Positions 1-64,000 of a stretch of DNA of 64,000 bases are shown here, piece after piece. The stretch spans positions 67,612,315 to 67,676,314 of the forward strand of contig OZ024869.1 in NCBI GenBank assembly GCA_964017185.1, in the 5' to 3' direction. The number at the start of each line of letters is the position of its first letter. Position 1 is the first letter of the stretch. This DNA is from Rugalucina vietnamica (Eukaryota; Mollusca; Bivalvia; Lucinida; Lucinidae). The position numbers were made by a program, and so were the translations under genes. The notes under the pieces were generated by a model. The model made no database searches, had not been told where the DNA came from, and saw only the letters and a program-made list of their open reading frames with translations.

Positions 1-26
1 TGGGTCTGGACAGTCAGGTTAGTATG

Positions 27-291
27 CATTACGAAAACTTGCCCATGCAATAAAATGAGATTTTTTGAGCTTTGAAAATTGAAAATTTTCAGCTAAAAAA
101 ATTTGATATTTTGCTTATTTTTGCTCAAAACATAGATTGTGGGTACACGTTAGAACCGCCTCGCCGAGGCGGTTCTAACGAGTACTCACAATCTATGTTT
201 TGGAGCAAAAATAAGAAAAATAGGTATACCCCTGCGTACACCAGTTTTGCTATATAAAACTGGGGTTCAAGGGGGTATACAATTCCTGATG
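27..291 (+). mobile_element. MITE family I, copy 1 (palindromic core)
   Basis: Reference copy for family I. The outline is a CATTACGAAAACTTGCCCATG-like left end, a GCTCAAAACATAGATTGTGG arm, a perfect core palindrome around GAACCGCCTCG/CGAGGCGGTTC, the complementary arm, and a right end usually reading ACGGACATGTTTTCCTGATG. The two ends are imperfect inverted repeats of each other. Typical length is 255-280 bp and no coding capacity is seen. This copy has lost part of its right end. Confidence 0.85.
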
Positions 292-530
292 TATAATTAT
301 TTTTACTTACATTTGAAACTTGTGTTCAAAACGCAAAAATCTCGAAAGCTGTGTCGTATGCTATACGGGTTCTCATGATTGATTCTGTGATTATTGCTTT
401 AATCTATATGTGTGAGCCTTTTGGGACCAGGAAATAGTGAAATAAAATGTCATTCTATCCAATAAAGCAATTGCAAGAGACGTACTTGTCTCTCCTACAT
501 GCATATCTTACCCGTCATGTGCCTTTTTTA

Positions 531-772
531 ATTGAGCCGCGACGTGAGAAAACCGGTCTTCGGGGGTTCCGACCAGGTCTGACACAAACCGGCCTGTACA
601 GTCACAGAAGCAGGTTAGAAGCTTGAAAATTCAGATTTAAGAAGAAGAGGAATTGTACTATCCGTATAGCGAAAACAAAGGCGCTGATCAGCTTCGCGGT
701 TACCGCGAAGCTGATCTGCGCCTTTGTTTTCGCATAGGCAAAACTCCGGTTTTCTCACGATGCGGCTCAATT
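531..772 (+). mobile_element. MITE family II, copy 1 (palindromic core)
   Basis: Reference copy for family II. Terminal inverted repeats of the form GAGCCGC..CATGAGAAAACC flank a segment resembling CAGGTCTGACACAAACCGGC and CACAGAAGCAGG. The core hairpin is built on GCGAAAACAAAGGCGC, CTGATCAGCTTCGCGGT and its complement. Length is about 240 bp and it has no ORF. It lies in the intron before SLC6 exon 837. Confidence 0.85.
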
Positions 773-836
773 TATTTTGTCTATTTGCTCCTTGATATAT
801 TTACTATATAACATCAGAATCTAATTAACATTTCAG

Positions 837-3800
837 TTCGCTATGATGGAAGCAGTGATTGGGGGTGCCACCGACGTGTGGCCACATATACTCAGACCAA
901 AGAAGGCGCTGTTCACATTTGTTTGTTGTATGATTGGATTTGCTCTTGGAATTCCACAAGCTTGCTTCGTGAGTAGTATTAGCTTATGCATTAGAACCTT
1001 TCACAAGTTGAAAATGAAGCATTTGCTTCGTGAGTACTATCAGCTTATGCATTAGAACCTTTCACAAGTTGAAAATGAAGCATTTGCTTCGTGAGTACTA
1101 TTAGCTTATACATTAGAACCTTTCACAAGTTGAGAATGAAGCATTTGCTTCGTGAGTACTATAAGCTTATGTATTAGAACCTTTCACAAGTTGAAAACGA
1201 AGCATTTGTTACCTATTGGTATCAGTGGCCAGCGTGCCACATTCTTTTCAAAAGAACTAAGACGGTTCTAACAACTAAAACAATAGGTCTATGTTTTGAG
1301 CATAGAATAACCTTGCATACAACATTCTGAAAGCGTAACTAATAGCGTAGGTAGGAGCTGTGCGGCCGATATTCTCCATTTTCGCATCTCTTCTTGAGAC
1401 GTTATTCCTTTAATATTTTACAGGGCGGTATAACGGTTCTGACGCTATTCGACTGGTATAGTGCCTCATATGGTCTTCTATTAGTGGCATTCGCTGAATT
1501 GATAGCAGTCAATTGGGTGTATGGTAAGTCTGTACTTGTGCATATCATCTTCAAGTGGATAAGCTCGTCCACTCCTAGAATCAAAGACTTCTTCTCAAAG
1601 AGGTTTTAACTTAAGGTTTCCTCTTATTACATTATAAAATGAAAAGGTCTAGTTTTCATCTACTGTTTAATAATGGCATTCCCACAATAATTACTGAAGA
1701 TAGTTTGCTAACTGTTTAGCGATCAGCTGGAAACAAATCTAGTTTCTTTTCAAATATTCACAGCCATTGTTGTCCTATATACATGTATATATTGTTGTCC
1801 TATATACATGTATATAGTATCAGAATTAACCACAAGACTGAGATATTTGTCAATTGAGATAAAAAATAAGACGCTCAGTTATATCAAAAATAAATCGTCC
1901 CTAGATGAAGTCCTTTGTGTTGACTGGTGGTAGTGCTTTATGCAGTATCAATCCGTACGGCGTGTACCCACGTTTCAAATTAATATTGTAAATAGTCTAA
2001 ACCATCCCTTTGATAAACTGTTCATTTTTCAGGCATTAGAAATTTCATGAAAGATGTTGAGATGATGTTGGGAAAAATGCCAGTCATTTTCTGGGTCTAC
2101 TACGCCTCGACGTGGGTCTTCATCACGCCTTGTGCGATCATTGTAAGTAACGTTAGAGTCGTCTCGTGGGAAAACCAACAATGTGGTTTCCAAACAGGTC
2201 CGACACAAATCAGGCTGTACAGTCACAGAAGCAGGCTAGAGGCGGGAAATTTTGGATTTAGAAAGTAGAGGAATCGTACTATCCGTGTAGCGAAAACAAA
2301 GAAGCTGATCAGCTTTGCGGTGACCGCGAAGCTGATCAACGCCTATGTTTTCGCCTATACAGATTATTGGCTGTCTCATGCGGCGGCTCATTTCCTTAAC
2401 AGACAATATGATCCCTTTCGGAAGATTTTGGTATAAATGAGGGATGTAGGCGTCAGGATGCACTTATAAAAAACGGTGCACCCACACAAGTTTTGAGAAA
2501 AGTATGCATTTGAACAGAACGTAAAATTAAGGAAACGCAAATTTGTTAATATAATTTGTATCTATTTGTTAAGTTATGAAACAGTTTCGATGAGGCGTTT
2601 TTATTGACTTCAGTATAGAAATATCAGGAATTTACACAATCGAATGTTTAACCAAACATGAAGTAGGAAAGAAACAGCAGCAGAAGAAAACCACATAAAT
2701 TTAAACATCAAGCAACAACTTGACAAGCCTTACCCTAGCAAGATTGCAATCTTACCAGCATCATTTAATCACAAACATATCGACAACAGAGAGGCAAATA
2801 GAATACACATACAACGTAAATAATAATCACAATATAATCGCACTCCAGGAAAGAAATTGGGGGAGGGCTGAAATGGATTTTACGAGGCCCAAATCCTTGC
2901 CCTCCCTTGTTCTGCTATGATGTAATGTACTAAGAAGGCGTTGCTCGGTTCCTACTGAAGCTACTTGTACAAAGCACATTAATAAATGCCACAGTAAACA
3001 ACAACTGAAAGCTCTTTGATGAAAGAAAAACGAGAGCATTACACATAAAATTAGATATTTGCATAATTTTTGTGAAGAATCGCTTCGAATTTACGTAAAG
3101 AATCTATCATGGATTTTCATACAGTAGGCGATAAAATATGTTAACTACGTGTACATACACTTCGTAATGTAAACACGATCATGACAAACGTGTTTGAAAA
3201 CTTTTGCAATTAAACATTAATAATATTTTGGGCCATTAAATAATCCACATGGCTACACACGAGTAAACATTATTTGCTGTTAAATGTGAACACAAGAAGC
3301 GATAAGAAGGGGTGATTCACCTTTCAAAAACTAGATACAGAATCGTTTTCACTTTTCATCAGCGTCGCATGAAAACCCCGACATGCCCTCGTGCAGATGT
3401 TTTCTATTCTAAAAAGAAATAATGAAATAGTTGAAAAGAAATTTCTAATTGACTCATAAGCCCCGAATCAAAGAGATACTTATACCGATGGGGCGAAAAA
3501 TGGGAGAGCCCCGAGAAAAGCCACCTGGCACACCCGCAAGCAGAACCTGGCTTGTCTCATATGTGGCACCCACACCAGATAATCGAATGGTTAAGTGTGG
3601 TAATGAAATATCAGCACTCTTTACCACTCGGTCACGGGGAGGCGCCTCGAGTTGATACAAGCAAGTACAAACACCTATATGTACGAACAAGAGAACAAGG
3701 CGCCATATGCATCCGTGCTTATATAGGTCACAGGAAATATGTCCCATAAGGGACACTCAAAAGAGACACTTTTAGAGTCCCGTAAACGTAAATCTAGATC

Positions 3801-6800
3801 GCATGGTATACGGAAAAAGGGTAATGACAAACGTAAACGGTGCGCTGCATTGAAATTGAACATTTCCCTTAATGATTTAGCAGTTAAACTAAGGATTCAT
3901 GGTCGACATCTAATGCTGTCTTATCTTAGTTCTCTACCTATTGCTGCATTACGTTCCTTGGACACAGAGGCTAATAGATTTTACGATAGAAATCATCAAA
4001 TGTATAACGCTGCACTGTTAACAAGATGTTATACTCAGCATGCTCTTCGTCCATTTATCGATTCCGAATCTAATCACATTAGAAGTTTTATAAAAATTCC
4101 TTTCATTAATAAAGGAATTGACTTTATTGATTTACCAAGCATATTCCAAGATAAATCAGTGATACAGTCTATACCTACCTACAGCTGTACTTCCAAAATT
4201 CAGAACCTCCTATTATTTGTTACAAATATAACAAACCAATCAGAAATACTATTTTTAATTTCAATAAACTTGTTTCTGATCTTGATATCCATGCTAATAC
4301 TCCCAAGTCTTGAGATTGTAAAGGTTCAAAATATGTTTATCAACCAGCCGGACATATAGTTACTGGAAATTTAAAAATAATTTCGGATTCTAGAATTCGC
4401 AAAATTGTTTCTAAAGGTCCGAAATATAGATTCCCTTCCTACATTAATTTCGACAAATGTAGAGAGGAGATTGCATCTGCATTAAATGATTTCGGTAATC
4501 GATGGTGTAAACGAGAGGGTGTTGAGGATAATGCTCTTAAAGAATGGAAAAGAAGTATCTTCACTATCGTGGATAAACGTATTAAGTTTTATTCACAAAA
4601 TACTAATCTTTTACCTCCTAAACCCAAATCGTCATTTAGGCATTTGAAGCAGGGTATCCAAGAATTTCATAGAAAGTATGTCTTGGTTCCGGCAGACAAA
4701 GCCGCAAACAATGTTGTTGTCGTTTGTAGGCTTCACTACGTTAACACCTTAATACAGGAGCTTGATGGTACCAGGGCTTATCTGGAGACAGATACTGATG
4801 AAGTGTCTGTAGTTAATGCCCACTTAAACGATTTACCTGTTAAGTTTTCTGTTTGTGTCAATGAAGGCCAAGACAAACTTCCTACGATGTATTGGTTACC
4901 TAAGCTTCACAAAAGACCATACAAAGCTAGATTTATTGCAAATTCTAGCTCTTGTACTACCACTGAACTTTCTAAATTATTAACTTCCTGTCTTACTGCT
5001 ATCAAATCTCATGTTATAAGAATACTGTGAGACAGTGTATGAAACTTCAAATAAAAATTGGTTTTGGTCCAAACAAAATTCTGGTGAGGTGCTCAGTAAA
5101 TTGAAGTGTAGAGGGTTCCGTGCGACAAGCTTGTCCACGTATGATTTTTCTACTCTGTATACAACATTACCACATAATCTAATAAAAGAAAAAACTTCTG
5201 GATTTGATAGAGTGGACCTTCAAAAGGGCATTAAAAACTATGGTTCACTTTATTTGGCATGTAATGACAGAAAGGCTTTTTTCACTTCCTCTGACCAAAG
5301 TCGGTATACACTTTGGTCATGTCAGAATGTGTGCGACGCCTTGTCCTGTCTCCTTGATAATATTTATATTAGATTTGGGACCAAGTTATACATACAAATT
5401 GTTGGAATTCCGATGGGTACAAATTGCGCACCTCTCGTAGTTGATTTATTTTTATACTGCTACGAAAGAGATTTCATGGATTCTCTTAACCATGATAATC
5501 AAGCTGATGTTACCGAGGCTTTTAATTCCACATCTAGGTACCTCGATGACCTTTTGAACATTGACAACCCTTATTTGGAAGGTATGGTCAATCAAATTTA
5601 TCCACCTGAACTTCAGTTGAACAAAGCCAATATCTCAGATACCGAAGCCCCCTTTTTAGATTTACATCTTTCTGTTGCAAATGGATTTGTTTCTTCTAAA
5701 ATTTATGATAAGCGCGATGATTTTGATATAGTAAATTTTCCTTTCTTGGACGGTGACGTTCCTCGTCGTGCTTCTTATGGTGTTTACATTTCGCAACTTA
5801 TTAGGTTTGCTAGAGTCTGCAATCATGTTACAGACTTCAACGCTCGAAATAAATGTTTAACGGCAAAACATCTCCAACAGGGCTATCGGTATCATAAACT
5901 TCGAAAAACTTTTCTAAATTTTATCGTAGACACTATGAATTGATTTCCAAATATAATGTTGGATTAAAGACGCTTTTAAGTGAGGGCCTTTCGGAACCTG
6001 AATTTTATGGTGACTTAGTTTACAAATTTAAGAAACTTATAGGAATTAATGATTTTTCTTTTCAGTTCAGAAAAATCATAACACGTTACAGACGTATAGG
6101 TTATAACTTGAATGTTATGCGACAGTCTGCATGCTTAGTTTTTAACCCAATCATGGTTGATAACTATGCTGCCTTCTTTAATTGCACGCCGGTGGATCGG
6201 GCGTCAGACTCTATGATGGCCCCGACTTAGAGCTATTCATTTTAGTTGGTTGGGGCCGGAGCTTCTTGTCTGTTGCTTGGCCCACCGGGGTTCAACTGGT
6301 GTTTTTCTTTTGCTCCGGAGTTAATAGGTTATTCGGCGCCCAGGGATCTCCATCGTCGGGCAGCTTACTCAATCTGTGAGTCCTTGTTTTTGATTCATCA
6401 GGATGTTTATCATGATTTATTTGTTTGTTCTTGATGATTCATTGACTAGTTAGAGATTCACCACGAGGACCGAAGAATTTACTAAATGTTATGAACCACT
6501 GCAGAAGCTGAGGGTGAGGTTAGGATCCTGTAAAACCGGTTTAAGCCCGCCAGTAACTTTGTGTTACTGATCGTTCCAAGGCGATACTTCTGTGGTGGTT
6601 CTTTTTGTTTTATGTCTTGGTGTTTAATTTTTTTTGGTGCTGTTGGTGCCTTATGTATGTTTTCATATTTTCAATTAAGTTAACTGAGTGGCCACCTATT
6701 GGGAAAATAGCTGCTCATTCGGCTTACGATATGTTTCATGGTATAAGTGCCTGATTGTTAGTTTGGTTTTTTCCCACCTCGGTTTTTGGAGTGGGAATCT

Positions 6801-7841
6801 CTTTCTGATTGCGCCTTTTCCTGATCTTTGCCTACTTGTACCTTTTTATGACACACAAAACCAGCGTTAGATGAGATATAGGATAAATTTCGTATTGAAG
6901 CTTCATTTAAGGTCTCGTTTCCACGGACATTTTTTCTTTGGCAACGTAGGTTTGTCGCAGAAAAATATGTTCGTGTAAATTCAATTCTGTAGCGATGTTT
7001 CATTGTAAAGGTGAGCGAGCTAAGCCATAATCTTTGCTGTGTATGAACGCAAACTCATTGCCAAAGCTTCAGTAACAAATAATCTTCGTCAAAGAAAAAG
7101 TGTCCGTGGAAACCAGACACGTATTGCATAGGCTGGCTTAGACATTTATAATAAATTGTACGGGACTTGAACATGTAATTGTTGTGAGCGAAATAGTAAT
7201 TCAATGGCATTTCTCTAAATTACAGTTCATTATCGTCATGACTGGTGTAAGCTATACCCCTGCGGGCTACAACGGCAAGGATTTCCCTGGTTGGGCTGAG
7301 GGGTTGGGATGGATGATGGTGGCTGTTCCCATTGTCCTTATCCTCGCAGGAATGGCCATACAGCTGATCAGAAGCGGGGGCAGTGTAAGTACTTGTCACA
7401 TTATGAAAACATGCCTACATGTACATGTATATAGAGCACTGTTTTTATGGCTGTAAAATAAATAATTTTCGGTTGAAAATTTTTGATAATTTTTGCTCAT
7501 TAGATCGCAGGACACGTTAGAACCGCCTTTGGAGTAATAGTAAGGAAAAGGAATGTTTCACTTTGTAAATACATTGTACCATTTTTCACTATAAGAATGA
7601 GAGATTCGTAGCAGCGATATGTTTTGGGTTGGTTTTGTTTTATTCACTTTTGCATTTCTGGCCTTTCTTATTCCAGTTCAAGAAAGCCACAACTCCACAC
7701 AAAAGCTGGGGGCCTCGCCTTAACGAGTACAGAGTGGACCGGTATAATGACAACCTGGGATTTGTACCTGACGGGGATGTGGAAAATAAAGTTTACCATG
7801 TGAACGCACCCATAATTTATCCTGAAAATGAAAAACTGTAA
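837..7841 (+). CDS. SLC6-family Na+/Cl- dependent transporter, C-terminal part (5 exons)
   Basis: The last 221 residues of a solute carrier 6 type transporter, a plasma-membrane symporter of amino acids or neurotransmitters. Exons read from AG/GT borders: 837-968, 1424-1523, 2033-2142, 7226-7384, 7677-7841; together 666 nt, open in one frame and ending in TAA at 7839-7841. Family landmarks are visible in order: a P-K-K-A-L-F-T helix segment ending GIPQACF, then GGI plus TLFDWYSASYG and the AELIAVNWVYG motif (TM10 region), EMMLGKMP before a Trp-rich helix, a DFPGWAEGLGWMM segment before the last helix, and a cytoplasmic tail with KSWGPRL. The WGP tail resembles glycine/neutral amino-acid type members, but the subtype is not decidable. 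Upstream exons lie left of the window. Introns carry a 61-bp minisatellite copying a donor site, two family II MITEs and a dead retroelement. The recovered frame makes the family call secure. Confidence 0.93.
961..1205 (+). repeat. 61-bp minisatellite copying the SLC6 exon/intron border
   Basis: Four tandem units of 61 bp begin in the last codons of exon 837-968. Each unit contains TGCTTC followed by GTGAGT, so the exon end plus donor is repeated at 969, 1030, 1091 and 1152. The first border keeps the frame with the next exon. Using a later border would extend the exon. Confidence 0.85.
2157..2390 (+). mobile_element. MITE family II copy in SLC6 intron
   Basis: Same outline as the 531-772 copy. 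It begins only 14 nt after the donor GTAAGT at 2143. Both terminal GAGNCGNCTC-like repeats and the AAAGAAGCTGATCAGC hairpin are present. Confidence 0.8.
3450..3660 (-). mobile_element. tRNA-derived SINE, reverse orientation
   Basis: Reverse complement matches the SINE at 63,516-63,745. A tRNA-like head with GTGACCGAGTGGTAA (box A-like) is followed by a body containing GAGACAAGCCA, TCTGCTTGCGGGTG and TTTTCTCGGGGCTCTCCC. Box B is poorly kept. It lies just upstream of the Penelope-like element. Confidence 0.65.
3739..6235 (+). pseudogene. Penelope-like retroelement reverse transcriptase, frameshifted
   Basis: Four adjoining open segments alternate between two frames: 3739-4359, 4569-5030, 5035-5943 and 5940-6230. 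They are collinear parts of one reverse transcriptase. Visible landmarks: VPADKAANN, YWLPKLHKRPYKARF (KLHK motif), a TYDFSTLYTTLP palm motif A, GIPMGTNCAP, the catalytic SRYLDDL, and APFLDLHLS followed by a thumb-like region. The KLHK, GIPMGTNCAP, YLDD and FLDL series is what Penelope-like elements show. No GIY-YIG endonuclease is visible, so it may belong to an endonuclease-lacking branch. The frame changes (between 4140 and 4569, near 5030, and at 5940) mean the copy is dead. It sits in sense orientation in the large SLC6 intron. Confidence 0.8.
6236..6870 (+). mobile_element. 3' region of the Penelope-like element
   Basis: Non-coding tail after the reverse transcriptase remnant. The part from about 6,491 recurs at 16,571-16,910, 41,783-42,090 and 46,285-46,470. 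All copies share CCAAGGCGATACTTCTGT, an ACTGAGTGGCC segment, AGCTGCTCATTCGGCTTACG and TTCCCACCTCGGTTTTTGGA. The shared order and 5' truncation suggest target-primed copies of one retroelement 3' end. Confidence 0.6.
6911..7118. mobile_element. Short TIR element in SLC6 intron
   Basis: About 30-bp terminal inverted repeats: GTTTCCACGGACATTTTTTC at the left and GAAAAAGTGTCCGTGGAAAC at the right, enclosing about 150 bp without coding potential. Looks like a non-autonomous DNA transposon. Confidence 0.65.
7467..7535 (+). mobile_element. MITE family I fragment
   Basis: Only the left interior of family I remains (GAAAATTTTTGATAATTTTT, then GACACGTTAGAACCGCCTTT), ending at the core. Confidence 0.5.
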
Positions 7842-8700
7842 AATATCTGTGGACCAAATCAGGACTGTGATGAATAATCCAAAACGTTTTATGAGATTTT
7901 GTTGTGAATATTTTAAGAAAGTATACGATATGTTATGATGAACAATGTAGTGGTATGTTGTATATTTCAAAGGACTAACGCTGAGGGCAGCAATCTACCT
8001 TTTCAAGTGCAGGGCGTTAGCAGTAGCTGTTGAGCAATGGTTGCAAATAGAGCTACTTAAATTTTATACGCAAAAACTACATGTAGATAAAAGTACCCGA
8101 AAGTGCGGGATTTTACGTTCTAACATAGTCTTAAGAGCTATATAATTTAATTTTGTAGTTTATTCATACAAAAGTATGTTTAAATATACATGCAATACTT
8201 ACATGCAACGACATCAATCTTTTGAACCATTGCACATCCACATATCTACAGCGAATGCATGTTCAGAATCGCGAGTGTTGAAATAATATATCTTCTTCGT
8301 ATCGAAGATGAGTCTGATCCCCATTCATTTGTTTCTCTTTAAATGTTAAGTCTTCCAAATATTTTTGTACTTAAACTTTAGATGCATTTTAACGTCCATT
8401 TGGAAAGGGGATTTAGGCTTGTAGAATCTATTCCTTTTGACATAAATCAACCATCTTATCCATTGTTTCTGTTTGCACTAAGACTTGTGTCAGGAAGTGA
8501 CATGTTTGGTGATTGAATTACATTGGATACTTCTGACACGTTATGTCATGTTCATTTCCCAGTACACGCTTGTCTACGAGCTGGTATTCTTATCAATGTC
8601 ATCTGCACAGATCTGTCTGCCATCTGTCTGTACCTTGGATATTGTTAGCAACCTCATTATGTTGAATAAATTCCCATCGAAGCGGTAGCTGATCTGCAAG
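7842..8700 (+). other. Probable 3' UTR of the SLC6 gene
   Basis: Non-coding sequence directly after the SLC6 stop codon. An AATAAA hexamer at 8665-8670 is a candidate polyadenylation signal. It lies inside a segment of about 140 bp that is duplicated downstream at 9085-9225, where the hexamer recurs, so the true 3' end is uncertain. Confidence 0.4.
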
Positions 8701-9225
8701 CCAGTAGCGTGGTCCTGAATAGCATTCGTTAGCATGGCAGAACAGTGTTGGCGCCATTACACCTCACACTTTGGCCCATTTGTCACCAGACAGTACGAAA
8801 ACATCAGGAAAACATGTCCATGCAGTGTATACTCCCTTAAACCCCACTTTTATATAGTAAAACTGGGGTTTACAGGGGTATACCTATTTTTCTTATTTTT
8901 GCTCCGAAACATAGATTGTGGGTACTCGTTAGAACCGCCTCGGCGAGGCGGTTCTAACGTGTACCCACAATCTATGTTTTGAGCAAAAATAAGAAAAATT
9001 TAACGAAATTTTCAATTTTTACAGGTGAGAAAATCTCTGTATATTGCATGGGCAAGTTTTCGTAATGTTAGATGTTTGCAAACTTCTTATGTTGAATAAA
9101 TTGCCATCGAAGCGGTAGCTGATCTGCAAGCCGGTATCGCGGTCCTGAATATCATTCGTTAGCATGGCAGAACAGTGTTGGCGCCATTTCACTTCACGCT
9201 TTGGCCCATTTGTCACCGGACATTA
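8655..9225. repeat. 140-bp direct duplication flanking a MITE
   Basis: The segment starting TTATGTTGAATAAATT, with CATCGAAGCGGTAGCTGATC and AGCATGGCAGAACAGTGTTG, occurs at 8655-8800 and again at 9085-9225 with about 10 differences. A family I MITE lies between them and a half MITE follows the second copy. Confidence 0.8.
8812..9067 (-). mobile_element. MITE family I, full copy
   Basis: Reads CATCAGGAAAACATGTCC at the left and GGGCAAGTTTTCGTAATG at the right, with the intact core palindrome, so it is inverted relative to the 27-291 copy. It is flanked by a direct duplication of about 140 bp (8655-8800 and 9085-9225). Confidence 0.85.
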
Positions 9226-9228
9226 CGG

Positions 9229-9332
9229 AAATACGAAAACTTGCCCATGTAATGTACGGATTTTTCCTAAAATGTAAAAATAGAAAAAGTTTAGTAAAAT
9301 TATTTTGATATTTTTCTTATTTTGCTCAAAAC
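9229..9332 (+). mobile_element. MITE family I, left half
   Basis: Begins TACGAAAACTTGCCCATG and stops near GCTCAAAACA, before the core palindrome. The right half is missing. Confidence 0.6.
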
Positions 9333-10030
9333 AATTTAAATACACAAAGTGAATGTTAAAATATATTAACATGCTGATTTCCATTTGTTGATCTTTGCAA
9401 AGTACATACACTGTACATGTATTAAGTATTTAAATAGTTTAAAATGTTTATGCAGAAAACTGTGTACAGTGTCCTCTCTAACAGTGTACCGTCAAGACAA
9501 CAGCAAACACAAGTAAGTTAAAATTTTGGACTTAGTGCCTTTTTTGCATAATATAATTGTCTCCCGTTCGTTTTGTTAAGATGAATAGCAACAGGTGTAG
9601 CTTAAAAGGGTGCGTAAGGCAGACGTTGGTGACGATCCGAATCATCGACAAGGGTTAATGCATGAATTTAAGGATCCGTTAGGAAAATAAAAAAAAGTGG
9701 TCATTTCTAAACTGTATAAGAAAAACAGCATCTAGTGAAACAGTGATGAATGGTTTTGTTCAATACTATTAAACGAAGACCATTTAAAATTTCATTTTTA
9801 TCGCAGGGCTTCAATGAGCATTAATTCTGGCTATTAAAGTTTGTCATTCCTTATCACATTGTCTCACGGTACATGTACATATCATTGAACTATTTTTTAT
9901 AATCAAAATAAATTTATTTTTAAAATGTCTTCTTATTCTTCATACCCCTTAGTATAATAGCAATTTGTACGGATTGGTAGCCATAGCTAACAGATCCAAG
10001 TTCCGCCTTAACTCGTTTAAGCCTGGCGTT
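9333..10030. other. Intergenic stretch without recognisable features
   Basis: AT-rich single-copy-looking sequence. No splice-linked coding frame and no repeat landmark seen. Confidence 0.4.
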
Positions 10031-10045
10031 CTTTTTGTGGGACAT

Positions 10046-10116
10046 AGGCAAACAGAATAGCCCCAGATGTGACGCCGCAGAACGCGGCGTCCCATCTGGG
10101 GCTATTCTGTTTGCTT
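10046..10116. repeat. Near-perfect hairpin
   Basis: Arms of about 30 bp, GCAAACAGAATAGCCCCAGA and its complement TCTGGGGCTATTCTGTTTGC, enclose a GC-rich loop with GACGCCG/CGGCGTC. Probably the core of another fold-back element. Confidence 0.75.
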
Positions 10117-10254
10117 GAAGAAAAATGAGATAGAAATTAAAAATCACTCCTAACACCCCTAAAAATGAAAGTGGACTCACCCAATTGATAATGATGATAG
10201 AATCCATTCGTCAAATATGGGTTAAAACACCATTCAGCTAAGCAAGCTAGCAGC

Positions 10255-10470
10255 AGTCTTTCTCCTGTGAGGCATGTGGGTATACTAGAACTCAGTTGTG
10301 TCAGTCATCAGGCCTGTAGACTTGGTCCATTGGACTTTTAGTGGGGACCTTGCTTTATTATAACACCCGAAGGACTGGGGCTGCCCGGTATCAAACTTGC
10401 GACCCCTGGTTTACAAAGCAAGTGGAGGCTTATATCGCGAGGCCCCTTGCTCTACGGTAGGAGTTGAGGG
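10255..10470 (-). mobile_element. tRNA-derived SINE-like sequence, reverse orientation
   Basis: The complement reads CTTGCTTTGTAAACCAGGGG TCGCAAGTTTGATACC, a degenerate box B with the same CTTGTAAACCAGGGTTCGCAGG context as the SINE at 14,095, followed by a body with GGGTGTTATAATAAAGC. Confidence 0.5.
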
Positions 10471-10589
10471 TCGCGAAGATACATGTACATATATGCCTAC
10501 CTATCTATAAAAGGTAAAAAAATACATATATAGTCCGATAAGCCGAATAACACTATTATTTTAATAACTTCTACATATATTATATATAT

Positions 10590-11250
10590 ATTTGTTTAAT
10601 TTATTGCTTAACGTCCAAGTCAACAACTATCGGCATGTCGGTATGTTAGCTGTTGAAAGGGAACTAAAGCAATAAATCAAACGAACAAGAATCTCTTTTC
10701 GCAATAAAACACTGGTCTACCCAAGTGTACGCCGAGGGTTTTTCGCTTATGTGTGACGAGGCCTTTAATACCAGCAACCTTGTAAAGTGATTCGCCCTTT
10801 CCACGACATTTGAATATCAGACGTTGTATTGCCTGGCTTAACTAAAGTAAGAAAGTTAAAATTTAACAGTCATGGTCAGAAACTGGTGCAATCAGAAATA
10901 AAGCCCCACCCTTAAGCAGCTGTTTCCCTAAATATGGCCACTCAGTAACCTACAATTATTTGTTTGTTTGATGTGAGGTTTAGCGTCCAAATCTACAGCA
11001 ATGGTCATGCCGGGACGTTGCCTTTACTTTATAGAACGTCTACACAACATTAGGATACCACGACACTCAAAATGTGCTTGAAAATATAATCATCCAGCAA
11101 CTGCTTATATATGGATGGTTTGACTTGGACCACCTTTTTTTGGTAGGCTCAATCCTTCTGAGCGCTTAACCAGTAATCAGATGATGGCCAGTCAGTAGCA
11201 TAAGCTTTGCCTTGAGGCAAAAGCAGCTAATCTGTTTCTCTTCGGTCCCA
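10590..11250. mobile_element. Dispersed repeat (GTCAACAGCTATGGTCATG family)
   Basis: From about 10,958 the order GGTCATGCCGGGACGTTGCC, CACGACACTCAAAATGTGCTT, TATATGGATGGTTTGACT, CAGTAATCAGATGATGGCCAG and TAAGCTTTGCCTTGAGGCA matches 24,545-24,840. A shorter related piece starts at 10,590. The family is unidentified. Confidence 0.6.
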
Positions 11251-11792
11251 ATAGAAATAGATGGGCTGCTAAGAAGATTAGCAACTTTTTGAATTGGCAC
11301 ATAAAGGAGAAAAGCAGTACAGTTAAAAGGTCGACAAAAAAAACCTACACAAACAGAACAGAGCAGAGATACCACCTTGGAACGGTCAGTAATAGTTAAT
11401 CATTAAGATGGGAAACTTAAACTAGCTTTACGGGATAGCTTCTGTCGAACAAAGGTCATGCAAACTATATACATGTAATAACCAAAAATCCTATCAAAAT
11501 ATTTTTATTATTAACTATATATTCATTTTGAGATGCAGAAGTATGCCAACCAAATTAAAATAAATGGTAAATGCTTTGTAGCTTACAGATAAAAATAAAA
11601 CTGCATGTACATGTTGATCATTTTCAGAGCCGTTACTTCGTGCCAAGGTTGAATTTAATGTGAAAACAGTCTTATCTGTTTATTTTGGCTTAAATTGTCT
11701 CTTGAAAGAGTAATACATACGGTATAAGCTCGCTAGGATGATTGTTGATTTTATAAAGCAGGTTTCAGTCCCACTGATGGGTACGCATAAAA

Positions 11793-11836
11793 CATTACGA
11801 AATTAAGTCCATGCAATAGGCGCGATTTTTACTTCT

Positions 11837-11886
<50 letters not shown>

Positions 11887-11965
11887 TTTTTTTCTGTATT
11901 ATTTGTCGAAACAATGATTGTAGGTACACGGTTCTAATGCCGTAATACCCACACTCTATATTTTA
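11793..11965 (+). mobile_element. MITE family I, degraded, with poly-A expansion
   Basis: Starts CATTACGAAATTAAGTCC and keeps GATTGTAGGTACACGGTTC, but the interior holds a run of about 35 A followed by TATATA, and the core palindrome is largely lost. Confidence 0.55.
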
Positions 11966-12741
11966 TCATCAGAACAGTCTGATACGAACATGTTTCGGTA
12001 TACATGTAGTTACATGAGAGTTACAAGGGCTACGAGACTCTGGAAAAATATTGCATTATGATCAAATGTTACGATGTTACACAGTTACAGGCGCCAGAGG
12101 ATAGAATATAACTTCTCATGCCCAGAAATGGAGCACAAATTTACCTGGATATCGGATTATTATACCGATAGGTAGAGTGCTCAAAATATAATGGGGCGAA
12201 ATAGGACCTGCCATTTAAAACCCATTTAACGCTATTAAATATTAAAATGAATAAATTTTCCTTAATAGTTCATATATCTACAAAATATCCTCTTTATGAA
12301 GATATATTTTTTAAAAAAATTGCTTCAGAAAAAGTTGAGTCAAACTCAGTTACAAATGTTAGACCCATGTTCTATTAAAATGATAGTAAAATACAAAAAG
12401 AAGCACCCCCTCATCTAGACGAATGCCTACATAAACATCATTTGTTAAATCAAAATGCATTTTCCTTAATGGTTCCTATTAGGGGATAAAATTATCTTTC
12501 TAAAGATATAAATTGCAAAAACCTACTATAAAAATAAATAGGGTCAAACTTCAGAAAATCCTAATGTCAGACCAACGAAATTTTATTTTTCCGCTTTAAA
12601 ATCGGGCCTGAAATTCACAGGTAACTCCTATTGATTTTACTGAAAATGGCTACTACATGTATGTTTCATAATATTGTAAATTACTTACGCTAGTTTATAG
12701 TGATAATTTATTTATTATTTTCATTTATTTATTTGTTTTAT

Positions 12742-12889
<148 letters not shown>

Positions 12890-13473
12890 TGTGTACCCGA
12901 CATTAAAGGCAATGAATTAACTTATAAGTATGACCCAAAGAAAGATGCACAAAAATGCGACCCTCAATAAATGATATATTTTTTTAATTTATTTTTTGTA
13001 TACTTGGTCAATGTGTCGTCTTTCTCCTATACCATGTCCCTCTGTTTTGACATTTAACGAAAGCAGTGCACACACTATAACTCGCAGTGATTAAGGTGTC
13101 AATCAATTAAAATTGCCACTTTGTTTTCTTTATGATTGTTTTTACAGCATTGAAATTTTCGTTATGAAACAGCCACTGTCTGGCAAAATTGCCCTTTGCC
13201 CCCCATATGGGGAACTGTCACTCGGATCAGCCTAGGTATCTCCGTTTTCCGGGAAATAAAAATGGAGAAACATTCCGGGCGGCAAATCACTTTGTATGTA
13301 TTTATTTTTCTCTCCTTTCGGCTGACCATGTATATCAATTATCTTGACTTGACATAACATTTTGCCGAATATGTCTGTTTTTCATTTTTCCTTTTTTTGT
13401 GTCACATCTTTTACGGTCACGCGTGCTTCTCTTCGTAGCCTTGGGGTGCGAAGTTTGACTGTAAAAACAGTAT

Positions 13474-13712
13474 TTGAGTGTCATCATGAGAAAACTTACA
13501 ATGTGGTTTCCGAACAGGTACGACACAAACTGGGCAGTATAAACACGGAAGATGACTAGAAGCTTGTAATTTCGGATTTAGAAAGAAGATGAATCGTGCT
13601 AACCGTGTAGCGAAAACAAAGGCGCAGGTCAGGTGTGCAGTACTGCACAGCTGATCTGCGTCTTTGTTTTCGAATACGCAAAAGGCTAGTTTTCTGATGC
13701 AGCGGCTATTTC
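13474..13712 (+). mobile_element. MITE family II copy
   Basis: Family II order: CATCATGAGAAAACTTACAA, GTGGTTTCCGAACAGG, the GCGAAAACAAAGGCGCAGGTC hairpin, and GCAGCGGCT at the right end. Confidence 0.75.
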
Positions 13713-14094
13713 ATGAATTTGACACTTGCATATTTGACCCCATAAAATGGGTCGCAGCGCAAGAAAGTCTATTTTCGGGTCTTGGAACAATTCCGGTATT
13801 AGCACATGATATTGATCAGAATGCATGAAATCAATTAGCTAAACACAAACAGTTTATCTGATTGTGGCATTTTTATTTCGGAAACACCGCAGATTTCTTC
13901 AAGACTGCTGACTACGCAGCGAATATGTGATATTGATCAGAATGCGCGAAAGAGATGAAACATATATAAGATAAAATGGTTTCGATAAAATTATAATAGT
14001 AACATCTTTTGGAAGCAGTGAATACAAAGTAACATTCAAGGGGAGGAAGTGTGAACCATGTTGTGCAATTTCGGGTAATGAACCCTCTTATTAG

Positions 14095-14265
14095 AAGCCT
14101 CCGTGGTGCAGTGGTTATGTCACTCGCCTTGTAAACCAGGGTTCGCAGGTTCGATCCCGGGCTTCTCCAGTCCGTCGGATGGGACTATAAACCGAGGTCC
14201 CGTCTCCATGTGACTTAAGCTGTTGGTGGGACGTTAAACCCCAATCAACCATCAACCAAGAACCC
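14095..14265 (+). mobile_element. tRNA-derived SINE
   Basis: The tRNA-like head has GTGGTGCAGTGGTTATGTCA (box A-like) and GGTTCGATCCCGGGC (box B). A body follows with GGTCCCGTCTCCATG and the tail GGGACGTTAAACCCCAATCA. Related tails occur at 32,110-32,160, 35,795-35,845 and 46,240-46,280. Confidence 0.8.
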
Positions 14266-14269
14266 TACT

Positions 14270-15520
14270 TATTATTCCGTCTGTGGTTATAGGTTTAATG
14301 AATCGTTTTGCTTTCATGACTTACATGTATGTTCAAATAGAAAATTTTAAGATACCGATGATCAGTATGTGCAGAAGCGCTTTTTGGTTATAATTATAAT
14401 CATTATTATTATGACTTTTATTTTGTTTTTACTTTTTTTTTTTCACTTTTAAAAGTTTACGAGATCAATAGAACCATTATGTTGAACGTAAAGTTGATTC
14501 ATTTCAAAATAAAATATTTGTCAATGAAGATATCCAATAGTCATATTTCAAAACGGAACAAATCTCCTACTTGTACCTTTCTACAGGTAGATCTAAACCT
14601 TAAAAATAGTAGACAATCTCGGCGCATTCGATGCCTAAGGGCATATTACCTAGGCGATAGTTTCTACCTTGAATGTCATAACAGGTATTAGGCTCGGTAA
14701 CTCCCGCTGGTATTGGAAATCCGATAGTCAAGCTTCTTATAGCAGATTAATTCCCCTGATCTTCATTTCTGCACATGTAACGTCCATATACGTCCATGTT
14801 TCGGTATGTTTACATTAGAGTTACAATTGTTACAAGACTCTTTCACTTTCTTTACATACATTTTTCTTTTAAACGTCTTTGAACTGATAAGCCATTACAA
14901 TGGAGTTACAGATGCTACTGTCATAGTTACAAACGTTACTCTAGTAACATTTATGAACACACTGGATTATTTGAACCATTTTTTATGCCCTATCTCGCGT
15001 TGTATGCAAAAACAGCATATCTGCGACAAATGAATGGTAACGATTTTCCTCTATATTGACAAATGAATGGTAATGATTTTCCTCTATGTTTAAACCAGTC
15101 AGATTCAATTTAATATACCAATTTAACAAGAGCCCAAAATATCTCAAGACTTAGACCGATCAGATATGAGTATGGGCTTAAGAAAGAGAGAAAACAAATG
15201 ATTAATTGTTGTCAAAGTGACCTTGAAATGATATGATAAAGCACTGGAACTGAAGTGTTTTTCTCCAAGTTAGTACTTTTAAACCAAAATGAACTTAAGT
15301 GATGCGCAATGGGTTATCTTCTGGCCTTAGTTTTTGTGAACATCTCATTAAACTATCATCGTGTATCCACCTTGGCCAATGGCGCCCATTCGAAATGAAC
15401 TGACATACAAGTCAGTATAAACGAGAGTGAAGCCCAGAGAGAATATTCGGTCTCGACCACAGGGGCTCCACATTGTGATTTGTGAGTGGTTTTAGTCCTA
15501 GGGTAACGTAATATTTTAAA
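14270..15520. other. Intergenic stretch, no clear features
   Basis: AT-rich. Contains a local duplication of AATGAATGGTAACGATTTTC at about 15,030 and 15,062. No coding exon or known repeat was recognised. Confidence 0.4.
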
Positions 15521-15639
15521 AAGAAGAAAAAAAAAAAAAAAAAAAAAAAAAAAGGTCAGTACGTCTTTCGTTATATATTACATCTGCCGTACTGAAGAGC
15601 GATCAAAACCGTATTCAGTGACGGTGTACCGGATAGCGT

Positions 15640-15980
15640 GAAATGAAGTGAAATGAAAGTCTTTATTTATAGAGGATAATTCGATTGGCATTGCCAATCT
15701 TCCACGAAGCCCTCTATTAAACAAGTTAACATACAGATATACATTCAACAAAAATATAGCGCTGTTGCAAATACGAGAATACTACATGGAACATGGGTGT
15801 TGAAAGGACAATTTGACAATAGTCCAATAATGGAAGAATATGAAAAAAGATACATATTAAAACTTTGTGTGTTCCATTTAAGTCCTGTGTTCTCGACAGT
15901 CATTTACAACACTGGACAATGTTGGACGTTTCATGGTTTATAACATAAATGCCATGCAAACTGGATCTGGTATGGAAGTT
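15640..15980 (-). mobile_element. Possible LINE 3' end, reverse orientation
   Basis: GTGAAATGAAATGAAAGTCTT followed by TTATTTATAGAGGATAATTC looks like the complement of a non-LTR element tail with a simple-repeat end. Weak evidence: no reverse transcriptase is present. Confidence 0.3.
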
Positions 15981-16570
15981 TGAACAATAAAAATATATTG
16001 TAAAACGACACTAGCATGCCATAGTTACGTGACGCCCAATACAACAAGGAGGTATAGACAGGTTGTAGAATAATGGGATTCAGATCTAAAATTTAAATTT
16101 ACAGTGGTTATTGCCATCTGATAAAAACGCATTATTGACACTATCCTCCGAACGTTGGTAGTAGTTGAATGAGACTATCAAAAGCCATTCCCCTGTCGTC
16201 TGGCAAGGTGACCTATTTAGGCATCAGAGTGCTTTAAATATCTGGTTGGTCCCAAAACCCGGCCACTTTTAGGACAATCTACAGCTGATCAGAAGTGAGT
16301 AGAAATTTATTATAATGTTTAAATAAAGCATGTCTACCCAATTATTCCTTTGCTAATTTCATGTTGCATGACTTTGTGGCCACCCGAATTTAATTTGGCT
16401 GTTCACTTAGCCCTCTGCATTTTACTTTTTCTGTCCAAGCTAGCACTGTGACCACCTTACTTCAATAGCTGCTCGCCCTGCTTTCCGTTATACATGTTAC
16501 ATGTTGGTACCTATATAATACATTTTCGTATCATGATTTACCTTATTTCTTGTTTATATCTGTGCATAAA

Positions 16571-16910
16571 TGAACCACTGCAGAAGCTGAGGGTGAGGCT
16601 GGGCGCCTGTAAAACCTGTTTAAGCCCGCCAGTAACTTTGTGTTACTGATCGTTCCAAGGCGATACTTCTGTGGTGGTTCTTTTTGTTTTATGTCTTGGT
16701 GTTGAAAATGTTTTGTGCTGTTGGCGCCTTATGTGTGTTTTCATAGTTTTAGTTAAGGTAACTGAGTGGCCACCTATTGGTAAAAATAGCTGCTCATTCG
16801 GCTTACGATATGTTTCATGGTATAAGTACCTGGTTGTTAGTTTGTTTTTTTCCCACCTCGGTTTTTGGAGTGGGAATCTTTTTCTGATTGCCTACTTGTA
16901 CCTTTTTTTC
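16571..16910 (+). mobile_element. Truncated copy of Penelope-like element 3' region
   Basis: Near-identical over its length to 6,491-6,860 (GAACCACTGCAGAAGCTGAG through TTTTTGGAGTGGGAATCT). The copy lacks everything 5' of that point. Confidence 0.75.
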
Positions 16911-17163
16911 AACGAAATGAAATAATCTGCATTTTCCTTGTCTAAATTGAGGTAAATTCTGTTACCAATTTTCTAGCAAATTTAATGTAGGACAAAAGCA
17001 AAAATAATCTTGCATATGGAAAAACTGAAATTGGAATCTTCCAAATTGAAAAGAGTGACAAGTCAAAACGTTTAAAAAACCACAATAAGAATTTACAAAG
17101 GTACAATGTATCTCGTCTTGTCAAAATGGATAAATGAATTCATATTACGTGCCATAAACTTTC

Positions 17164-17424
17164 CATCAGGAAAACATGTCCATGAAATGTATACCCTATT
17201 AAACCCCAATTCTATATAGAAAAACTGGGGTTTGCAGGGATATACCTATTTTTGTTATTTTTGTTCCAAAATATAGATTGTGGAGATCTGCCTCGCTAAG
17301 GTGGTACTAACGTTTACCCACAATATATGTTTTGAGCAAAAACGAAAAAAAAATTAAAAATTTTCTACTGAATTTTCACAACTTAAGAAATCTCTGTTCA
17401 TTGCGTGGGCATGTTTTCGTAATG
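17164..17424 (-). mobile_element. MITE family I just upstream of the TEP start codon
   Basis: CATCAGGAAAACATGTCC to GTTTTCGTAATG, reverse orientation, with a degraded core. It ends 66 bp before the TEP ATG. A TTTTGAATTTTAG at about 17,437-17,449 could be an acceptor for the first coding exon, which would put the MITE in a 5' UTR intron. Otherwise it lies in the promoter or leader. Confidence 0.8.
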
Positions 17425-17490
17425 CTATGCATTCTTTTGAATTTTAGCAACTTCAAGAGCTCGCCGGACGCCAAATAAGAATATCTCACG

Positions 17491-17543
17491 ATGTTTGGAG
17501 TGTTGCTGGTAGCAACTTTGGTAGCGCTCAGTGCGGCTAAAGA
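17491..17543 (+). CDS. TEP exon 1: signal peptide
   Basis: The ATG is followed by a hydrophobic run ([15 protein letters not shown]), typical of a secretory signal. The exon ends in phase 2 before GTAAGT and joins exon 2 to read K-D-S-Y-V-V-L. This start is chosen because it directly precedes the signal peptide and because the next exon opens the MG1 domain at its usual place. Confidence 0.85.
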
Positions 17544-20500
17544 GTAAGTACCGCATAGCATGCGCATGTGTTCTGAGAAAAAAAATCTGAAAAGTCACAT
17601 TTTCGCCCAATTTGATAAGGGATTTTGTCCGATTTGAGGGATATGTGTACTTTTAGGATTTTACCTGCGTAGGCTTCAGCCGATAAGAGATCAGTAGTTA
17701 AATCTTTTTGTTTGTCTCGTTTATAGCTACATTAGTGGCAGTCCCATGTCAATGGCTGGCCTCTTTGAATTATTGACTCATATCAAATCTTATGTTTTAT
17801 ATTCTGTTTTAGCTCATATGTCGTTTTGACACCGAGCAGTTTTCGCCCAGGGGTGCCGCTAAACATTAGCATCAACATCTTAAAATCGACAACCCCCGTC
17901 ACTGTCACCGCAGATCTGATCTCCAAGACGAGTGGTACGAAATCCGCGACTACCCGTGGATCATTCACCCAAGGTAATTCATCAGGAAAACATGTCCGTG
18001 TAATTTATACCCCCGTGAACCCCACTTTTATATAGCAAAACTAGGGTATGCAGGGGTATACCTATTTTTCTTATTTTTGCTCCAAAACATATATTGTGGG
18101 TACTCGTTAGAACCGCCTCGGCGAGGCGGTTCTAACGTGTTCCCACAATCTATGTTTTGAGCAAAAATAGAAAAATATCAAAAATTTTCAGCTGAAAATT
18201 TTCAATTTTTGAAGCTAAAAAATATCTGTTTATTGCATGGACAAGTTTTCGTAATGGAACCGCGTCATGAGAAAACCAACAATGTGGTTTCCGGACAGGT
18301 CCGGAGACAAATCAGGCTGTTCAGATACAGAAAATGGCAAGAGGCTGGAAATTTCGGATTAAGAAATTAGAAGAACTGTACTATGATCCCTTTTGCGAAA
18401 ACAAAGGCGCTTAACAGCTTCGCTGTGACGTGAAGATGATCTGCGTCTTTGTTTTCGCGCACGCAAAATGTTGGGTTTCTCATCAATTGTTACATGAGGG
18501 GAAAGAATATTTTTACAACAGAAATTAATGAATAATCTAGGTATAAACAACTAACAATAGTTTCTGGTCTTTATGTCATTTAGATATGATTATCAAATTA
18601 AACATATATTAAATAGTGCATGCAATCAGATACAGTACTTATCATCCCTGGTGAAATAATGTCATTTGGCGTGTCACCAGTAAACTATTCAGATTCAGAT
18701 TCAGATTCAGTAACTGTTAAAAAAAAATCCTTTTTCATCGATTTAATACGCTTAAAACAAAATTGATACACAATAATATTTCTGCCTTACCGATTAAAAT
18801 CTCTTCTCTTTAACCTATCTTGATTGGTTCTGCCTTGCCGATTTAATACTGTAATAATATCTACATTCCTGCCTTACCGATTCAATAATCTAACATCTTT
18901 GAAACAGAGTAATATACCTGCCTTATCGATTCAATACAGTAACTCGAACATCTACATTGATACATGTATTCCTGCCTTACCGATTTAATACAGTATCTCT
19001 AATACCTACACTGATACGGAGTAATATTCCTGCCTTACCGATTCAATACAGTATCTCTAATATCTACATTGATACGGAATAATATTTCTGCCTTACCGAT
19101 TTAATACAGTATCTCTAATATCTACATTGATACGGAATAATATTTCTGCCTTACCGATTCAATACAGTATCTCTAATATCTACATTGATACGGAATAATA
19201 TTTCTGCCTTACCGATTCAATACAGTATCTCTAATATCTACATTGATACGGAATAATATTTCTGCCTTACCGATTCAATACAGTATCTCTAATACCTACA
19301 TTGATACGGAGTAATATTCCTGCCTTACCGATTCAATACAGTATCTCTAATATCTACATTGATACGGAGTAATATTCCTGCCTTACCGATTCAATACAGT
19401 ATCTCTAATATCTACATTGATACGGAATAATATTTCTGCCTTACCGATTCAATACAGTATCTCTAATATCTACATTGATACGGAATAATATTTCTGCCTT
19501 ACCGATTTAATACAGTATCTCTAATACCTACATTGATACGGAGTAATATTCCTGCCTTACCGATTCAATACAGTATCTCTAATATCTACATTGATACGGA
19601 GCAATATTCCTGCCTTACCGATTCAATACAGTATCTCTAATATCTACATTGATACGGAGCAATATTCCTGCCTTACCGATTCAATACAGTATCTCTAATA
19701 TCTACATTGATACGGAATAATATCTCTGCCTTACCGATTCAATACAGTATCTCTAATATCTACATTGATACGGAGTAATATTTCTGCCTTACCGATTTAA
19801 TACACTAACTCTGATATCTACATGTACATTGATTCATTATAATATTAATGCCTTACCGATTCAATAAGTAACTCTATCATACACTGTAATAGTATTCATG
19901 CCTTACCGATTCAATAAGTAACTCTATCATACACTATAATAATATTTATGCCTTACCGATTCAATAAGTAACTCTGTCATACACTGTAATAATATTCATG
20001 CCTTACCGATTCAATAAGTAACTCTATCATACACTGTAATAATAATCATGCCTTACTGAGTCAATAAGTAACTCTATCATACACTGTAATAATATTCATG
20101 CCTTACCGATTCAATAAGTAACTCTATAATACACTGTAATAATATTCATGCCTTACCGATTCAATAAGTAACTCTATCATACACTGTAATAATATTCAAG
20201 CTTTACCGATTCAGTAAGTAACTCTATCATACACTGTAATAATATTCATGCCTTGCCGATTCAAACAGTAACTCTATCATACACTGTAATAATATTAATG
20301 CCTTACCGATTCAAACAGTAACTCTATCATACACTGTAATAATATTCATGCCTGACCGATTCAGTAAGTAACTCTATCATACACTGTAATAATATTCATG
20401 CCTTACTGATTCAATAAGTAACTCTATCATACACTGTAATAATATTCATGCCTTACCGATTCAAACAGTACACATGTAACTCTATCATATACTGTAATAA

Positions 20501-23500
20501 TATTCATGCCTTACCGATTCAATACAGTAACTCTATCATACACTGTAATAATATTCATGCCTTACCGATTCAATTAGTAACTCTATCATACACTGTAATA
20601 ATATTCATGCCTTACGGATTCAATACAGTAACTCTATCATACACTGTAATAATATTCATGCCTTACCGATTCAATACAGTAACTCTATCATACACTGTAA
20701 TAATATTCATGCCTTACCGATTCAATAAGTAACTCTATCATACACTGTAATAATATTCATGCCTTGCCGATTCAAACAGTAACTCTATCATACACTGTAA
20801 TAATATTCATGCCTTACCGATACAATACAGTAACTCTATCATCTACACTGATACAGAATAATATTCCTGCCTCAGGACAGAATCTTTTCATCCTCTGGTT
20901 CTCGGGAGAGCCTGCCCAACAATGTTAGGCCCTCTCGGAAAATGAAATTGGCTTTTTAAATTTTTTTTTTTTTTTCCGACATGCATATTTATAGATATAA
21001 AAGATTGTGTTAATTTTTTGCGTTTGCTCTTGGTAAAATACATTCTCAGATGAGCCAATGTATTGTTATCTAGAGGATAGCGACATAAAGTACAACTGAT
21101 TTGACAAAGCAACCATGTGCTCTTATATATATATATATGTGTACACTGACCCATAACATTGTATTTTTCTTTAAAAATGATTCGAACATGGATCTACAAG
21201 TACACGCACTAAAATATGTTAATTGATGTGTACTCGTCTTATTTTGCTCATATTCTTGCATTTCGCAATTTTGTTTGCGGTAAGGGTTTCCCGCTGATGA
21301 GTAGATGTTTGCATTGTTGACTTGTATAAAATTAAGTTAATGCACAATTTTGCTGGTGCTTACTATGAAATGTTTGAGATGGAAAATATAAAGTTTTTTT
21401 CTTAAAAAGTTTGATTAATACGATCATTATGTTTGCATGTTTACGTGTATATATTTTTGTCGTTTCGTCCTTTTGTCTTTATTATATATACTGTGATTCG
21501 ATCTTTGCATGCTCTTCACTTGTTGGAGGTAATAAATAATTAAGAATCTTAATTTTATTAGTATTTCCTCATCCTACCATGTACTTTACCTGAAATTTCC
21601 CGAGAACAAAGTAATAAAAAAAACTCTGTCCTTTTACCGAATCTTCTGTGATACAAAATAATAATATATAATGTTTCTGCCTTACCGATTCAATACTGTA
21701 ACATTCGTACATAACAGTGTCCCTTCCTTTAACCGATTAAGGTATTCTAAAAGCTGTAAGGGAAGCAAAATATTCGTTTCGATGATTTTTATTTTCTTTT
21801 TGTTCGTCTTTCAGGGTCACCTGGAACCTTGCGCCTACAAGTGAGTGTTGTTTTACTTTACTACGTGTCTTGTACATTGTTTTGGCCGTTCATTTATTGC
21901 TTTGAAAATTCGAAAAAAAAAAAAAAAAAAAAAAAGATAAAAAACGACGTTCAGTAGTAGGAATTACATGTGTGTCAAACACTGTTCCGTAAAATATTTT
22001 TGCTACGTTATGTACCAGCTTTTCCAATTTTTGTTTTGTTTTCAATTAAAAATGGACTTTGACAGGTTCCAGACAATCTACACTCTGGATCATATAAACT
22101 GCACGTGCAAGGGACAGGGGGACTTCATTTTCAAAATGAGACTGACCTGACCTTTGAGAGCAAGAGCATCTCGATCTTCATACAGACGGACAAGGCCATG
22201 TACAAACCAGGGCAAACAGGTACAAAGTAATTCTAACCGTTTCAATCGTTCAAATCTTCGTTAACATGAGAAATCGTCTCAGAGATTTTCGAGCATGTCG
22301 AGACCAACAGTGTTGTAAAGTTCCGCGAAATGGCTACATGTTTGAATTCCTTTAAATTTACTAGGCTTTTGGATGACAAGAGATTGTATGAGGGTCTTTC
22401 CAATAAGTTTTGGCATTGACCTCGTAACAAAAAAATACTATTACCTGAAGGTGTCATTCAGTTTTATTCACATGAACCTACATATGTATGGACCGACATC
22501 ACCGGAAAAATATTAACTATACTGCCAATGCAACGATGGCTAGGCAAATAAGGACCAGGACCCGGTTGTACGAAGCTTTATTAAATTTTAATCCTTGATT
22601 AAAACCTCAATTAAATAACGCGCTGTTAATTCCGATTGTACGAAGCTCCATTAAATTTTAATCCTGGATTAAACCTCTATTAAGTTAATGTTGGTCTTGG
22701 AGGTCCATTAAGCCTTCATTAGCGGGATTTCAAGAAATAAAAATGGCGGACAGATTCTAGAATGAGCCCAGTATTTCGACGAATATGCTACTTTTTGGCA
22801 AATTTAGCATGGTAAATGCAAAAAGATTGGTGCAAAACACAAAACTGACAATGGAATTTAACTCTACGATTGTGATAAGCCTGCAGTTTCCCTGACTGAG
22901 CACGGCGCAGCCCCACATTGAAAAATAGCGAACCAAGGCATCTTTTTTCTTTATTTTCCTTTTCCATGTTTCTGTTGTTGTCATCTGTCATGCTTTTGTT
23001 TTGACTTTTCACGTAATAAATGACGTCACAGTTTTTAATGGCGACGTCTATTCGCCTAATTACCGTGTATGTTTCGCCTTTGACTAGCCGGCACACCTCA
23101 TTATAAGAAGTGAAAAATCAATAAAGTCACCCACCAATGTTTACTTTTTTGGTAAAAATATGTTCCGCCAATAATTGTAACGAACTCTCAATATAGCTTT
23201 AGATAGACCTCAGTCAGTTTCTGGTTCATCGGTTCGATCCCCGCCGGCGGCAAGGAAAATTCGGTGTCCGAACACGTCCTGTTATTAATTTTCGCGAGAT
23301 AAGCTGAGGTTAAGGATCCTTTGCAGTTTACCGGGCATGTTTCGTAAGCAGCTAAATAATACAACAGTCAAGAACGGGATAGGGGCGGTGGACACCCAAG
23401 GGATATTAGACAATTTTGAAAATCGTGTGTCTAAATTCCGTAATGTAAAATGTACTGTCTCAAATCCCCTGGTTGGGGCGACCATTTTGTAGTACTTTTT

Positions 23501-26365
23501 CCTACCTCATGGTCTGTGCGCTCTGTCTAATTCCTGAGTATTGAAACTGTTTTTGGTGTTTAATCTAGACCGATTCCACGCCGCCCGCTTAATGGATGTA
23601 TCATGGACATTAGCCCAGGACCAGAATTGACTTACTGAATTGTGGACCACCTATGTGACTGCACCAGACCCTAGACCATAATGTTTGCACATACCTTACT
23701 GTAACAGTTAAAAAAAAATGTCTCACGACTCGTTCGTGTGAGTGTCGCTTAGTTTTATTTTCTCGCCAGATAGTCGCGAGTTCATTATGAAAACTTGCCC
23801 TTGCAATATACGGATTTTTTCGGCTGTAAAAATTGAAAATTTCATCATAAAATATATGGTATTTTTCTTATATTTTCTCAAAACATAGATTGTGGGTACA
23901 CGTTAGAACCGCATCGCCGAGGCGGTTTTTAATAAGTACTCACAACTATGCTTTTGAAAAATAGGTATCCCCATGTATACCCCAGTTAGTGGCGTTTAAG
24001 GGGGTATATACAAATGTATTTCACGGACATGTTTTCATCATGTGTTCGCATGCTTTCTCTCGCGGGACTGCCTTACGACATTTGTACAAGTGTCGCAAAT
24101 AATTTGCCCAAATTTCGCGGCGACAGGATCGCGACACTTGCATGAACGTCGAACCGACAGTCGTACGACAGTCGCGCAACCCTCTTGCCACGGGTTCGCG
24201 AATATTTGGGGGGGGGGGGGGAAATCGCATAAAATTCACTTTTGAACATGTTTAAAACCTTCGCAACTAGCCTCGCGAGACATGAAAATTCTCGTGACAC
24301 TCGAACGAGTGTCGTGCAAAAAATTCGCGACTGAATTCGCAAAACAGTCGCGAGGAATTCTCATGCCAGTGAGATATTAGCTTTAACGTCCCAGTCAACA
24401 GCTATGGTCATCATGTCGGGATGTTGCCTCCGTTTTATGGGACTTCTTCCTAAAATTAGGATGGCATGATATGCAAATTGAAGATGATGGGGATGAAGAG
24501 TCATTGTCAATATCGTCGTGGTTATTTTGTTTGTTTGTTTGAATTGATGTTTTACGTCACAGTCAACAGCAAAGGTCATGTCGGGACGCTGCCTCCATTT
24601 TATGGGGACTTTTATCCAACATTATGATGTCATGACACTCAAAATTTGCTTCATTTATACAGTATAACCACCTAACTAAGCCAATAAGGCTTATATGTAT
24701 GGATGGTTTGACTACAACCACGTTTCCTGGGCAGGTTCAGACTCGAGCGTTTAATCGGTAATCAGATGGCCGGTCAGTAGATTAGAAGCTTTGCCTGGAG
24801 GCACAAGCAGCCCATATATTTCTCCTAGGCACCAATGGGCGGGGCCTGTGGTTGTGCTCACAGAAATAATTATTGCAGCAGTTTTATATTTTATCCGGCG
24901 TAAACAGTTTAGTGCAAAGCGGATGTGCAGGTAACGATGTTGTGATCAATGCAATTTTAGCATGTGCTGTCGTTGCACAAACATTGCGTTGTAGTATGAC
25001 TTTCTGTTTTTCTTTTGAAGCTTTTGTAAAATTAATTCAAATACAACTGAATATCACCTCGGAGGAGGGCTTACATGGCAATACATAGGAAAGAGGTGGA
25101 ATGAAAACCGCACTGTAGCTGCCTAATATTAGAAATTACAATACAGATCTGCCAACTTTTTGCCTTTATGAGGATAAGCTACTCCAATATTTTGCAAAAT
25201 ATCGTGGTTAAGTCCCCAACTTCGAAGAAGTTGAGGGGGCATATTGGTTTGGGTCTGTCCGTCCGTCTGCCCATGCGTCTGTCCGTGCGTCCAGTGCGAA
25301 GTTACGCTTACACTCGGTCAAGAACCGTTAGAGCTAGGATCTTGAAGCTTGTAGTTTGTCTATGAAAATTAAGAGGACCCGTGTTTTCTTTCAGGAAAAT
25401 TCAAAGGGCTAGGGGCCCATTCTGCGAGAGTTGTGTCCCTATTTAATTCTTGATAAAGTGAACAGATAACGGGTACATTGTGTGCGCAACTTTCCTACAG
25501 TTTAATACCGATTCTCTTGAAACTTTACTGATGTTGTGACCATGCTTTGAAAATATGCATATTGTTTGGATATAATCCTCAGATTAATTTTTGTCACTTT
25601 TTGAGCAATTTGAACTTAGCTATTTTTCGGGCATTTGACAATGATAGTGAATGGACAGCGGGTACCTTGTGAGCGCAACTCCTCCTACAGTTTAATACTG
25701 ATTCTCTTGAAACTTAATATATGTTGTGACCATGCTTTGAAGATATGTATATTGTTTGGATATAATCCTTAGATTATTTTTTGTCATTTTTTTCAGAATT
25801 TGAACTTAGTCATTTTTTCGGGCATTTTAGTGAATGGATAGTGGGTACCTTGTGTGCGCAACTCAGTCCTCGTACAGTTTAAGACCGATATTTTCAAAAC
25901 TCCTCTTACAGTTTAAGACCGATATTTTCAAAACTTTACAGACATTGTCACCATGCTTTGAATATATGCATATGGTTGGGATATACTCCTCAGATTAATT
26001 TTTTGTCACTTTTTGTGCAATTTGAACTTTTCAATTTTCAGAAATTGTCACATCTTGAAAGTGACGTACCAGTTGGGGGCATAGTGTTTCATAAACACAT
26101 TTTCTTTTTTTATATAGATCCTGAAGTTTTATGGAAACCTTTTTAAACAAATAAGATCGACTCATCCACTTTTAAGGATTTTCTGATGTGACGTGTTAGT
26201 TTAGTTTAGTTTAAACATATTTTATTGTCAAACTCAAAGGGGTTGGGCTACAAGTTCTGACAACATTAATTACAGCCCGTCCCCTACAACATATTTACAA
26301 CAACAGCATACATGGCAAACATAAACAAAAAGTAATACAATGCATATACCTATTTTTCAAATTGT

Positions 26366-26429
<64 letters not shown>

Positions 26430-27046
26430 GAAAGAGAGAGAGAGAGAGGTGGAGTTTCAGTGTCAGATGTCGGTTTGGAGAAATCAAAACTTGGCGAAGT
26501 ATGGGACTTATTCGTCATACAGTGACCATCCCATACATTACACCATAGAAAAGACCTATCGACAATCTCCAGCTGGCTATGTCGCTACCCATTCTGGTAC
26601 AATGTCAGAAGCAAATGCTGAAATTTGGAGCATGTCGAAAAACCGCATACTTTTTGAAATATCACCACGACAGCTGACACTGAATCAAAAGCACTTCGGA
26701 AGAAGAAGAAGAAGAAGAAGAAGAAGAAGAAGAAGAAGAAGAGAAATGATACCATAAAATAAAGAGTTTGAGATATTGTGAATAAAAATCAAGAAAACTT
26801 ATGAAACTTTAGAATTTCAATAAAGGATTTAACATCAGTAAAAAGCATTTACGACCTATACATGTACCGCATGCTAGAGGATTCACATATAGTGTCTTAT
26901 TACCATGCATCTCTGAATTATCATGGCGCTAAACATTGTATTTTCCTATCGAGAACAGAAACTATAGAAATACTATCATAATTTCGTGTCATTTGCGATG
27001 CAATGTTTCCAATGACAGGGTAAAATGGCTTCTATGGGAACACATT

Positions 27047-27090
<44 letters not shown>

Positions 27091-30000
27091 TAAGCATATA
27101 TACGGTAGCGATGCGGCCCTGACTTTATTTTGCTTAGCCAGTGCGCGTAAATGCCAATTATGACCAATTAACCCGCACGCGTACAGCGTAACGTAACGTC
27201 TTTTGACGTAATATTACTTGTGACGTCACTTTTAATGACGAACTCTCTATTAAACCTGTATTAAACCTCAATTAACTAATGGAGCGTTTAATGACGCTTC
27301 GTGCAACGCCATTAAATTCCTTCATTAACTAATCCACCATTAGCGGTTTAATCGTGGATTAAAAGCCAATCCATGATTAAATTTAATGGAGCTTCGTACA
27401 ACCGGGTCCAGAAGGTAAAAGGCCAAGGACGCGCTATGATAAGCCCGGCTGAATATGATATTCATTGCAAATTTGCATAGACATAGCTGAGTCCTCTTTA
27501 AAACTTTTTATGTTAGTGAATAATAACCCTATGTATGCCAGGTTTGTCTGACATAGTGAGTGGTTTTGCCTGCAATTGCAACTTTTGTAGGGTGTTTTTT
27601 TCGACATATAATCAGTTTGGCTATGGAATTCTATTATAAAATTAGGGTTGTACTACAAAGTGTACTATACACTGTATTTTGCATATAACAGTAATTTGTA
27701 AGTCGCTTTTGATTTGTGATTAGAAGACCATAAAACAGTTTTATCAAAGAATGTGTCCTTTAATATGTTAGCAGTTCGTTTTAGGATATGAAAGTGTTCA
27801 AAATATACAGTAAAACCTACAATGAAAAAAATGTCATTTTTCTGTTGTTGCCTAGCAACCGGCGTGCATTCCGAATGCTACTAAGTCAATGTCATTGCAT
27901 TAGCTGCTTTTGCGGACCAGTTTTATATCAAAGTACATCATAAACCAATTATATGACCAGTCAAAGAAGCACAGTGACGCTTTGGTTACCCTTCCCGCAG
28001 TAAACACTAAATCGCAATTTTCCCGGCCATGAGTTCTCACAGTACTGCATACAAATTGTGATTAAGACTTTATATTTCAAACAGCCGTAGGCAACATCCA
28101 TGTCCATATTTGTTTAGCAAAATTATTCTTATTTTATTCACCGTTTAGGGATGTACGAGACTATTTCCAGAACTTATTGGATGATCCTCGTATATGTCAT
28201 TTACTTTAATACTGCGGTACTAAATGAAAATGATTTGACTCATTTTCTTAGGAATTACGTCTTGGCCGGAGTTGCAAAATTATAGTGATTCTCTTTGGCT
28301 CCATGCTGCCAACTCTAAAGGGCCACTAAAGAAGCTTAAGTAGACGAAACCGCTGTAAGGTCCATCCGTTTCTTCAATCGTAGTTGTAATTCTTATTTGT
28401 ACTGAACTGACAAGCATTTATCTTAAATTTTAAAACATAATGAAGAACCTTACAAAGGTCAACTGTATTTTGCTTTACATGTACCTTAAGCATGATTAGA
28501 TTTGTGGCAAACTTGAAATTATTATCTCTGTATCTTAAATTTCAGTAAACTATAGAGCCTTTGCTGTTTTCCCCAATTTGACAGTTTACACAGGACCTCT
28601 GGATATAGACATCTATGTAGGTACAATAGTATACATTGCTGTGGTGTTAAGAAATTATCAGTTTAACAAAACAAAAAAAAAAAAAACAAAAACAAAAAAA
28701 ACGACCATACCATAATTCAGATTCATCTCGAGTACCTTGAACAGCATAAACATTGCTTTAGACCATAGAGGAGTCAAACCTATGTACATAAATAACATGA
28801 ACGACAACTACTTATTTTTCTTTTGAAAGTTTCACGCCCACGCCCCAATTTATTCTAGAATGTTAAAACTGTGTGTTTGTAGTTTTGATTGTCAAATCAT
28901 CACAGTAAAGTGTTTTTGATATGTATTTACAGGACCCCAACACCAATAAGATCAAGCAGTTGAGGAATCTGAAAGATGCATCTGGTGTCATCACCAAGTT
29001 TATGCTGATGGACACACAACCAGTGCTGGGAGACTGGAAAATAAAAGTGTCAGCACATGTAAGCGGTTGAAAGATTTTTTTTTTTGAAAATACAATTGAA
29101 AGTGACGTAACTGATGTTATTTCTACGCTCACATTGGCCTTATCATAATAACATAATCGAGCCCGCTTATAATCCTTGCATTGTTTATTGTCACCCCCCG
29201 TGACCGCCTTTATCCCGTTTAAATGTTAAGTAAACGGAACAAGGAACCAATGTGACCTTTGCCACGACATGTTTACAAAATGGGATGTAGTTGTTCAAGA
29301 AATTTATCAATTTGAAATAACAAGCGCCAAGCTTCGGTAGAACTACATGTACTGTGAACTCTACCATTGTGTATCATCTTACTAAAATCCACATTACGAA
29401 AACATTTCCATGTAATATACAGATTTTTATGAAGCTATAAAACTTGGAAATTTTCAGTAGATTTTTTTTTTAAATATTTTTTTCCCTCAAAACATACATT
29501 GTGGGTACACGTTAGAACCGCCTCGCCGAGGCGGTTCAAACGAGTAACCACAATCTATGCTTTAAAGCAAAAATAAGAAAATAGGTATACCCCTGCATAC
29601 CCCACTTCTGCTATATAAAAGTGGGGTTCGAGGGGATACATATTTCACAGACATGGGTCCGTATAATTTTCCTGATACACTATCACACATAAAGTTCTTC
29701 GTAACAAGAGTTCACTCAAGATTTTCATTTCTGATTTCCAATCTTTGTTTCTGACAGGGACGATCTGCAGAGAAGATATTTGAAGTTGCTCACTACGGTA
29801 AGGATTTAATGGACAATTAATTGAATGTTCACTGTCTTTTTGTTTTATTTAAATTTGTATCCGGAACCTCCACCCCATTGTTAACTCTGACCGTCAAAGC
29901 GAAAACGATTTTAATGCACATCTGGTGATTTGTTGGTTCTCATATAGAAAAAAACGTGTAAAACCTTAAATTTCAAGCGATCGACTGTTGTATTTTAAAT

Positions 30001-33000
30001 TCATTCTGAATATAACCGGTTCCAAAACATACGTATGCATGCAATAAACTGATATTATTAAAGTCGAAACATTGAAAAAATATTTTTTTTCTTATTTAGC
30101 TCAAAACATAGATTGTGGGTACGCGTTAGAACCGCCGCGGCGGGGCGGTTCTAATGAGTAACCACAATCTATGTTTTGGAGCAACAATATGAGAAATAGG
30201 TAAACCCCTGTAAACCTCAGTTTTGCTATATAAAATGGGGGTTTAAGGGGGTATACATTTCACGGGCATGTTTTCCTGATGTGAAACCCAAGTAACAGTT
30301 TATTATTTACAGTTTTGCCCAAGTTTGAGGTAACAGTGACATTGCCATCTTTCTCTCTGACCTCTGACAGCACAGTCTCTGGAACTGTCAAGGCAAAGTA
30401 AGTACATTATGTGTTTAAATTATTTGTACATGAGCACTGTATTGCAAACACGACGGTATTGGTTTACTGTTCTGCATTCAACCTGGGCATTCATATTATT
30501 GATATGCTCAACATCTTCCATTTTAATGTTAATCTCTCTTAATATTCTGGGGTTGGTAACTCAAAGCCATCTTAAGCTTAAGATCAACTTACAACCAACT
30601 TAAGTATCTCTTAGCGATTATGGTGAATAACTGAAAAGGACCTTAAGGTATGGTGACATCTTAACTTTACGGTCAACTCAAGCCCACCATAGCATCGTCA
30701 TATTTTACGTGGTGTCGCCATTCATTTCAAAAAGTTATGATAGCTTAGAGTAACTGGAAAGGCACGTGCGTAAATTTTAAGGTGGTCATCTTTAGACCAT
30801 CGTTAGTGTGTCGTAAGTAGGGGAACTTAAGATGCTTTCCAGTTACCAGCCCCTGGTCACCAATAGGGAGCCTTTAACCTTACTTCCTATTGTTAATAAA
30901 ATATAATGACATAATTCATCGGAGACCTCATTTAACATAAGCTACATGAACATGTACCAGAATAAATGGTAGAGTACTAGACATTTCATCATGGCGAATT
31001 TAGCTGACAACAATCGCTAAGTGGTATAATACATATACATGTACCTTTTTGCATAGTTCTGGTATACCAAGCCATAGATAATTGTTTTCAGGTACACGTA
31101 TGGAAAGCCTGTAAAAGGAACGGTAACCCTCCGAGCCAAGTTAGACTACTGGTACAGACCTTACCATTACCATGGTGACGAGCCAATGGTGACACAGACT
31201 TTTAACGTAAATCATATTTCAATCATATACTCGATTTTATCTTTTAAAATAATTTTATTGATATGCTAAGAACTTCAGTGATATTGTTGTTCCTTTTTAT
31301 CTGAGAGACTGTCAAGCGTGAACGCTATTCACATTATAGCATTTGCTGAGACACCTTATCTAGGCAAATATACGGTTCAGATTCATTTCTCAAAGAAAAT
31401 TTGCATCTTTTTCGCTACTTTGTAAGTTAAGATATGAAAACGAACAAAACATTTCTAAGGGTTTCGAAAGAAACGACAAAGTTTTATATAAAAGGGATTA
31501 TATATATATATGTATAGTGAAAGGGTGTGTTAACATAACTGCACGCATTCAAATGTAAAAGCAAGTCATTACAAATCAGCACGCCGGTTCCTTTCTAATA
31601 TGGCAAACCCGACAAACACATTTGGTAATTATAGCGTAATTACGATAATTTCCTCTTTTCCACAGATTGATGGCAGCGCTAAATTCGACATCCCCCTGAC
31701 CCACATCAAACAAATATCCCATTACTTGAACTCAAGGTCCCTGGTAGTAGAAGCAAATGTCACCGAGAGCCTCAACAGTATCACCCTGAACGGATCCAGC
31801 AAAGTGAAGTTTTATGACAAAGCTGTAAAACTGGAATTCCTCAAGTCTAACCCCAAAACATTCAAACCAGGACTTCCATACACTGCCTATGTAAGTAAAA
31901 GTTACTCAAAATGCAATATACATGTTAGCTTTTGCTTTAAGTTTCACTGCACTGAAATTTTAAGTCCTTACAAATTTTCAGTTAGTACACTTTCGTTTTG
32001 ATTCTACAAACATAGTTCAAGGCGTCACCGTGTTGTGTCCTTGTACAAGACACATTAACTCCCTACAGTGCTGGTTAAACCTAAGAAGAGTTGGCTCCGT
32101 CCCAACATGACTGAAAAAATGTTGACTAGGACGTTAAGCCTCAATACGTACAGACAAACAAAGGGATTCTTAGTTCAATATGTACATGTAGTAGCGAGGA
32201 TTGTAGGTCATAAATATACACAATAGTTTTCCAAAATATAATTATTTATTGTTTCTGTTATTTGCAGTTGAAAGTTGCACAGCAGGACGACACACCATTA
32301 TCTGGCGTACGCCAAGACGTCAATGTCTCTACAACAGTTACATACGAGCTACACCACGACCAAAAGACAACTCCCTACCCCTGGTATCAGCCCCAAACCA
32401 GGACCTACACCCTGAAAACTAAAGCATTTACCGTGCCGGACACTGGGGTAGTCGCTATACAGGTTGACATACCCAAGAATGCCACGCATATTAATTTGAA
32501 TGTAAGTTTGACCTAGAAGTTGCTTTTTACACAATTTTATTTGCGCATGCTTTTTTGTAGATAAAAATCAGAATATGTTACATGTGAAGCTTGAACGCCC
32601 TTATAAATGCCATCAATATACGAAATGCTGATATATCTCATATATCATAATATCAAATATGATGAGCTTAAAAAGAATATCTTAATATCAAATATGATGA
32701 GTTTAAAAAGATTTAAGGTGAATAAATTGCGCTTGCCTACTTGTATTCGACAAGGACTACATCTTAACTCGTGTAAAATGTATGTAAATATCTACATGTA
32801 TTTCAAAGCTACATGTCCAGGTCACCCATTTGTAGTCCCAATTGGCATGTGCAGTCGAACAATGATTAGACAACGGAACGCCAAGCTACAATCGAAATCA
32901 ATGATTACTATCAGAATCTTTGCTGTCGTAAGAGCATTTCACTCTCGGACTAGTGTCATACTAGTGGTATTGTTACAATGACAGTGTGATTAAAATGTGA

Positions 33001-36000
33001 TATTGTTTGCTTGCAGGCACATTATGGCAGTTTGGTCAGTGCTTATCTAAGCTTAAGCAAGAGCTACTCACCGAGTAATAACTACATGCAACTCTTCCTC
33101 AGATCAGCAAATCTTCAGGTATGCCATTACGAAAACCTGCCCATGCAATAAATACATATTTTTGAGCTTAATTACAAATCGAAAATTTTCAACTGAATTT
33201 TTTTATGACGAGGCGGTTCTACGGGTACCCACAGTCTATGTTTTGGAGCATAAATAAGAAAAATAGATATACCCCTGCATATCCCGGTTTTGCTATGTAA
33301 AAATGGGGTTCAAGGGGGGTATACAACATTACACGGACATAAATTTAAAAAAAAAATTGAAAATTTTCAGCTGAATTTTTTTATATACTTTTCTTCTTTT
33401 TGCTCAAAACATAGATTGTGGGTACACGTTGAACCGCCTCGACGAGGCGGTTCTAACGAGTACCCACAACCTATGTTTTGGAGCAAAAATAAGAAAAATA
33501 GGTATACCTCTGCATATCTCAGTTTTGCTGTTTCAGTAAAAATGGGGTTCAAGGGACATGTTTTCGTGATAAAAACACAAAGATAACAAAATACGGCTAA
33601 ATATTTTATCATATAAAAGTAATTGGGGAAAACCATAACCTGGGAGTCAGTTATCATTAATTGAAATTATTCAGTTCGATTATTCCACCAAGTTTTATTG
33701 AACAACACCCGGCATACTCATATAGTGCTGATCAGCGCTGTATTTTGCAATGCAGAAAAGCGCCTCTTCATTGACACCGATACCTGTAAAACGTTGATTT
33801 GTCCATATATACTGAAAATAAAAAATCTTGCACCACCCTATTTTTTATTTTTTATTTTGGCCAAGTAGAACTATTTTTATTTCTAACTTTATTTTTGTTT
33901 AATTCCAATATCAAATCTTTGACTTTGCAGCAACTTCAATAATATGGATGATAATGCAAAATTTTTGGGACAAAAAGTGTAAAATTGCATTTTTTGAGAA
34001 AAAATGATTACCAATGAAAATTTTCAATGAGTTTTCATTGTACATGTGATCTGCATCATGGCAGTGACGGAAAAGCAAAAAAACATTTTGAATGTTAGGG
34101 AATTTGGAGTTTTTACAAAATTTTGAAGATTTGCATTTTCGGAAAATTAACTGGTGGTTTTGAAAATTTCCTTTAAACAGCAAAGAAAACAAATAAAGAT
34201 GCATTATTAGGTTATGGCAAGTAAGCACATACCCCATTTGATTGTTTTATAAACAGAAGTCATATCCGTTTGATGTACTTCCGGTCTGAATGCAAGAATT
34301 TTTATTTTTGATTTTACAGTTACCATGTTCATATCCTTTTTTTTTAATGGGTCATTGTATTGAGTGAGGATAAAACAACTTGTCCAAAACAATACATTGA
34401 TATGAACCAAGCAAATTGCTCCAGTAAAGCAGTTTAAAGTTAGTGCTTAATTTGGCGCGCTTTGCTTTTGTTTTAAAACTGTACCAAAATATAGCACCAT
34501 ATTTACGCTGCTTTGCTGGGACTGTTTGTTTGGTCTTTCAAAAATGATTTTGTGGGGCAAGTTGTTCAATCTCGAAACAGTACACTGGCACAAAAAATCC
34601 CCAAAATTACCAAATGATAGTTGTAAAATCAAAATTAAAAATTCCTGCATGCAAACCGGAAGTACAGCAAACGGATTATGACTTCCGTTTATGAAATTTG
34701 TCAAAAGTGTCATGTGGTCTATGTGCTTATAGCCTTATAATGCATTTTTGTTTGTTTTCTTTGCTGTTTAAAGGACATTTTCAAATCCACAAGTTAATTT
34801 TTCGAAAATGCGAATTTTCAAAATTTTGTAAAAACTCCAAATTCCTTAAATTCAAAATGTTTTATTGCTTTTTCGTTACTGCCATGACGCAGATCACATG
34901 TACAATGAAAACCCATTGAAATTTTTCATTTGTAATCAATTTTTCTCAAAAATTGCAATTTTACACGTTTTGCCCCAAAATGTTTGCATTATCATCCACA
35001 TTATTAAATTTACTGCAAAGTCAAAGATTTGATTTGGATAAAAATAATTCACTTATTATAATAATTATAAAAAAAAAATAACAAAAACATGGTGGTGCAA
35101 GATTTTTGATTTTCAGTATATAAGTTTGGTTGAGTTATGATTAAAAGGTCATTGTATGTGGAGTAAGACTAGAGGAACCAGAATAGATGCAATTAAATTA
35201 GTCCAAATACGGGTAAGAAAATGTGGGAAGGAAAATACATCGCAAAACATAACAAACCACCTTAAATGAATGATCTGATTCAAACATACTGTCCTTCATG
35301 TATTGCATGTACCATACAATTTTACAGGCTGGCCAAATCGCTAACTTCGACATCAAGGCTACAGAGACGTTTACGAGTGCGGTGTACCAGGTTTGTTGCT
35401 TTTCATTTCAAAGAAAATTTGAAGAAAACAAATGTGATATTTTGCTTATTTTTTGTTTAAAACAGTCATTGTGGTTACGGTACACGTTAGAACCGCCACT
35501 ACTAGGCGGTTCTAACGAGTACCCACAATCTATGTTTTGGAGCAAACATAAGAAAAAAGGTATACTCCTGCATACCCCAGTTTTGCAATATAAAAGTGGG
35601 GTTCAAGGGGGTAGGGGTATATATTTCACGGACATGTTTTCGTGATGGGTCTTTGAAAGAATTTCCTGATTTAAGGAACTTATTTATCATTTTTGAGCAT
35701 AAATTGTTTTCATTTGAAGGACTTTATGCGATAATTTCATTCATAACCAGAGTACTGGTTAATGCCAAGGAAGCGGTGGCTCCTTCCCGGCATGACTCAA
35801 ATAATGTTGACTGTGACGTTAAACCTCAAAACAAACAAATAAAATTTATCGTTGACGAAATTTCTCGATTTTCATATTCTCTGATCTTGATTCTTTGCAA
35901 ATATATAAATTTTGCTTACATGTACAATGGGTGTGTAGTTTCATAAAAATCTACGATCTCGTATATTTTATGAAGAAAAATATCTTATGAATTTTTCGAG

Positions 36001-39000
36001 AAGAATTATTATCATGAAGGACTCAAAACTTAATAATCTAATGCTGTCTTACTACTTTGTTTTGTCATTTTCAGGTTATGTCCCGGGGATCAGTTGTCAG
36101 TGCTGGTAAGATAACGGGGAAGTCCTTCGGTATCATGATAACTGACAAAATGGCACCTAATGCTAGGATAGTGGTCTACTATGTTAGAGCTAATGGAGAG
36201 ATTGTGACAGACAGCATCAGCTTCGACGTTGACGGTGCTTTCCTAAACAAGGTGAAGAAAATTTACAATTTGTTACCTTATATGTCTCGCAAATTTTCGA
36301 TAGCATTTTACCGTCATTGTGGTCAGAATGGAATTATCATATCGAAATCATCATATTTTTGGTCAACTTTTCCATTCTAATGTAACGTAAACTTAACGTA
36401 AACTTTATTTCACTCAGGTCATATACAATGACATGTGAGGTTCATACAAATATGATATACAACAACTAGCGGTTAGGACTATCATCAATACAGAAATAAT
36501 AGAAAATGACACATTTTTAAGTATTAATTGAGTAAATGTGTCCGCGATGGACGCTTCAAATTAAGTATCGCTAACTATCAAAATATTTTAAGACATTTGT
36601 GTGTCTATAGGACTTTTTATTCCATTCAAACCATTTCACATATTGCATATCTACAATGTACATGTATCTATAAATAAACATTTTGCAAACAGTTGAGCCG
36701 CCTCATGATAAAACCAACATTCTGCATATGCGAAAACAAAGACGCAGATCAGCTTCGCAGTAACTGCGAAGCTGATCAGCGCCTTTGCTTTCGCTACACG
36801 GATAGTAGACTTCCTCTTCTTTTTAAAACCGAAATTTCAAGCTTCCAGCCTGCCTCTGTGACTGTACAGCCTGATTTGTGTTGGACCTATTCGGAAACCA
36901 CATTGTTGATTTTCCCACGAGGCGGCTCATTTAAGTGAATATTTGATGGTCCTATTTAGTGTTCATGATTGTAATAAATCTAATTGATGCTTCCATTTTC
37001 TTATTTGTTATGATAATTTCTATCTCCCTAGGTATCAATCAACTTTGACAGACAGAAGGCGCAGCCCCATGACAGTGTTCACGTGACTGTTAAAGCTGAC
37101 CCCTCTTCCACGGTCAACTTACTTGCCGTCGACCAGAGCGTCCTCTTGCTGAAATCTGGAAACGATATTACCGCTTCAGAGGTACACACTATTTCATGCC
37201 TGTTTCAAATGATTAAAAATCATTTTATTGTTTTAATGGCTATTTTAAAGTGTTGACTTGATAACATAGATGCGATGTATCAATACCCGACACAAAATGC
37301 TTTTTGACGAAGAGAAAACCTTTTAGTAGCATGAATACTGCAAAAACGAATTGAAGCTCCAACACTCAACAAGCAGATGTTTTACCATTTGCCAGATGAC
37401 CCATTTGATGACAGCACCTGTAGTCCTGTAGTCTATAATGGATAATGTGGAAATTCTCCTTTCTCGTATTTTGATAATTATGAGCCCATTATAAACACCA
37501 GGTTGTGTCAGAGCTCAAATCCTATGATACCATTAGTCACGCATCTCATAATTTCTTTGGATTTGGAGGACCGATGATGGTCGGGCGGAGGAAGAGAATG
37601 GTATGGTGGCCATATCCGGTGTACTACGGTGGCTCTGATGCCCAGCAGATATTCGATGTGAGTTTTCGTGTAACAGTTGTGCTTTATAATGACATACAAG
37701 GCCCTGTTGCATAAACCTATATTAACTATGACAGTTCATAAAGTCCCAGTTAACCTAATGGCAGCTTTATCCTTGTTGCATAAATACCTATGTAAATCGC
37801 TATTGGCGTCTACTGAAAGCTTGAACGCTGTCATTAGCTCTGGAGGTACTTTAAGATTGTTTTATGCAGCAGAACATTCATGTCGTCTTAACTAAATAGT
37901 TATTGAATTTTATGTCGGGTTAAGGTTTAATGACAGCTTAAGTTTATGCACCAGGCACTGAATGATAGTTAAGGGATACATTTTGTTGTTTCATGTAAGC
38001 TATGTTAATGTCATTTAGAATCGTCTTGGCGACATGATTCTGATGCTCACCCGCAACATTTGTTTTCATGAAGAGATAATAAACTATCTTTTCAGTTACA
38101 TCTGTTATCAATATCTTTTCAGTTACATCTGTTATCAAATATACTCCTCTTTTTTCTGGTTGTTTATCATTTCAAGTGATGTGGCAAAAAGTGAATACAT
38201 GATGAAAGAAAAGGCTCATGTCCTTTGTAATTGAGATATGTGTTGCTGGTTGACTGCGAGTTAAAGTTTAGAGGTTTCATAGATAGCAATGTGTTCATAT
38301 CTTTATCATACTAGTAAAACATTTCATGTGTTGACAGTATTGTGTCTTCTAATAGTGTTTGACTCCAATGTTTGCTAATTACAGAATGCCGGTGTGAAAG
38401 TGATGACAGATGCAACAGTTTACCATCATCCACAGCCACATTATTGTAAGTTATGGTTTATACGCTGCAATACTGAATCGAGGAGCGCGATGTCCTAGTG
38501 GTTAGCGAGTCGGACTCCGGATCGAGAGATCGCGAGTTTGTAAACCACTGCCTCCGTATTGTGTCCTTGAGCAAGACACACAAACTGCCTATTATCCTGA
38601 TATATGCCCAGGAAACGACGGCCCTTTTTCAACATGACAGAAAATATAATGACTGGGATGTTTAGCTTCTACCAAACCAAAAGCTCATGCATGCATATCA
38701 CTACAAGAATAATTAAAATGCATTAACCATTAAGTCATAAAGCGCTTTCAAGGCGAATTGTTTACATGTACAATGCTCTGGCGTTCGTACATGTACTTCG
38801 TCTGCCCGTTCACATGATACAGACAGCCGCTACAAAATACATGTGAAATGCTGATGAAATAAAAATATATGGGGAATTATAATTTCAAAGTCCTGTTCAG
38901 CGCTAGTGGTTCAGGGATTGGACTTGGTGGTAACCCTTTTAGCACTGACGGTGGATCTGGAAACTCATCATTCGGAAACAGCCAGTCTCTGAAAGAAGTG

Positions 39001-40395
39001 GATAGAGTTCGATCTGTGTTCCCTGAGACCTGGTTATGGTCGAAGGCAACAACAGGGTAATACTCTGGGATCACGTACTCTTCCTTCTCACGTGCAAAAC
39101 GCTTGCTGTTGGCCGTTTGCCTTTGCCATCATTTAATATCCCCAACATTATTGAAGAACACTAAATAGTCAATCGTGTTGCTTATCTTGCTTGGCAGGAC
39201 CAAAGATCACTAGCTTCATTAGACCTCCAAATACCGTTTAGTTACATTTTTAAAATCAACGTTGATACTTTCTTAAAACTAACAACACGTGACTGTTTAA
39301 AGTTTTGATATATTTTGGTATTTAAAAAAATAATGTACAATTGTTCATGTATATTGTTGACGTTTCCTTTAATGTGATAAAACATAAAAATGTGAAATAT
39401 TCTAAAAAATGTAAAAAAAAAAATCACAGTGAATGGAAAGAGCAACCACAGATAAAACAGTCAGATAGAAACACGAAAAAGGACATGTTCATTTATTGGC
39501 ATTAGAATATTCAACAAAACAATGGTGTTCAAAACTACAATCAATGCATGGATATGGTACAATTATATTATTGTATTAGAAAATACGTTTTACATAAACT
39601 AACAGATTTCAATAAATTCTTGGACGGCGCTCTGGCTGGAGGAGCAGTAATGAAAGGCGATGGTGGTCACGGGGCAGTTGCAACTGGGATGAGTGCGAGT
39701 AGCTCAAGTCAGGGCTTAAAGCAAGTTGAGCGAACCAGATCAGTGTTTCCTGAAACCTGGCTTTGGTTAAACTCGACCACTGGGTAATAACTAAAAGTCG
39801 TATAAAAACAGCTCAGCGCTTAGCCAGCTTTTAAAGTGAACAGCTAGGCTTTAGCCACCCTCTCGACACAGGTTATGGGGAAGCATAAACACTGTTCATC
39901 TGACTAGCTTAATAATATATTATATAGTTATAATATATTTACATTTTTCTAAAACCTCTTTAGATGAACCATTAGATGTTCACTGTGTTCATACATCCAT
40001 GAACAACATCGTGTCACGCGACGTCACACTTGACGTCAAAAAGCAATGTTCTCGCCAATCTGATTGGACGTTGTAAACGTCGACGCCGTTCCGCTGTTTG
40101 TATTAATACTGTGTATAAATTATCTATCTGCTCGTAAATATGATCGCCTTGATGAATGAATATGAATATAAGAAATGAGTTTAAGTTTTCAGATGTTCAT
40201 GGAGCTATGAACGGCAGTGGGTCGCTAGCAAAGCTTACATGAACTCCTTCGGGGTTTATTCACTTTGCACGCGACTCACTGCGGTTCATAGCTCCAGAAA
40301 AATGAAATTCATTTCTTAAATAAATTATATAATTCTTTCTTCATCACTATGTAGCTGTGGTAGCTGGTAGGTAGGCATGGCAACAACAACAACAA

Positions 40396-40448
<53 letters not shown>

Positions 40449-43400
40449 AAACATCGTTCTTACTACAAGTGGAACAAGAAAGACTTTCAATGAGGGAGAG
40501 GAGACAAACTTAAAATATCTTACATGAATTTTATATATTACCCAATGCCAGCCGGTCTTACATGAATTTTATAGATTACCCAATGCCAGCCGGTCTTACA
40601 TGAATTTTATAGATTACCCAATGCCAGCCGGTGGTCCTATTCGAGGTCCAGGTGGGGCCATGCCTGATGGGGCGATGATTAATTCAGCTTCAGGCTCAGG
40701 ACTTCATACGAACACGCATCTAAAACAAGTTGATCGTGTGCGCAATATATTCCCTGAAACATGGCTATGGAATTCATATTCAGCCGGGTTTGTCAGATAA
40801 TATTTCAGCAATTAATGCGATTGATGTTGCTTGAATTCGCCTGCTTGCTAGAAGTTAATGAAATACAGCGTATGTTTTCGAAATAGCTAACTGTGTTTGA
40901 ACATGTTTTCCCAGTAAATACTAAGCTAGAATGTTGTTAAGCACACAAGTCGTGAAATGATAAAACACCGAGGTACTGTAATGTATAGAAATGCTCTTCA
41001 AGCAGTTATGATTATAAGTGATCTACAAAGAAACCTTAAAATTCCTACACAAATCTAAATATTCATGAAATTTGCGATAAAAGGACCCGCACCAGCGGTC
41101 TTCAGTGGAGAATCAAGAGCTGTCAAGAAATGGATGTGATGCACCTGTGCAAGTGGTTCTCTAAAGACCCTCCGAGATAGAGTTTGAAACGTTTTAAGGA
41201 GGTCTATGCCTAAAATGAGAAAAGTCCCTAAAAGCCTACAATCGAGGGGTCAATTTTTAAAACATATAATTTAAGCAAAAGTTTAAAGTGTTTTATTGGG
41301 TATATATGTAAATTGTGTGACAAAGGGTTTGGCAGCGTTCCTAAATGCCAAAAGGAGGAGATAACTCTTGGTTTTTGTACCTACCAAAATATTTACAAGT
41401 TCTTACCCTGCTAATGTTCATGGAGCAAAAATATAGTTTTCTATGTATTTGACAGCAATTGTTTTTGCTATAAACCAAAGAAAAAATGATGTCGCCAATA
41501 TTAACGAGTTTTGGTATTGTTGTTTTTGTGCATGCGCATCATCGAAACACGTTTAAGGTCATTCTATTTCCGATAATAAAGAAGAAAATGGGGACCATTA
41601 ATATTTTTAGTTTGAAAGTATGCCCCCTCCCCCAGACCCAGCTTCACACTAACATATATTGTGTAAATATACTTATCATTATAAGGTGTCTCCAGAAAAA
41701 GGATTTTGCCGTTTCGAGGAGGCCTAAATCTCAAATAATGGGTTTTGCTCGAACATACATAGTGATAATGATCGATACTTGAGAGGTTAGGCGCTTGTAA
41801 TCCTCCCAGTAATTTTATATTGCTGATCTTTCCAAGGCGATACTTCTGTAGTGGCTCTTATTTATGTTTTGGCGTTGATTTTTTGTGCCTTTGTTCCAAA
41901 TGTATATTTTGATATTGCAGTTAAGTTTTGGTAACTGAGTGGCCGCATATTGGGAAAATAGCTGCTCACTTGGCTTATGATTCGTTTTCTTAGTACGAGT
42001 ACTTGATTGTTAATTAAATTTTTCCCACCTCGGTTTTTGGAGTAGGAATTTCTTTCTGAATGCGCCATTTCCAAACCATTGCCTACCTTTACATTCAAAT
42101 ATCATGACTGACTCTTTATAGATTACCCTATAATGGCACCGGGTGGTCCCATTCGAGGTCAGGGCGGGCCTATGCCTGGAGGGGCAGTGATAGACCCAGC
42201 CGCTGGTTCTGGCCTCAGTGCGAATACACATCTAAAACAAGTCGATCGTGTGCGCAATATTTTCCCCGAAACATGGCTATGGAATTCCTATTCAGCAGGG
42301 TTTGTTAAAGTATTGCAATTTATGTTGCTTGCAACCTGTGTTACTTTTGCCTTCAGCACTGCTTGCTTTGCTAGACGAAACAAGTGACCGTCAAAAACAT
42401 TCACCGTCATTCGCATACCAAAATATTCTTGTTCTAAAATCCTGATTACAAAAGTTAAAATCAATTTTTGAATCCCTATCGGCTAAAACAATATTACATG
42501 TGACATAAAATTATATACAAATATGTATGGGAATGGAATCCTTAAGACTTTTGTCGTTAAATTTCAGGTGAATATAAATATGGACGGAGAGACTGCTCAT
42601 TGTACACCATTTTAGCGTACTTGTCTATTTTTTTTGGGATTGTTTTTCGTTCCTCGTTTCCCAAACCAGCACTATTAGTATATAGTTTAGCATTTGGCTA
42701 CCGTTCCAAGGCAAGCCTGGCTAATTTGCTAGGCAGTTGACGTCGTGTTTTTTTCGGGAATACCCGAAGTCTCAACCGAGGTTTGCTCAACCTTTCCTGA
42801 GTAAATAACCAGACTAACAATGTAGGTCGATTTTGTTTTTAGTTTAATTCCGTTCCTAGATCCGCTTTAACTAGTACTATGGACAGCATCGGGATCTAGC
42901 TTTAAACACATTCTAAATGTTCTATTCTGAAACATGGTGATAACCACACTAACTTCGTTAAGGAATGTCAACGGTAAATAACGCTCCTTTGAATGTAAAT
43001 ATAGCTCATGTACCAAGTGCAGCCCAAGAGGAGAAATATTTGAAACGTTGAACAGCACATTTTAAATATTTTATTCTTTTTGGCGCCTGTTATTGTTCTT
43101 TTAGTCGAACTGGAAGGCCAAATCAGAAGACAGACCATTCACATCTTTTATTTTAGATTATCCTACAAACGTCGACTTTCTAGGGCCCCAACCAGCGATC
43201 GCAGGGGCCGGAGCAGGATTCGGGATGGCAACTGGTACAGGGGGATCTGTTGTGCCTGCTCCAAGTGCCACCCTGAAGACCGTAGATCGTGTTCGAAACA
43301 TTTTCCCCGAAACCTGGCTTTGGAACAATGCTTCTGTTGGGTTTGTTTTGCAATTTACTCTCAGATATTGTAGATGCAATTAGTGCTTAGGCCAAGCTTT

Positions 43401-46400
43401 TAGCTTTCGTTATCTACTTTTTCTATGCTATTTTGGATTGGTATACTGCCTTGTAGAAAATTAGAAGTTGAGTAGATGACTACTAATCTGCTCGGTGTTA
43501 CTACATGCTATCTTCAGTTGTAAGACGTGCCCAAGATTTAATAAAATGATTGCTGACTCGGTATAAAGCGATCAATCAACTCATCCTCATTTACTTCCTG
43601 TGAAAGCTGAAATTGATATAAAGTGTATCCGCTCATGCATTAGCTGTCATGACACCAAGAAGTTCAAGCGGTTCAGGGCTTCAAACTGAGATGTGATTCC
43701 CGAAACGTGGCTTTGGAATTATATACATATCTTGGGTTCGTAAGGGGCTGAAAATCTAATAACCTACTCCAAGATACGCGTTTCGTTATACATGTACAAA
43801 TCGCGTTATATATACATGTACTGTAGCCCGTTTTGAAAAAGTGGAACTATGCTGGACCCACCATTTCCTTGACTGATTAAATGTTTCAATGATCCAATGG
43901 TTCTGTTATTCCGATGTATATATGCCGCTCAACAGTTAAAAATGAATGGACAAAAATTGACCAAATCTAGTTTGAGCTTGTTACACGTCATTTTTTAAAA
44001 TTTATTATTGATTGATGTCAGTATTTCGTTTCCACCGTGTATCTTGAGAACAAATTGACTGAATTCGACCAAATATTTTACTGGTATGCACATAAACATT
44101 GATAACGACCCTTGATGTTCAAGTCAGAATTATCGTTTCCGCTTAATATCTTGAGAACGATGCTCAACTCGACTAAATTTTGAATACATATCAACATTAA
44201 TAATGCCTAGCTTGATAGTGTTAGCCATTAAAAAATGCTCATCAACAATGACAAGTTCGTAAAGTAAATTTCATGGATTGTCAATATTTTGCATTGTCAT
44301 CAGTGGTGGTATCAGTAAAATTAAATCAGATGTTGCTGGGATTTATACACCAATAGATAAAAAAAAAAGACAAACCATGATTTGTGGATTACAATGACCG
44401 TTTTGAATATAATGAAGATCCTTGTATGGTAGGCACCCTGCATGCCCACTGAATGCAACATATTTTTTTACGGGACAGATTGATCAAACATCACCTGACA
44501 CCGGATGGAGTGCGGTGATGATTGAAAGTTGGATCGATTGGGCATCAACCTTCAGCAAAACGAAATCGATTTGACCTGAACCTACATCGAGGCAATCATG
44601 AAATCTTTGCGGTAGGTTGTTGCCCAAGTGATCGGGCTTCCTGTCTTTTCATTTTGTCATTCGTCGTGTGATGGTGCATCAATCAGCGCTGTAAGAAGTT
44701 TATTGTATCATGAGTATACACAGTGGTGAGGATATATGTAGACAGAAACTGTTCGTTAGTCGTGACCTGTAATTCTTTTCGGTTGCATGGCCCTTATAGA
44801 AAGTCAGTGCTCCTTTTGTGTGTCATTTTAGTGTATCCAATGCCGATGATTGAAGAACTCGGAGGAGGAGGGGGAGGGTTTGCGATGGCTGGCCTGGCAC
44901 CAGGAGGAGGTGTAGCACCTCCATCTGGTTCAAGTTCAAGTGGTTCAACGCTTAAAACTGTAGATCGCGTTCGAAATGTGTTTCCCGAAACATGGCTTTG
45001 GAGTAATGCTTCTGTTGGGTTTGTAATATGCCCCAATTATATAGGCTAGATATGCTATATGCTAGCAATAGCTAGACAGCCGCTTAAGTAGAAATCCTTG
45101 CTTAATTTTGCAGGTGAGCGTATAAGGTTTGGTGACGGAACTCGTACTCTGCTTTGTTTCATGAATGATGTACGACAATGAATTTCCCCAAGGACGCGAT
45201 ATGTCATCATCAACTTGCCCTGTGACAATCAACCCTGGGGCATTATTCTAACAAGTTTTAAATACCATATTATATTCTGAGATCAGTATGGCGTTCGTAT
45301 TTGTAGATTACCCTATGATTGACGCTGCCTTTGGAGCTGGAGCGGGAGGTCATGCATTACCCGGCATGGCACCAGGAGGAGGTGTAGCACCTGCAACTGG
45401 TTCAAGTTCAAGTAGTTCAGCCCTTAAATCTGTTGATCGTGTTCGAAATGTGTTTCCCGAAACATGGCTTTGGAGTAATGCTTCTGTTGGGTTTGTAAAT
45501 TGCTCCAAATGTATAATCTAGATAAGCTAGCATTAGACAACCGCTTTAGTTTCACAAAATCATTTGCTAAATTAGTGCTTAAATAAAACGCACATAGTAC
45601 CTTGATGACCAACAGAAAAAACGGCGTTTTTAACACAGCGTAAAGATAAATTCATAGAGATCGTTGGGTCTGTGTCAGATCAATCAAGCACTGCAATGTT
45701 TCCATGCACTCATTGTAATTCTAATAAGTCTGGTTTACCACATGTTGCCATGATCTGATTATTATAAGTCAACATCGGAAAATCGGAGCGTGTATCAAAC
45801 CATCGAATAACCGGGACAATTTCGAACTTGCAATTTCGAATTTATTTGGCGGTTTATTCTTGCATTTATACTTTATTTGGCATTACTGCAACTGGGGTTG
45901 CACTGTGTGACGATCCTAAAAGTATCCTCGTATGTACATGCATACATCAACCATAGTCACTGCGCCGCTGAGATTATATTTTACTTTCGGTCCTTAGAAA
46001 ATTCAGAGTATTAAATATCAATGCGTTAAGAGCCATCATAGGGAATATAACTTAATACCCTCCGTACGTCGATAAATGGGTTGTACTATTTTTCAAAATT
46101 GACCGCATTGTTTATCGTCGCCTCACCGAGACCGACATTGTCACGGTTTACATGTAACTGTATAGTTAACGGATCACGGAACCAATATGTCCTTTGCCAC
46201 GACATCATAGTTTTAGTTTCCGCCCCGGCATGTCTGAAGAATTGTTGACTGGGACGTGAAGCCTCAAAACAAAACAAACAAACATAATTTTAGTTAAGTT
46301 CGCATAACTGAGTAGCCGCCCATTGGGAAATAGCTGCTCTTTCGGCTAACGATATGTTTTCTAAGTATAAGTACCTGATTGTTAATTTAGTTTTTTCCCA

Positions 46401-49400
46401 ACTCGGTTTTTGGAGTGTGAATTTCTTTCTGATTGTGCCTTTTCCTGATCATTGCCTAACTTGTACCCATCATTCAATGCATGTCTTCCGCAGTGGTTAT
46501 CCTGTTTGCTGTTTGAAACGTGTTGATTCGAATGTTTGATCGTATCTGAATCTATGTTATATCAGTATCACCATTCATTTGTCTCACTTTGGTTTGGTAG
46601 AATAAGATGTCCACTTGACTGCAAGATAAAACGAAGTCGGTACAGTTCCACCTACAGACAATGGTTTTCTACTGCCAGTCTAGAAGATCAATTGGAGTAG
46701 TCAATCTGACCCCCCCCCCCCCAAACCGCCTTTACCTAAAGCCAACATATAGTTTAATGGTATTTGAGACAATGCATCAGAAAACCAACACTGCATAATT
46801 ATGCGAAACCAAAGGCGCAGATCAACTTCGCCGTAACTGTGAATCAGATCAGCGTCGTTGTGTTCGCTACACGGATAGCACAGCTCGGTTTGTGTCAGGC
46901 CTGGTCGGAAGCACAAATAGTGTTTTTTTTCATGCAAAGGCTAAAATTTTGTAGATTACCCTTTTATGATGCGGCCAATGATTGATGCAGCCTTCGGAGG
47001 TGGCGCGGGAGGTCATGCATTGACTAGCATGGCACCCGGAGGTGGAGTTCCTCCCTCAAGTTTGAGTGGTTCAGCGCTTAAAACTGTTGATCGTGTTCGA
47101 AATGTGTTTCCCGAAACATGGCTTTGGAGTAATACTTCTGTTGGGTTCGTAACATGCTGATAGAATACCAAGCGTGTTTTAGTTTACATAGCAATTTTGC
47201 GCTTGAAGTTACGTGTACATGTGCAACTGTGTTGCTTTAGTGCCTTAGGTGGTGGTGTACTGCATGTAGAGCTAGATTTGGCTGCCGCATCAAAAGACCA
47301 ATTTTAATGGTCTCATGGACAATTGGTGAAAACTAAATGAGATACCATCATATCACAGAATGTGATAAGGTTACTTACTCACTATCTCGCTTTACTTAAT
47401 TACATGTACATATTACATGCAACAAACAAACCTTGATACAAAACCAGTGGGAATCACAGATACCATGGCTGTGGTTATTTCCAAAACTTATTCATCTTTA
47501 CCGAGGCCGATGTTTGTTCTCCTGTGACTGTTGAACAATCACCCTTCCAGAATGAATTGTCTTGTATTTCATTGTTGAATAAATGGTGTTTAGTATTGTA
47601 CATTCTACATGTATGTCTTGCTTAGAAGATCTCAATATAATGTTGGCTGTGGTTTTGTTCTTGTTGTTGGTGTATTCTCAAGAGATAAGTCTTTATCATG
47701 ACACATCTCATACGCTGTTTCGCCCAACAAATTGATCAGTGTCGGCTGTGTTATATATATATAAACCGTTACCTTGGCAACATCACGGCTTTTTCTTTGA
47801 TCACGGTCCAATAGCCCTCAGCGCTGTTAATTCTATCGGCGGACTATCTGGCGCAGCACTGCCTCAGCTTATCATCCCTACTTCTGTCCCACAAACACCA
47901 CATCAGTCATAAGAGGAACCAGAACGAGTCAGAACAGTGTTTCCAGAAACTTGGCTTTGGAGCAATGCAGTAGTTGGGTACACTTTATTTGAATTCATGT
48001 CCCCGAGTCCGTGTCTAAAATGTATCATCATGAAAACATATCCGTGTATTGAATACCCCATTAAACCCCACTTTTATATAGTGAAACTGGGGTATGCAGG
48101 GGTATACCTATTTTTCTTATTTTTGCTCCAAAACATAGATTGTGGGTACTCGTTAGAACAGCCTCGCCGAGGCGGTTCTAACGTGTACCCACAATATATG
48201 TTTTGAGCAAAAATAAGAAAAAAATCAAAAGTTTTGTGATGACATTTTCATTTTTTACAACTAAAAAAATCTCTGTATATTGCATGGGCAAGTTTTCGTA
48301 ATGATTTGTCTTTACCTCTGGTAGCGGTGCCATTCTTGAGATGAGTTTGCTCCTGGTGGTTTGAATTTCGCTAACATAGCTTACGTCTTGGTCGTTGTCG
48401 GTGCATGATGAAGTTAGGCACAGTGACAAAATGCGGCGCCCATTACCAGTGACCTCGTCCCATTTGGTTTTGAAAAAAGCTTTTCCATCTGGCTTGTAAA
48501 AATCAGTAATATATTGACAGCCTGTTTTGTGTATCAACCATCGTATATCATTGCGTATATATATATACGTCTACAACGATGGACCAACCATGTTTAATAT
48601 CGCCTATGTGTAAACATATGCCACATCGAATTGGTTACAACAAAATTTTGTGACTTTTTTGTTTTCGAGAACAGGGTGGCCAGACTTCGTACCCGGACAA
48701 ACACCCCCACCACTAGCGGGCCTTGTTTCTGGAATTCCACCTTCGCAAATGTCTCAAACCGGCAAAGAACCTTCACGTATACGATCATTCTTCCCGGAGA
48801 CGTGGCTTTGGATGAATTCTAGTACTAGGTACATGAATATGATCATAGTATAAATCAGACGTTTGCGCGCTTGTAAACTATAAATGCTTCTCGCTCCTAT
48901 CTACCGTCTGCAAAGGGACTTGGTATATAATATTAGATGCTTTGGGCTGGTGGTTCTTTCTTTAACAATTAAGGGTGCTATTTGTTTCCGTTTCCGAGGA
49001 ATCGTACGGATTTGTTTTCTATGATACATGTATTTCTAACTAGGGGACAATTATTTGAAAAAATTGTGCAAAAGATGCAGCGAATATGCAGTCCAGTCAG
49101 TGATTTAAACTTTTTTCTCTGAGTATATACATGTAACAATAATAACACAAAGTCTAGAGGGTTAAATGACCGAACTGGTTAATCAATACATGTAGCTTCA
49201 TGTCTTTTTCTAAACAAGGATGAAGGGATCCGCATATCTTGAAGTGCATCTCTATTTTGAAACATAGGCTTCAAATTAAAGCGGAGGCTTATTCGGAAAT
49301 TTGAACTGATGAAACAGCAAGTCCATTTGTCTAGCTCTAGAAATGGGTCTGATGCCGCTACCAATAAGGGAAGTTTGAAGCTTTTTGAAGGGGTCAGATG

Positions 49401-52400
49401 TGTGTTATTCTGATATTCTGCTATTATTGCTATAAGATAGCCACCTAGTATTCTTTATAGCAATTATTGTACTCACGCTACAGTAGTACAGCAATGTTAA
49501 ATTTATCTTTTTTTTTTTGTTTCTTTTTTTGCTAGCTTCTTGTGCCACCTACCCCACAAAATGCTTAAACATCTGTCATTTTCTATTATTTTTGTATTGA
49601 TGATAGTCCTAACCGCTAGTTGTTGTATAACATATTTGTATGAACCTCACATGTCATTGTATATGACCTGAGTGAAAATAAAGTTTATGTTATGTTATGT
49701 TATAAAGCAAGCATTGTATGCATGTTACGATAATACTTTCATAGTAGTTCATAATGGCATTCATGTACGAACGTAATCTCGGCACAATTCGAATTCGAAT
49801 TGCATGTTACAGATTATCCTATTATGACACCCGGTGGTCCAGTTCGAGGTCAGGGAGGCCATGACTGGAGAAGCGGTGATCTATCCAGCTGCTGATTCTT
49901 GACTGCATCTTAAACAATTTGGTCGTTTGCGAAGCTGATCAGCGCCTTTGTTTTCGCTATACGGATAGCGCACTCCCTCTACTTCCTGAATACGAAATTT
50001 CGACCGTCTTACCACTTCTAGGACTGCATAGCTCAGTATGTGTCAGACCTGGTCGGAAACGCAAATTGTTGGGTTTTCTCATCCTAATGCTCATCTGTAG
50101 ATTAATCTTTTATGATTGATGCTGTCTTCGGTGGTGGAGAGAGAGGTTATGCATTAGCTGGCATGTCAACAGGAGGTGGAGTTCCTCCCTCAAGTACAAG
50201 TGGTTCAGCTCTTAAAACTGTTGCTCATGTTCGAAATGTGTTTTCCGAAACATGACTTTAGAGTTACACTTTTGTTGGTTTCGTAACTTGCTGAAAATGC
50301 AAAGCGTACTTTGGTTTACATTGCAATTTTGCCCTTGGAGTTACAGGTGCAGCTGTGTTGCTTGAGTGCATTAGGTGGAAGTGTACTGCATGTAGCTTGT
50401 GTTGGGCTACCGCATCAAAAGATCAGTTTAAAGGTTCTCGTGGACGATTGGTGAAAACTAAATGAGTTATTATCATATCACAGAGAACTTTCTCATTAAC
50501 TACTGACATAATATACATGCAGCAAACAAATTCTGATACAAAACCAGTGGGAATCACAGAGAATTTCAGACCATGATTGCTGTTATGGATATTTCCAAAA
50601 CTTATTCATTTATACCGAGGCTGTCTACTGTGGACTGTTGAACCTTCCCCCTTCCAGGTTGAATTGTCTTGTATTTCATTATTGAATAAATGTTGTTTAG
50701 TAATGTACATTGTTTGTCTTGTTAAGAAGGTCGTGGTTGTGTCTTTGTTCTTGTTATTGGTGTATTCTCAAGTGACAAGTCTTTATCATGACTCAATTCA
50801 TACGCTGTTTGGCCCAACAAATTGATCAGTGTCGGTTGTGTTACGTATGCACTTTTATGTTTTATTCAGCTCCGCTACCATGGCAACATCACGGCTTTTT
50901 CTTTGGTCACGGTCCGATTGCAATCAACGCTGCCCACTCTGTCGGCGGACTATCAGGCGCAGTACTGCCTCAACCTATACCTACTTCTGTCCCACAAACC
51001 ACACAACAGTCATTGGAGGAACCAGAACGTGTTAGAACAGTGTTTCCAGAAACTTGGCTTTGGAGCAATTCAGTAGTGGGGTACACTTTTAATTATTTTA
51101 ATTCACGTCGCCGGGTTAAAGTCAAAGATTTGTATTTGTTCTTTATCCCTGGAAGCGGTACTGTCCTTAATGTGTGTTTGTTACTTGTGGTTTGGATATT
51201 GATGTCATATAGCTTGGTTATTGTTGTTGCATGAAGTGGTTGTTTTGCGTATCAGTCAGCCCAAAGTTTTACTCCTGGTAGACGGATTGTCAACATGTGA
51301 CGTCAACATCACTACACTCTTCCCCATTGGTCTAACAAGCTTAACCACCAAATATTCAGACAAAGCGAATAGCAAAATGCATGTCGACATACAGTTACAC
51401 TTATCAACCATCATGTAACCACGCAGAGCTAGTCAAAGATCAGGGCCCAAAAGATTGTATGTGTCGCTGATTAGCGATTGCTATTTGTGTACGGCTACAA
51501 CAAATGGGTTACAATAGAGTTTTTGTGATTCTTTTCGTTTTCGCTAACAGGGTGGTTTACTGCCATGCCAGCTCTTGTACCCGGGCAAACACCAACAGCC
51601 CAACCGGGCCTTGTAACTGGAATTCCGCCTGCGCAAATGTCTCAAAACGGCAAAGAACCTTCGCGTGTGCGATCATTCTTCCCGGAGACGTGGCTTTGGA
51701 TGAATTCTACCTCTGGGTATATGATACGTGTTTGACGATAAAATTACGCACTTTTTAACCATACACATTGGAAATGCTTGCCGCTTCCATTTCCTGTCTG
51801 CTTATGCTGTAAAGAAAGGTCACACAAAATATCGTATTTGAAGTCGTAGGGCTGTTTGTGGAAGCTGAGCAAACAATTGAGCCGTCGCATGGGAAAACCA
51901 ACAATCTGCATAGGCGAAAACAAAGGCGTAGATCAGCTTCGCGGTAACTGAGCCTTTGTTTTCGCTACACAGATAGTACAATTCCTCTAATTTCTAAATC
52001 CAAAATTTCCAGCCTCTGACCGTCTTCTGTGACTGTACGGTCCGGTTTATGTCGGACCTGGTCGGAACACCAAATTGTTTGTTTTCTCACTCACAGGCTC
52101 ATTTGTTTTGGGAGTCTGTGTAGAATCTGATTTATTATGCTAAATGTAAGCACATTTTTCTGCCTCCCCCAGACCCTCCGTTTGAAAGATTTGAATTGAT
52201 GAAGCCTCAAGCTCATCTGTCCGGCTCGGGGACGGTATCTAGTGCCGCTACCAACCAGGGAAGTTTGAAGAAGGTCGGAAGGGTCAGAAGTGTGTTTCCC
52301 GAAACTTGGTTATGGTCAAGTTACAGTTCCGGGTATATTTCACATAGCAACTATCATTTGTTATTCTTGCTATTAGACATGTTAGATAGGCATTCACTAA

Positions 52401-55400
52401 TGATAGTAGTTTATTTAGTAAGTATTGTACTAATGCTAGAACTCTCAGGCTATTCCATTTGTTATTCGTGAGATAGTTTATTCTTGCTCCAATAAACTTC
52501 AGACCAAAATCGTTATTAGAGAACACTAAAGGTAAAATGGACGCCCGAAAGTTTGTTTATGAAACTCTGTTTTTCAGACTGATGCTGTTATATATGTGTG
52601 AAGCGATTCACGGTATTGGTTTCATAGGCGATAATGTCATTATGAAAATTTGCCCATGCAATAAGCAGAGAATTTTTAGCTTTAAGAATTGAACAATTTC
52701 AACTGAAAAAATTGCTATATCTCTTATTTTTGCTCAAAACATTGATTGTGGGTACACGTTAGAACCGCCTTGCCGAGGCGGTTCTAACGAGTACCCACGA
52801 TCTATGTTTTGGAGCAAAAATAATAAAAATAGGTATACCTCTCCATACCCCAATTTTACTGTATAAAAGTGGGGTTTAAGGGGGTATTTATTGCACGGAC
52901 ATGTTTTCCTGATGACATCTCGCATTCGGCAAGGGGTCGAATTTTACATTGGTAGCAATGATTACATGTATTACATGTAATTCCAGCTTAAGACAACGAC
53001 AACGACGTCTTCACAGAAAACGTTCTTTTTGTCACGCAATCTGACATCATTTTTCACTTGTTTGAAACATTACTTTAGGGCATCATCATGGTGGCTTTTT
53101 GGGTGGAGGTGGGTGGGAACTAGTGGACGCGCTCGGTGGCGCTGGTGGTGTGCAACCCGTTCCAGTACCACAAACACCAAAACAGCCGCTTAAGGAAGCT
53201 TCCCGAGTAAGATCTGTATTTCCGGAAACGTGGCTCTGGAGTAATGCAACAATAGGGTACATGATAGATTTATAGTCATTAAGACCACTTTTGCAACACG
53301 AATTACAACTTTGTGGGATTAGAAGGGAATTATCATTGTGTGGGAATAATTTGTATAATGGCGCATCCCCACCTTGGTTTCACAATTTGTCTTCTTTCGG
53401 GTTTGCTTTTGGTGGCAGGCACCCATGCTTACATGTATGCGTTAATTATATTGAACTGTTTTGCATTTCCACGTATACTGTAATACGAGTGCATGTTTTT
53501 GCCAATGTTTCAACTACTCAATCGTTTCTTATTACACCCAACCCACTTTAAAATGCTATCAAACAATAACAGAATAGATGATGCGGAAGGCAGACAATTT
53601 AGCCTAATTAATAACAGCATATACATGTATCATTGAGTATTCGTAGTGAGTTAGCGATTATAACTGAGATAGTTTAACATGGCGCCAAAACAATGTATCT
53701 ACATCAATTCGGGGTTGCTTTGATAGTATGTGCCCATAATTTATGTATTATTAACTTATATAATCTGATGCAATCTTACGCAAAGTTGGGCGGTTTTAAC
53801 ATTTACCCACAATCTATGTTTTGGCCAAAATATAAAAAAGTTACAATTTTTTACATTGAAATTTTAATTTTTATAGCCGCAAAAATGTCTGTATATTACA
53901 TGGGTGTGTTTTTTCATAAAATGGATACCTACACGACTACCTTTTCATATTTTCTACCGCTGCTTTTGTATAGTTTACCTTCTGTATCGACCTTGCTGGT
54001 TACTAGCTAAAATGGCGAAACGCTTTACTTCGCTTAAATGTTTATGCAGCTTTGGCTAGAAAATCATTGATTTATAGATATTTATTTTTCACTTTATACC
54101 TCTTTTTTACATTAAGTGTAAGTTTTAATATAAAGTAATTTTAAATGAATTTACTAAAGCTGGTGTTACTTTGAATACAACTTTCTTTTTAACAGTAAAA
54201 TTAAACACTGTGCTACATTTACCATTATTTTTTGTCTTAACTTCAAAATTTTGTTACATCTATTTTAATCTACTTTACTCCTGATATCATCCTGGAGATA
54301 AAGAAAAAGATTTCCATGAAAGAACTTTTCTTTCATGAATCCAGTACAGTATTTTACGACGTATAATAATTTGATTTGAAGCTTTGAAGGAAGATTTATT
54401 CACTTGTTTATAAACATGTAGGGGTAAATGGTAAAGGAATATACGTAGAAGGATAAAAATGCCTAATCGTTGTTGACCATTTTATCACAAATTTCTTGAG
54501 CATCTTACATTTCCTTATAGCGCTGACGGGACAGTAAATATAACAACAACAGTTCCTGATACCATTACATCATGGATCGCCAGTGCCTTTGCAGTAAACA
54601 GCCAGACAGGACTAGGAGTGGCTCCAACAACCGCCAAGGTATGAAACGTCACATTACGAGATTTTTCAGCTGTAAAGTCATCTAAAACTGAAAATTTCAT
54701 CAGAATTTGATATAATTATTGTTTAATATTTTGCTCAGAACAGGGATTTTGGGTACACCCCAGTTTTACTTTAAGATGAAAGAAATATTATAACAACGCA
54801 CAATTATCAACACAAGTCTGGTCCATCGATTTACACAATAATGATTTCTGTTTGCTTAAGAATTAAATAATGTTAATAGCCATACTTTATTCGTGTTGAG
54901 TTTGTTAATCTTTCAGATTGAGGCCTTCAGACCGTTCTTCGTCAGCCTGAACCTTCCTTACTCCGTTGTCAGAGGGGAGCAAGTTGCACTGCAGGCCAAC
55001 GTCTTCAACTACATGTCCCATGACATGAGTGTAAGTTATATATCCGGTGTCCTGTATACGAAGTCGGTCCTGTTTAATTTCTAGGTCCGGTGTATACCTT
55101 TTCTTATTATTATTTACATGTATTTGTGAACAGAGAAGCACAAAGTACTAACCGTTGATTTTGAGCCTGTAAAAGCAAAATATATGAGCCGCCGCATGGG
55201 AAAACAAACAATCAGCATAGGCAAAAATAAAGGCGCAGTAATTGCGAAGCTGATCAGCGCATTTGTTTTTGCTACACGGATAGTACAATTCCTCTACTTT
55301 CTAAATCCAAAATTTCCAGCCTCTAACCATCTTCTGTGACTGTACAGGCTGGTTTGTGTCAGACCTAGTCGGAACCCAAATTGTTGGTTTTCTCACGCAC

Positions 55401-58400
55401 AAACTCGTATATTGTTTGTTAAAGACACATTTTGGGTTTCATATTAAACACCTTAATGATTATGGGCAGATAACAAATACTAGTCAGGGTGGTTATCCAT
55501 TTCCTCACAGGCATAACGAAAACTTGCCCATGCAATAAACACAGATTTTTGAGCTTTAAAGCTTGAAATTTTTCAGCTTAAAAAATTTAATATTTTTTTT
55601 TATTTGTGCTCAAAACACATATTGTGGGTACACGTTACAACCGCCCAGCTGGTTCTAACGAGTACTCACGATCTATGTTTTGGAGGAAAAGTAAGAAAAA
55701 TAGGTAAATCCCTGCGAACCGCAGTTTTACCATATAAAATGTGACGGGATAGCCTCCTTTGGAAAATACGTTGGTGCAACGTATTAACGGCATATTGAGT
55801 GCTTGTAATATGCGAATTTCAAACAAGAAACTTTGTGAATCGAGTAATTGTTGAGTACATAGCGCAGTAAACAACCCTTGGTAGATAAACATGCTTTTCC
55901 ACCGACGGGGTTTGCTGTGGCTTTGCTCGGCTGTTCATTACACAGGTTTATGGACGTACGTCCCATTTAAATTCGCATTATCGTCGACTTATAATGTATA
56001 TTTTCAGTAGGAAACGCGCCTGTTTATTGTGCAGTGTAACGAGTAGATAAGAATCAAGATCAATTTAAAAGATAACGGATCTTATCTTGAGAGTTTATAT
56101 TAACTTCTCATAAAATGAGCCACATCATGAGAAAACCGGATTTTCGCATATGCGAAAACAAAGGCGCAGATCAGCTGTGCAGTAACAGCACAGCTTATCA
56201 CGCCTTTGTTTTCGCTACACGGATAGTGCAATTCCTCTTCTTCCGTTGACTATATTGCCTGTATATGCGTATACTTTAGCGGCCCAGAAAACTGTTATCA
56301 AGCTCCCGATGCTGATCCTTTATACTGAAGACAATAGTTCCATGTCTTATGAAGAAATACATGTTCAGATATTTACATATTCTGTCATCAGTTGGTAGAA
56401 ATTGAAGCTTCAGTGGGGTTGGGGGTCTGAATTTCATGAATACTAAAAGGTAGAAAATTTGTATTTTTCTTGCATGGTGGCGATTGTTGTTACAAATGTT
56501 TGTATTTTAGAGCATTCAGTCGACAGAAACATGCAATAATCATGTAAAAATGCACCGAAAATGTTTAAATATCTGCAGTATGAAATATTGTTAGGAAAAC
56601 TTTTAGGAGGTACCTGTATAGCATTTCTGCCTATGCAATTTTAGATTACCATATATACTTTATAAATAACAGTTGCAAAAAGCGCCGAGTTTCCAGTCTT
56701 GAATCAGTAAAAACTGTTTAAGGAGTTATAAGTATGTTCTAACAACAAATTGTTTGATATTCATCATATACAATTGAATTATTGTGGCCAAATATGTATG
56801 ATAAATTATACCTAGTTTGCCATGGCCAATGTAGCATAACAGACATACACCATATACACCGGCTACACTAACACGGCTACCTATCTCCATAATTCAACAA
56901 TGAAATGAATCTTCAAAAAATCAAGAATCAAAGTCACCAAAAATAGATAAGCTGGACTGCACTTACCATATGCCAGCCAAACCCATTTATTGAGCCAAAA
57001 CTAGGAACAAGTATAATCAGATCTGAAAACCTGCCCTCACAGTATGGAAATAATAAAACAGAGTTACAATTTTTTTATGGATTAGAGGCCGTGCGAAAAC
57101 AAGGGAATATTTTGTACAGTGTGTCTCCAAAATTTTGTAACACAAAATGATGGGCACCATTAATGCCCGTGGCCCAAATGATGAAAGTTGATTCTGCAGC
57201 ATCCAGTTTCAAGTTAATAACATTTCTAATAATGCATATTATGACCAAGTTAAACTATTTCATTTTCCATTACTTTATATATGTTAGCTTTGCCTGAATG
57301 AGTAGCTATAACCTTTTGTCATATTTGGGCTCTGGTTTTTGGGTTCTAGAGTATCGTTCCCCCCAAAGAACCAACACGCCACTTTCATATATTGTGCAAT
57401 ACATGGCAACACATATATATGCAAAAGCTTTTGTTGGTTCTCAGGGGGGAACGATACTCTATAAAACATTTTCATAATTACTATATATTTCATACAAATA
57501 TTGACTGTTTTAGCCCCAAATTCAGACCCTGTGGCACGAAACATGGAAAACAAATTCTGTTATCCAATAGTGCATAATTCAGGGAAGTTAACCTGTGCAT
57601 AAGAAGACAGATGGCTTGCTTTTTGTTTTTCCAAAAAACATAGGCAATTGTAAATAGAAATGGTCAACGCTTCTTTCAAGCTTCTAGCCATCCTCTGTGG
57701 CTGTACAGACTGGTTTGTGTCGGACCTTGTCGGAAACCCTGAAGACCGGTTTTCTCGCGTCGCGGCTAAAATAATTTAAAGGTCGAAGTTTATAATTTAT
57801 TGCCTACCACAGAAGCTTTATTAGATTCTTTATCATGAATAAATTTAATAAGATTTTTAGCTCACCTGAGCCGAAGGCTCACAAGGTGAGCTTATAGTAT
57901 AGTAGTCGAGCCGGCGTCCGTGCGTCGTCCGTCGTCGTCAACATTTTCAAACGACTTCTTCTCTGAAGCTGCCCGGCCGAATCTTTTCATATTTTACATA
58001 TAGCATCTACAGATAGGGGGAACGAATATTTGTGTTTTTTATTTCGATCGGATAAGAACTCTGGTTGCTATGGCAACTTATGCTTCCCATAGACTTATAA
58101 TGGAGAAAAGTGAAAATTGCCTATTTTTGCTGTCTTGTTTGAGATATTTGAATTTTGTTTTTGCAGAAATGTTTATTGAGTAGTCCTCTACGTTTCATGT
58201 GACTTTTGTCCTAATCCTACATTTTGATTGGTTGCAGGGGCCCCATATAGGGCAAAATTTTGAAAAACATTCAAAAATCTTCTTCTCAGAAACTGTCAAG
58301 GGGATAAGCCTATACTTTGTATACATGTTCCTGACAGTGGCCTCTACATAATTTGTGTTTTTTATTCCAGGCGGATAAGAACTTTGGTTGCTATGGCAAC

Positions 58401-61400
58401 TTAAAGTTCCCATAGACTTATAATGGGAAAAGTGGAAATCGGCTATTTTTTTGAAAACTATTGCAGCCTGAGATATGAAAAGTGGTAGATGCAAACAACT
58501 AATGGATTAGATGAAGGTGTATGATTAATTTAGGTCAAGGTCATCTCTTGACCTTGGCCGGTCTGTCGTCCATACACACCTTTTAAAGAGTTTTTCTCTG
58601 AAACCACTTGGCCAATCAAAGCCAAATTTTATATGAAGCATCTATAGGAAGTGGGAACCAATGTGTATAATCCAGGTCACATGACCAAGATGGGCGCCAT
58701 GCCCATATATGGTAAAAACCATTAAAATATCTTCTTCTCCAGAACCGGTGAACCGATTTCAACGAAACTTTGCACGAAGTATGGATGACTAAGTAATACA
58801 ATGTATATATAAAACATGACCCTGTGGTGACCTTGACCTATTTTATGGCAAGGTCAACAAAGGTGGTGAATGCATTTGAATGGGAAAAACGTTTTAAATG
58901 TCATTTTAAGTGAAAGTCTTGCAGGAAATGGGCAGTAGGACTGAAATTTAATGATTCTGAAAAAAAAAGGTCCCCAGGAGCCCATCTGCTTTTAAAATGT
59001 TATTTTTTGAAAACTATTGCAGCCTGAGAACTAAAAAGTGATAGATGCAAACAACTGATAGAGTAGATGAAGGTATGTGATTAATGTAGGTAAAGGTCGA
59101 TTTTGGAAACATAGGCAAACATAGAAACATGGGAAAAAGTGACAAGTAGGTCTCGGGTAAGCATTTACAGGACCAATGATCCTATGGAAACCATTGCAGC
59201 CATAGGTCTGAAACTTGACCAAGATGACCGTCATACCCATATATGAAAAAAAAAACCCCACTTTGTCCAGTGACTGTACTTGTTGACTCTCAGGTGAGCG
59301 ATCGTTGCCCTTGGGCTACTTGTGTTTTCTTATTTTATTGTATTTTGAAAACTTTGTTGAATGTAGCAATGATTCTTTTTGGTTTTAGAATTAATTGAAG
59401 GTCAAAATACCACACCTGCGCAATCTACACACCATAGATCCACCATTAGCAAACATTTCTTGTCTTTACACATAAACACAAATTGTGGAACGGTAGTCTT
59501 TAGAATGTACCTCTAAACTATTGAGGTGGTTCTTCTGGGAGCATATTACGGGTACAAACATGCTATATCTTGAGTAGGCATTAAGAAGTGCCACATGTTT
59601 GTTAGGTCGTTGTTTGCCATTTACATGCAATTCAACTTTTATTTATATCTAGGTATTGGTGACTCTAAACCAGTCAGCTGACTTCAGAAACGTGATCGTT
59701 GATGCACAAGGCAACACGCAATATGTATCGCAACAACAGACCGCTACCGTGCAGGTGAGTTGACATGTATTTTAATAGAGTTCTTCTTTTTAGTTTAGCT
59801 ATTCCTGCTGATAGTCACGTCACTCTGCCAGTTTGTCCATTTAAGAAGGAACGCCTTAATGTATATGGCAATTAATTGAGAACTTCGTTTGTAAAGTTAA
59901 CACAATGCATGTCCAAAGTCTGCTTCCAAATCTGGTGTCACAAGTTTAGACTTTCCCTATGATACATGTATATGGCATTAATTTTAGCTAATATCCGATT
60001 TTTATTTTAATAGTATCGTCAGTCTTATTTTATACCCATTACGACCATGCAATAAACAGAGATTTTTTAAGCTTTAAAATTTGAAAATTTTCAGCTGAAA
60101 AAAGTTGATATTTTTCTTAGTTACACGTTAGAACCGCCTCGCCGAGGCGGTTCTAACGAGTACCCGCAATCTAAGTTTTGGAGCAAAAGTAAGAAAACTA
60201 GGTATACCCCTGGATATCCCAGTTTTGCTATATAGAAGTGGGGTTTAATTGGGTATACATTTCACGGACATGTTTTTCTGATACTGCTACAGGTAGCTGC
60301 TGGCGAGGCGAAGTCTGTTTTCTTCCCGATAGTTCCTGCAGCCCTCGGGAAAATCGACATTTTGGTGAAAGCCCAATCCACCCTAGCTGCTGATGCTGTA
60401 CAGAGACAGCTTCTGGTTGAGGTCAGTAATATTGGTTTATCGAACTGTGGATGTTTTGAGATCTAATACTCGAAATGACCCGTGCTATAATTCTTCAAGT
60501 GTATGTTGGCCATCTAAAGCTACAGTTTAAATACCTACTGACTGTGTTCGTCTTAATATTGGCAATTTGCAATCCTGAACGAGATGTTTTAAATACATTA
60601 TTAGTTTGAAGCTGGCTGATAAGTTACTGAAAGCCATTTCTGAAGAAATGACCATGATTTTACCGTGCTTTGCTCCAGTCAAGTTAACTATTTCATGAAC
60701 CACTTGTGTAGCAAAACTAGGTACTGTCGTAATGACTATAGGACGCGATAGGGGTTATCTTTGTACAAATAATATGTCATTTATGATCAATTATAAAGAA
60801 ACACATTAGGAAACAGCAAGTAGATTTATAAAGTAGTTTATTGACTATAATTTTAAGTTCGTTCGAAAGAATAGGCACATCACAACAGGTCCCGAGATTA
60901 TAACTTTTTTCATGCTCAACAACGCTGAGACTAAAATTTATCCTGCTCATAAATGTTAAAATGCCAACGATTTGAGCATGAAAAAAGGTTTTATAACCTC
61001 GGGGCCTGATAAATTATTTTTAGGCCGAAGGGGTGGAGAAGGAGTACAGTAATCCAGTCCTGATAGATCTGAAGAATGCCACCAGTTTCAACAAGGATGT
61101 CAGTATTTCTCTGCCTACTGGAGTAGTCGCGGGGTCTCCTAGAATTGTCGTCACCGCCATAGGTCAATACAGATTATTACAAATGAGCCTTCGCATGAGA
61201 AAACCAACAATTTTTGTTTTCGACCAGGTCCCACACAAACGGGTTTGTATAGTCACAAAAGCAGGCTAGAAGCTTGAAATCGCTGATCAGCTGTGCGCCT
61301 TTGTTTTCGCCTAATGCATTTTGTTGCTTTTCTCGTGCGAATGTTCAAATATCAAAGAATGTGAATTATAAAAAAGTTAGTGAGGTTAATTTGAGTATCC

Positions 61401-63827
61401 TCTTATCATTTAGACTGCATCTTGGATTCCAATGATGTCATGACAACTGTATCATATTCTTCTTGTCAATATTTGTATTATTATTTATTGTCTCTAAGAG
61501 AGATTGCTCTTCAATATATACACACGGAAATAAGTTAGGGAACACCTGTAATAATGTGACTACCAACTTTGTATATCCTTCTTTGTAAAAATTATGAAGA
61601 ATGTTTTGACAAACTTGTCAGAATCTGTAGTCTTCAAAGTTGCTTCTATGTGAAAATGGTTATCATCAAACATAAACTGCGGCGGAGAGCGGCCATTCTT
61701 GATTTAGAAAATGTTTGCTAAATTTAAGAAATGCACTGCTAGTCTTTGCGATAACTTCATTATTTGAACTCACATTGTCATAATTTTTCGTAAGCAAAAA
61801 GCTTAGACATTGCTTGTGAAACTTCGATCATAAATTCTTTATTTGCAAACCGACTGTCGGCGGTAGGTCCATACTTTCCCGGGGGTAGGTTTCATGTCCA
61901 CGTTTTGTTCTTTGGGTATACATTTTGCAGGTTGTAAATGTTGGGCCAGATATTCGATATGATCCTTTAGGAATCTAAACATGTACGTTCTGGTTATAGT
62001 GTTCTAGCGGAATTAATTCTTTTACGGCTTTATTTGCAAAATATGCAAGAATTTTGCTTTCCACAGAACTCAATGCAAACTGTAGATGTTGTATGATTAG
62101 TTGGTTTGGAGATGAAGCATGAAGTTTTAGGTCCGAAGTCGCGTATTCTTTCAGAATGATCAGATTTAACATTTTATGCCTGTTTTGCTTTCAAAAATTG
62201 AGTTTTGCGGAATGCAGAAACAAAAAGGCTTGTATTCAGTAAAAGTTGAGTTTTACACATATGGCATATTGTATCCTCCGTAGCACAAAGACAAAATGTT
62301 GTGAATTTCCATAAATTGGTCTGTAGCTAGGTCAAAGTATGAAATATATGTGATAAAAAATTCAAAATCGCCAGAAAAAAGGAAAACGGATTTTTTCAAA
62401 CTTTCCCCAAGGGCTAAAAGTGTTCCCTAACTTATTTCCATGTTTATATTAATTGGAACCCCTTTAAAGCAATTGCGAGGAAACCTTGGTTGGTCGAAAA
62501 GGATACAAACATTCAACTGTACTATGGATGACGTACGGGGATGCTTTAAGGGTTACCGCAATGCAGTATCAGCTGTATCTGTCTCCATTATTTTGTCGAT
62601 ATTTGAACTGTTCTTTAAGCAGATCCTATGACTGTTGTTAAGAAAACGAACATTCTCGACTCAGGTTTATCTTGAATTTTTCCAGGCGACTTGATGGGAC
62701 CCACAGTGAATGGGTTAGATAAACTTCTACGCATGCCCACTGGATGTGGAGAGCAAACAATGATAGGGTTTGCTCCAGATGTCTTCATAACCAACTATTT
62801 GAAAGCTACAAACCAACTGAGCAGTGACATAGAGGAGAAGGCATTGAATTTTATGGAAAAGGGTTGGTCAATATTAACAGTGTTTGTTTTCGAGCCAGTA
62901 ATGCCTTGGCATTATATAATTGCATTTTATGTAATTTACTTTCACAGACATGTGCATGCAGAAAAATCAGTGAACGGTTCTACATGTATTTGTTTACTGA
63001 AAGTGATATGAGCCGCCTCGTGGGAAAACCAACAATGTGGTTTCCGAACAGGTCCGACACAAACCGACCTGTACAAGCACAGAAAATAGCTAGAAGCTTG
63101 AAATTTCGGATTTAAGAAGGAGAGGAATTGTACTATCCGTGTAGCGAAAACAAAGGCGCTGATCAGCTTCGCAGTTACCGCGAAGCTGATCTGCGCCTTT
63201 GTTTTCGCCTATGTAGATTGTTGGTTTTCCCATGAGGCGGCTCATATATCTTCAAATTCTGTTACTTGTGCAGCCACCATCACTTTGCTTGTTACGGGCA
63301 CTGTCTTGTGGAGTATGCATTGTTTCTTTTATAAAACCAAAATGATCACATCACACAGAGGTCACCGCAAAAGGATGGTGTTCGAAAATTTGTTAATTTA
63401 ATTTTATTTAATTGTATTTAATTTTTTTCAATTTTGTGTCTTTCTGATGATATAGCTATTTACCCCTCCCCCTTTAAATATTATGTTAAGCTTTATTGAC
63501 ATCAAATTATTTTAGCGGCCCCCGTGGCCGAGCGGTTAAGAGCGCTGTTTCTTCATCACTCGATCATCTCACCGCTGTGTCTGGTGTGGGTTCGAGCCCC
63601 TCTCTGGCCATATGTGAGACAAGCCAAGTTCTGCTTGCGGGTGTGTCAGGTGGTTTTTCTCGGGGTTCTCCCGTTTTCGCCCGTCTCATATGAGCTGAAA
63701 TAATCTTGAAAGGGACCTAAAACTGAATGAAAAAAAATATTTTAGGCTATCAAAGAGAATTAACCTACCAACATAAAGATGGATCTTTCAGCGCCTTTGG
63801 TGATAGGGACAAATCTGGAAGCATGTG
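17491..63827 (+). CDS. Thioester-containing protein (TEP/CD109/A2M family), 3'-incomplete, with alternative bait exons
   Basis: A secreted or surface thioester protein of the alpha-2-macroglobulin superfamily. These proteins trap proteases or opsonise microbes after cleavage of a bait region exposes a Cys-Gln thioester. 24 constant coding exons follow one frame: 17491-17543, 17813-17973, 21815-21840, 22066-22219, 28546-28616, 28933-29058, 29758-29797, 30313-30397, 31092-31206, 31666-31890, 32268-32501, 33017-33118, 35328-35390, 36075-36251, 37032-37181, 37502-37657, 38385-38445, [cassette], 54521-54638, 54917-55030, 59653-59754, 60293-60421, 61024-61162, 62686-62862, 63746-63827. The 17 exons before the cassette give 666 residues. 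The thioester Cys is near residue 947. Landmarks: [56 protein letters not shown] and RMPTGCGEQ. The gene continues beyond the window. Exon 18 is chosen from 13 intact alternatives. Confidence 0.95.
17813..33118 (+). CDS. TEP exons 2-12: MG1-MG5 region
   Basis: Eleven constant exons encode the N-terminal macroglobulin domains. Exon 2 has [13 protein letters not shown]. Exon 3 is a micro-exon of 26 nt (21815-21840). Exon 4 carries [16 protein letters not shown], the MG2 start. Exon 5 uses donor GTAGGT at 28617, because this border alone keeps the frame into D-P-N-T-N-K in exon 6. Exons 7-9 give [14 protein letters not shown] and [10 protein letters not shown] (MG3). Exons 10-11 give [19 protein letters not shown] and the basic-poor MG4/MG5 stretch. 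Exon 12 ends in [18 protein letters not shown]. All borders are GT-AG. Intron 4 (6.3 kb) and intron 2 (3.8 kb) are swollen by repeats. Confidence 0.9.
17980..18256 (-). mobile_element. MITE family I inserted 6 nt into TEP intron 2
   Basis: Full copy, CATCAGG...CGTAATG, with a perfect GAACCGCCTCGGCGAGGCGGTTC-type core. The intron donor is 17,974-17,979 (GTAATT) and the MITE begins at the very next base. Confidence 0.85.
18256..18486 (+). mobile_element. MITE family II next to family I copy
   Basis: GAACCGCGTCATGAGAAAAC start, GTGGTTTCCGGACAGG, a degraded AAAGGCGCTTAACAGC hairpin, end near TTTCTCATCAATTGTT. It abuts the preceding family I element without a gap. Confidence 0.7.
18690..20880. 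repeat. Satellite in TEP intron 2, two periods (58 and 50 bp)
   Basis: From about 18,960 to 19,850 the unit is 58 bp (TGCCTTACCGATTCAATACA, GTATCTCTAATATCTACATT, GATACGGAATAATATTTC). From about 19,850 to 20,830 it is 50 bp, with the same TGCCTTACCGATTCAATA core but AGTAACTCTATCATACACTG and TAATAATATTCA. About 15 and 19 units respectively, with scattered variants. Diverged units flank both ends, and a single stray unit sits at about 21,675. Confidence 0.95.
21905..21935. repeat. Poly-A run
   Basis: About 25 consecutive A in TEP intron 3. A simple repeat. Confidence 0.9.
23783..24042 (+). mobile_element. MITE family I copy inside the large TIR region
   Basis: CATTATGAAAACTTGCCC start and CACGGACATGTTTTCATCATG-like end, core palindrome partly decayed. 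Confidence 0.75.
24049..24365. mobile_element. CG-rich TIR repeat
   Basis: Imperfect ends CATGCTTTCTCTCGCGGGACTG-like and CAGTCGCGAGGAATTCTCATG-like face each other, with many TCGCGA and GTGTCG motifs between. It also holds a G run at about 24,208. Family unknown. Confidence 0.45.
24367..24850. mobile_element. Dispersed repeat, two tandem starts
   Basis: Same family as 10,958-11,250 (GGTCATGTCGGGACG, CACTCAAAATTTGCTTCA, TATGGATGGTTTGACTACA, TTAATCGGTAATCAGATGGC). The first ~110 bp occur twice (24,367 and 24,545). Confidence 0.6.
25205..26160. mobile_element. Dispersed repeat with three internal units
   Basis: Opens with a palindromic CCCCAACTTCGAAGAAGTTGAGGGGGC-like end and TCTGTCCGTCCGTCTGCC. 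Then a unit of about 170-220 bp (CAGTTTAATACCGATTCTCTTG, GTGACCATGCTTTGAA, GGATATAATCCTCAGATTAA, GCGGGTACCTTGTG) repeats three times with drift. Non-coding. Confidence 0.6.
26195..26340 (-). mobile_element. Probable LINE 3' end, reverse orientation
   Basis: TTAGTTTAGTTTAGTTTAAAC followed by TATTTTATTGTCAAACTC reads, on the minus strand, as a 3' UTR ending in a short tandem repeat, typical of CR1/L2-like elements. No coding part is present. Confidence 0.4.
26369..26750. repeat. (GA)n and (GAA)n microsatellites
   Basis: GA dinucleotides at 26,369-26,450 and GAA trinucleotides at 26,699-26,742, with non-repetitive DNA between. Confidence 0.9.
27043..27089. repeat. (ATTT)n microsatellite
   Basis: About 11 ATTT units in TEP intron 4. 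Confidence 0.9.
27414..28545. other. Rest of TEP intron 4, no clear features
   Basis: No repeat family or exon recognised between the right end of the TIR region and exon 5. Confidence 0.4.
29392..29676 (+). mobile_element. MITE family I in TEP intron 6
   Basis: CATTACGAAAACATTTCC start, intact GAACCGCCTCGCCGAGGCGGTTC-type core, end near TTTTCCTGAT. It lies about 80 nt before exon 7. Confidence 0.85.
30028..30281 (+). mobile_element. MITE family I in TEP intron 7
   Basis: Core GAACCGCCGCGGCGGGGCGGTTC-like, right end CGGGCATGTTTTCCTGATG. It ends 31 nt before the exon 8 border at 30,313, so it surrounds the probable branch region. Confidence 0.8.
30546..30857. mobile_element. TIR element in TEP intron 8
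   Basis: Left CTGGGGTTGGTAACTCAAAG CCATCTTAAG and right CTTAAGATGCTTTCCAGTTA CCAGCCCCTGG form imperfect 30-bp inverted repeats. The interior has no ORF. Confidence 0.6.
32020..32165 (+). mobile_element. SINE tail fragment
   Basis: TGTGTCCTTGTACAAGACAC, TGTTGACTAGGACGTTAAGC and CTCAATACGTACAGACAAAC match the body and tail of the tRNA-headed SINEs (compare 38,482-38,690). The head is missing. Confidence 0.55.
33125..33572 (+). mobile_element. Two fused MITE family I copies, 6 nt into TEP intron 12
   Basis: The first copy begins CATTACGAAAACCTGCCC right after donor GTATGC (33,119-33,124) and has lost half its palindrome. Near 33,350 it runs into a second copy with a nearly intact core, ending CATGTTTTCGTGAT. 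Confidence 0.8.
33805..35122. mobile_element. Fold-back element with ~600-bp inverted arms in TEP intron 12
   Basis: The left arm starts ATATACTGAAAATAAAAAAT CTTGCACCAC and the right arm ends GTGGTGCAAG ATTTTTGATTTTCAGTATAT. Inner landmarks also mirror: AAATCTTTGACTTTGCAG versus CTGCAAAGTCAAAGATTTG, and GATCTGCATCATGGCAGTGA versus TGCCATGACGCAGATCAC. The centre is at about 34,440. The mirrored minus- and plus-strand reading frames are products of this symmetry, not genes. Confidence 0.85.
35328..38445 (+). CDS. TEP exons 13-17: MG6 first part, up to the bait cassette
   Basis: Constant exons 35328-35390, 36075-36251, 37032-37181, 37502-37657 and 38385-38445. They encode the conserved [24 protein letters not shown] and [15 protein letters not shown] blocks found before the bait region in TEPs. 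Exon 16 holds an RRKR site. Exon 17 ([14 protein letters not shown]) ends in phase 1 with a strong GTAAGT donor and is the common 5' partner of all bait cassettes. Confidence 0.92.
35415..35648 (+). mobile_element. MITE family I in TEP intron 13
   Basis: Core GAACCGCCACTACTAGGCGGTTC-like and right end ACGGACATGTTTTCGTGATG. The left end is replaced or diverged and begins about 25 nt after the donor GTTTGT of exon 13. Confidence 0.75.
35750..35845 (+). mobile_element. SINE tail fragment
   Basis: GCGGTGGCTCCTTCCCGGCA, ATGTTGACTGTGACGTTAAA and CCTCAAAACAAACAAATAAA, the same tail type as at 46,199-46,280. Confidence 0.55.
36387..36660 (-). mobile_element. LINE 3' end, reverse orientation
   Basis: TAACGTAAACTTTATTTCAC, TCAGGTCATATACAATGACA and GATATACAACAACTAGCGGT are the reverse complement of 49,570-49,705, which ends in a TTATG tandem tail. 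Two copies in opposite orientation within one gene point to a non-LTR element tail. Confidence 0.65.
36695..36930 (-). mobile_element. MITE family II in TEP intron 14
   Basis: GAGCCGCCTCATGATAAAAC start and CCCACGAGGCGGCTCA end, with the hairpin built on CAGATCAGCTTCGCAGTAAC. It lies about 100 nt before exon 15. Reverse of the 531-772 copy. Confidence 0.85.
37502..37657 (+). CDS. TEP exon 16 with RRKR processing site
   Basis: Codons 37586-37597 read R-R-K-R followed by M-V-W, a furin-type tetrabasic sequence at about residues 623-626. It lies about 40 residues before the alternative bait exon. C3-like proteins are cut into beta and alpha chains at a similar tetrabasic site, so proprotein cleavage here is plausible (inference). 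The exon is rich in Gly/Met/His and ends before GTGAGT. Confidence 0.85.
37698..37962. mobile_element. Possible TIR element in TEP intron 16
   Basis: GGCCCTGTTGCATAAACCTA at the left and AAGTTTATGCACCAGGCAC at the right are imperfect inverted ends. A second TTGTTGCATAAATACCTATG lies inside. Weak. Confidence 0.4.
38482..38695 (+). mobile_element. tRNA-headed SINE in the intron before cassette 1
   Basis: Head with GTCCTAGTGGTTAGCGAGTC and a worn box B (ATCGCGAGTTTGTAAAC). Body GTGTCCTTGAGCAAGACACA, tail ATGACTGGGATGTTTAGC. It sits between the common 5' exon and the first cassette. Confidence 0.65.
38891..39056 (+). CDS. TEP bait cassette 1
   Basis: 166 nt, phase 1 in and phase 2 out. The Gly/Ser-rich arm ([12 protein letters not shown]) is followed by the core [13 protein letters not shown] and SKATTG. 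The acceptor AAAG is preceded by a poor pyrimidine tract; it is chosen because it gives the required phase. Donor GTAATA. First cassette of the array. Confidence 0.8.
39606..39783 (+). CDS. TEP bait cassette 2
   Basis: 178 nt, phase 1 in/2 out. Acceptor AACAG in an A-rich context, donor GTAATA. The arm starts Y-F-N-K-F and is Gly/Ser/Met rich, then [15 protein letters not shown] and LNSTTG. Closest to cassette 1 in its core and donor. Confidence 0.85.
40200..40297. repeat. Hairpin between cassettes 2 and 3
   Basis: GGAGCTATGAACGGCAGTGG GTCGC pairs with GCGACTCACTGCGGTTCATA GCTCC across a ~45-nt loop. Arms of about 25 bp with two mismatches. Confidence 0.75.
40395..40448. repeat. Poly-A run
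   Basis: About 50 A after an (CAA)n stretch, in the intron before cassette 3. Confidence 0.9.
40530..40625 (+). repeat. Triplicated acceptor region of cassette 3
   Basis: Three copies of TCTTACATGAATTTTATAGA TTACCCAATGCCAGCCGG type sequence, about 38 bp each. Copy 1 reads TATAT instead of TATAG, so it has no acceptor AG. Copy 2 has the AG but runs into TGA. Copy 3 opens cassette 3. Confidence 0.85.
40613..40787 (+). CDS. TEP bait cassette 3
   Basis: 175 nt, phase 1 in/2 out, donor GTTTGT. Arm [15 protein letters not shown], core [15 protein letters not shown], end NSYSAG. The acceptor and first codons exist in three 38-40-bp tandem copies (40,530-40,625). Only the last copy leads into an open frame, because the earlier ones reach TGA after about ten codons. 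Sister of cassette 4. Confidence 0.88.
41783..42090 (+). mobile_element. Truncated Penelope-like 3' copy before cassette 4
   Basis: Shares CCAAGGCGATACTTCTGTAG, TAACTGAGTGGCCGCATATT and TTTTTCCCACCTCGGTTTTT with 6,520-6,800. It ends about 30 bp before the cassette 4 acceptor. Confidence 0.65.
42122..42299 (+). CDS. TEP bait cassette 4
   Basis: 178 nt, phase 1 in/2 out, acceptor CTTTATAG, donor GTTTGT. Arm [16 protein letters not shown], core [15 protein letters not shown], end NSYSAG. Closely related to cassette 3 and to the truncated copy at 49,811. Confidence 0.92.
43157..43340 (+). CDS. TEP bait cassette 5
   Basis: 184 nt, phase 1 in/2 out, acceptor TTATTTTAG, donor GTTTGT. The arm [17 protein letters not shown] is followed by Gly/Ala/Val/Pro and contains no Lys or Arg before the core [15 protein letters not shown]. 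Ends NNASVG. Confidence 0.92.
43634..43735 (+). pseudogene. Decayed bait cassette between 5 and 6
   Basis: Keeps CATGCATTAGCTGTCATGAC, TTCAAGCGGTTCAGGGCTTC and ATTCCCGAAACGTGGCTTTGG plus a GGGTTCGTAA-like donor, but has lost the acceptor, part of the arm and the DRVRN block, and the frame is broken. Confidence 0.75.
44832..45018 (+). CDS. TEP bait cassette 6
   Basis: 187 nt, phase 1 in/2 out, acceptor TCATTTTAG, donor GTTTGT. The arm [15 protein letters not shown] is very Gly-rich and includes [13 protein letters not shown]. Core [15 protein letters not shown], end SNASVG. Tandem sister of cassette 7 only 290 bp away. Confidence 0.92.
45307..45490 (+). CDS. TEP bait cassette 7
   Basis: 184 nt, phase 1 in/2 out, acceptor TATTTGTAG, donor GTTTGT. 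Arm [20 protein letters not shown], then MAPGGGVAP and Ser repeats, core [15 protein letters not shown], end SNASVG. Flanking intron sequence after it resembles that after cassette 6. Confidence 0.92.
46199..46470 (+). mobile_element. SINE tail followed by Penelope-like 3' fragment
   Basis: TGTTGACTGGGACGTGAAGC and CTCAAAACAAAACAAACAAA (SINE tail) run directly into AACTGAGTAGCCGCCCATTG and TTTTTGGAGTGTGAATTTC (Penelope-like 3' region). Confidence 0.55.
46771..46943 (-). mobile_element. MITE family II, shortened, before cassette 8
   Basis: GCATCAGAAAACCAACACTG start, a decayed hairpin with GCGCAGATCAACTTCGC, and TTTTTCATGCAAAGGCT at the end. It lies 12 nt before the cassette 8 acceptor. Confidence 0.6.
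46955..47144 (+). CDS. TEP bait cassette 8
   Basis: 190 nt, phase 1 in/2 out, acceptor TTTTGTAG, donor GTTCGT. Arm [19 protein letters not shown] with [10 protein letters not shown], core [15 protein letters not shown], end SNTSVG. Intact member of the pair whose second member is the broken copy at 50,106. Confidence 0.92.
47764..47977 (+). pseudogene. Decayed bait cassette, pair of cassette 10
   Basis: Aligns codon by codon with cassette 10 ([29 protein letters not shown]). It has an in-frame TAA at 47,910-47,912, and its acceptor AG has been replaced by a TATATATATA run. The donor GTACAC is still present. Unusable as a productive exon. Confidence 0.88.
48026..48303 (-). mobile_element. MITE family I in duplication copy A only
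   Basis: Full-length copy with its core nearly intact. It starts about 48 nt after the donor of the decayed 10-like cassette. The matching intron position in copy B (about 51,130-51,140) has no MITE. Confidence 0.85.
48675..48828 (+). CDS. TEP bait cassette 9
   Basis: 154 nt, the shortest; phase 1 in/2 out, acceptor GAGAACAG, donor GTACAT. The Pro-rich arm [13 protein letters not shown], then GIPPSQMSQ, leads to [15 protein letters not shown] and MNSST. It ends AG instead of the usual GG, so the junction residue becomes Ser instead of Gly. Pair of cassette 11. Confidence 0.87.
49285..49410 (+). pseudogene. Decayed bait cassette, pair of cassette 12
   Basis: Matches cassette 12 through TTTGAACTGATGAAACAGCA, GATGCCGCTACCAATAAGGG and AAGTTTGAAGC. 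Then the FPETWLW core is missing and the frame is broken. Intron sequence after it (ATTCTGCTATTATTGC) also matches that after cassette 12. Confidence 0.8.
49550..49705 (+). mobile_element. LINE 3' end with TTATG tail
   Basis: Ends GAGTGAAAATAAAGTTTATG TTATGTTATGTTAT. Reverse complement of the copy at 36,387. Contains an AATAAA. Confidence 0.65.
49811..49920 (+). pseudogene. Truncated bait cassette fused to a MITE
   Basis: Starts like cassettes 3/4 after a TTACAG acceptor (ATTATCCTATTATGACACCC, GGTGGTCCAGTTCGAGGTCA) but has a frameshift and an in-frame stop. It ends abruptly at TTGGTCGTTTGCG, where the conserved core should begin. The next bases are the AAGCTGATCAGCGCC of a family II MITE hairpin. 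Confidence 0.8.
50106..50278 (+). pseudogene. Decayed bait cassette, pair of cassette 8
   Basis: Shares TTTTATGATTGATGCTGTCT, GGAGGTGGAGTTCCTCCCTC and GGTTCAGCTCTTAAAACTGT with cassette 8. The core reads CATGTTCGAAATGTGTTTTC then ACATGACTTTAG, with Trp and Leu-Trp codons turned into stops, and the donor reads GTTTCG. Confidence 0.85.
50870..51080 (+). CDS. TEP bait cassette 10
   Basis: 211 nt, the longest; phase 1 in/2 out, acceptor TTTATTCAG, donor GTACAC. Arm [19 protein letters not shown], then GGLSGAV and a Pro/Thr/Gln stretch, core [14 protein letters not shown], end SNSVVG. No Lys/Arg until the core. Confidence 0.92.
51551..51716 (+). CDS. TEP bait cassette 11
   Basis: 166 nt, phase 1 in/2 out, acceptor CGCTAACAG, donor GTATAT. 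Arm [19 protein letters not shown], then GIPPAQMSQ, core [15 protein letters not shown], end MNSTSG. Duplicate of cassette 9 with about ten extra bases near the start. Confidence 0.9.
51877..52112 (-). mobile_element. MITE family II in duplication copy B only
   Basis: ATTGAGCCGTCGCATGGGAAAACC-like start and AGGCTCATTT end. The hairpin is shortened on one side. It ends about 60 nt before the cassette 12 acceptor. Confidence 0.8.
52173..52332 (+). CDS. TEP bait cassette 12
   Basis: 160 nt, phase 1 in/2 out. Strong acceptor CTGCCTCCCCCAG, donor GTATAT. The arm [17 protein letters not shown] is charged, unlike most cassettes. Core [15 protein letters not shown], end SSYSSG. Confidence 0.9.
52638..52914 (+). 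mobile_element. MITE family I before cassette 13
   Basis: CATTATGAAAATTTGCCC start, near-perfect core, end GCACGGACATGTTTTCCTGATG-like. Confidence 0.85.
53079..53256 (+). CDS. TEP bait cassette 13
   Basis: 178 nt, phase 1 in/2 out, acceptor ATTACTTTAG, donor GTACAT. Arm [20 protein letters not shown], then a Val/Pro/Gln stretch like cassette 10, core [15 protein letters not shown], end SNATIG. Last cassette before the constant exon at 54,521. Confidence 0.92.
53257..54520. other. Intron after the cassette array
   Basis: Contains a degraded right half of a family I MITE at about 53,785-53,922 (GGGCGGTTTTAACATTTACC, CACAATCTATGTTTTGG). Nothing else recognised. No further FPETW-type core occurs here. 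Confidence 0.5.
54521..63827 (+). CDS. TEP exons 19-25: end of MG6, MG7, CUB start and thioester domain
   Basis: Constant exons after the array. Exon 19 begins in phase 2 and completes the cassette's last codon as Gly (Ser for cassette 9). It reads [18 protein letters not shown], the classic post-bait motif. Exon 20 has [20 protein letters not shown] (MG7). Exons 21-23 give [28 protein letters not shown] and [11 protein letters not shown] (CUB start). Exon 24 holds the thioester and exon 25 reads [18 protein letters not shown] of the TED helices. It ends in phase 2 at 63,827 before GTTAGT. The rest of the TED, MG8 and the C-terminus are outside the window. Confidence 0.93.
54651..54772 (+). 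mobile_element. Degraded MITE family I in TEP intron 19
   Basis: Keeps CACATTACGAGATTTTTCAGC and TTTTGCTCAGAACAGGGATT but lacks the core palindrome. It begins about 10 nt after donor GTATGA. Confidence 0.5.
55184..55406 (-). mobile_element. MITE family II in TEP intron 20
   Basis: TGAGCCGCCGCATGGGAAAAC start and TTTTCTCACGCACAAACTC end. One hairpin arm has been shortened. Confidence 0.75.
55512..55742 (+). mobile_element. MITE family I, right end lost
   Basis: CATAACGAAAACTTGCCCAT start, worn core (CAACCGCCCAGCTGGTTC), ends at the ACCATATAAAATG block. Confidence 0.7.
56117..57766 (-). mobile_element. MITE family II split by a ~1.4-kb insertion
   Basis: The left part (56,117-56,246: GAGCCACATCATGAGAAAAC through TTCCTCTTCTT) and the right part (about 57,666-57,766: TTCAAGCTTCTAGCCATCCT through TTTTCTCGCGTCGCGGCT) together make one family II copy. 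The DNA between is foreign to the MITE. Confidence 0.7.
57343..57464. repeat. Inverted repeat inside the inserted DNA
   Basis: TAGAGTATCGTTCCCCCCAA AGAACCAACA and TGTTGGTTCT CAGGGGGGAACGATACTCTA form a hairpin with ~50-nt loop. Confidence 0.8.
57858..59325. mobile_element. Dispersed repeat starting AGCTCACCTGAGC
   Basis: Begins with AGCTCACCTGAGCCGAAGGC and GTCCGTGCGTCGTCCGTCGT. Internal blocks repeat about every 300 bp (GTTGCTATGGCAACTTA, CCCATAGACTTATAATGG; GACCAAGATGGGCGCCATGC versus GACCAAGATGACCGTCATAC). It ends CAGGTGAGCGATCG and CCTTGGGCTACTTGTG. The end types are familiar from bivalve genomes (memory). No coding capacity seen. Confidence 0.6.
60037..60282 (+). mobile_element. MITE family I abutting the exon 22 acceptor
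   Basis: CATTACGACCATGCAATAAA start (internal deletion), perfect core, end CACGGACATGTTTTTCTGATA. Only ACTGCTACAG separates it from exon 22 at 60,293. Confidence 0.85.
60422..61023. other. TEP intron 22
   Basis: An inverted pair, ATAACTTTTTTCATGCTCAA (60,900) and TTGAGCATGAAAAAAGGTTT (60,972), forms a short hairpin. Nothing else recognised. Confidence 0.5.
61180..61345 (+). mobile_element. Degraded MITE family II in TEP intron 23
   Basis: AATGAGCCTTCGCATGAGAA start about 20 nt after donor GTCAAT, CACACAAACGGGTTTGTATA inside, and TTTTCTCGTGCGAATG at the end. The hairpin is deleted. Confidence 0.65.
61517..62448. mobile_element. Tc1/mariner-like non-autonomous element
   Basis: The ends TATACACACGGAAATAAGTTAGGGAACAC-like (left) and its near-complement at 62,420-62,448 make ~29-bp inverted repeats with TA at both outer edges. 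The interior of about 870 bp has no transposase frame. Superfamily assignment rests on the TA borders only. Confidence 0.6.
62686..62862 (+). CDS. TEP exon 24: thioester exon (GCGEQ)
   Basis: GGA-TGT-GGA-GAG-CAA at 62,742-62,756 encodes GCGEQ, the Cys-Gln pair that forms the internal beta-cysteinyl-gamma-glutamyl thioester. It lies in the conserved context [17 protein letters not shown], followed by [10 protein letters not shown]. Both reactive residues are intact, so the protein is predicted to be thioester competent. The exon ends with a weak donor GTTGGT (phase 1), which reads in frame into exon 25. Confidence 0.95.
63007..63245 (+). mobile_element. MITE family II in TEP intron 24
   Basis: One of the best kept copies: ATGAGCCGCCTCGTGGGAAA start and TTTCCCATGAGGCGGCTCAT end, a nearly perfect pair, with the intact AAAGGCGCTGATCAGCTTCG hairpin. 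Confidence 0.9.
63516..63745 (+). mobile_element. tRNA-derived SINE immediately upstream of TEP exon 25
   Basis: Head: GTGGCCGAGCGGTTAAGAGC (box A of a Leu/Ser-type tRNA) and GGGTTCGAGCCCC (box B). Body: GAGACAAGCCAAGTTCTGCT and TTTTTCTCGGGGTTCTCCC. Tail: GAAAGGGACCTAAAACTGAA followed by A-rich DNA and TATTTTAG, the exon 25 acceptor. Confidence 0.82.
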
Positions 63828-64000
63828 GTTAGTATCTTAAAGATTATGAAAACATGCTAGTTATTTTTGAATTTCTTGTAACTACTCGCTATCTGATCGC
63901 ATGTTTTCTTTTTCCTTCAATATTTAGCTTGACTACACGTCTCTGATTTGTTGCTCTCTATATCCGGATATATCAGTGATGTAATTTCTTTGGTCCCATT

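Follow-up and report, generated by a model that had tools for sequence, protein, structure and literature searches.

Most of a bivalve CD109-like TEP gene lies inside the window, by which we mean the whole 64,000-nt stretch of DNA that was analysed, and this gene, which groups with CfTEP of Chlamys (Azumapecten) farreri, very probably carries a mutually exclusive array of bait exons in which the choice of one variable arm alters triggering by proteases. Thirteen intact homologous exons (cassettes C1 to C13, 38891-53256), a large and well-preserved set, are flanked by the constant exons 38385-38445 and 54521-54638, and the layout of the array supports the view that the reading frame favours exactly one cassette per transcript.

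The closest relatives of the gene are found in Mercenaria and Ruditapes, with 71% identity. Sixteen constant exons upstream of the array (17813..38445, plus strand as all features described here) form a splice-consistent model with Pfam matches above the cut-off to MG2, MG3, MG4 and A2M_BRD; the model begins at 17813, and the 5' signal-peptide exon lies outside it. The constant exon directly before the array (38385..38445) ends in phase 1, and the first base of the constant exon directly after it (54521..54638) fills the codon split after the cassette. Five further constant exons (54917..62862) continue the splice-consistent model with Pfam matches, likewise above the cut-off, to A2M and TED_complement, and the last of them (62686-62862, with an uncertain 3' border) contains the thioester site PTGCGEQ within an 11-residue segment, the GCGEQ of which is aligned with the equivalent site of CD109. 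The 3' part of the gene extends past the end of the window. Judged by its sequence, the gene is a member of the A2M/CD109/TEP superfamily, as it combines macroglobulin, bait-region and A2M domains with a thioester site, and the best matches among solved structures across the constant part are human CD109 and alpha-2-macroglobulin. Rfam scans at gathering thresholds and tRNA scans across the window gave zero matches.

Residues 588-687 of the model, including the variable arm, are unaligned with human CD109, while a 17-residue segment at the common end aligns with the segments of CD109 and A2M that end in FPETWIW, and the exon 54521..54638 aligns with the CD109/A2M segment 3' of this motif. The alignments support an assignment of the variable arm to the A2M bait position, a short stretch that proteases probably cut, in agreement with the first-pass annotation of this DNA.

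That annotation had also described 13 intact exons between 38891 and 53256, each with an AG acceptor, a GT donor and an open frame and all ending in R-x-R-x-x-F-P-E-T-W-L-W, and this description holds throughout. A six-frame scan for FPETWLW allowing up to two mismatches yielded 15 matches, all on the plus strand and all within the array, of which 13 are exact and lie in exons whose frame is open between acceptor and donor and two lie in broken copies (43696 and 47940). R-x-R-x-x-FPETWLW is found in all 13 cassettes, and each is equipped with a GT donor and with one or more AG acceptors in a consistent phase. Most cassettes offer several in-phase acceptors, of which one was picked by position and homology, so that the exact 5' ends are predicted; the model spliced at these ends is open for every cassette. 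The splice models place C1, which is Gly/Ser-rich, at 38891..39056, the Gly/Ala-rich C2 at 39606..39783, C3 at 40613..40787 with its acceptor inside a 38-bp repeat present in three copies (40518-40632), and C4, paired with C3 by self-comparison, at 42122..42299. These are followed by C5 (43157..43340), C6 (44832..45018), C7 (45307..45490), C8 (46955..47144), the Pro-rich C9 with the motif VPGQ (48675..48828), the His/Phe-rich C10 (50870..51080), C11, which self-comparison pairs with C9 (51551..51716), C12, whose arm has two Lys/Arg and two Asp/Glu (52173..52332), and the His/Gly-rich C13 (53079..53256).

How could the choice of a single cassette be enforced? The lengths of all 13 cassettes equal 1 modulo 3, and every cassette starts and finishes within split codons. 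In spliced models one cassette keeps the frame and zero cassettes lead to an early stop, as do the two cassette pairs that were modelled, C3 with C4 and C12 with C13; the same shift is implied by the lengths for the remaining pairs. By arithmetic the frame fits again with four or seven cassettes. Donors of the 13 cassettes are weaker than those of 20 constant exons, agreeing with the U1 consensus at a mean of 5.15 versus 6.40 out of 9 positions (p = 9e-5), and acceptor pyrimidines are low in C1 (9/20) and C2 (10/20), with a cassette mean of 12.4. A search for docking-selector elements in 80 candidate and 191 control windows found no candidate from an intron that did better than the best controls: the best docking medians were -24.1 and -24.5 for candidates and -25.3 and -26.2 for controls in upstream and downstream flanks, respectively. 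The first intron lies on average about 2 kcal/mol below controls that were not matched for G+C. Of the earlier proposal of one gene with a mutually exclusive set, the TEP/CD109-like gene, the bait position and the frame layout are borne out by the sequence, and from these we infer that one cassette is used per transcript.

The cassettes also appear to be constrained. The core is invariant in all 13 in spite of synonymous variation at five of its seven codons, which together with the intact phases suggests that the cassettes are under selection. For tail plus core dN is smaller than dS in all 36 usable cassette pairs out of 78, the other 42 having a saturated or zero dS; the close pair C7/C8 has a dN of 0.041 and a dS of 0. 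In a neutral simulation with 5000 copies per distance, frame, core and splice dinucleotides together survived in 8%, 0.5%, 0.08% and 0% of copies at assumed distances of 0.1, 0.2, 0.3 and 0.5; the comparison is weak at 0.1.

Beside the 13 intact cassettes the locus contains five broken copies that the first-pass annotation lacked, which brings the total to 18: a truncated remnant with a stop (43642..43723), a C10 twin interrupted by a single in-frame stop (47766..47977), a twin of C12 without the core, found by self-comparison (49291..49406), a truncated twin of C4 (49813..49899) and a twin of C8 with a damaged core and two stops (50111..50278). Self-comparison, for which pieces of at least 70 bases were considered, revealed a tandem duplicated block at 46878..52296, in which 46878-48008 matches 50026-51116 at 77%, 48620-48836 matches 51494-51724 at 79% and 49299-49406 matches 52189-52296 at 74%. 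In our reading, three of the broken copies would fit the duplication of a four-cassette block with complementary losses. Near-identical haplotype or assembly duplicates were ruled out as source of the array because the copies are too diverged, the most similar intact cassettes, C6 and C7, being 85.8% identical in self-comparison. With its five broken copies and its duplicated block the locus illustrates how repertoires of this kind expand and contract.

Related genes show a similar concentration of variation in the bait. A FastTree gene tree over 887 columns and 37 hand-picked sequences (the window's own and 36 taken from 120 homologues) joins the window and CfTEP in a bivalve group with a support of 0.96. 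With paralogues, a longer form and a short fragment set aside, Haliotis rufescens had 16 distinct baits in 23 of 27 listed records. Several of these baits differ by one or two residues, and the flanks vary at 0-1 of 650 residues before the bait and at 0-9 of 662 after it; H. cracherodii had nine baits (9 of 13 records) and A. farreri five (5 of 6 records), both with 0 differences in the flanks. Most of the Haliotis entries carry the names of predicted isoforms. In a snail record named TEP4, P0084, the entire cassette is missing with the frame kept, and the rest is 98-99% identical to the cassette-bearing P0078; P0084 may be a cassette-free form or else an assembly error. Among 83 distinct arms, motifs selected after inspection of the arms exceeded the expectation from shuffles: His-Gly-Phe occurs in six (0.37 expected), CxxC in 11, mostly from Haliotis (0.56 expected), and VPGQ once (0.09 expected). 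In a tree of 52 cassettes the VPGQ type (C9, C11 and record P0016) forms a clade with a support of 0.80, and the His-Gly-Phe and CxxC types were not recovered as clades. The arms of C1, C2 and C12 show no relative beyond the level of shuffled sequences (p = 0.58, 0.11 and 0.30), and when the C10 and C9 regions were each compared alone with the protein collection, none of the 78 and 45 candidates, respectively, reached E<=1. One could imagine the array as a library that evolves slowly: the VPGQ, His-Gly-Phe and Cys-x-x-Cys types would predate the split between bivalves and gastropods/chitons, and each species would keep a set of types while single copies come and go as blocks are duplicated and losses complement each other. 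We consider this proposal quite doubtful. If true, it would point to selection for a defined bait panel against fixed enemy or host proteases and not for mere diversity.

In the mutually exclusive bait array that we favour, the spliceosome would take one cassette per transcript, perhaps aided by the weak cassette donors, and nonsense-mediated decay would clear mis-spliced mRNAs. The chosen arm would be exposed on the TEP, and a cut within it, or at the common R-x-R just 3', would cause a conformational change and exposure of the thioester. A different arm could then mean different triggering proteases, or a different ease of triggering, and isoforms would differ in protease specificity. Trypsin-like specificity may vary little among the variants, because the arms hold only 0-2 Lys/Arg; since the arginines that trypsin-like enzymes could cut sit in the common tail, the differences between the variants would matter chiefly to proteases of other classes or concern a non-protease property. 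The same observations lend themselves to a somewhat unlikely but possible alternative, in which the array is mutually exclusive and cleavage always occurs at common basic sites, the arm serving as a peptide that is released in variable form or as a segment that binds ligands. Such sites would be the tail R-x-R, present in all 13 cassettes, and an R-R-K-R at 37586..37597, read from the model in the constant exon 37502-37657 5' of the cassettes, which we take to be a furin-like motif; RX[KR]R is found between equivalent anchors in 72 of the 93 homologues that have both anchors. CfTEP is also said to show an apparent C3-like cleavage (PMC5989330). However, the arm occupies the A2M bait position, and arms made of Gly, Ala, Pro, Met and Phe could still be recognised by enzymes of the elastase, chymotrypsin or metalloprotease type. 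Moreover, anaphylatoxins contain cysteine, which is absent from all 13 arms.

Are all cassettes in use? A partly dead array, with few cassettes used and the others relics heading toward the five broken ones, would agree with the broken fraction (5 of 18 copies), the weak cassette donors, the lack of recognised relatives for C1, C2 and C12 and the snail BgCD109, for which only four of eight predicted variants were seen in transcripts (PMC7016707). It is distinctly improbable, as phase, splice dinucleotides, frame and core are kept in 13 of 13 cassettes and neutral copies would lose these features at the larger simulated distances. That each cassette might instead be a first or last exon of its own, driven by a separate promoter or ended by a separate poly(A) site, is hardly credible, since every one of them is bounded by split codons with both acceptor and donor. 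If the array is used as predicted, a bivalve would possess 13 frame-locked versions of the segment that triggers a single complement-like protein, a ready set of isoforms for asking whether bait variety means protease variety.

Dscam also has mutually exclusive exon clusters that are tandem duplicated and chosen one at a time; it belongs to another protein family, and no docking-selector signal of its type stood out among the intron candidates here. Human CD109 and alpha-2-macroglobulin share FPETWIW after the bait with the gene described here, and we know of no array of alternative bait exons in either. CfTEP, from the same bivalve group, also has alternative bait exons: the five database forms compared, B-F, differ in the bait and are identical in 650 residues before and 662 after it. 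PMC7016707 reports six mutually exclusive exons for CfTEP, compared with 13 intact and five broken ones in the window's gene, as well as transcripts with alternative bait exons. Drosophila Tep2, likened to our gene by its description there, similarly has an alternative bait exon with fewer variants, five isoforms. In the snail Biomphalaria glabrata, according to the same source, a tandem series of 12 mutually exclusive exons found in transcripts stretches over 30 kb of BgTEP2, and their C-terminal part is conserved; the array here packs its 13 intact cassettes into 14.4 kb. The initial claim that known cases have fewer alternatives stands only just, therefore, at 13 versus 12, and a near-equal count had already been reported (PMC7016707). 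As far as these descriptions go, the arrangement is already known from scallops, snails and flies, and 13 is one above the largest reported count, the 12 of BgTEP2.

Most of one TEP/CD109-like gene lies on the forward strand of the window, which has a G+C content of 37.1% and no N. Twenty-two constant exons, bordered by AG/GT and consistent in phase, were joined into a splice-consistent model, 16 of them 5' of the array of bait exons (17813-38445) and six 3' of it (54521-62862); the set excludes the signal-peptide exon, its last member has an uncertain 3' border, and the gene exits the window past the first thioester-domain exon. Between constant exons 17813-17973 and 21815-21840, units of about 50-58 bases form a long tandem array (18910-20860). 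The model matches the Pfam families MG2, MG3, MG4, A2M_BRD, A2M and TED_complement and, among solved structures, human CD109 best (E 3e-161) and A2M next (E 1e-92). Closest among the best 120 of 1367 relatives (E≤0.001) are CD109 antigen-like proteins of Mercenaria and Ruditapes, with 71% identity across a 969-residue model carrying cassette C7, and in a gene tree of 37 sequences, chosen by hand, the sister group of the window gene consists of Dreissena, Mya, Mactra, Mercenaria and Ruditapes (support 0.97), so that a bivalve source is most likely.

The first-pass annotation had described 13 intact alternative bait exons in this one gene (cassettes C1-C13, 38891-53256, forward strand), and this observation is right. 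Each cassette has an acceptor and a donor compatible with the phase of its neighbours, although for most of them several in-phase acceptors exist, of which one was picked; lengths are 154-211 bases, 1 mod 3 in all 13. The core FPETWLW, allowing up to two mismatches, occurs 15 times in the six frames of the window, always on the forward strand and within the array, and 13 of these matches sit in intact exons. Spliced singly, every cassette yields an open model of 959-978 residues; an early stop arises in models without a cassette, with C3 plus C4 and with C12 plus C13, and by frame alone four or seven cassettes together would also be admissible. That the gene could thus make isoforms differing in their bait, the core of the earlier interpretation, is very likely correct, judged from the sequence.

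How might the predicted mutually exclusive use of the cassettes be enforced? Crowding of splice sites is an unlikely cause, since the introns within and flanking the array measure 288-2041 bases. Candidate docking RNA elements did not exceed the best controls; the first intron was on average about 2 kcal/mol lower than controls that were not matched for G+C. Donors of the 13 cassettes have fewer matches to the U1 consensus than those of 20 constant exons, a set that omits the first and last of the 22 (5.15 versus 6.40 of 9; Mann-Whitney p=9e-5), and pyrimidine tracts show no difference (p=0.84). At 40518-40632 a 38-bp unit occurs three times, triplicating the C3 acceptor and the first 20 bases of C3; the unit length implies that the frame is preserved from the last of the three acceptors alone.

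All 13 cassettes agree in the seven core residues, with synonymous variation at five of the seven codons. Across the 22 codons of tail and core, dN was below dS in all 36 usable pairs of 78 (medians 0.33 and 1.56), 42 being discarded as saturated or with dS of zero. In seven pairs of arms, which are short, no sign of positive selection was seen: five close pairs gave dN 0.08-0.22 and dS 0.38-1.32, C10/C13 gave 0.68 and 1.34, and C5/C7 was saturated. In a neutral simulation of 5000 copies starting from C7, open frame, core and splice dinucleotides were retained in 8%, 0.5%, 0.08% and 0% at assumed distances of 0.1, 0.2, 0.3 and 0.5, respectively.

Searching the window outside the intact cassettes with all 13 by blastn and tblastn revealed five damaged copies on the forward strand (43642-43723, 47766-47977, 49291-49406, 49813-49899, a truncated twin of C4, and 50111-50278), besides a 20-base repeat ahead of C3. 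Self-comparison showed that 46878-48008 and 50026-51116 are duplicates (77% identity), and the duplication extends via C9 versus C11 (79%) and 49299-49406 versus C12 (74%). We read this as a doubled block of four cassettes, of C8, C10, C9/C11 and C12 type, with C8 and C9 surviving from the first copy, whose other two cassettes would have decayed, and C10, C11 and C12 surviving from the second, where the C8 type would have been lost; neither the C4 twin (49813) nor the remnant (43642) belongs to this scheme.

Within the protein, residues 588-687, including the arm, are unaligned with human CD109, and from residue 688 onward a 17-residue stretch aligns with a part of CD109 that ends in FPETWIW; alignment with A2M passes through the A2M bait up to this motif. 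The arms contain 0-2 Lys/Arg and 0-2 Asp/Glu each, and most sites for trypsin-like enzymes are therefore in the shared tail. An RRKR site is encoded upstream of the cassettes in a constant exon (37586-37597), and RX[KR]R is found at the corresponding place in 72 of the 93 homologues that have both anchors among the best 120 of 1367 relatives.

Could some arm types predate the split of bivalves, gastropods and chitons? Scored against 83 distinct reference arms, with 300 shuffled arms as null, C3, C5, C6, C7, C10 and C11 exceeded the shuffles at the floor of p=0.003, as did C13 (p=0.007), C9 (0.010), C4 (0.017) and C8 (0.030), values that are soft because the arms are of low complexity; C1, C2 and C12 did not exceed them. 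A tree of 52 cassettes, 13 from the window and 39 hand-chosen, recovered the VPGQ type (support 0.80) and did not recover the His-Gly-Phe and Cys-x-x-Cys types. Searches of the protein collection with the C9 or C10 region alone were empty, and together with the tree this weakens the idea of an ancient origin.

In other molluscs near-identical flanks enclose 16 distinct baits in Haliotis rufescens (23 of 27 listed records; about nine types, judged by eye), nine in H. cracherodii (9 of 13) and five in Azumapecten farreri (5 of 6), the records left out being one longer form, one short fragment and, otherwise, paralogues at greater distance; most Haliotis records are labelled predicted isoforms and give no independent proof of transcripts. 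A point against the proposed reading comes from the Biomphalaria glabrata record P0084, named TEP4: the entire bait cassette is missing from it with the frame kept, and across the aligned parts it is 98-99% identical to P0078 from the same snail. It represents either a form without a cassette or a mistake in assembly.

The window also holds several overlapping open frames at 3727-6227, resembling a retroelement reverse transcriptase, four pieces of which gave no match in Pfam. A 32-base palindrome (up to three mismatches) occurs at ten places (148-180, 8927-8959, 18105-18137, 29510-29542, 30124-30156, 33427-33458, 35485-35517, 48151-48183, 52757-52789 and 60126-60158), with 19 matches across both strands and none in 100 shuffles. 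A short MITE-like element, about 234 bases long and with inverted ends, gave nine end matches, with both ends at 36695-36928 and 63010-63243 and single ends at 2156, 18257, 51879, 55186 and 61185.

In literature searches that were less specifically aimed and lay largely outside subscription journals, no treatment of cassette types common to several molluscs or of broken cassettes was recognised. According to the available part of PMC7016707, B. glabrata BgTEP2 has 12 mutually exclusive exons spanning 30 kb, eight forms of BgCD109 were predicted and four recovered, and BgA2M has three forms; cited there are CfTEP of the scallop Chlamys (Azumapecten) farreri with six mutually exclusive exons and seven isoforms, Drosophila Tep2 with five isoforms and shrimp A2M-2 with six variants. 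Passages of PMC2685406 and PMC12939704 contributed no further information about bait exons. The earlier statement that known cases have fewer alternatives thus holds by a single exon with respect to BgTEP2, as far as that part of PMC7016707 goes, and the array is a large, well-preserved case of an arrangement already known, not a new one.
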